DNA of 32,237 nt from Paludibacter sp. Its GTDB lineage: Bacteria > Bacteroidota > Bacteroidia > Bacteroidales > Paludibacteraceae. The DNA lies in contig JAQUWU010000049.1 in NCBI GenBank assembly GCA_028692715.1, forward strand, positions 1 to 32,237. Direction: 5' to 3'. Shown piece after piece: positions 1-32,237 of the stretch. The notes below the pieces were generated by a model. It worked only from the letters and a program-made list of their open reading frames with translations, ran no database searches and was not told where the DNA came from. Numbering within the stretch: the first letter of the stretch is position 1; the number at the start of each line of letters is the position of its first letter. The position numbers and the translations under genes were made by a program.

Positions 1-63
1 TTTAAAGTGTTCAATACAGGATTCCTCATTTGGAAAATAATTACTAAAGTCAAGTAAATTCAT
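1..63 (-). CDS. IS1595-family transposase, N-terminal fragment cut by the window edge
   Basis: Reading the minus strand from the ATG at 63-61 gives 21 open codons running off the window: MNLLDFSNYFPNEESCIEHFK. The FPNEESC..HF pattern matches what I know of the start of IS1595-type (IS1016-like) transposases, where it precedes a zinc ribbon and a DDE domain; both would lie outside the window. The assignment rests on only 21 residues, so the family call is probable rather than certain. A good promoter and a putative terminal repeat lie immediately upstream (78-111), as expected for the left end of an insertion sequence. Confidence 0.6.
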   Translation of the reverse strand, partial: MNLLDFSNYFPNEESCIEHFK

Positions 64-77
64 GATTTTTTTACTTG

Positions 78-107
78 CAAAGTTAATAATTTTCTATTGG
101 GTGCAAA
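78..107 (-). promoter_or_regulatory. Promoter of the IS1595-like transposase
   Basis: On the minus strand TTTG (107-104), an 18-nt spacer and TAACTTTG (85-78) match the Bacteroidota -33/-7 promoter consensus. The start codon is at 63, so the leader would be only about 8 nt. The -33 box lies inside the putative terminal repeat. Confidence 0.5.
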
Positions 108-111
108 AGCC
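100..111 (-). mobile_element. Putative terminal inverted repeat (element end) of the IS1595-like insertion
   Basis: On the minus strand the sequence GGCTTTTGCACC occurs about 40 nt upstream of the transposase start. IS elements of this group end in short GG-starting terminal repeats, so 111 is my inferred outer boundary. The partner repeat and the target-site duplication lie outside the window, so this cannot be confirmed here. Confidence 0.35.
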
Positions 112-120
112 GATAGTCAT
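112..120 (-). pseudogene. First three codons of a gene apparently interrupted by the IS element
   Basis: On the minus strand ATG-ACT-ATC (120-112) follows an AT-rich leader of the usual Bacteroidota kind, then meets the inferred element end at 111. Upstream are a near-consensus -7 box (AAAATTTG, 163-156) and the inverted repeat 163-190. The simplest reading is a gene downstream of, and possibly controlled by, the Rrf2 regulator that was disrupted at its third codon. Three codons cannot identify a product, so this is inference from layout only. Confidence 0.25.
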
Positions 121-162
121 TTTATATAATTTTAGTTGTGTGTTGTAAGAGTCAGCAAATTT

Positions 163-190
163 TATAATACTACCTACCAGTAGTATTATA
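163..190. repeat. Perfect 11-bp inverted repeat, candidate Rrf2 operator or hairpin
   Basis: TATAATACTAC (163-173) and GTAGTATTATA (180-190) are perfect reverse complements separated by 6 nt. The repeat lies just past the stop codon of the Rrf2 gene. There is no T-run after it on the minus strand, so it is a poor terminator. It shares ATACTACCT with the inverted repeat at 622-638 upstream of the same gene, which favours a protein-binding site. Confidence 0.5.
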
Positions 191-202
191 ATTGAAAAAA
201 AA

Positions 203-616
203 TCAATATCTCAATATTTTATCAAAATCCATATCTGACAATCGGGTTTCACGAAAAACTTTGTTAATATCAGTCCTTATATCCACCCATAAATAATGCA
301 TGGCACAAGGATTTGTACATGAACATTGTTCGAATCCCAACAAACAACCATTTAGTTTCTCCATACCTTCAACCGAATCGATGATATCGAATAACTTAAT
401 ATCATCAGGACTTTTAATAAAGGTATAACCGCCATCTCTTCCCTGAATACTTCTGATAAATCCTGATTTCGATAAATCAGTCATTAATCGTCGTAAGTAT
501 TTGTCTGAAACTTTTAATTCTTTGACTAGTTGTTTTGCAGTATATAATTGTTCAGGCTCTTTTGCCATGTAAATCAAAATGCGTAAAGCGTATTCGGAAG
601 TTTTTGATAATTTCAT
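203..616 (-). CDS. Rrf2-family iron-sulfur transcriptional regulator
   Basis: This 137-residue protein has the usual Rrf2 length and layout. An N-terminal winged helix-turn-helix (about 1-65, including TAKQLVKELKVSDKYLRRL and the wing GRDGGYTF) is followed by a cysteine cluster: C91, C98, C100 and C104. In IscR, NsrR and RsrR-type members three such cysteines bind an Fe-S cluster that senses iron-sulfur status, nitric oxide or redox. The C91/C98/C104 spacing is near that of NsrR but does not settle the signal. The extra C100 is a small oddity. The gene stands alone with its own promoter (648-678) and an inverted repeat over the transcription start (622-638), which suggests autoregulation. Confidence 0.9.
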   Translation of the reverse strand: MKLSKTSEYALRILIYMAKEPEQLYTAKQLVKELKVSDKYLRRLMTDLSKSGFIRSIQGRDGGYTFIKSPDDIKLFDIIDSVEGMEKLNGCLLGFEQCSCTNPCAMHYLWVDIRTDINKVFRETRLSDMDFDKILRY

Positions 617-621
617 ACTAT

Positions 622-638
622 ATACTACCTTGTTGTAT
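622..638. promoter_or_regulatory. Candidate Rrf2 autoregulatory operator
   Basis: ATACTAC-CTT-GTTGTAT is an inverted repeat with 7-nt arms and one mismatch. It sits between the -7 box and the Rrf2 start codon (616), overlapping the expected transcription start, which is where an autorepressor would bind. The left arm ATACTACCT recurs at 167-175. Confidence 0.5.
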
Positions 639-647
639 TATTTAATG

Positions 648-678
648 CAAAGGAATAATATTTATTTGAGATTACAAA
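648..678 (-). promoter_or_regulatory. Promoter of the Rrf2 regulator gene
   Basis: On the minus strand TTTG (678-675), a 19-nt spacer and TTCCTTTG (655-648; one mismatch to TAnnTTTG) fit the Bacteroidota promoter. Transcription would start near 641. Confidence 0.5.
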
Positions 679-906
679 ATAAAAAGTCCATTTATTTTCG
701 AAAAGTTGATAGTTGACTTAATTCAGGATCAAATAATTGGGAAAAGTCAGGAGGAAGGTTTTCACAATAATTAATTGACATCTATACATCTTTTATGTTA
801 GTAGTCAACGCAAGCCATTTTTTACAGAAACAACCTTTCGGCTACTTTCAGAATAGTCTTTAAAAATTTAGATTGTGTTTCAGGTTTAATCAGATTTACA
901 ATTACG

Positions 907-3450
907 TTAAAAATCAAATCTAAATCGCATTCTTATACCATATTTTGAGACATTTGGATTATTCAAATAAGTAAAACGTCTCACAAGATCAACTCTAAAA
1001 AACTTAAATATATTACCAACTCCAATGCTTCCTTCTATATAGGGCGTTTTTCCAAGTGTATAGGTAATTGGTGTCCCATCTGTAGCAATTGGTAGTCGGA
1101 ATAAATCACTTTGTTCATCCGGATTATTTTGTGAAGTAACATTACCATATAAAGCTTTAAATGTGACAATTTCTCTTAAATTTAAATGCCTCATCAATGG
1201 TATTTTATTGAAAAAGAATCCATTAAAATTATGATCTATCAATAACGAAGTATATTGATCAGTTGCAAACTCTAAAAAGTTCATCATATTGTACGATTCA
1301 ATTTGATAGGAATAAGTCTGGTTAGCCTGCGGTAGGTTCAACAATGGATAAGGGACTTTACCAAAGATTTTTCCAGCCTCCCACACAACATCCGAATACC
1401 CAAACACCGACACATAAAATCTTTTTCGAATTGAGAACCTCAAGTTCTGATAGTTATAATCGTTTTTCCAAAGTGTATTGCCCGAAGTGAATCTCAATTC
1501 AAAAATAGGGTATTTACTGGTAATTGGTACACGATAAGTTTTACCTTGATAAAAACTTTCGTGCGGTGCGTACCTTAAGTTGAGATAAAACTCCGAGATA
1601 TTTAAATTACTTACGTCATTTTGGTGCGATAGGTAATCGGTATAATTGAAATATAAATTTCCGCCGGGAGCCTGATTTGTATACTTATATCCAAGTGTAT
1701 ACGAGAAGTGATTTTGAAATTCATTTAGATGCTCAATCTTAAATGTTTTGTTATAGAAAATTTTATCGTTCACTCCTCTTTTTATGGATAACAGAAAATT
1801 ATCTTCCATTAAAAACTGCATTTGTTGACCAGGAAGCTGTGTTTCATTCTGGAGACTCATTTTCAATGATTTAACAGGAAACTCCATAAAATTTCTTTTC
1901 GTAAAAGACCAATTGGCACCGACATAATATTTAGGCAATTTATCAGTGAAACCATAAGCAATGTATGATTCTAAATTTATTTTTTTACTCAGTTTATCCG
2001 TAGTTCTGCCTCCAAACCGTAACCTAACACCCTCAATGGGGTTATACATGTAAAAAGTATTTATGGGTCCTATTTCAAATTTACCAAAATCTCTGTAACC
2101 AAATAAAACAACGCCTGCAATATTGATGGCCCGTTTTATCACCTGTAGATTTAATAAACTATCCATAGCTGTATACGTGCCGGCCTCTGACCTACTAAGT
2201 CTTTCAGGCCTATGAACTTCCCAATACTCATTACTACGTGCATTTGCACTATCATTCATTTGCAAACTTTGTCCTTTAAATATATTTTCATCACGTGCTG
2301 GATCAAATTTGTAATTTGAATAGCGAACAATTTTTTGTCCAAATAACCCACTGTTTTTTTTCGATAATCCAAAATTAATAGATATTTGTTCTGAGGAAAG
2401 CATTAAGCTGTTATTCTTTGCTTTATCAAACTCTTGAATTACCTTAACATCATTTATCCAATTTAAATTAATGTCTTTGTTAAGCGATAATTCTATTTTT
2501 TTAACTGCGTAACTTCCATCTAAAGTAATGTATAAATATCCTTGAAAAAGAATATCCTGTTTGTTGCGAGGACCAAAAAACAACTTAATATAATTTGAAT
2601 TTTCAATTTGTATTGTATCTACAATATCGTACATATAGAAAGTGGTTGCTAAATCTGCAATTGGACTTAAAAAATGATTAGACAAAAAAAGTATGTTATT
2701 ATCGTAAATATCAATATCTTGATATAAATATTTTATATTGTCCTGTATCCCTTTATTATCAAATCCGGGAAATGTAACTGCTTTGTGAGCTGTTACAACT
2801 TCTTTCACTTTTCGCGGTGTACGTTGATAATAATAGTTAGATATATCTTCTTTTAAGTACATCGGGAGTATTTTCGTCCCCTTGTTTTTTAGCGAATCAA
2901 TATTTTCAAACATAAACTGAAAATGTTTAAAAACCTTCTTCTTTTGGAAATCAGGAGTGATATCATTTTTAGCAAATTGCACTTTTTCATATTTTTCATT
3001 CTCGTAATATTCCAATGCCTCTGTTCTATTATATGCTTTATTTTCAATTACTTTCCGGATTAAATCTACTGCTGGATTATTTTTATTTCTATATTTTTGT
3101 TTGGTAACAACTACTTCTTCCAGATTTTGAGTTTGAGGAACTAATTTAATATCAATTTCCTTCTTTGAAGTTGATAAAAAAAATAGTTCTGTTTTATAGC
3201 CCACACTCGAAATAGATAATTTATTTTTGTTTGAAGCGAAATTTTTTATGGTAAGAGAAAATTCACCTTTGTCATCGGTGCTGGTTCCATACCCATATTC
3301 TGTTAAGTAAATTGAAGCATAAAGTAATGGTTCATTGGTTTCTTTATCAGAAACAATTCCTTTGAAAGTTATTGATTTTTCAACTTGTGAGAAGCTACAG
3401 AAAGAAATATGTAAAAATATAATTGCGAGTATCGAAGTTTTAAAGTTCAT
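907..3450 (-). CDS. DUF5686 outer-membrane protein with carboxypeptidase-regulatory-like domain
   Basis: The 847-residue product starts with a signal peptide (about 1-21, ending SFCSFSQ). A carboxypeptidase-regulatory-like beta-sandwich follows (about 27-110; GIVSDKETNEPLLYASIYL...DDKGEF), then the junction LEEVVVTKQKYRNKNNPAVDLIRKVI typical of the DUF5686 family. The rest alternates polar and aromatic residues and ends in RFRFDF, a C-terminal aromatic as in outer-membrane beta-barrels. The molecular function of the family is not established. It resembles TonB-dependent receptors in its N-terminal extension but shows no plug domain. The gene is monocistronic, with 260 bp of AT-rich sequence before the next gene and no clear TAnnTTTG box upstream. 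Confidence 0.88.
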   Translation of the reverse strand: MNFKTSILAIIFLHISFCSFSQVEKSITFKGIVSDKETNEPLLYASIYLTEYGYGTSTDDKGEFSLTIKNFASNKNKLSISSVGYKTELFFLSTSKKEIDIKLVPQTQNLEEVVVTKQKYRNKNNPAVDLIRKVIENKAYNRTEALEYYENEKYEKVQFAKNDITPDFQKKKVFKHFQFMFENIDSLKNKGTKILPMYLKEDISNYYYQRTPRKVKEVVTAHKAVTFPGFDNKGIQDNIKYLYQDIDIYDNNILFLSNHFLSPIADLATTFYMYDIVDTIQIENSNYIKLFFGPRNKQDILFQGYLYITLDGSYAVKKIELSLNKDINLNWINDVKVIQEFDKAKNNSLMLSSEQISINFGLSKKNSGLFGQKIVRYSNYKFDPARDENIFKGQSLQMNDSANARSNEYWEVHRPERLSRSEAGTYTAMDSLLNLQVIKRAINIAGVVLFGYRDFGKFEIGPINTFYMYNPIEGVRLRFGGRTTDKLSKKINLESYIAYGFTDKLPKYYVGANWSFTKRNFMEFPVKSLKMSLQNETQLPGQQMQFLMEDNFLLSIKRGVNDKIFYNKTFKIEHLNEFQNHFSYTLGYKYTNQAPGGNLYFNYTDYLSHQNDVSNLNISEFYLNLRYAPHESFYQGKTYRVPITSKYPIFELRFTSGNTLWKNDYNYQNLRFSIRKRFYVSVFGYSDVVWEAGKIFGKVPYPLLNLPQANQTYSYQIESYNMMNFLEFATDQYTSLLIDHNFNGFFFNKIPLMRHLNLREIVTFKALYGNVTSQNNPDEQSDLFRLPIATDGTPITYTLGKTPYIEGSIGVGNIFKFFRVDLVRRFTYLNNPNVSKYGIRMRFRFDF

Positions 3451-3710
3451 TTTTTGAAATTATGAGGAGCCTTTTAATTGAAATTAATATGTTTTTGAGT
3501 GTTTTCTATTCAATCCATTAAAAAAAAATACTAGTGATGCCATTCACATCCAAGAACAGAACTTGAAAAATTCTCTCTGATTTGAACATTTATATAAATT
3601 AGAATAAAAAAAATGGATAAAGAAAGGTCATCTAGATATGACAATTTAATTTGTGAAGACTGTAGTTTTTTAGTTTCACTTGATGAATCTAATTATTAAT
3701 TTATGAACGA

Positions 3711-4163
3711 TTAGGTTAGATCATTAACTTTTGTTTGTTTTTTGAAAACCCAAAACTTTTGCAAATTGTAATTGAATAGAATAGAAACAAATAAATCTAT
3801 AAAAATTCGACTAATCTTATAATCGAAACCAATGAATGTTGTAACTAAATAAGTTCCGGTTGATTTTAAAAAAATACTATTAGCAACAACAACAATAAAT
3901 TTAAGTAATTGTTTTTTTAGAGAGTTTTTATAAGGAATACTCTTATTGAGGAAAGTCCATCTTTTATTCAAACTAAAATTCACAACAGCTCCAATTATTC
4001 CACCAATAATAATACTAACGGTATAATGAACATTAAATACTTCGGTAAAAAACACCATAATCATGTAATCGGTTAATCCTCCAACAAATGCAGAAAATTG
4101 TGCTTTACCAAAAACAATAAGTCGATTAAATATTGATGTTTCTTTCACTTTTATCAATTTCAT
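3711..4163 (-). CDS. GtrA-like four-helix membrane protein
   Basis: The 150-residue protein has four hydrophobic segments and GtrA-family marks: an N-terminal QFSAFVGGLTDYMIMVFF helix, the GGIIGAVVNFSLNKRWTF turn after helix two, and a final FNYNLQKFWVF segment. GtrA-like proteins are thought to help move polyprenyl-phosphate-linked sugars across the inner membrane for cell-surface glycan synthesis. Its start lies inside the end of the upstream phosphatidyltransferase gene (38-bp overlap, different frame), so the two are almost certainly translated from one mRNA. No other start codon lies near the N-terminus. The lipid or sugar partner is unknown. Confidence 0.88.
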   Translation of the reverse strand: MKLIKVKETSIFNRLIVFGKAQFSAFVGGLTDYMIMVFFTEVFNVHYTVSIIIGGIIGAVVNFSLNKRWTFLNKSIPYKNSLKKQLLKFIVVVANSIFLKSTGTYLVTTFIGFDYKISRIFIDLFVSILFNYNLQKFWVFKKQTKVNDLT

Positions 4164-4821
4164 CTGCTAATTTAAGAAGTTTTTTAGTGCTAATTATATT
4201 TGAAATAAATAATAAAAATGTTGCCAATGTTGAAACATACAATATTGAGTCGTGAAATACAACCTCAATGATAAAAATAATTGAGAGAATAATTCGCACT
4301 TCTGTAGGACCAAAAAGCCCGGAGTCAATGGAGTATTTCCCTGTAATTTTATATTTAACGGTAGTCGTAATCATTTCCCAACCATACAAAACAACAAAAG
4401 CAATTCCAACAAACTCCCAAACACCATCAACGTATACTACAAATCCAAGTCCCATTAGTATTATTCCCAACCAATCCACTGTTATATCGAGGGAATATCC
4501 ATACCATTTACGTGGCTTCTGACGGAAATAAGCTATTCGCCCATCAAGAGAATCGCCAAACCAACTAACGAAAAACCCTAAAACGCCAAGCAACAGAAAA
4601 GTTGGTTCTACATAGAATGCTAATAAAAAGCTCACGAAAGTAATTATACTTCCAGAGAATCCAATGGCAGTTAGCATATCAGAACTTAACCAGTTCGGTA
4701 TACGTTGAACTAAATATGCAATAAATTTTTGTTCGGGGACTTTAAATACATTTGTTCGATTTCGACCTTCTGCAATAATTTTTACAACGTCGTTATTGGA
4801 TTGATATATAGCATTCTCCAT
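4126..4821 (-). CDS. CDP-alcohol phosphatidyltransferase family membrane protein
   Basis: The 231-residue integral membrane protein carries the family motif D90-x2-D93-G94-x2-A97...G108-x3-D112-x3-D116, so all four metal-binding aspartates are present. Members transfer a phospho-alcohol from a CDP carrier to an acceptor alcohol to make phospholipid head groups. The usual Arg after the motif Ala is replaced by Tyr98, although R100 and further basic residues follow closely. That departure and the GtrA partner make the substrate hard to predict. It could act on a glycolipid or polyprenol rather than as a PgsA or PssA. The gene overlaps the downstream GtrA gene and lies 85 bp past the DUF2141 gene, so it might also receive transcripts from the efflux operon. 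Confidence 0.85.
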   Translation of the reverse strand: MENAIYQSNNDVVKIIAEGRNRTNVFKVPEQKFIAYLVQRIPNWLSSDMLTAIGFSGSIITFVSFLLAFYVEPTFLLLGVLGFFVSWFGDSLDGRIAYFRQKPRKWYGYSLDITVDWLGIILMGLGFVVYVDGVWEFVGIAFVVLYGWEMITTTVKYKITGKYSIDSGLFGPTEVRIILSIIFIIEVVFHDSILYVSTLATFLLFISNIISTKKLLKLADEIDKSERNINI

Positions 4822-4906
4822 AATGTTTTTTTAAATATATGTAATTATAATAATATTAATTGTTTAACTCTCACAATAACAAAGTTCTATCTCAATTTTA
4901 AAAATT

Positions 4907-5359
4907 TCACAAATATATAACATTTACTCTGATTCTTGTGTTAGTTCGCAGATAAAATGCTGCTTTTTCAAAAATTGGTCTGTTGGAAAGTCCAATTGAA
5001 AGATAGTTTGAAAACCCAATACCTTCTTCCGGAAAAATAAATCCTTTTTGGATTTTTCCATCATTGTTTTCATCGTGAAGGATATTTACGGCGTATTTTC
5101 CTGACGGCAGATTCTCGAATACTACTATCGATGAATAATTTACGATTTCCCCTTTAAGCATTCTGTAATACTTTTTGTAATGTTCATCCGGGAATGCATC
5201 TTCTCTATTATACAAAGCAAAAAGCACAGTGCCATTGGAATTTCTCAAATCCATCACGCTAACAGTTAAGGTAATATCTTCATTATCTGCTGCACGAATG
5301 ACTGAATTGATGGGGAAAAGCATAATTAGCCAAATAAAATGAATTAAATAATGTCTCAT
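4907..5359 (-). CDS. Secreted DUF2141 domain protein
   Basis: The 150-residue protein has a signal peptide (about 1-23, ending NSVIRA). Family hallmarks follow: NGTVLFALYNREDAFP near 40-55, FENLPSGKYAVNILHDENN DGK in the middle and FPEEGIGFSN, with the final strand IRVNVIYL. DUF2141 proteins are small periplasmic or surface beta-sandwich proteins common in Bacteroidota, with no established function. The gene is the last of the efflux operon, 29 bp after the RND pump gene, so it may be a periplasmic accessory. That role is inferred only from position. Confidence 0.85.
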   Translation of the reverse strand: MRHYLIHFIWLIMLFPINSVIRAADNEDITLTVSVMDLRNSNGTVLFALYNREDAFPDEHYKKYYRMLKGEIVNYSSIVVFENLPSGKYAVNILHDENNDGKIQKGFIFPEEGIGFSNYLSIGLSNRPIFEKAAFYLRTNTRIRVNVIYL

Positions 5360-5388
5360 AAAAGATTAAGTTTGTTAATGTATTTTTG

Positions 5389-8300
5389 TCACACAATTTT
5401 TTTTGATTTTTTATTCAGTCTTTCTTTAATGGCATCTACCAAATAATAAACCATTGGCACAACAAAAACAGTCAATATAAGAGATGACAATAAACCACCA
5501 ATTATGACCCATGCCAATCCGTTTTTCCACTCGCTAGCTGTACCTTTGGCTAATGCAATGGGCAACATACCAATTATCATAGAAAGCGTAGTCATCAATA
5601 TAGGACGCATACGTTCTTTACCGGCAATCAGCAATGCTTCTTTGTAATTTTTTCCTTGTGCTTTCAGTTGATTGGTAAAATCGACTATCAAAATTGCATT
5701 TTTGGTAACAAGCCCCATAAGCATGATTAATCCGAGTTGCGCAAAAAGTGTGAGGTCATTCAACGATAAGTTCAACGCCAGAAAAGCTCCGATAATCGCC
5801 ATTGGTATGGAGAATAATGCCACAAAAGGATAAATAAAATTATCGTAAAGGGCTACCATAATGAGGTAAATAAGAATAAATGAAATAAGCAGAACAGTTC
5901 CAATGGCACCAAAACTTTCATTTTGTGTTTTAATGTCACCGCCCCACGACATTTTAACGCCATCAGGCAATGGATTCGTTTTCAGTTCACTTATCACATC
6001 GTCGGCCAAGGTTCCCGAAGGTCGACCGAAGGATTCAGCTGTCAATGTTACCGAGGTTTGACGGTCTAAGCGTTCAAGCATAGAAGGTGAATTATCTTGC
6101 TTTATTTCTGCAAATTGTGATATTTCAACTGGAATATTCATCGGATTAACGACAGTTAAGCGCTTCACATCTTCATAATTTTTCCTGCTGAAATCGTCGA
6201 GCCATATTCGTACCGGAAATTCTGTTCCATTTTCGGTCAAGGTGGCATCATCGTTTCCGGTAAAGGCAGTACGTAAATTCAAACCTACATAAGCTGTGTT
6301 TAATCCCAATCGTTGCATTTTATCTTTATCCGGAATGACAATGTATTCAGGATTTCCTTCTTCAACTGACAAGCGGACATTATCAGCTCCGGGAACTGCT
6401 TCCACAATTGCTTTCAGCTCTTTCCCTGTTTTCATCACCTGGTTCAAATCATTTCCGCTTAAAGTAATTTTAATTGGGGCTGATTTTGGTAATAAACCAA
6501 TTACAGCCATCGAGAAGTTAATGCTTGGAAATTCCTTTTTCATTTCTACACGAAGCGACTTCATAAAATCCAGCGTTTTAATATCTCTTTCCTTATCGGG
6601 TTTTAACTGTATGGTAAATTCCGATTTATTGGCAGCTCCAACACCCAGACTTCCAATGCCTGTGCTTGGTCCCGCCACATTACTAAATAGTGTGGCTACT
6701 TCGGGTTGTTGTAAAATGAAGTCTTCAATTTTTTGCGAAATAATATTATTCTGCTGAACAGTAATTGATTTGTCGTATTCCAGATTTAATCGGAACTTTC
6801 CCTGATCGCCGGTCGACATCATTTCTTTTCCTATAATTCCTTGTTTCATTACAGCACCCGTGAATACCAACAGAAAAATTACAAACAATGTAAAAAGAAT
6901 TTTATGACTCAGTACCCATTGTAATAAACGTCCATACCATGCAATAAATTTATCCAATTGACGCTCGAACCATAATAAAAATCGGTTCATAAAATTGGTA
7001 GGATGGAGATGTTCTTTTTTCCCAATGCGCGAAGCCAACCAGGGTGTCAAAGTAAAACCAACCAACAAACTTGTAAGCGTTGATGTTATCACCACAATGG
7101 AGAATTGTTTGAGCATGTCGGCAACAAAGACCTGCAAAAATAAAATAGGTAAAAACACCACTACATCCACCAAAGTTATCGAAAGGGCTGAAAATCCAAT
7201 TTCCATACGACCATCCATTGCGGCGATTCGTTTGTCTTTGCCCATGTCCAGATGGCGTTGAATATTTTCCAATACCACAATGGCATCATCCACCAGAATC
7301 CCTATAATTAAGGACATGGCGAGTAAGGTCATCAGGTTCAATGTGAAACCCAGTAACCACATCACAGCAAATGCAGTGACTAAAGAAGTAGGAATGGCAA
7401 CTAAAACAATCAAAGAATTTCGATAACTTCTCAGAAATAGAAGCATTACCAACGAAACCAAAATTACCGCCAGGATCAAATCGTCTACAACAGATTTTAC
7501 AGCCGCAATGGTTTTATCGGTACTGTCATCGGCAATTATAAATTTTACATCCGACTTGGTATTTTGTTGCTCGATACTTAATAATTTTGACCGTACTAAT
7601 TTTGATACATCCACAGCATTTGCATCTCCTTGTTTTTTCAACATAAGTCCAATACCCGACTTTCCGTTGAACCTACTAACAGAACTTATCTCCTTTACGC
7701 CGTCGATAACAGCAGCTACATCTTTGACATAAACCGGACTGCCGGGCATGGGCATGGCAATTTGAACATTCATAATGTCATTTATATCAGCAAATTTTCC
7801 GGTAAGTCGAACCGAATTATTTTCTTTGCCGGTAAGCACTTTACCAGCCGGAATGTCAATTCCAGAACGATTAATAGCTTCAACAACCTGATAAAGCGAA
7901 ATTTTATAGAGTTTAAGCTTATCCTGATTTACCTTTACCTGAATTTCACGTTCTTCACCGCCTATCATCGTAATTTCTGCTACGCCTTTCAATTGTTGAA
8001 TCTGAGGCAGATAATCATCTTTCATTTTCTGATAAAATTCAGTTTCGGGCAGATTACTGTTTGCACTTATCGAAATGATAGGCAAATCGTTAGGCGAAAC
8101 TTTGCTCATTACAGGATTCAAAATGTCTTTTGGTAAATCTTTCTTGATATTATCTATATAGAGCTGAGCCTCTTGCATGGTTCTGTTTAAATCAGTTCCA
8201 TATTTCAGATTGACAATAATAACAGATGCATTGGGCATTGATTTCGTTTCCAAATAATCAACTCCTTCCAAATTCGACAAGGCTTCCTCAATTTTTCGCG

Positions 8301-8490
8301 ATACCGATGTTTCAACTTCCTGAGGTTCTGCACCCGGATAGCCTGTTTTAATAACAACTACAGGTTGATTAAAATCGGGTAATAGTTCGTAACTCAGACT
8401 ATTAAATCCAATAATTCCTAATAAAGTCAGCACACTGAAAAGCACGATTATCAGTGACGGGCGGTCTATGGCAATTTTTGTTATATTCAT
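5389..8490 (-). CDS. RND multidrug efflux pump, inner-membrane permease
   Basis: At 1033 residues this has the length and architecture of AcrB-type (HAE1) transporters. TM1 (about 10-30) is followed by a periplasmic porter domain, a block of helices from about 335 to 485, a second porter domain and the final helices (about 865-1025). The proton-relay residues are visible: D401-D402 in ILVDDAIVVLEN and K930 in GLVTKNAILIVDF, equivalent to AcrB D407/D408 and K940. The protein uses the proton gradient to expel drugs, bile-type detergents or lipids through the TolC channel. Which substrate cannot be read from the sequence. HAE1 rather than metal-exporting CusA is favoured by the double Asp. It lies 8 bp from the adaptor gene. 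Confidence 0.96.
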   Translation of the reverse strand: MNITKIAIDRPSLIIVLFSVLTLLGIIGFNSLSYELLPDFNQPVVVIKTGYPGAEPQEVETSVSRKIEEALSNLEGVDYLETKSMPNASVIIVNLKYGTDLNRTMQEAQLYIDNIKKDLPKDILNPVMSKVSPNDLPIISISANSNLPETEFYQKMKDDYLPQIQQLKGVAEITMIGGEEREIQVKVNQDKLKLYKISLYQVVEAINRSGIDIPAGKVLTGKENNSVRLTGKFADINDIMNVQIAMPMPGSPVYVKDVAAVIDGVKEISSVSRFNGKSGIGLMLKKQGDANAVDVSKLVRSKLLSIEQQNTKSDVKFIIADDSTDKTIAAVKSVVDDLILAVILVSLVMLLFLRSYRNSLIVLVAIPTSLVTAFAVMWLLGFTLNLMTLLAMSLIIGILVDDAIVVLENIQRHLDMGKDKRIAAMDGRMEIGFSALSITLVDVVVFLPILFLQVFVADMLKQFSIVVITSTLTSLLVGFTLTPWLASRIGKKEHLHPTNFMNRFLLWFERQLDKFIAWYGRLLQWVLSHKILFTLFVIFLLVFTGAVMKQGIIGKEMMSTGDQGKFRLNLEYDKSITVQQNNIISQKIEDFILQQPEVATLFSNVAGPSTGIGSLGVGAANKSEFTIQLKPDKERDIKTLDFMKSLRVEMKKEFPSINFSMAVIGLLPKSAPIKITLSGNDLNQVMKTGKELKAIVEAVPGADNVRLSVEEGNPEYIVIPDKDKMQRLGLNTAYVGLNLRTAFTGNDDATLTENGTEFPVRIWLDDFSRKNYEDVKRLTVVNPMNIPVEISQFAEIKQDNSPSMLERLDRQTSVTLTAESFGRPSGTLADDVISELKTNPLPDGVKMSWGGDIKTQNESFGAIGTVLLISFILIYLIMVALYDNFIYPFVALFSIPMAIIGAFLALNLSLNDLTLFAQLGLIMLMGLVTKNAILIVDFTNQLKAQGKNYKEALLIAGKERMRPILMTTLSMIIGMLPIALAKGTASEWKNGLAWVIIGGLLSSLILTVFVVPMVYYLVDAIKERLNKKSKKIV

Positions 8491-8498
8491 GATTTTGT

Positions 8499-9551
8499 TT
8501 AGTTTATGGTTACATTAGCCCCTTCAAAAACATTTATAAAACCACTGGTAATCACAATGTCATTTTCGCTTAATCCGCTTGAAACAATGACTGAATTTTG
8601 AATCCGGCCTGAAATTGTAATCGTTTTTAATTTTGCTTTGCCCTGTAAAATAATATATACCTGAGGTTTAATGTTGGAACCTACTATAGCCGAAGCCGGT
8701 ATAATAATCTGTTTTTCTGAACTATTATTTTTCAAATTTGCTTTCCCAAACATTCCTGATTTAATTTTTAAGTCAGCTGTGTTTCGAACGGTGAACTGAA
8801 TTGGATAACTATTACCCATATTAGCTTTACTGCCAATCATGTTTATTTTACCCGATAATTCTGTTTCAGGAAATGCATCAGCTTGAAGTGCATATTCCTG
8901 ATTCATTTTGAATTTATTTAATTCATTTTCAGGCACATTCACTGTAAATTTCAACTGTGAGATATCCGTGATTTGAAACAAAGGAACACCCGGTGCTGCA
9001 AATGCTCCCTCTTCGGTAAACTTAGCGGTGACTATACCGGCAAATGGTGCTTTGATGGTTGTTTTATTAATTTGTTCCAATGTAGTAGCTCGTTGCACTT
9101 TAGCCGATTTTAGGGCTAATTCTGTTTTTTCTAATTGTACACCTTGAATGGCATCTGCTTGAGCCAGAATCTTGTAACGTCTCACGTCATTTTCCAAACC
9201 TTCAATTTGTATATCTATTGTTTGTAATTGCAGTTTCAGTAAGGAGTTATCCAATTGAATTAGTGACTTCCCTTTACTCACTACACTCCCCGCATCAACA
9301 AATAGGGTATTAATCTTGCCTTGAATATCAGCACTGATTTTTGTTTCTTTATTAGGTTCGAAAGTACCCGTATAGGAATCAGTATTTACAACATTTTCAA
9401 GTTTCAATGTATCTGCCTGCACATGTATCGGAAGCTCTTTATTGTACTGATACACTTTATTTTTTGTTGTTTCTTTGTTGCTTTTCAAACGAATGGCAGT
9501 AACAGCTATAATCGCCAATGCCACAACTATATATATGATATTTTTCTTCAT
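8499..9551 (-). CDS. RND efflux periplasmic adaptor (HlyD/MexA family membrane-fusion protein)
   Basis: The 350-residue adaptor has an N-terminal membrane anchor (about 4-20), then the two halves of a lipoyl/barrel-sandwich domain around a short alpha-helical hairpin. The first half is GTFEPNKETKISADIQGKI...DAGSVVSKGKSLIQLD and the second is TTIKAPFAGIVTAKFTEEGAF. A beta-barrel and a membrane-proximal domain (IIIPASAIVG...SGLSENDIVITSG) follow. No lipobox cysteine is present, so it is probably anchored by the helix. It bridges the RND pump and the TolC channel encoded on either side (gaps of 8 and 27 bp). Confidence 0.95.
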   Translation of the reverse strand: MKKNIIYIVVALAIIAVTAIRLKSNKETTKNKVYQYNKELPIHVQADTLKLENVVNTDSYTGTFEPNKETKISADIQGKINTLFVDAGSVVSKGKSLIQLDNSLLKLQLQTIDIQIEGLENDVRRYKILAQADAIQGVQLEKTELALKSAKVQRATTLEQINKTTIKAPFAGIVTAKFTEEGAFAAPGVPLFQITDISQLKFTVNVPENELNKFKMNQEYALQADAFPETELSGKINMIGSKANMGNSYPIQFTVRNTADLKIKSGMFGKANLKNNSSEKQIIIPASAIVGSNIKPQVYIILQGKAKLKTITISGRIQNSVIVSSGLSENDIVITSGFINVFEGANVTIN

Positions 9552-9578
9552 GATTTCTATTGTTATGATTATTAATTC

Positions 9579-10910
9579 TTAATTAGAAAGATTCCCGGTT
9601 AATTTCTTCAATTCCAGCTCTGCTTTTAATAACTCAACGATAGCAGACAGATAGTTTTGTTGTGATTCCCTTAATGTATTGTCGGCTAGTAGAACATCAG
9701 TCAAATTTGAAGTTCCCTGTTTCTGTTGTAAAATAGTTTGTTCATACACCGTTTGGGCTAATTTTATTTGTGCCAATGTATTCTCAACAATCAGTTGAGC
9801 TGTAATTTTTGTTCGCTTCGCATTCTCAATCAGCATAGTATTTTGTTCGGTTGCCAATGATAGTTGTAAATTATTGTTGGATATTTCCAATTTCTTTTGA
9901 TTCATCTTCCTCTGTGTTACTGTCCCATTAAACAAAGGATAATTTAATTGAACACCTACAAAACTTACGGCAAAGAACTTCAAAAAATCGTTCGGTTTTA
10001 CATCATATCCAAAGCCTGTTTGTCCGTACGTGCCATAAAGCGAAAGTGAAGGCAAACGTGAATTTTTCAAAGTGCTTAATTCACTTTTTAAAAATCTGTT
10101 TTGGGTTTCAACAAGACGTATATCCACAGATGCTTGGTTTGCATACTCACTCCTATTTTTAAATTCGATACCGGGATCTATTTCGATATCTTTACTTATA
10201 GGAATTCCCATGGAAAATTTTAGTGCATTCATAAGCTGTAGCAATTTATTTTCGACAATTTCTCTTTGTGTTTGTAATTGCGCCTTTTGTAATTGAATTT
10301 TTGTCACATCGGTTGATTTAACCATTAATTGTTCTTTCAACAGTTGCATGTTTTGGAGCAACTTTTTTGTATTCACTAAATTGCTGTCAATAAATACTAC
10401 TTGTTTTTGCAGAATCTGAACATTGTAATACAGATTCGAAATATCAAAGAATACTTGCTCTTCGGTTTTCTGTCGTTGAAGTTTACTCAAATCAGTTCCA
10501 ATTTTGGTAGTTTCCATACCTCCTAATATTTGAGCATTGAACAAGGGCATAGTGAATTGAACATTCAAATTTATGTTGTGAGGCACTCCAAATTGCGCCT
10601 CCTTAAATTGACCTGTCGGAGCTGAAGCATTAAATGTGGACAGAGGCATAAGTTGGTACGGTAAATCATAATAATACTTGTAATCCCCGTTGATATTTAC
10701 CTTCGGAATTAATCCAGCAACAGCCTCTTTGTGTCGTTGCTCACCAATCGAAATATTATTTTCACTAATCTGCAGCATTTTATTTTTCACCTGTGCCGTG
10801 TCAATGCATTGCTTTAGTGACCATGGCTGAGCTTGTGTTGGGGAAATAATTACTATTGTTAAGAGAAATAACAGTAGTCTTGGTTTTAGTTTGTGAGTAT
10901 TTACTAACAT
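9579..10910 (-). CDS. TolC-family outer-membrane efflux channel
   Basis: The 443-residue protein has a signal peptide (about 1-27, ending SPTQAQ). It then shows the repeated TolC layout of long coiled-coil helices and short beta strands: SLKQCIDTAQVKNKMLQI near the start, a matching second half, and the family C-terminal pattern QQKQGTSNLTDVLLADNTLRESQQNYL. It forms the trimeric exit duct for the RND pump encoded downstream in the same operon. It is separated from the small membrane protein gene by 16 bp. Confidence 0.95.
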   Translation of the reverse strand: MLVNTHKLKPRLLLFLLTIVIISPTQAQPWSLKQCIDTAQVKNKMLQISENNISIGEQRHKEAVAGLIPKVNINGDYKYYYDLPYQLMPLSTFNASAPTGQFKEAQFGVPHNINLNVQFTMPLFNAQILGGMETTKIGTDLSKLQRQKTEEQVFFDISNLYYNVQILQKQVVFIDSNLVNTKKLLQNMQLLKEQLMVKSTDVTKIQLQKAQLQTQREIVENKLLQLMNALKFSMGIPISKDIEIDPGIEFKNRSEYANQASVDIRLVETQNRFLKSELSTLKNSRLPSLSLYGTYGQTGFGYDVKPNDFLKFFAVSFVGVQLNYPLFNGTVTQRKMNQKKLEISNNNLQLSLATEQNTMLIENAKRTKITAQLIVENTLAQIKLAQTVYEQTILQQKQGTSNLTDVLLADNTLRESQQNYLSAIVELLKAELELKKLTGNLSN

Positions 10911-10926
10911 AACAGTATAAAAAATT

Positions 10927-11325
10927 TTAGTTTATAGTTTTTCCTTTTCTTGAAAATAAAAAATAAGCAATTGCAGCAAAAACAAGTGTAAACGGAATTC
11001 TAAAGATCATAGCTCCAATAGTTTTCGTTTCGTAAATACCTCCCGCACTGATATAAAAAATAAATCCGATAAGTGCAATGGATAGAATTGAAGCAGAAAT
11101 GCCGAGGAGTATTGTTGTCCATTTTTGTGCTCTGGCAAATCCGTATGCAGCAGCCAAGAACAACAAACTGCTGATCAAATTTGCCCATACAATAAACAGT
11201 ACATAATTTCCTTGCTTGGCTCTTATCCCAAATAAATCAAAAATTACGGACGTACTCAGAAATAAAGTGAGCAGTCCAAATGCAATCAAAACTGTTGCTG
11301 AAAAATAGGAAAATATTTTTTTCAT
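10927..11325 (-). CDS. Small four-helix membrane protein of unknown function in the efflux operon
   Basis: I do not recognise this 132-residue protein. It has four predicted membrane helices (about 8-28, 44-64, 70-93 and 105-125) with short loops and a basic tail (SRKGKTIN). No catalytic motif is visible. It follows the TetR gene with no intergenic base and precedes the TolC gene by 16 bp, so it is co-expressed with the pump and may be a membrane accessory. Nothing in the sequence proves that. Confidence 0.75.
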   Translation of the reverse strand: MKKIFSYFSATVLIAFGLLTLFLSTSVIFDLFGIRAKQGNYVLFIVWANLISSLLFLAAAYGFARAQKWTTILLGISASILSIALIGFIFYISAGGIYETKTIGAMIFRIPFTLVFAAIAYFLFSRKGKTIN

Positions 11326-11907
11326 TTAGGTTATTTTTATAAGTGTAAGTATTGAATCTACCATTTTGTTGCCGCTTTCTTTCAAATCAAATTCAAAGTT
11401 GAACAGTCTCCATTTGAACATTTGCAGTTTAAAAGTTCCCATAACAATATGCACAAGATCTTCATTAGCAATGGCATTTGTAAAAATATTCTTTTGTTGG
11501 CCGTCTGTAATTATCGGCATTAGGTGTTTCATCAACACAGCCATAAGTTTAAGAATAACTTCATTGATTCGTTGGCTTTCTTCCATTAGTCCATCCGAAA
11601 AAACCGCAACTACAAAGTGAGAATTTTTACTAAAAAACCTAAATTGTTCCTGAAACATAGCCCTGAAATTTTCTTCTGGATTTACGGTTTTTTGAATACC
11701 CGATAATCGATCATCTATATTCTCAGCTAAATAATTAAGCATGGCGAGAATTATTTCTTCCTTACTCGAGAAATGCCGATATATAGCACTTTCCGAAAAA
11801 TTCATTTCTTTTGCCAAATTTTTTATTGTCAATCCATTTATGCCCGAAGTTGTGAGTATTCTACTGGTGGCTTCAATAATTTCTAATTGGCGGGGTTTAA
11901 TATCCAT
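11326..11907 (-). CDS. TetR/AcrR-family transcriptional regulator of the efflux operon
   Basis: The 193-residue protein has the TetR N-terminal helix-turn-helix (about 8-55; GLTIKNLAKEMNFSESAIYRHF then SSKEEI). A helical ligand-binding C-terminal domain without recognisable specificity follows. TetR proteins usually repress their own operon until a pump substrate binds. It lies in the same operon as the pump, between a cupin gene (48 bp upstream) and the small membrane protein gene (0 bp). The inverted repeat at 12333-12348, on top of the operon's -7 box, is its likely operator. Confidence 0.93.
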   Translation of the reverse strand: MDIKPRQLEIIEATSRILTTSGINGLTIKNLAKEMNFSESAIYRHFSSKEEIILAMLNYLAENIDDRLSGIQKTVNPEENFRAMFQEQFRFFSKNSHFVVAVFSDGLMEESQRINEVILKLMAVLMKHLMPIITDGQQKNIFTNAIANEDLVHIVMGTFKLQMFKWRLFNFEFDLKESGNKMVDSILTLIKIT

Positions 11908-11955
11908 ATCTTGTAAATTTAAATTTGTTCTATTATTCTATTGCAAATGTCTTTT

Positions 11956-12294
11956 TTATAATACTTTAGTTGCACTTGCAGGCCTTGGTGCTTTTACAAC
12001 CATGACTCTTGCCAACTTATCCGATTCATTACTAATATAATGCACAATATTAGCGGGACTTTCAATTAGCGAATCTTGTTCACAAACTTCAATTTCTTTG
12101 CCAATATGAATTGTTGGAGTACCTTCCACTATAAAGAAGAACACATCAACGGGTGTTTTATGTGGTTTTAAACTTTCGCCGGGCTTAAGTGCCATAAGCA
12201 TTACTTGTGCCGATTCTTTATTATACATTTCCCTTACATCAATTTTGTGAGGAGTTTCTTTAATCTCTTGCTCTTGATATTTATTGATTATCAT
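11956..12294 (-). CDS. Small cupin-fold protein, first gene of the efflux operon
   Basis: The 112-residue protein is a single cupin domain. Motif one is KPGESLKPHKTPVDVFFFIVEG and motif two is ESPANIVHYISN. Motif one keeps one histidine (HKT) but lacks the second histidine and glutamate of the canonical metal site. Motif two retains its histidine (PANIVH). Metal binding is therefore uncertain. Such single cupins can be small-molecule binders, isomerases or dioxygenases; the reaction is not predictable. The gene is first after the palindromic promoter and 48 bp upstream of tetR, so it is probably induced with the pump. Confidence 0.85.
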   Translation of the reverse strand: MIINKYQEQEIKETPHKIDVREMYNKESAQVMLMALKPGESLKPHKTPVDVFFFIVEGTPTIHIGKEIEVCEQDSLIESPANIVHYISNESDKLARVMVVKAPRPASATKVL

Positions 12295-12332
12295 ATACTT
12301 ATAGTTTTAAATAATTGCTTTATAAAAAGTAA

Positions 12333-12380
12333 GTGAGTATTCGCTCACAAAGATAGATGAAGTTTTTCAATTTGGTGCAA
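12333..12380 (-). promoter_or_regulatory. Efflux-operon promoter with overlapping TetR-type operator
   Basis: On the minus strand TTG (12380-12378), a 22-nt spacer and TATCTTTG (12355-12348) form a promoter with a perfect -7 box. An inverted repeat GTGAG-N6-CTCAC (12333-12348) overlaps the last base of the -7 box and the expected transcription start near 12341. That placement fits repression by the TetR protein encoded in the operon. The -33 spacing is slightly long. Confidence 0.55.
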
Positions 12381-12738
12381 GTTTTATAAAAATATTTTGA
12401 AATAATTTAATGATATCAATTTTTAGAATAGGCTGATTCCATGAATATATAATTCCGTAGAGTTACTTTAATTAATCTATATATCTGAATATGTGTATAT
12501 TGATCACAGACCAAAAGCAAAATAATTCCAAGAGTAAAGTACAATCAGAAAAATATGGGATATATATTTGTTCATGATTTAAAATTAAAATCGGTAAGGT
12601 TCCAGCTGGAAGAAATACCGATTGTACAATTGGTTTTGTAAAAGTTGCCAAAGTGCAACCAGTTTGTAAACAAACTTAATCCACACGAAATTGTAAGCAT
12701 TTTTTTTCTGCCTAGTCTAAATTTATCTAAAATAACAC
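12381..12738. other. Gene-free stretch with nested inverted repeats
   Basis: No convincing gene is present. AATCGGTA (12589-12596) pairs with TACCGATT (12616-12623) and encloses the perfect palindrome TTCCAGCTGGAA (12600-12611). Further on, GTTGC-N6-GCAAC (12644-12659) and AGTTTG-N4-CAAACT (12661-12676) could each form a hairpin. No promoter or T-run places these in a known transcript. The stretch could be an uncharacterised RNA or a decayed gene. Confidence 0.35.
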
Positions 12739-12742
12739 TATA

Positions 12743-12772
12743 TTTGCATTGTAATTATAATGTTTATTTTTG
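12743..12772 (+). promoter_or_regulatory. Promoter of the diacylglycerol-kinase-like gene
   Basis: TTTG (12743-12746), an 18-nt spacer and TATTTTTG (12765-12772) match both Bacteroidota promoter boxes. Transcription would start near 12779, giving a leader of about 120 nt that contains the hairpin GTTATTTA-N11-TAAATAAC (12799-12825). A second -7-like box, TATATTTG (12739-12746), lacks a good -33 partner. Confidence 0.5.
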
Positions 12773-12897
12773 TTTATCACATCACACAAATAATGTCTGT
12801 TATTTAAAACTTGTTTATAAATAACAATCTATCTACACAAATAACATTCTATTAAGTATACTCATCTTATCCTCTATTAGGGTTTAGGAATCAAATC

Positions 12898-13833
12898 ATG
12901 GAAATCACCACTGAAAGTTGGGCTATTATTATTAATCCGAAATCGGGAAAAAGAAAATTTCGTCAACAACGTAAATACCTATTTTTATCGCTAAAAAATG
13001 TAGGTATTCAATTTGAACACCGAATAACTCAATTTGCCGGTCATGCCACTCAAATAGCTAAGTTACAAGCTGAGAAAGGATACAAAAACTTCGCAGTAGT
13101 TGGTGGCGATGGAACTGTTAGCGAAGTGATTAATGGCATCTTTATTGCCAACATTGAGAGTACTTCTGACTTAAAAATTGCACTGATTCCACGTGGCACC
13201 GGAAATGACTGGGGACGATTTTGGGGCTTAACCCCTGATTACAAACATTCTATTGATGTTTTTTTAAAGCAGAAATGTCAATCAATTGATATCGGAAAAG
13301 TAAATTTTACATTGGAAGGAGTAAAACAATCTCATTTTTTTATTAATTCAGTAGGATTTGGATTGGATGCTGCTGTAGTGGATATTACACACCGGTTTAA
13401 AAGATATTTTGGAAGTCATTCTTTTCTTTATTCATTGGCTTTACTCAGTGCTGTTTTTAGTTACCGGGCACATAAAATCATTTTAAATTCAAAAGAAAAA
13501 ACCATTTCGGATAATATGTTTACAATGAATGTTGCCAATGGTTGTTATAGCGGTGGTGGCATGAAACAAAACCCCAAAGCTTTACCCTACGATGGATTGT
13601 TAGATGTAATGTTGGCAAAAAAGCCTACATTTTTAGATATCATCGGGGCTTTATTAAGGGTTTTCAACGGAAGATTATTAGAGCATCCCATTATTGAGTC
13701 CTTTCAAACACAGAGTTTAAGTATTCAAAGTGAGAAGATTACTATAATGGAAGCCGATGGAATAATCGTAAACGGGACTTCACCATACAAAATCAGCATA
13801 ATCCCAAATGCTATTCAAATGATTGTTCCCTGA
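12898..13833 (+). CDS. Diacylglycerol kinase-like / YegS-type lipid kinase
   Basis: The 311-residue protein has the DAGK catalytic fold. It shows NPKSGKRK (13-20), the nucleotide-binding GGDGT (69-73, in VVGGDGTVSEVINGI), RGTGNDWGR (99-107) and NSVGFGLDA further on. Enzymes of this family phosphorylate diacylglycerol or related long-chain lipids with ATP and usually help recycle lipid or build glycolipid. Which lipid is used here is not evident. It is cytosolic and membrane-associated, with no signal peptide. The start is the ATG at 12898, preceded by TTAGGA. Its last 19 bp overlap the end of the opposite-strand nucleotidyltransferase gene. Confidence 0.93.
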   Translation: MEITTESWAIIINPKSGKRKFRQQRKYLFLSLKNVGIQFEHRITQFAGHATQIAKLQAEKGYKNFAVVGGDGTVSEVINGIFIANIESTSDLKIALIPRGTGNDWGRFWGLTPDYKHSIDVFLKQKCQSIDIGKVNFTLEGVKQSHFFINSVGFGLDAAVVDITHRFKRYFGSHSFLYSLALLSAVFSYRAHKIILNSKEKTISDNMFTMNVANGCYSGGGMKQNPKALPYDGLLDVMLAKKPTFLDIIGALLRVFNGRLLEHPIIESFQTQSLSIQSEKITIMEADGIIVNGTSPYKISIIPNAIQMIVP

Positions 13834-14555
13834 ACGACAAATTTTTCAGCTTCGTCCAACACATCTAATTTTCCTACATCCAACATTTTATAATCGGAAG
13901 GGACAAAACCGGAAATAATTTGATTTTTCATGCTCGACAAATAAAAATCCATGATTGGGAATTTTTCGTCAAATTCACTCATGAATTCAAATACGGTTGG
14001 TGAAAGCACTTGAATACCCGAAAAAGCAAGTTTATTGTACAATTCAGGCTTTTTGAAACCTACAGGTTTTGTTTCACCTGTTTTTTCATTTATCCAACCT
14101 TTTAATTGTAAATCGTCGTTAAATAATAAGTATCTGAAGGTATCTCTTTTACTCACAACCAATGTTGCCAATGAATTTGTTCGTAAATGTTGATGATACA
14201 AAGCATTAATATCAAGATTGGAAAGGATATCCACATTATGCACCAAAAAAGGTTTCCCATCATTGAAAAACGCAGCAGCTTTCCGAATTCCCCCACCTGT
14301 ATCCAATAATAAATCACGTTCATCTGAAACTTCTATACGAATACCAAAATTATTATTCGCTTTCAGAAAATCAATTATTAAATCAGGGAAATGATGAATA
14401 TTAACAATTATTTCATCAAAACCCGATGATTTAAGTTTCGATATCACATGCTCTAATAATGGCTTTCCGGCAATAGGGATTAGTGCTTTTGGCAAACAAT
14501 CAGTCAACGGTTTTAATCGGGTACCGAGTCCTGCCGCAAATATCATTGCTTTCAT
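13815..14555 (-). CDS. Sugar-1-phosphate nucleotidyltransferase (MurU-like)
   Basis: The 246-residue protein is a GT-A-fold nucleotidyltransferase. It has the signature AAGLGTRL (7-14) with PK at 22-23, LLDTGGGIRKA (83-93) and metal-binding HNVD (106-109). Relatives attach a nucleotide to sugar-1-phosphates. Length, the LDTGGGI motif and the neighbouring kinase point to the MurU branch, which converts MurNAc-1-phosphate to UDP-MurNAc in peptidoglycan recycling. Mannose-1-phosphate guanylyltransferase activity is the main alternative. The gene starts 1 bp after the kinase-RapZ gene, so the two are coupled. Its 3' end overlaps the convergent lipid kinase gene by 19 bp. Confidence 0.85.
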   Translation of the reverse strand: MKAMIFAAGLGTRLKPLTDCLPKALIPIAGKPLLEHVISKLKSSGFDEIIVNIHHFPDLIIDFLKANNNFGIRIEVSDERDLLLDTGGGIRKAAAFFNDGKPFLVHNVDILSNLDINALYHQHLRTNSLATLVVSKRDTFRYLLFNDDLQLKGWINEKTGETKPVGFKKPELYNKLAFSGIQVLSPTVFEFMSEFDEKFPIMDFYLSSMKNQIISGFVPSDYKMLDVGKLDVLDEAEKFVVQGTII

Positions 14556-14556
14556 A

Positions 14557-15981
14557 TTACTTGTTTACAAAATTGGTTTCTATATTCTGTTCTCGGTGAA
14601 TCAATTGCACTTCCACACCAAATTTTTCATTAATATGTTCGGCAGTTTTTTGAGCTGAATATACCGATCTATGCTGTCCACCTGTACATCCAAAACTAAT
14701 CATAAGATTTGTAAACCCTCTATCTTTATAACGTTTAACCGAAGCATCCACCATTTCGAAGGCATGTTCGAGAAAATGAAGAATTTCGCCATCTTCTTCC
14801 AAAAACTGTATTACCGATTCATCTAAACCTGTAGATTGTGCATATCGCTCATATTTTCCGGGATTATTGACAGCACGACAATCAAAAACAAACCCTCCAC
14901 CATTCCCTGAATCATCCTGAGGAATCCCTTTTTTATAGGAAAAACTATATATTTTCACAATCAAAGGTTTATGCACCGAGACTTCACGGAATTGCTTCAA
15001 TTCGGTCATTTGTTTTAAAATTGTCAACAAATACGGATATTCAGAAGTTTCATTTTTCAGAATAGATCGAAGATTTTCGAGCGCATAAGGGATACTCTGT
15101 AAAAAATGAGGTTTTTTCTCAAAATAACCGCGAAAACCGTAAGCACCCAGGACTTGCAGGGTGCGGAATAAAACAAAATGCTTCAGCTGTTCACGGAATT
15201 TAATTTCATCAATCGGCATTAAGATTTTTAATGCATCGATATATGTTTGAAGCAGATTTTCACGTAGTTCAGCATTGTATTGAGCTTTTGCCTGCCAAAG
15301 GAATGATGCCACATCATAATAAAGTGGTCCCTTCCGGCCTCCCTGAAAATCGATAAAATAAGGTTTATCATCTTTGATCATCACATTTCTACTTTGGAAA
15401 TCGCGATACATAAATGTGTTCGTTTTCGATTGCAAAAGGATTTCTGATAATTTTGAAAAATCATCTTCCAGTTTATTTTCCTGAAAATCAAGCCCGGTCG
15501 ATTTCAAAAAACAATACTTAAAATAGTTCAAATCCCATAATATGGATCGTTCGTTAAATTCCGGTTGAGGGTAACAAACTGAAAAATCAAAATCTTTTGC
15601 TCCCAACACCTGAACGGAAGGTAGCATACGCATTGTTTTTCGCAACATTTCTTTTTCAGCTTCGTAAAAAACGCCGGTTTTTCGACCTTCAGCAATAAAA
15701 TCGAAAAGCAGGACATTTCCTAAATCTTCCTGAATATAAAATCGTCCATCTGCGGTTCTAGCTAAAAATTTCGGAACAGGTAAACCTTGTTTTTCAAAAT
15801 GCAATGCCATTTCAATAAATGCATGATTTTCTTCTATCGAAGTTCCTTCCACACCAATAATAGAATGATTTTTACTTTCCAAACGAAAATAACGTCGGTT
15901 TGAACCCGAAGCAGAAAGTTCTTCTTTACTTAGTAACTTCTCGTTGGTATATTGTTTAAAAAGAGATTCTAATTCATTCAT
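14557..15981 (-). CDS. Phosphotransferase (AmgK-like) fused to a RapZ C-terminal domain
   Basis: This 474-residue fusion has two parts. Residues 1-330 are an aminoglycoside-phosphotransferase-type kinase with catalytic loop Y192-R-D194-FQSRN199 and metal-binding D211-FQ; the usual loop His is Tyr. The DFQ and GP-YYD pattern resembles AmgK, which phosphorylates MurNAc/GlcNAc at C1. Residues 341-474 match the C-terminal half of RapZ, including GIP, FVFDCR, TGLD and the signature GCTGGQHRSV (431-440). In E. coli that half binds glucosamine-6-phosphate and the GlmZ RNA system. The ATPase half of RapZ is absent. With the adjacent MurU-like gene (1 bp away) the pair looks like cell-wall sugar salvage with an amino-sugar-sensing domain. 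The domain calls are strong; the pathway is inferred. Confidence 0.88.
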   Translation of the reverse strand: MNELESLFKQYTNEKLLSKEELSASGSNRRYFRLESKNHSIIGVEGTSIEENHAFIEMALHFEKQGLPVPKFLARTADGRFYIQEDLGNVLLFDFIAEGRKTGVFYEAEKEMLRKTMRMLPSVQVLGAKDFDFSVCYPQPEFNERSILWDLNYFKYCFLKSTGLDFQENKLEDDFSKLSEILLQSKTNTFMYRDFQSRNVMIKDDKPYFIDFQGGRKGPLYYDVASFLWQAKAQYNAELRENLLQTYIDALKILMPIDEIKFREQLKHFVLFRTLQVLGAYGFRGYFEKKPHFLQSIPYALENLRSILKNETSEYPYLLTILKQMTELKQFREVSVHKPLIVKIYSFSYKKGIPQDDSGNGGGFVFDCRAVNNPGKYERYAQSTGLDESVIQFLEEDGEILHFLEHAFEMVDASVKRYKDRGFTNLMISFGCTGGQHRSVYSAQKTAEHINEKFGVEVQLIHREQNIETNFVNK

Positions 15982-17981
<2,000 letters not shown>

Positions 17982-18062
17982 ATTTGTAGAATAAATAAAA
18001 ATATAACAATTAAATTAATGAAGCCAAATTTCTCAAATAGAGATTAGGATAAAATTAAAAAT

Positions 18063-19979
18063 ATGGATAAAAATACGATTATTGGATTTGTCATCATTGC
18101 GTTAATAATTATAGGTTTTTCGCAATTAAACAAACCCAGCGAGGAGGAACTTGCTATACAGAAGCGCTACAACGATTCTATTGCTTTGGTTGAACAAAAC
18201 AGAATAGAATCTGAAATAGCAATAAATAATGCAAAAGCTTCTGTAATTGCCGATTCAACAATTAATACCGACACAACAAATACTCAAGTAACATTATCTG
18301 ATGCTTTTGGTGATTTTAGTGTAGCTGCAAAAGGCGAAGAAAAAATCTACACCCTCGAAAACGAATTGATTAGTTTAAATTTCAACAGCAAAGGTGGTCG
18401 AATTTATTCTGCTGAGTTGAAAGACTATAAAACACATGATTCTTTACCGCTTTTTTTGTTTGATGGTGCTGAAAGTTCGATGGGATTTACACTCGTAACA
18501 AACAATAACCGTGTAATAAACACTTCCGATTTATATTTCGAACCAGTTTCAGATGTAAGTACCGATTCCAAAGGAAATAAAAGTCTCACTTTACGCTTGA
18601 AAACAACAGGTGAAGGTTATATGGATTTTGTGTACACATTGCCGGCTAACAATTACATGCTTAGCTTTGATATCAAATCATCCGGCATGAATAAAGTTAT
18701 GCCATTAGGGACTAATTTCCTCGAAATGCAATGGGCATCAAAAGTTCGTCAGCAGGAAAAAGGTCGCAAGTTTGAAGACCGTTACTCTACAGTCGAATTC
18801 AAATATCTTGCTGATGACATCGAAAAATTAAGCGAGAGTAAAAACGATGAAAAGAAAGCCGATAGCAAAGTAAAATGGATTGCTTTTAAAGATCAATTTT
18901 TTAGCAGTATTCTTATTGCAAACGATGCAATGAATTCAACTACACTAAAAAGTGAAGTCAAACCTGAGGATTCAGGTTATTTGAAATCATATAGTGCCAA
19001 TATGACTGTTGCTTACGACCCAACAGGAAAAGAGCCAACCGGATTCCGCATGTATTTCGGACCAAATCAATATAAAATTCTTTCCGCTTACGACAAGGGT
19101 ATAGATTCAGACAAAAAATTACGTCTTAATAAATTAATTCCTCTTGGATGGGGAATCTTTGGTTGGGTAAATCAATTTGCCATCATTCCCATGTTCAATC
19201 TGTTCAGTCGGTTTATGGGAAATTTCGGTCTAATTATTTTATTAATGACTGTTGTTATAAAATTGGTATTATTTCCATTAACTTACAAATCCTACATTTC
19301 AAGCGCAAAAATGAGGGTATTAAAACCTGAGATTGATGAAATAAACGCACGAATACCTGCTGACAAAGCAGCAGAAAGACAGAAAGCAACCATGGATTTG
19401 TATAGCAAAGTTGGCGTAAGTCCAATGAGCGGTTGCTTACCGACAATGCTTCAAATGCCAATTTTGTTTGCACTATTCAGCTTTTTCCCTTCGGCTATTG
19501 AATTGCGTCAGGAAAGTTTCTTATGGGCAACCGACCTTTCTACTTATGATTCTATTCTAAGTTGGACTACGTATATTCCAATCATTACGCCCTATTTCGG
19601 AAACCACCTTAGTTTATTCTGTCTACTTATGACTGTAACCAGTATTTTATCTACAAAACTGAATATGGCCACTCAACCTACCAACGATGCTATGGGTGGA
19701 AATATGATGAAATGGATGATGTACCTGATGCCTGTAATGTTTATGTTTATGTTTAATAGTTATGCTTCCGGCTTGAGTTATTACTATTTCATTTCAACTT
19801 TAATTACTGTTATTCAGACTTATGCTATTCGTGCAACAGTAGATGAAAATAAATTATTAGCAGAACTTCATGCAAAAAGAAATGCAAAAAAAGGAACAAC
19901 TAAAAAGAAAAGCGGTTTTATGGAACGCCTGGAAAAAATGCAACAGGAACAACAAAAAGCGTTGAAAAATAAAAAATAA
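18063..19979 (+). CDS. yidC: Membrane protein insertase YidC
   Basis: The 638-residue insertase places proteins in the inner membrane alone or with SecYEG. An N-terminal signal-anchor helix (about 4-22; IIGFVIIALIIIGFSQL) is followed by a long periplasmic beta domain (about 80-350), as in Gram-negative YidC. The Oxa1-type core then has FGLIILLMTVVIKLVLFPLT, with K400 in the groove position normally held by Arg/Lys, then SPMSGCLPTMLQMPILFALF and a membrane-embedded C-terminal helix. The tail (from about 605) is very basic, as expected for ribosome contact. A hairpin terminator follows at 20000-20043. Confidence 0.97.
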   Translation: MDKNTIIGFVIIALIIIGFSQLNKPSEEELAIQKRYNDSIALVEQNRIESEIAINNAKASVIADSTINTDTTNTQVTLSDAFGDFSVAAKGEEKIYTLENELISLNFNSKGGRIYSAELKDYKTHDSLPLFLFDGAESSMGFTLVTNNNRVINTSDLYFEPVSDVSTDSKGNKSLTLRLKTTGEGYMDFVYTLPANNYMLSFDIKSSGMNKVMPLGTNFLEMQWASKVRQQEKGRKFEDRYSTVEFKYLADDIEKLSESKNDEKKADSKVKWIAFKDQFFSSILIANDAMNSTTLKSEVKPEDSGYLKSYSANMTVAYDPTGKEPTGFRMYFGPNQYKILSAYDKGIDSDKKLRLNKLIPLGWGIFGWVNQFAIIPMFNLFSRFMGNFGLIILLMTVVIKLVLFPLTYKSYISSAKMRVLKPEIDEINARIPADKAAERQKATMDLYSKVGVSPMSGCLPTMLQMPILFALFSFFPSAIELRQESFLWATDLSTYDSILSWTTYIPIITPYFGNHLSLFCLLMTVTSILSTKLNMATQPTNDAMGGNMMKWMMYLMPVMFMFMFNSYASGLSYYYFISTLITVIQTYAIRATVDENKLLAELHAKRNAKKGTTKKKSGFMERLEKMQQEQQKALKNKK

Positions 19980-19999
19980 ATCAACAGAACTAAAACAAT

Positions 20000-20045
20000 A
20001 AAAGCGTAAATTGCAAGTTGATAACTATGCGCTTTACGCTTTTTT
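20000..20045 (+). terminator. Rho-independent terminator after yidC
   Basis: AAAAGCGTAAA (20000-20010) pairs with TTTACGCTTTT (20033-20043) over 11 bp and is followed by more T residues. It lies 21 bp past the yidC stop and ends only 24 nt before the gldB start codon. Confidence 0.75.
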
Positions 20046-20068
20046 GTGTAAGTTTTAATCTTATAAAT

Positions 20069-21079
20069 ATGAATAGAATATTCGTCTTTGGAATTTCAAT
20101 CATTTCAATATTACTTTTCAATTCATGTGGAAAATCGAAACGATTCGAAATTGACACAACAAAAAACACCTACAAGGTGAAAATTCATCGTTTTGACAAG
20201 GATATAATTCAATTAGACACAACTCAACTGGCAACATCTGTAGATAGCTTATATACACATTACAAAGAGTTTCTGCCCGTTTTTAATGACAACATATTAG
20301 GAATTACAGATTCAGACACGCTCGCAATACAAAACCAACTGTTGAATTTCCTTTCTGATTCCACTTTTAGTCCGGTAAACAGAAAAGTGCTGAAAACATT
20401 CGAAGATATTTCAGACATCGAAAATACCGTTTCAGAATCATTTACCTACATTCATCATTATTTCCCGGAAGTAACATTACCGGAAGTCTATTTTTTTGTT
20501 TCCGGCTTTAATCGTTCAGTAATTTTAAACGATAAATTTATAGCTTTCGGCACAGATATGTATCTTGGCAGCAATTACGAACCTTACAAAGAACTTACAT
20601 ATAAATACATGTTGAACAATATGCGTAGAGAATGTATTGCTACAGATATCGTTTCAACTACGCTTTTCAGAATGTTTATAATGAATAGCTCTGACAACAG
20701 ATTAATCGACAATATGATATTTCGTGGAAAAGTAATGTATTTATTGTCAGTGTTTATGCCAAACGAAAAACAGGAAGATTTAATGGGTTATACTCCTGAA
20801 CAATGGAGTTGGAGTACAAAATTCGAAAAAGATATATGGATGACAATTATCGATAAAAAAGATTTATTCTCAACCGACATGTTGCTTATAAGAAAATATA
20901 TGAATGAAGCACCATTTACAGCACCTATCTCACAGGAGTCGCCGGGAAGATTGGGGACATGGATTGGATGGAGAATAGTTGAGAGCTATATGAATAAAAA
21001 TACAACGCTTAGCCTTAAAGAGTTGATGGATGAGAATAATGCACAAAAGATTTTAGAAAATTCGGGTTATAAACCCTGA
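20069..21079 (+). CDS. gldB: Gliding-motility-type lipoprotein GldB
   Basis: Read from the ATG at 20069 this is a 336-residue lipoprotein. Its hydrophobic signal (about 3-17) ends at the lipidation cysteine C20 (LLFNSC). A longer in-frame start at 20018 is unlikely because it would translate through the yidC terminator. GldB-family features include KIHRFDKDI near the front and the C-terminal block SPGRLGTWIGWRIVESYM. GldB is needed for gliding in Flavobacterium, but homologues occur in non-gliding Bacteroidota, where the role is unclear. The protein probably sits on the periplasmic side of a membrane. No dedicated promoter is visible in the 24 bp after the terminator. Confidence 0.85.
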   Translation: MNRIFVFGISIISILLFNSCGKSKRFEIDTTKNTYKVKIHRFDKDIIQLDTTQLATSVDSLYTHYKEFLPVFNDNILGITDSDTLAIQNQLLNFLSDSTFSPVNRKVLKTFEDISDIENTVSESFTYIHHYFPEVTLPEVYFFVSGFNRSVILNDKFIAFGTDMYLGSNYEPYKELTYKYMLNNMRRECIATDIVSTTLFRMFIMNSSDNRLIDNMIFRGKVMYLLSVFMPNEKQEDLMGYTPEQWSWSTKFEKDIWMTIIDKKDLFSTDMLLIRKYMNEAPFTAPISQESPGRLGTWIGWRIVESYMNKNTTLSLKELMDENNAQKILENSGYKP

Positions 21080-21088
21080 CAACAAAAA

Positions 21089-21118
21089 AGACCTGTTCAA
21101 ATTAAATTGAACAGGTCT
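21089..21118. terminator. Bidirectional terminator between gldB and the ferredoxin gene
   Basis: AGACCTGTTCAA (21089-21100) and TTGAACAGGTCT (21107-21118) form a perfect 12-bp stem with a 6-nt loop. On the minus strand it is followed by CTTTTTTG, making a good terminator for the ferredoxin gene. On the plus strand the following T-run is weaker. Confidence 0.8.
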
Positions 21119-21141
21119 GATTATTCTTTACAGTTTGACAA

Positions 21142-21309
21142 TTATGCCGGACTGATTGCTTCTGAAGGACAAACATCAGCGCAAGTTCCACAGTCAGTGC
21201 AAACATCAGCATCAATTACATAAATATCACCTTCTGTAATTGCTTCCACAGGACATTCGCTGATACATGATCCGCAAGCAATACAATCTTCTGAAATAAC
21301 GTAAGCCAT
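21142..21309 (-). CDS. Small 2[4Fe-4S] ferredoxin
   Basis: Translation of the minus strand gives a 55-residue protein, MAYVISEDCIACGSC... to ...EAISPA. It has two classical cluster motifs, C9-x2-C12-x2-C15-x3-C19-P and C37-x2-C40-x2-C43-x3-C47-P. It is a clostridial-type low-potential electron carrier of ordinary length. Its partners, such as pyruvate:ferredoxin oxidoreductase, Rnf or hydrogenase, are not in the window. A -7 box TACTTTTG (21352-21345, minus) lies about 29 nt upstream of the start, and a strong terminator follows the stop. The gene is monocistronic. Its presence suggests anaerobic or microaerobic metabolism. Confidence 0.96.
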   Translation of the reverse strand: MAYVISEDCIACGSCISECPVEAITEGDIYVIDADVCTDCGTCADVCPSEAISPA

Positions 21310-21644
21310 TTTCTTTAATTTTTTGTTAGTACTAATTAGTTTTGCAAAAGTATAACTTTTTCCAAATCTAAAAAATTTTTTTGATTGTTTTTTTTGAATT
21401 AATTCTCAATACTTCTACATTTCTGTTGATTTTGAATTATTTTTAATAATTTCTTCCTAATCAAAAGTTCAAATAGTCTGCATCTAATAATTTATCATCA
21501 AAGTCTACTAAATCTGTAACAACTAAAAATGAAATTTGTTGTCAATTAAACCGTTAAAAGAAATTACAAATCCTCTAAAACAGTAAAAGAAATTAAAAAC
21601 ATATTTTTTGCAAACTCATTATTGTGCAATAATACTAATTTTAG
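21310..21644. other. Divergent intergenic region between ferredoxin and porT
   Basis: No gene is seen. It holds the ferredoxin -7 box (21345-21352, minus strand). Near porT is an imperfect direct repeat: TAAACCGTTAAAAGAAATTA (21547-21566) and TAAAACAGTAAAAGAAATTA (21576-21595), 17 of 20 identical with starts 29 nt apart. The remainder is AT-rich without clear structure. Confidence 0.4.
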
Positions 21645-21652
21645 TACGTTTG
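21621..21652 (+). promoter_or_regulatory. Promoter of porT
   Basis: ATTG (21621-21624), a 20-nt spacer and TACGTTTG (21645-21652) fit the Bacteroidota consensus. Transcription would begin near 21659, about 23 nt before the ATG at 21682. This rules out the longer reading frame that starts at 21622. Confidence 0.6.
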
Positions 21653-21681
21653 TATTTTTAAAAACAACGCCCAATACGATT

Positions 21682-22374
21682 ATGACATCAAGCAACCTCA
21701 TAAAAAAAATCAGACTTCCATTTTTATTATTATTTATAGGCACATCAGCTTTTTCACAGGGAAATTTACCCTATGCTGACGGAAGATTTGTTCACCTAGG
21801 ATTTTTTCTGGGTACTAATCTTATGGACTTTAATGTGCTGCCTACATCAAATGATTCCGTAAGGGCTTCAGCCCTTACGCCAGGGTTCTCTGTTGGAGCT
21901 ATAGGCGATATGAGAATAAACAAGTATTTAAATTTGCGTTTCACCCCAGGTCTTCACTTTGGCACTCGAAAGCTAGATTACTCCTTTTCTTCAGGCAATG
22001 AAAGCACTAGTGTAAATTCTGTCTTTGTTTGTATTCCGGCTTATTTAAAATACAGCGCTGAACGCTATCATAATTATCGACCTTATTTAATTGGAGGCGG
22101 TGGTATCTATATTGATTTAGGGACAGATGACACAAAACCAATAGTGCTGAGACCTTTCAATGTTTTCACTGAGTTTGGAGTTGGCTGTGATTTGTATTTT
22201 TCTTACTTTAAACTTTCCCCTGAATTAAAATTTTCTATTGGGTTTAATGATATATACAAACCTTATGTTAACCCGGATCCATCAAATCCACCTGACGCTG
22301 TAAAACAGATGTTCAATTCACCAATCAGTAAGCTCACTACAAAAATGTTAACGCTCTCGTTTAATTTTGAATAA
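21682..22374 (+). CDS. porT: PorT/SprT-type outer-membrane beta-barrel protein
   Basis: From the ATG at 21682 this is a 230-residue protein with a signal peptide (about 1-25, ending TSAFSQ). A small beta-barrel follows: HLGFFLGTNLMDF, LNLRFTPGLHFGTRKLDY, YRPYLIGGGGIYIDLG, YFKLSPELKFSIGF and a final LTLSFNFE. Those blocks match PorT of Porphyromonas gingivalis and SprT of Flavobacterium, needed for type IX protein secretion. No other secretion-system gene is adjacent, which is usual because the genes are scattered. A GC-rich palindrome (21858-21879) sits in the coding sequence. General outer-membrane-barrel proteins are the alternative. The gene has its own promoter and a shared terminator. 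Confidence 0.82.
   Translation: MTSSNLIKKIRLPFLLLFIGTSAFSQGNLPYADGRFVHLGFFLGTNLMDFNVLPTSNDSVRASALTPGFSVGAIGDMRINKYLNLRFTPGLHFGTRKLDYSFSSGNESTSVNSVFVCIPAYLKYSAERYHNYRPYLIGGGGIYIDLGTDDTKPIVLRPFNVFTEFGVGCDLYFSYFKLSPELKFSIGFNDIYKPYVNPDPSNPPDAVKQMFNSPISKLTTKMLTLSFNFE
21858..21879. repeat. 22-bp perfect palindrome inside porT
   Basis: CGTAAGGGCT and AGCCCTTACG are perfect inverted copies around TC. It is unusually GC-rich for this region and encodes residues VRASALT (60-66) of PorT, between predicted strands. It looks like a small interspersed palindromic element inserted in frame. Confidence 0.6.
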
Positions 22375-22392
22375 GATAGCAGAGCGCATTAT

Positions 22393-22430
22393 AAATTAAA
22401 AAGGCAAATTAACATTTGCCTTTTTAATTT
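22393..22430. terminator. Bidirectional terminator between porT and arginine decarboxylase
   Basis: AAATTAAAAAGGCAAAT (22393-22409) pairs with ATTTGCCTTTTTAATTT (22414-22430) as a 17-bp stem with a 4-nt loop. A-runs on one side and T-runs on the other let it work in both directions. It reaches into the stop codon of the decarboxylase gene. Confidence 0.85.
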
Positions 22431-23820
22431 AATATCCTAAAATTTTCAACATTGATTTATAACTTTGCTCTTTAGCAAATAGCTTTGTAAAATACTCACC
22501 ATCTTCATCTTTGTCAATAATAACCAATTTTGGAGCCGGTATCAGACAATGTTGAATTCCACCAAATCCACTTAATGACTCCTGATAGGCACCAGTGTGA
22601 AAAAAGCCTATATATTGCTCTCTATCCTGATGCATTTTAGGAAGAAAAACCGCATTTGAATGTATCTCTGCATTATAAAAATCCTCACTATCACATGTCA
22701 GACCTCCCAAATTTACACGCTCGTATTCTGAATCCCAATTATTTATAGCAAGAAACACGTAACGTTGATTAATTGCCCATGTATCGGGCAAAGTGGTCAT
22801 AAAGGAACTATCAATCATATTCCACAATTCACGATCATTCTGTTTCTTTTGATTTACTATTGAATATAACATAGCGCCACTCTCTCCAACAGTATACGAA
22901 CCAAATTCAGTAAAAATATGTGGTTCAGGAACACCATTTTGAGAACAGATTGTTTTTATTTGTGAAACAATTTCCTCAGCCATATATTCATAGTCGTATG
23001 CCATATCCAAATGTGTTTGAATTGGGAAACCACCACCTATATTCAAACTATCAAGTTCAGGACATTTCTTTTTCAGTTCACAATACAGATTGACTGCTTT
23101 ATTTAATTCATTCCAATAATAAGCTGTATCTTTTACCCCTGTATTAATAAAGAAATGTAACATTTTCAAATTTACCTGAGGATTCGTTTCAATATACTTA
23201 GAATAATATGGTATAATATCGTTGTATCGAACACCTAATCGCGAAGTATAGAAGTCAAACTTAGGTTCTTCTTCTGCAGCAATACGTATACCTACATTAA
23301 ATTTAATATCAAAATCCTTAAGAAGTAAGTCAAGTTCAAATTTATTATCCAATATGGGTATAACATTTGTGAATCCAAGCCTCATTAAATTCTGGATATT
23401 CTCAACATATTGAGGTCGCTTAAATCCATTACATACAACAAATGTATCAGACTTAAGTAAACCCTGTTCATACAATGACTCCATTATATTAATGTCAAAT
23501 GCAGAAGAAGTTTCTAAATGAACATCATGTTTCAACACTTCTTCCATAACAAAAGAAAAATGTGAACTTTTAGTACAATAGCAATAATTATATTCCCCAT
23601 TATAATCAACCTTTGCCATCGCTACATTAAACATTCTTCGTGCTTTCTGAATGTTTTGTGCTATCTTAGGCAAGTAAGATATTCTTAAAGGAGTTCCATA
23701 CTGTTTTATAATATCCATTAAAGGTACTCCGCACCATTCTAATTCATTCTCAACAATATTGAAACTTTCGTTAGGAAATTCAAAACTTTGATTAATAAGA
23801 TCAATATATTTATTTTTCAT
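22429..23820 (-). CDS. speA: Arginine decarboxylase, short alanine-racemase-fold form
   Basis: The 463-residue PLP enzyme belongs to fold type III. The cofactor lysine is probably K84 in YCYCTKSSH. The glycine-rich phosphate loop is LNIGGGFPI, the EFGSYTVGESGA segment follows it, and GGLTCDSED carries the catalytic Cys-Asp pair. It is much shorter than E. coli SpeA (about 650 residues) but the usual size for the Bacteroidota form annotated as arginine decarboxylase, which makes agmatine for polyamine synthesis. Other acidic or basic amino-acid substrates cannot be excluded. No agmatine-processing gene is adjacent. The nspC gene about 7 kb away supports a polyamine role. Confidence 0.82.
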   Translation of the reverse strand: MKNKYIDLINQSFEFPNESFNIVENELEWCGVPLMDIIKQYGTPLRISYLPKIAQNIQKARRMFNVAMAKVDYNGEYNYCYCTKSSHFSFVMEEVLKHDVHLETSSAFDINIMESLYEQGLLKSDTFVVCNGFKRPQYVENIQNLMRLGFTNVIPILDNKFELDLLLKDFDIKFNVGIRIAAEEEPKFDFYTSRLGVRYNDIIPYYSKYIETNPQVNLKMLHFFINTGVKDTAYYWNELNKAVNLYCELKKKCPELDSLNIGGGFPIQTHLDMAYDYEYMAEEIVSQIKTICSQNGVPEPHIFTEFGSYTVGESGAMLYSIVNQKKQNDRELWNMIDSSFMTTLPDTWAINQRYVFLAINNWDSEYERVNLGGLTCDSEDFYNAEIHSNAVFLPKMHQDREQYIGFFHTGAYQESLSGFGGIQHCLIPAPKLVIIDKDEDGEYFTKLFAKEQSYKSMLKILGY

Positions 23821-24266
23821 ACAAAACTATTATTTAAATAATACTTAGTCAATCTAAATTAGTTACATTCTCTAATTTTTTCCCATCCAATCTAATTAGA
23901 TTTACTTATTTTACAAAGAAAGAGTGCAAAAATAATTATTTAATTTTACAATTAAACCATTCAGGATGATTATTTAATCAACAAACCAGCTAATTAACAA
24001 TAAATACATTCCCAAAATTATTCATTTATAACATTGTCAGTCAAACAGACAACGTATACTACCTGTAATTATAAAAGAACCCAAAGGTTTTATTATAATT
24101 CTACGGCGGTTAATGTCTTGCTACAAGATAATTATTTTAAATTAGACAAACTTGCTCTTGCCTACCGCAGATATGGGCGGAATTTAACTATATCATTAAT
24201 ACAAACAAAACTAAAACTCTATCATTTATTTGATTTATTCCATCAGATAAACTGACAATTGCCAAT
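23821..24266. other. Gene-free stretch between arginine decarboxylase and the glycogen operon
   Basis: No convincing gene is present. A -7 box TATTTTTG (23934-23927, minus) would serve the decarboxylase gene, with a leader of about 100 nt. From about 24030 to 24180 there are small hairpin possibilities (TTGTC/GACAA at 24034-24052; AACC-CAAA-GGTT near 24080; CCGC/GCGG near 24166-24180) and locally higher GC. A 73-codon open frame at 24034-24255 has no start-site support. Confidence 0.3.
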
Positions 24267-24304
24267 AAAAAAGAGCCAAAGAAACAGATCTTTGACTCTT
24301 TTTT
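24267..24304. terminator. Terminator at the end of the glycogen operon
   Basis: AAAAAAGAG-C-CAAAGA (24267-24282) pairs with TCTTTG-A-CTCTTTTTT (24289-24304), 15 pairs with one mismatch and a 6-nt loop. It follows the GH57 stop codon on the minus strand and would also stop plus-strand transcripts. Confidence 0.8.
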
Positions 24305-24320
24305 ACGGAGTTCAACAATT

Positions 24321-25586
24321 TTATTTGAGCTTTTTTGATTTTAATTTTTTAATCTCATTCTCCAATGTTTCAATTTCTTTTTCCTGACTATTAATTGTTT
24401 TCAACAACTCATTCAATTCTTCATTATCAATTGTTGTTGGATATTGTTCATCAACTCTTTCGAGGAAATCAGCAAGTACATTCATGTAATTCATAAAAGC
24501 ATCATATGCGGTTTCGTAATGCGTCCCAAATGCATCTTTGTGGTTCATATAACGAAAATGATCAGACGATTGCAACTTGAGCCAATCATTATGTAAGGGT
24601 TTATCGTTACATAAATGAACTCTTTCGCTAACAGCATATAACTTCGATAAAGCCTCCTGCTGTAAATCATTTCCGGTCCAAGGTGTGAGATCTTTATCGT
24701 TCCCAACCCAGCTAAACGCATAAGTAGCAGACAAAGGACCTGCAGAATCAGATTTTTTACTAATTTCAGATGGCAGCACAAAAGTCATTTTTTGCTCCAT
24801 AGCATGATAAGGCAAGGCCTTCAGAAATTCAAATATTCCAGTATATGCAGGTTGTCCAACGCCTAAAATATCGTAACCCATACCTATACAAATTATTTTC
24901 TCATCTTCAGGTAAAGCCCCAATCCAACCAATATATTTTTCAGCTGTCAAACTCAAACTAGAGAACCTAAAAGCCATATCATCACTTAATTTGTGATTCC
25001 TCACTAAAAGTTTAAGTTTAGAAATATAAGAGTGATTATACACATAATTAGGGCTTTTCCAACCAAGAACATATTTTGCTTCATCTATAAGCATAGTCTT
25101 GTAACCCAACTTAGAAACTAATTCACCTATTTCGTCCGAATAAATTAGTTCGGTATTAAAGAATGCTGTTGGTCGCTTTCCAAACAGTGTTTCAATCTTG
25201 TCGGAGTGCATTTTTACCTGAAGTTCAAATTCAGCGGCATCATAAATAGATGATAAAGAATGTGCATATGGCTCTGCTAAGAATTCAACACTTCCTGTTT
25301 TTGCAAGTTCCTTAAAACTATCAATTAATTCGGGAGCATACTGTTCAAAAAGCTCTAATGATATACCGGAAATAGTAAATGCACATTTAAATTTTCCGTT
25401 TGAGCTTCTAATCATTTCAGATATTGTCTGATTAGCAGCTAAATAAGAGTCACTAACTAATCTATTTAATCGTTCACTTGTTAGAAAATCATCATAATAA
25501 TAATGATCATTCCCAATATCAAAAAAGCGATAACGCTTCAACTGGTATGGTAAATGTATTTGAAAATAGAAACAAATGTTTTTCAT
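24321..25586 (-). CDS. Glycoside hydrolase family 57 protein (alpha-amylase-like)
   Basis: The 421-residue protein matches GH57. The N-terminal ICFYFQIHLPYQLKRYRFFDIG carries the active-site histidine, followed by EFLAEPYAHSLSS and FFNTELIYSDEIG, where E146 is the likely nucleophile. The C-terminal 35 residues (about 387-421) form a charged coiled coil (EKEIETLENEIKKLKSK), an add-on seen in this Bacteroidales type. There is no signal peptide, so it acts on cytosolic alpha-glucan. It is the last gene of the operon with the GT4 and debranching genes and is annotated in relatives as alpha-amylase. The exact activity, hydrolase or 4-alpha-glucanotransferase, is not shown. Confidence 0.9.
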   Translation of the reverse strand: MKNICFYFQIHLPYQLKRYRFFDIGNDHYYYDDFLTSERLNRLVSDSYLAANQTISEMIRSSNGKFKCAFTISGISLELFEQYAPELIDSFKELAKTGSVEFLAEPYAHSLSSIYDAAEFELQVKMHSDKIETLFGKRPTAFFNTELIYSDEIGELVSKLGYKTMLIDEAKYVLGWKSPNYVYNHSYISKLKLLVRNHKLSDDMAFRFSSLSLTAEKYIGWIGALPEDEKIICIGMGYDILGVGQPAYTGIFEFLKALPYHAMEQKMTFVLPSEISKKSDSAGPLSATYAFSWVGNDKDLTPWTGNDLQQEALSKLYAVSERVHLCNDKPLHNDWLKLQSSDHFRYMNHKDAFGTHYETAYDAFMNYMNVLADFLERVDEQYPTTIDNEELNELLKTINSQEKEIETLENEIKKLKSKKLK

Positions 25587-25646
25587 ATTTTGTATTGATT
25601 TATGATTTAACTCTTTAACAAAAAAGCTAATAATAATTATAATAAT

Positions 25647-26897
25647 CTACATTACACTATTATAAATGGCACGAACTTTTAAACCGGCATCTTCCCATTT
25701 AATATTATTTACTTCTTCAAGTCCTAATTTGCTAAGACTTTCAAACATAGCCGGATTTTTTACGATAGAATAGATTGCATCTGCCATCGCATCGATGTCC
25801 CAATAATCAGTTTTTATTGCATGCGATAATATTTCGGCACATCCAGATTGTTTTGAGATAATACTAGGTGTTCCTATTTGCATTGCCTCAAGTGGCGAAA
25901 TGCCAAATGGCTCTGACACAGAAGGCATCACATAAACATCACTTTCTGCTAACATTTCATGTACTTGTCTACCTTTTAAAAAACCGGTAAAATGAAAACG
26001 ATCAGCAATTTTCCGTTTTGCCACCAGATCAATCATTTCCTGCATCATATCGCCACTACCGGCCATAACAAAACGAACATTTTTAGTCTTTTGTAAAACC
26101 CTGTATGCTGCTTCTACAAAGTACTCAGGTCCTTTTTGCATAGTAATACGACCTAAGAAAGTAACCACTTTATCTTTTCTGGGCGTTTTAGTAAAACCAT
26201 CAATATCATGAAGAGGTTCAACAGCATTATGAACAGTTGTAACTTTATTCGGATCCTGATAATACTTTTCAATGACAATTTTTCGGGTTAAATCACTTAC
26301 TGTTATTATATGGTCGGCTGCATCCATACCCCGTTTTTCGATTCCGTAAACCGTAGGATTTACCTGTCCGCGACTGCGGTCAAAATCAGTTGCATGTACG
26401 TGAATAACCAATGGTTTTCCCGAAATTTGTTTTGCAAAAACTCCTGCCGGATAAGTTAGCCAATCATGTGAATGTATAATATCAAAATCCATTTGATGTG
26501 CTAAAACACTTGCAACAGCCTCGTAATTTGAAATTTCTTCAATTAAGTTATCTGGATAACGACCAGAAAAATCTATACAGCCCAAATCATTGGTGTAAAT
26601 CCTATTAAAATTATATTTTATTCCATTTCTTAACCAGAAATACTCATCAGGATGCATCATTGAACCTATTCGAGAGTTTACATAATTCCAATCGTTTTCT
26701 TTCCAAACGACAGGGACATTACATGCTCCAACAATTTTCAAAAAACTCTGATCTTCATCTCCATGAGGTTTAGGAATTACAAATGTAATATTCATATCCG
26801 ATTGTAATGCCATCCCTCTCGTTAATCCGTAACTTGCTGTTCCTAAGCCACCTAATATATGGGGTGGAAATTCCCATCCAAACATTAATGCCTTCAT
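25647..26897 (-). CDS. GT4-family glycosyltransferase, glycogen synthase-like
   Basis: The 416-residue GT-B enzyme begins MKALMFGWEFPPHILGGLGT, where the glycine-rich loop contacts the nucleotide sugar. SHDWLTYPAG and HVHATDFDRSRG follow, then VVTFLGRITMQKGPEYF at the start of the second domain and the E-x7-E motif EPFGISPLE. It lies between a debranching enzyme (3-bp gap) and a GH57 enzyme (60-bp gap). That implies glycogen elongation from UDP- or ADP-glucose, as for the equivalent cluster in other Bacteroidota. The sugar donor cannot be told from the sequence. There is no signal peptide. Confidence 0.92.
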   Translation of the reverse strand: MKALMFGWEFPPHILGGLGTASYGLTRGMALQSDMNITFVIPKPHGDEDQSFLKIVGACNVPVVWKENDWNYVNSRIGSMMHPDEYFWLRNGIKYNFNRIYTNDLGCIDFSGRYPDNLIEEISNYEAVASVLAHQMDFDIIHSHDWLTYPAGVFAKQISGKPLVIHVHATDFDRSRGQVNPTVYGIEKRGMDAADHIITVSDLTRKIVIEKYYQDPNKVTTVHNAVEPLHDIDGFTKTPRKDKVVTFLGRITMQKGPEYFVEAAYRVLQKTKNVRFVMAGSGDMMQEMIDLVAKRKIADRFHFTGFLKGRQVHEMLAESDVYVMPSVSEPFGISPLEAMQIGTPSIISKQSGCAEILSHAIKTDYWDIDAMADAIYSIVKNPAMFESLSKLGLEEVNNIKWEDAGLKVRAIYNSVM

Positions 26898-26900
26898 ATA

Positions 26901-28841
26901 TTATTCGTTTTCGTATTTATTTAACACTTCTAACACCCTCAGGATTTCTGCTACACTCATGGCAAAAGACATGCCTCCATGGCCTTTATACGGAGGATTC
27001 CCATCAAATAATTCCGGCAAAGTTCCTACACAAAGTTCCGTCATTTCAGCTTCAAACCCTATTAACATTCTTTCTATAAACGATTTCCCGCTTTGTTTGT
27101 ATATGCGCAAATATGCCATAGCGAAAGCTCCAAATGTACAAGGCCAAGCCGGTCCATTATGATAATTACGATCACGCTCTAATTGACCACCAACATAATT
27201 TGGCCTGTAAAAACCACTTTTGGGGCTTAATGTACGAAGACCTTTAGGAGTCAATAATTCCTTAGTTGTGATATCTAAAACAGACTTCTGTTGCTGTCTG
27301 CTTAATGGAGAAAATTCTAATGCTACAGCTAAAATCATATTAGGGCGAACCTCGTAGTCTTCATAAAAACCATCAACAAAGTCATGTAAATAGGTCCCAT
27401 TCCAAAAAGTTTTTACAAAGGCTTCACGTGCAATTTCAGCCTGATAATCTAACAAATCGGCTGCATGTTCATTTCCTTTTTCGCGGGTTAGCTGCGAAGT
27501 AAACTTTAATGCATTATACCATAACGCATTAATCTCAACAACATAACCAGTCCTTGGCGTTATAGGTTTACCATTCTCAATTGCATTCATCCATGTAGCA
27601 GGTTTCCCTGTGCCATTTACAAACAGCAAGCCGTTATTATGTAAAAAAAGATTTGGGTGCTTTTGCTTACGAATAAAAGTAATAATTTCTGTAGCAAATT
27701 CTTCAAATCTGGAAGCTGCCTTTTGAAGTGATGTGGCTTTTGCATATTGTTGAATTGTCCACAAAAACCATAGTAAAACGTCGGGATCTGAAATTGCCTG
27801 TAATTTTATTTCTGCGCCCTCTCCACTCATAAATGTTTTTAAATCGGCTATTGAAGTTTCAATAATGCGATCAAAATAATCCATTCGGTCAATACTCAAC
27901 GTACAACCGGGCAAGGCAACAAACTGATCTCTTGCTCTTGCCCCAAACCAAGGATAACCGGCTAATAAATATGTTTTATCACCTTCTCTTTTGTAAAATT
28001 GTTGAGCAGAATTCTTTAAACAAGAAAACATATCTATCCTGTGACCCCTTTTAGTCAATTCATTATCCCACAAAATTTTTAATTTACGGGGCGAAATTTC
28101 AGAGATACCAGCCGAAAAAATGATTGATTCTCCTTTTTTTATTGACATTTCAAAATAACCGGGAACCAGTAAATCTTCCTTATAATCGTATCCCCTTTCC
28201 TTCTCCTTGAAATATTCGATATTTTTATACCAATCCGGGTGATGAATATATTCGTTTTTTTTCGAAAATTGCATACATAAAGATGGATAATTATTATAAA
28301 GACACAAGCTGCTACCATTAACAAGTTCTTTATAAGAAGTGTCAGCTAAATCATTTTCTTTAGTAAGACTATTTACACTTCTAAATGCCAAAAAGGGTTT
28401 AAAGCGCAATAATGTAGGAGTATGCGCCTCCAACAAAGTGTATTTTATCAGTACTCTGGGTTCAAATGAAACTAAAAGTCTTTCTTTGGAGAGAATAACA
28501 CCTCCGACCCTGTAAATTGTGCGCGAAATAACCTCACAATCAAACTGACGAATATACTTATGACCCTTCGGGCTATAATTATTATCTTCATATTTATTTA
28601 TTCCTAAATTAAACTCCGCACCATGTTGAATAACGGTTTCTGACAAAGAAGAAAGTAAAACATGATTCGAATTATCAATTTCAGGTAATGGAAGCACCAA
28701 TTGACCGTGATATTTTCTTGTATTACAATCAATTAATGTAGTACTATTATAAGCACCTGCCCTATTTGTTCGGATCATCTCTTTTGTAAGAGATTTATCA
28801 AGATTTATCAGCAGTGTTTTGTCAAAATTGAGATAACTCAT
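26901..28841 (-). CDS. Glycogen debranching enzyme (GH133 amylo-1,6-glucosidase type)
   Basis: The 646-residue enzyme removes alpha-1,6 branches of glycogen. An N-terminal beta domain (about 1-270; TNRAGAYNSTTLIDCNTRKYHG) precedes an (alpha/alpha)6 barrel. The barrel has GYPWFGARARDQFVALPGCT, with the conserved Asp after R, EINALWYNALKF and NYHNGPAWPCTFG with its glycine-proline-tryptophan signature. It is cytosolic, with no signal peptide. It is the first gene of the operon and is followed by the GT4 gene after only 3 bp. No perfect -7 box was found upstream. Confidence 0.94.
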   Translation of the reverse strand: MSYLNFDKTLLINLDKSLTKEMIRTNRAGAYNSTTLIDCNTRKYHGQLVLPLPEIDNSNHVLLSSLSETVIQHGAEFNLGINKYEDNNYSPKGHKYIRQFDCEVISRTIYRVGGVILSKERLLVSFEPRVLIKYTLLEAHTPTLLRFKPFLAFRSVNSLTKENDLADTSYKELVNGSSLCLYNNYPSLCMQFSKKNEYIHHPDWYKNIEYFKEKERGYDYKEDLLVPGYFEMSIKKGESIIFSAGISEISPRKLKILWDNELTKRGHRIDMFSCLKNSAQQFYKREGDKTYLLAGYPWFGARARDQFVALPGCTLSIDRMDYFDRIIETSIADLKTFMSGEGAEIKLQAISDPDVLLWFLWTIQQYAKATSLQKAASRFEEFATEIITFIRKQKHPNLFLHNNGLLFVNGTGKPATWMNAIENGKPITPRTGYVVEINALWYNALKFTSQLTREKGNEHAADLLDYQAEIAREAFVKTFWNGTYLHDFVDGFYEDYEVRPNMILAVALEFSPLSRQQQKSVLDITTKELLTPKGLRTLSPKSGFYRPNYVGGQLERDRNYHNGPAWPCTFGAFAMAYLRIYKQSGKSFIERMLIGFEAEMTELCVGTLPELFDGNPPYKGHGGMSFAMSVAEILRVLEVLNKYENE

Positions 28842-29161
28842 ATATTAAATCAGTTTAAATATCACATTAATTTACAGTATTCATAGTTAAATTAAGAGCA
28901 AAAAATAATCTTTCAAAAAAAAAACTGAAACCCATTTAATTCATCTTTAATTACGACCGCAATATATTAAATAAATATGAATTATAAAAGAGTAGATTTC
29001 ACTAAAATTACATATTTCTGTAGACATTTTCAACTACAATATTTAATCTATTGATTTTACGCCGTTTGCAAATACGGTAAAGTTAACACATTTAAAATTC
29101 ATTTTTTTGAAAATATATATACTTTTTGAATAAAAAATACGTTAACTCACTTGAGAAATTG
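28842..29161. other. Divergent intergenic region between the glycogen operon and rhomboid gene
   Basis: No gene is seen in this very AT-rich stretch. CCGT-N8-ACGG (29062-29077), flanked by TTTAC and GTAAA, is an inverted repeat around TTTGCAAA and stands out as a possible operator. No exact TAnnTTTG box was found for the debranching gene on the minus strand. Confidence 0.35.
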
Positions 29162-29169
29162 TAACTTTG
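29162..29169 (+). promoter_or_regulatory. -7 box of the rhomboid/Wzz-like operon
   Basis: TAACTTTG matches the consensus exactly. No clear -33 TTTG is found at the right distance. Transcription would start near 29176, about 22 nt before the TTG start at 29198. Confidence 0.45.
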
Positions 29170-29197
29170 CATTAAAATTTTAAATACTAACAGCAAT

Positions 29198-29854
29198 TTG
29201 AACAATTCTCCAGAGAAAAGGCAATTTTTTTATGCTATTTTCATACCATTTACAATGGGGTTGTTAATGGTTGCAAGTTTTATACTTGAAAAAGGAATGA
29301 ACTGGGACTTTCATGCCGGAGGAGTATTCCCCCGTAAAATTGAAAGTCTTTTAGGTATATTTTCCATGATTTTCGTACATGCAAACTGGGGACATTTGGC
29401 AAACAATTTACTATCATTTGAAATTTTATCCGGAATGTTATTTATTGCTTACCGTGATATTGCAATAAAAATATTGATATCAACTTGGTTTTTCAGTGGT
29501 GTAATTTTATGGATAATTGGTAGAGGAAATTGGCACATTGGAGCAAGTGGGTTAATATATGCATTAGCATTTTTTTTATTTTTCAGTGGTTTAATTCGTA
29601 AATACACACCATTGATAGCTATTTCACTCGTTGTTGCCTTCGTTTACGGGAATATGATTTGGCACATTATACCTTGGCAAGTTAATGACCCAATTTCATG
29701 GGAAGGGCATTTATCAGGTGGTGTAGTTGGATTATTTTGTGCCATTTGGTTCAGACATGATGGACCACAAAAACCAGTTAAAATTTGGGATAATGATACG
29801 TATGACGAACAATTAAATACTGATTTAGAAGACATTTATAATGACGATATATAA
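29198..29854 (+). CDS. Rhomboid-family intramembrane serine protease
   Basis: The 218-residue protein has six hydrophobic segments and the full rhomboid active site. It shows H66-LAN-N70 in the second helix, the nucleophile S117 in GASGLIYA and the catalytic H171 in EGHLSGG. It would cleave membrane-anchored proteins within or near the bilayer; its substrates are unknown. The reading frame begins with TTG at 29198. The next Met is residue 20, inside the first helix, and the -7 box placement also favours the TTG. The tail after the last helix is acidic and soluble. It lies 35 bp upstream of the Wzz-like gene. Confidence 0.88.
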   Translation: MNNSPEKRQFFYAIFIPFTMGLLMVASFILEKGMNWDFHAGGVFPRKIESLLGIFSMIFVHANWGHLANNLLSFEILSGMLFIAYRDIAIKILISTWFFSGVILWIIGRGNWHIGASGLIYALAFFLFFSGLIRKYTPLIAISLVVAFVYGNMIWHIIPWQVNDPISWEGHLSGGVVGLFCAIWFRHDGPQKPVKIWDNDTYDEQLNTDLEDIYNDDI

Positions 29855-29889
29855 AAGAATATAAAAAAAAACTCTTACAATTTAAGAAT

Positions 29890-30852
29890 ATGGAAGAAAA
29901 AAACTCAAAAGAAATTAATTTACTTCAACTCATTACACTTTTATTAGACTGGCTAAAAAAAGTATTTATTGGGTTTGTAAATATATTAGGTAGTATTTTA
30001 AAATTAAGTTACAGACAATTTATTGTACTGATAATAGTCGTCGGAGTGAGTGTTGTTATTGGTCAATACTTAGCTCGTAAGTCTGCAAGGGTGTATAAGG
30101 CCGAAGCCATGGCAATGATTTACGGGAGTGATGCTCAAACGGTTATAGAAATTTCCAAGCAACTTGAAAATTCGTCACCACTTAACCCATTAACAACACT
30201 GGGAACAAAATTATCATTACCCGATAGTGTCGCTAAAAACATCGTTGAATTTCACACATACTATGTTATTGATTACATGAAAGATAGCGTAGCTGACATA
30301 GTCGATTTCAAAAACAACCATTCACTTACTGACACAACCAATATCAGAATGAAAGATCGGGTTTATTTCAGAATACTAACAAAAAATATTGCTCAGGTAC
30401 CCCTTGTTCAGGAAGCATTATTAAATCATTTAAACAACAACAAAGTATTAAAAGATGGATTTGAAAATAAAAGGAATGAATACTCACAAAAAATTATAAT
30501 ATGTGATATTGAATTGAAACGAATTGATAGTCTTGCAAAAGTTTCCTATTTCAAAGAAAATGACAAACAATTGCGCTTTGACAAAAACAAATTAATTGTG
30601 GGTGAACAACAGAAACAATTATTTTGGGGAGAGCTCTTAAGACTTCAAGAATTAAAATCAATTGCTCAAGAAAAACTCTCAGAATTTAAACAACCTATAA
30701 ATCTGCCATCAGATTTTGTTGTAATTCCTATTCCTATAAATGGTCGGATCAAATATGGAATTTATAGCCTCTTAATAGGCTACATTCTTTCTCTTTTGAT
30801 TGCTGTAATTTTAGAGAATTATAAAAAAGTATTCAAATATTTAAGAAGCTAG
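29890..30852 (+). CDS. Wzz-like chain-length-determinant family membrane protein
   Basis: The 320-residue protein has a cytosolic N-terminus, a first membrane helix (about 44-60), a mostly alpha-helical periplasmic region with a long helix (about 186-265), and a second helix (about 289-308) with a short basic tail. This is the Wzz/polysaccharide-co-polymerase layout seen in many Bacteroidota. It has no kinase domain and no strict Pro-rich motif, so it may set the length of a surface polysaccharide or serve a related scaffold role. No polysaccharide synthesis genes are nearby. It is probably co-transcribed with the rhomboid gene and ends at the terminator at 30870. Confidence 0.78.
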   Translation: MEEKNSKEINLLQLITLLLDWLKKVFIGFVNILGSILKLSYRQFIVLIIVVGVSVVIGQYLARKSARVYKAEAMAMIYGSDAQTVIEISKQLENSSPLNPLTTLGTKLSLPDSVAKNIVEFHTYYVIDYMKDSVADIVDFKNNHSLTDTTNIRMKDRVYFRILTKNIAQVPLVQEALLNHLNNNKVLKDGFENKRNEYSQKIIICDIELKRIDSLAKVSYFKENDKQLRFDKNKLIVGEQQKQLFWGELLRLQELKSIAQEKLSEFKQPINLPSDFVVIPIPINGRIKYGIYSLLIGYILSLLIAVILENYKKVFKYLRS

Positions 30853-30869
30853 AACAGCTTTAACAGTAA

Positions 30870-30910
30870 AATAAAACCCGGGAAGCTTTTAATTGCATCC
30901 GGGTTTTATT
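30870..30910. terminator. Bidirectional terminator between the Wzz-like gene and nspC
   Basis: AATAAAACCCGG (30870-30881) and CCGGGTTTTATT (30899-30910) form a perfect 12-bp stem with a 17-nt loop. It lies between convergent genes and has T-rich sequence on the exit side in both directions. Confidence 0.8.
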
Positions 30911-30937
30911 ATTTGTAATTTTATTTTCAACATTTTG

Positions 30938-32068
30938 TCATGAAAGTCTTCGCTTAAAATCGTCATACCCGAATTCCCGAATCATTTTAAATTCGTTTTC
31001 TTTTGTCCAAATTCCAATTCCGGGATGTGAAACGCCATTGAACATTGTGGTTTTAACCATTGTATAATGTATCATATCTTTGAAAATAATTTTATCTCCA
31101 ATTTTCAATTCATTTTCAAAAGACCAATCCCCATAGAAATCACCTGACAAACAACTATTACCACCCATTCTGTAAGTAGACTTTCCGGCAATTGCATCTG
31201 TTGCTCCAACTATTGCCGGTTTATATGGCATTTCTAAGCAATCGGGCATGTGGCATGCAAAAGAGACATCGAGCATCGCAGTTTTAATTCCTTTGTTTTC
31301 AACAATATCAACAACCGAAGAGACAAGCACACCGGTTCGCCATGCAAAAGCACTTCCCGGCTCAAGAATTAATTGTAAATGAGGATATTTATTTTTAAAT
31401 GATTGGAGTAAACGAATCAGGTGGTCAACATCATACCCTTCACGGGTCATCAAATGTCCACCTCCCATGTTCAACCATTTTATTTGTGAAAAATATTTTC
31501 CAAACTTATCTTCAACTACGGTCAATGTTTTTTCCAAATCAAATGAAGAAGATTCGCACAAGGTATGAAAATGAAGCCCTTCAACTCCTTCAGGAAGTTT
31601 TTCTCCAATTAAATCCGCAACAACTCCAAGTCTTGAACCGGGTGCACATGGATTGTACAAATCTGTTCCCACCTCTGAATATTCGGGATTAATTCTTAAT
31701 CCGCAGGAGATATTATTGAATTGTGTTTGCGGATAAAAACGCTCAAACTGTTGTAGCGAATTAAAAGTAATATGGCTGCTGCAATTCATTATTTCTGGAA
31801 ATTCCTTATCGGTATAAGCAGGTCCGTAGGTGTGCGCAGGACTCCCCATCTCTTCGAAAGCCAATCGTGCTTCAGCCAATGAACTTGCCGTAGAATAAGG
31901 AATATATTCCCTCACAACAGGGAAAACACTCCACATGGCAAATGCTTTGAACGCAAGAATAATTTCGACACCTGCGCGCTCTTTGACCGAACTGATTAGT
32001 TCAAGATTTTTACGAAAAGCAACTTCATCCAGTACATAACATGGAGAAGGGATAGAATTATAATTCAT
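30938..32068 (-). CDS. nspC: Carboxynorspermidine/carboxyspermidine decarboxylase
   Basis: The 376-residue PLP enzyme of fold type III has the cofactor lysine K41 in ILAFKAFAMWSVF. The phosphate-binding glycines are in LNMGGGHLMT, LEPGSAFAWRTG follows, and the catalytic cysteine motif is SCLSGDFYGDW. These are typical of NspC, which releases CO2 from carboxyspermidine or carboxynorspermidine as the last step of the spermidine route used in gut and marine Bacteroidota. The partner dehydrogenase is not in the window. A perfect -7 box TAAGTTTG (32090-32083, minus) lies about 15 nt upstream of the start. Length is normal. Confidence 0.95.
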   Translation of the reverse strand: MNYNSIPSPCYVLDEVAFRKNLELISSVKERAGVEIILAFKAFAMWSVFPVVREYIPYSTASSLAEARLAFEEMGSPAHTYGPAYTDKEFPEIMNCSSHITFNSLQQFERFYPQTQFNNISCGLRINPEYSEVGTDLYNPCAPGSRLGVVADLIGEKLPEGVEGLHFHTLCESSSFDLEKTLTVVEDKFGKYFSQIKWLNMGGGHLMTREGYDVDHLIRLLQSFKNKYPHLQLILEPGSAFAWRTGVLVSSVVDIVENKGIKTAMLDVSFACHMPDCLEMPYKPAIVGATDAIAGKSTYRMGGNSCLSGDFYGDWSFENELKIGDKIIFKDMIHYTMVKTTMFNGVSHPGIGIWTKENEFKMIREFGYDDFKRRLS

Positions 32069-32090
32069 TCTGATTTTTTTTGCAAACTTA

Positions 32091-32237
32091 CATAAAAAAA
32101 TGAAAAAAGACTATCTAATTCTACTTTGACAGATTAAAACGATAATACTTTTTCTATTAATATTTTGATATAAACAATGTAATTTTTATAGAAATACATA
32201 TTGATATATCACTTATATTTAGTATCTTAGCAGTGGA
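32091..32237. other. Right-edge intergenic sequence
   Basis: AT-rich with no gene. TATCTTAG near the right edge (32222-32229) is close to the -7 consensus and may belong to a plus-strand gene beyond the window. Confidence 0.25.

What the first reader, a model, noticed from the sequence alone, without database searches (positions are those of the whole stretch)
13815..15981. Sugar kinase fused to the GlcN6P-sensing half of RapZ, coupled to a MurU-like nucleotidyltransferase
The sequence shows an APH-type kinase (Y192-R-D, D211-FQ) joined to a RapZ C-terminal domain with GCTGGQHRSV intact, and a nucleotidyltransferase gene 1 bp downstream. Known: AmgK and MurU salvage MurNAc past fosfomycin-blocked steps, and in E. 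coli the RapZ C-terminal half binds glucosamine-6-phosphate and controls GlmS through small RNAs. Inference: here the sensor is welded to the salvage kinase, so amino-sugar level may set kinase activity directly or through RNA binding, without the RapZ ATPase half. Similar fusions may occur in related genomes, but I know of no worked-out mechanism.
Basis: partly seen in the sequence, partly recalled or inferred. Interest (0 to 1): 0.75.

Follow-up and report, generated by a model that had tools for sequence, protein, structure and literature searches.

The report
Cell-wall sugar kinase fused to RapZ domain
In this Bacteroidales bacterium the kinase thought to recycle a cell-wall sugar is fused to the metabolite-binding half of the regulator RapZ, and in related bacteria the two parts and a third enzyme travel together so faithfully that the RapZ half looks like a working part of cell-wall recycling.

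Summary
Window 14557-15981 (-) encodes an AmgK-like kinase (K) fused to a RapZ C-terminal domain (R, PF22740, 114.9 bits). A MurU-like nucleotidyltransferase (M) starts one base downstream. No RapZ N-terminal half is found in the genome.

The fusion is widespread. Of 395 phylum genomes 49 have R. All 49 have strong K and M; one other has a strong K. K and R are fused in 37, adjacent genes in 8, apart in 4. One MAG fuses all three (L117).

The RNA-adaptor reading is disfavoured: four of seven named RNA-contact positions, the basic tail and H190 are changed. The CxxGxxRS loop is invariant in 128 of 128 domains that reach it; a 2020 paper already likened it to the tyrosine-phosphatase loop. AnmK without MurQ, where MurNAc-6-phosphate needs another exit, occurs in 15 of 31 R+ AnmK+ genomes and in none of 89 R- AnmK+ genomes tested, of 240.

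Best reading: a MurNAc-salvage module in which R handles a sugar phosphate, perhaps as MurNAc-6P phosphatase. Against: 18 of 49 R+ genomes, this one included, lack AnmK. GlcN6P binding is unproven.

The parts
14557..15981 (-). Fusion gene, 474 aa: AmgK-like APH-fold kinase (K) + RapZ C-terminal domain (R)
   Evidence: ORF; Pfam; NCBIfam; AlphaFold pLDDT 90.8, pTM 0.69; Foldseek (3csv, corramycin kinase and other APH-fold kinases; RapZ 5o5q rank 23)
15238..15918 (-). APH kinase domain, residues 22-248
   Evidence: PF01636 51.7 bits, cut-off 23.2; R193, D194, N199, D211, Q213 invariant in the 25-row alignment
15400..15408 (-). Catalytic-loop motif Y192-R193-D194
   Evidence: role recalled from the APH fold
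15343..15351 (-). D211-F-Q213 motif (metal binding in the APH fold, recalled)
14587..14961 (-). RapZ C-terminal domain (R), residues 341-465
   Evidence: PF22740 114.9 bits; model of the domain alone matches RapZ-CTD 5o5s TM 0.80
14893..14907 (-). Residues 359-363 (GNGGG) in front of strand FVFDCR; G361-363 invariant in 129 of 129, no counterpart in the aligned E. coli RapZ
14875..14883 (-). D367 and R369, equivalents of E. coli RapZ D182 and R184, invariant in 129 of 129
14668..14688 (-). C432-T-G-G-Q-H-R438, the CX5R loop (E. coli RapZ C247-R253, malonate/sulphate pocket)
   Evidence: C, T, G, G, H, R and following S invariant in 128 of 128 domains that reach it; pocket described in PMC9841335 (passages)
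13815..14555 (-). MurU-like sugar-1-phosphate nucleotidyltransferase (M), 246 aa
   Evidence: PF00483 73.6 bits; NF045761 MurU 135.1 bits against cut-off 250; best PDB match 4y7t; K23, N107, D109, D226 invariant in 14 rows
14556..14556 (.). Single base between the stop of the fusion and the ATG of the nucleotidyltransferase gene

Best explanation
The two genes are the Bacteroidota form of the anabolic N-acetylmuramic acid (MurNAc) salvage route: K makes MurNAc-1-phosphate (AmgK step), M makes UDP-MurNAc (MurU step), and the RapZ C-terminal domain R is a near-obligatory partner of K and M that binds a sugar phosphate in its CX5R loop. Of the possible roles for R I rank a catalytic one first, and its main reaction, where AnmK is present, as MurNAc-6-phosphate -> MurNAc: the step done in Pseudomonas by the unrelated HAD phosphatase MupP, directly before AmgK. 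SHOWN here: the fusion, its spread, the close co-occurrence of K, R and M including split and unlinked forms, the invariant CX5R loop, loss of part of the RNA-contact surface, and the AnmK/MurQ pattern. INFERRED: MurNAc as substrate (about 0.85), sugar-phosphate binding at the loop (about 0.75), catalysis by R (about 0.45), MurNAc-6P as the main substrate (about 0.35). In this genome, which has MurQ and MurA but no AnmK match, MurNAc-6P could come only from another kinase, so R's job here may differ.
For: (1) Co-occurrence: 49 of 395 phylum genomes have R; all 49 have a strong K (>= 249 bits) and a strong M (>= 187 bits), while only G009 has a strong K without R and only G009 and G231 a strong M without R (bit limits set at the gap in the lists after seeing them; three of the 49 M matches, G216, G271 and G306, run over a stop codon). 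(2) R keeps company with K however it is encoded: fused 37, adjacent genes K-R-M 8, R next to M with K elsewhere 1, all apart 3; one 760-aa frame K-R-M (L117). (3) C432, T433, G434, G435, H437, R438, S439 invariant in 128 of 128; CxxGxxR[ST] is the loop of Cys-dependent tyrosine phosphatases, a likeness Khan and Goerke state for RapZ (PMC7199280, passages). [quoted passage not shown] B. subtilis YvcJ is reported to have phosphatase activity (PMC7525490, passages). (5) AnmK+ genomes without MurQ (>= 250 bits; nothing lies between 45 and 250): 15 of 31 R+ (six families) against 0 of 89 R- (89 tested of 240 R- AnmK+). (6) Of 134 genomes with any K, the 31 with AnmK all have R; of the 103 without AnmK, 18 have R. 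(7) Published: T. forsythia, without MurA/MurB, is thought to make UDP-MurNAc by AmgK and MurU (PMC7670621, passages), and E. coli expressing T. forsythia AmgK and MurU is used as the positive control for MurNAc-probe labelling (PMC13041923, passages); two Tannerella sp. MAGs here carry the fusion plus M (L089, L090).
Against: 18 of 49 R+ genomes lack AnmK, the window genome among them, and 13 of these also lack MurQ. 35 of 50 genomes holding relatives lack AnmK too (50 of the 80 loci given); of the 11 not labelled MAG or uncultured, 10 lack it and Carboxylicivirga has it (many of the 50 are MAGs and may be incomplete). There a MurNAc-6P phosphatase has no obvious substrate supply, yet R is kept. 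Over the whole sample AnmK is no commoner in R+ (31 of 49) than in R- genomes (240 of 346). E. [quoted passage not shown] Foldseek lists no PTP-type phosphatase among the 50 shown of 433 matches of the R model (an exopolyphosphatase, 7epq, stands at E 0.78, not significant), so the likeness to tyrosine phosphatases is the loop alone. A HAD MupP elsewhere in the AnmK+ MurQ- genomes was not excluded. YvcJ's phosphatase activity was not mapped to its C-terminal half in what I read. The counts are not corrected for kinship: 8 of the 15 AnmK+ MurQ- genomes are one family and 84 of the 103 AnmK- K genomes are another.
Confidence: 0.45

Rival explanations
1. R is a non-catalytic metabolite sensor (GlcN6P, UDP-GlcNAc or a muramyl phosphate) that sets K activity allosterically, in cis in the fusion and in trans where split: the first reader's idea without RNA.
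For: E. coli RapZ-CTD binds GlcN6P and B. subtilis YvcJ binds UDP-GlcNAc (PMC7199280; PMC7525490; passages). The phosphate pocket T248-G249-H252-R253 is invariant and W191 has become R/K in 128 of 129. R184 and K170 equivalents stay basic (129/129 and 118/129). It explains why R is kept when AnmK is absent.
Against: H190 of the pocket is Gly in 129 of 129. Invariance of the Cys in 128 of 128 is more than an anion site needs. A stand-alone unlinked R (L066, L067, L070) would have to find K in trans. The triple fusion (L117) suggests three working parts.
Confidence: 0.33
2. R is mainly a scaffold: a dimerisation or tetramerisation module, or a channel partner, holding K and M together.
For: RapZ-CTD can form a dimer independently (PMC7199280, passage); K, R and M lie together in 38 of 49 loci and R with M in one more.
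Against: A scaffold would not need C432, H437, R438, D367 and R369 invariant across 128-129 domains in a family with mean column identity 52% (23 rows), nor persist as an unlinked gene in L066, L067 and L070.
Confidence: 0.12
3. R is an RNA-binding adaptor that targets an mRNA or small RNA of amino-sugar metabolism for decay, as RapZ does for GlmZ.
For: The CTD is the main RNA-contacting half of E. coli RapZ (PMC9841335); K170, R184 and R196 equivalents are mostly basic (118, 129 and 110 of 129).
Against: K194, R211, R238, K251 and K270 equivalents are not basic in most or all rows; the window protein also has Ala at R196 and one basic residue after R463. RapZ N-half not found in 50 of 50. No Rfam match in the window at gathering scores. 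Published: T. forsythia lacks glmS (PMC5790795, passages), so the E. coli target is missing in a relative of the R-bearing Tannerella MAGs (T. forsythia's own R was not checked).
Confidence: 0.05
4. K and M are not MurNAc enzymes but a kinase/nucleotidyltransferase pair for another substrate, such as a LicA/LicC-type choline or a mannose/heptose pathway.
For: Both score below the AmgK and MurU equivalog cut-offs; a choline-phosphate cytidylyltransferase (1jyk) is among 67 PDB sequence matches of M.
Against: Among NCBIfam models K's best kinase match is AmgK, and M's two best are MurU models (135 and 102 bits); the AnmK/MurQ pattern ties the module to muramic acid.
Confidence: 0.08

Closest known systems
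AmgK-MurU(-MupP) anabolic MurNAc salvage of Pseudomonas and Caulobacter
   Same: Kinase and uridylyltransferase of the same families; adjacent genes (amgK pp0405 beside murU pp0406 in P. putida, PMC5371407, passage)
   Different: The Pseudomonas phosphatase MupP is a HAD protein; here a RapZ C-terminal domain is fused to the kinase, and the scores lie far below the equivalog cut-offs
Tannerella forsythia AmgK/MurU
   Same: Same phylum; thought to supply UDP-MurNAc in a bacterium without MurA/MurB (PMC7670621, passages); two Tannerella sp. MAGs carry the K-R fusion plus M
   Different: Whether the tested T. forsythia AmgK carries R was not seen in the passages I could read; the 2021 review and the 2022 and 2024 probe papers are not held
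E. coli RapZ C-terminal domain (5o5s)
   Same: Fold TM 0.80, 32% identity, CTGGxHRS loop, D182 and R184 equivalents
   Different: No ATPase half, H190 is Gly, GGG stretch, four of seven RNA-contact positions changed; partner is a sugar kinase
B. subtilis YvcJ and Xanthomonas HpaP (RapZ homologues with reported phosphatase activity)
   Same: YvcJ: RapZ homologue, phosphatase activity reported, RNA-binding tail also not conserved (PMC7525490, passages). HpaP: ATPase and phosphatase activity per a title in that paper's reference list; that it is a RapZ homologue is recalled
   Different: YvcJ has the nucleotide-binding half; the site of the phosphatase activity was not seen here (original papers not held)

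Membership tests
AmgK (N-acetylmuramate/N-acetylglucosamine anomeric kinase) | Score over the curated equivalog cut-off (NF045759, 550 bits) | tested here: not met
   62.9 bits, still the best kinase model
AmgK (N-acetylmuramate/N-acetylglucosamine anomeric kinase) | APH-fold kinase with the catalytic RD and D(F)Q motifs, next to a murU-like gene | tested here: met
   PF01636 over cut-off; R193, D194, D211, Q213 invariant in 25 rows; M one base downstream
AmgK (N-acetylmuramate/N-acetylglucosamine anomeric kinase) | Phosphorylates MurNAc or GlcNAc at C1 | not testable with these tools
   needs enzyme assay
MurU (MurNAc-alpha-1-P uridylyltransferase) | Score over the equivalog cut-off (NF045761, 250 bits) | tested here: not met
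   135.1 bits, best of 39 families
MurU (MurNAc-alpha-1-P uridylyltransferase) | Minimal sugar nucleotidyltransferase with catalytic Lys, Asn, Asp, Asp | tested here: met
   K23, N107, D109, D226 invariant in 14 rows; K23, N107, D109 align to K23, N105, D107 of 4y7t. That 4y7t is P. putida MurU, and the catalytic role of these residues, is recalled
RapZ (RNase adapter) | N-terminal P-loop ATPase half (PF03668) | tested here: not met
   no match in this genome nor in 50 of 50 genomes tested
RapZ (RNase adapter) | C-terminal domain PF22740 with CTGGxHRS loop | tested here: met
   114.9 bits; loop in 128 of 128
RapZ (RNase adapter) | Basic RNA-contact residues and basic C-terminal tail | tested here: not met
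   window keeps a basic residue at K170, R184 and K194 but not at R196, R211, R238, K251, K270, K281, R282, K283
RapZ (RNase adapter) | GlcN6P binding | not testable with these tools
   pocket partly kept, H190 replaced
Cys-dependent protein tyrosine phosphatase | CX5R[ST] loop between a strand and a helix | tested here: met
   C432-R438-S439; strand 425-432 then helix 438-454 in the model
Cys-dependent protein tyrosine phosphatase | Overall PTP fold | tested here: not met
   all 17 matches at E <= 0.001 are RapZ; no PTP among the 50 listed of 433
MupP (MurNAc-6P phosphatase) | HAD-fold phosphatase | tested here: not met
   R has the RapZ-CTD fold; any likeness would be of function only
MupP (MurNAc-6P phosphatase) | Co-occurs with AmgK; present where MurNAc-6P is made but MurQ is missing | tested here: inconclusive
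   the 15 AnmK+ MurQ- genomes found all have R, but R also occurs in 18 AnmK- genomes

The most novel reading that the evidence does not exclude
The RapZ C-terminal domain began as, or still is, a cysteine-dependent sugar-6-phosphate phosphatase. In Bacteroidota, Calditrichota and some Acidobacteriota it is the missing MurNAc-6P phosphatase of the MurNAc salvage route, fused between or beside AmgK and MurU as three consecutive enzymes, and the RNA-binding sensor of E. coli is a later reuse of that active site.
Probability: 0.33. Interest if true: 0.82.

Novelty: new variant of a known kind. Interest (0 to 1): 0.6.

Why it matters
RapZ is known as an RNA adaptor in E. coli, and what its C-terminal half does in other lineages is open. 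Here that half occurs without the ATPase half and without part of the RNA-binding surface, tied to two enzymes of one pathway. That gives a clean system in which to ask whether its phosphatase-like loop is catalytic. It could also fill an open step of MurNAc recycling in Bacteroidota, which include gut commensals and the MurNAc-dependent Tannerella.

Tried and rejected
RNA-adaptor reading: set aside on residue changes, no N-half and no Rfam match at gathering scores. Simple 'AnmK feeds R' reading: R+ genomes have AnmK in 31 of 49, R- in 240 of 346, so no positive link overall; kept only in the narrower form (AnmK without MurQ seen only with R; AnmK+ K genomes always with R). HAD phosphatase in the operon: the gene after M in three family-f6 loci is PF03641 (LOG-like); of ten neighbours scanned from seven loci none hits a HAD family and two have no match. 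PTP family membership: rejected on fold. Neighbours of unlinked R: an MFS transporter in L070 (scanned), an ORF of the same size and place in L066 (not scanned), an endonuclease I gene in L067; no conclusion. MurA absence as a natural experiment: 147 of 149 genomes of the order match MurA (142 over the cut-off), as do 4 of 4 genomes of named loci; the two without a match (G410, 96% complete, and G454, 70%) were not followed up, and T. forsythia itself was not examined. A guessed DNA pattern gave nothing; a promoter scan of 15900-16400 found 5 sites against 2.1 expected, not used. Print searches: 'RapZ' with 'Bacteroides' gave one paper, on E. coli phage resistance; 'RapZ','AmgK','MupP' two at a time gave 13, none holding RapZ; a mixed search with Bacteroidetes/Bacteroidota/Flavobacter was swamped (12,045 papers; the 10 listed hold no RapZ). 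I found no paper describing the fusion, within these searches of an open-access library only.
Full report
WHAT IS THERE. The span 13815-15981 holds two minus-strand genes with one base between them. The upstream gene (14557-15981) encodes 474 residues: an APH-fold kinase (PF01636, residues 22-248) followed by a RapZ C-terminal domain (PF22740, residues 341-465, 114.9 bits against a cut-off of 27). The downstream gene (13815-14555) encodes a small sugar nucleotidyltransferase whose best model is MurU. The full fusion is predicted with mean pLDDT 90.8 and pTM 0.69, the R domain alone with pLDDT 92.7. Foldseek gives the R model 17 matches at E <= 0.001, all RapZ chains (5o5s TM 0.80, 32% identity), and matches the full model to APH-fold kinases such as 3csv and the corramycin kinase, with RapZ at rank 23.

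HOW ORDINARY THE FUSION IS. Of the 80, 78 are K-R fusions (L145 cut by its contig end), one is a triple K-R-M frame (L117) and one is split (L155). They include Bacteroides timonensis, Parabacteroides chinchillae, Phocaeicola plebeius, Hoylesella, Muribaculum, Carboxylicivirga, an Ignavibacteriales MAG, Calditrichota and Acidobacteriota MAGs; the nearest is a Paludibacter sp. MAG at 78% identity. M (or a frame matching it) was found in the fetched stretch of 60 of the 78 fusions, in two of them (L101, L130) on the other strand; 3 of the 18 without it have too little sequence downstream. So the fusion is a common architecture, not a curiosity of this genome. A survey of 395 genomes of the phylum gave R in 49.

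THE THREE PARTS TRAVEL TOGETHER. All 49 R+ genomes have a strong K (>= 249 bits) and a strong M (>= 187 bits); among the other 346, one (G009) has a strong K and two (G009, G231) a strong M. I set these limits after seeing the lists, at the gap that follows (next K 147 bits, next M 148 bits). Three of the 49 M matches (G216, G271, G306) run over a stop codon. In the 49 loci K and R are one frame in 37, adjacent separate genes followed by M in 8, R next to M with K elsewhere in 1, and all apart in 3; M lies in the fetched neighbourhood (up to 5 kb each side, less at contig ends) of 39 of 49. In one MAG (L117, water-buffalo colon) K, R and M form a single 760-residue frame. On a quick tree of 125 kinases the split state needs three changes. 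A further 84 genomes, all of one family (f19), have a weaker K (81-147 bits) and no R; in the three pairs of rows that I compared (G044, G048, G117) M lies beside K.

R IS NOT A WHOLE RAPZ AND PROBABLY NOT AN RNA ADAPTOR. No RapZ N-terminal half was found in this genome or in 50 of 50 genomes tested, the 49 R+ and G009. Seven E. coli residues are named as the basic RNA-contacting pattern (PMC9841335, passages). Of the 129 R domains (49 + 80 loci, 128 different; L050 and L147 look like the same genome) most keep a basic residue at K170, R184 and R196 (118, 129 and 110) but not at K194 (35), R211 (16), R238 (0 of 128) or K251 (8 of 128); K270 (0 of 128) and the rest of the basic tail motif given in PMC7525490 are also mostly lost, though R277 is basic in 84 of 128. 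The tail is likewise not conserved in YvcJ, so its loss alone is not special. Pocket residue H190 is Gly in all 129, while its neighbour W191 is Arg or Lys in 128. A GGG stretch (361-363) with no counterpart in the E. coli alignment is invariant. So the pocket still looks made for a phosphate but has been rebuilt; GlcN6P as its ligand is an open question.

THE LOOP. C432-T-G-G-x-H-R438-S is invariant in 128 of 128 domains that reach it; the 129th is cut by a contig end. It fits CxxGxxR[ST], the loop of cysteine-dependent tyrosine phosphatases. I noted this before meeting it in print: Khan and Goerke (PMC7199280, passages) state the likeness and suggest that RapZ may hydrolyse GlcN6P. The 2022 structure paper reports that C247S is inactive and that a crystal with GlcN6P shows what is likely a transformed product, and YvcJ is reported to have phosphatase activity (PMC7525490, passages; the original papers are not held). 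The overall fold is not that of a PTP: none stands among the 50 listed of 433 matches; an exopolyphosphatase of another fold is listed at E 0.78.

WHAT THE GENOMES SAY ABOUT FUNCTION. In Pseudomonas the salvage route runs anhydroMurNAc -AnmK-> MurNAc-6P -MupP-> MurNAc -AmgK-> MurNAc-1P -MurU-> UDP-MurNAc; the other fate of MurNAc-6P is the etherase MurQ (PMC5371407, passages). AnmK matches in 271 of 395 genomes: 31 of 49 R+ and 240 of 346 R-. For MurQ I counted matches of at least 250 bits; at the default E-value every genome gives some weak match, but none lies between 45 and 250 bits. Among AnmK+ genomes MurQ is missing in 15 of 31 R+ genomes, from six families, and in 0 of 89 R- genomes tested (9, 80, out of 240). 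Fisher's test gives 6e-11, uncorrected for kinship; 8 of the 15 are one family, and one AnmK+ R+ genome (G216) is counted on a weak match (1.2e-10). So the module seems to provide an exit for MurNAc-6P, and something must dephosphorylate it; R is the one uncharacterised part of the module. Also, among 134 genomes with any K, the 31 with AnmK all carry R, while 18 of 103 without AnmK do; 84 of those 103 are family f19, which has no row among the 271 AnmK matches.

WHAT SPEAKS AGAINST. The same data hold the main objection: 18 R+ genomes, among them this one, have no AnmK match, and 13 of them have no MurQ either. 35 of 50 genomes of relatives that I gave the search (of 80 loci) also lack AnmK, among them 10 of the 11 not labelled MAG or uncultured. 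R is retained there. Either MurNAc-6P arises in another way, or R acts on another sugar phosphate, or R regulates. T. forsythia is a published parallel: it uses GlcNAc-anhydroMurNAc although no AnmK is predicted, by an unexplored route (PMC7670621, passages). E. coli, which has RapZ, is held likely to lack a MurNAc-6P phosphatase. I therefore hold the catalytic reading at about 0.45 and the sensor reading at 0.33.

VERDICT. New variant of a known kind (AmgK-MurU salvage with a RapZ C-terminal domain).

Noticed in passing
window 13815-13833: The 3' ends of the MurU-like gene (-) and a YegS/DAGK-like lipid kinase gene 12898-13833 (+) overlap by 19 bases on opposite strands.
   Followed up: no
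L117:5001-7283: A 760-residue single frame K-R-M in a Bacteroidaceae MAG: kinase, RapZ C-domain and MurU-like enzyme in one protein. From one MAG contig; not seen in a second genome.
   Followed up: partly
L049:3972-5396 (G031): K and R are separate frames three bases apart in G031, while a species of the same genus (G124, L048) has them fused.
   Followed up: no
L070:3661-4938 and L066:3648-4928: In two genomes of one genus where R lies apart from K and M, a frame of 425-426 residues (MFS transporter by Pfam in L070; L066 not scanned) follows R by 32-36 bases on the same strand.
   Followed up: partly
phylum survey, family f19 (84 genomes) and G009: K without R; none has an AnmK match, and the three f19 genomes tested and G009 have no strong MurQ.
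   Followed up: partly
L083, L085, L088, L096, L098, L113, L118, L126, L128, L140: None of these ten K-R Bacteroidales genomes has an AnmK match, whereas the control Bacteroides ihuae has AnmK and MurQ but no R: how such species handle anhydroMurNAc is unexplained. Some K-R MAGs, such as L090, do have AnmK.
   Followed up: partly
genome handle G410 (same order): A 5.7-Mb genome, 96% complete, with no MurA match; whether it carries the K-R-M module was not tested.
   Followed up: no
window 5389-11907: A 1033-aa ORF, a 350-aa ORF, a TolC-like protein, a 132-aa ORF and a TetR-type regulator in a row on the minus strand, the layout of an efflux operon; of these the 132-aa ORF (no match), the TolC-like and the TetR-like genes were scanned.
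   Followed up: no
window 16329-22374: CTP synthase, YidC, GldB and PorT/SprT genes in a row on the plus strand, pointing to a Bacteroidota genome with gliding/T9SS genes.
   Followed up: no
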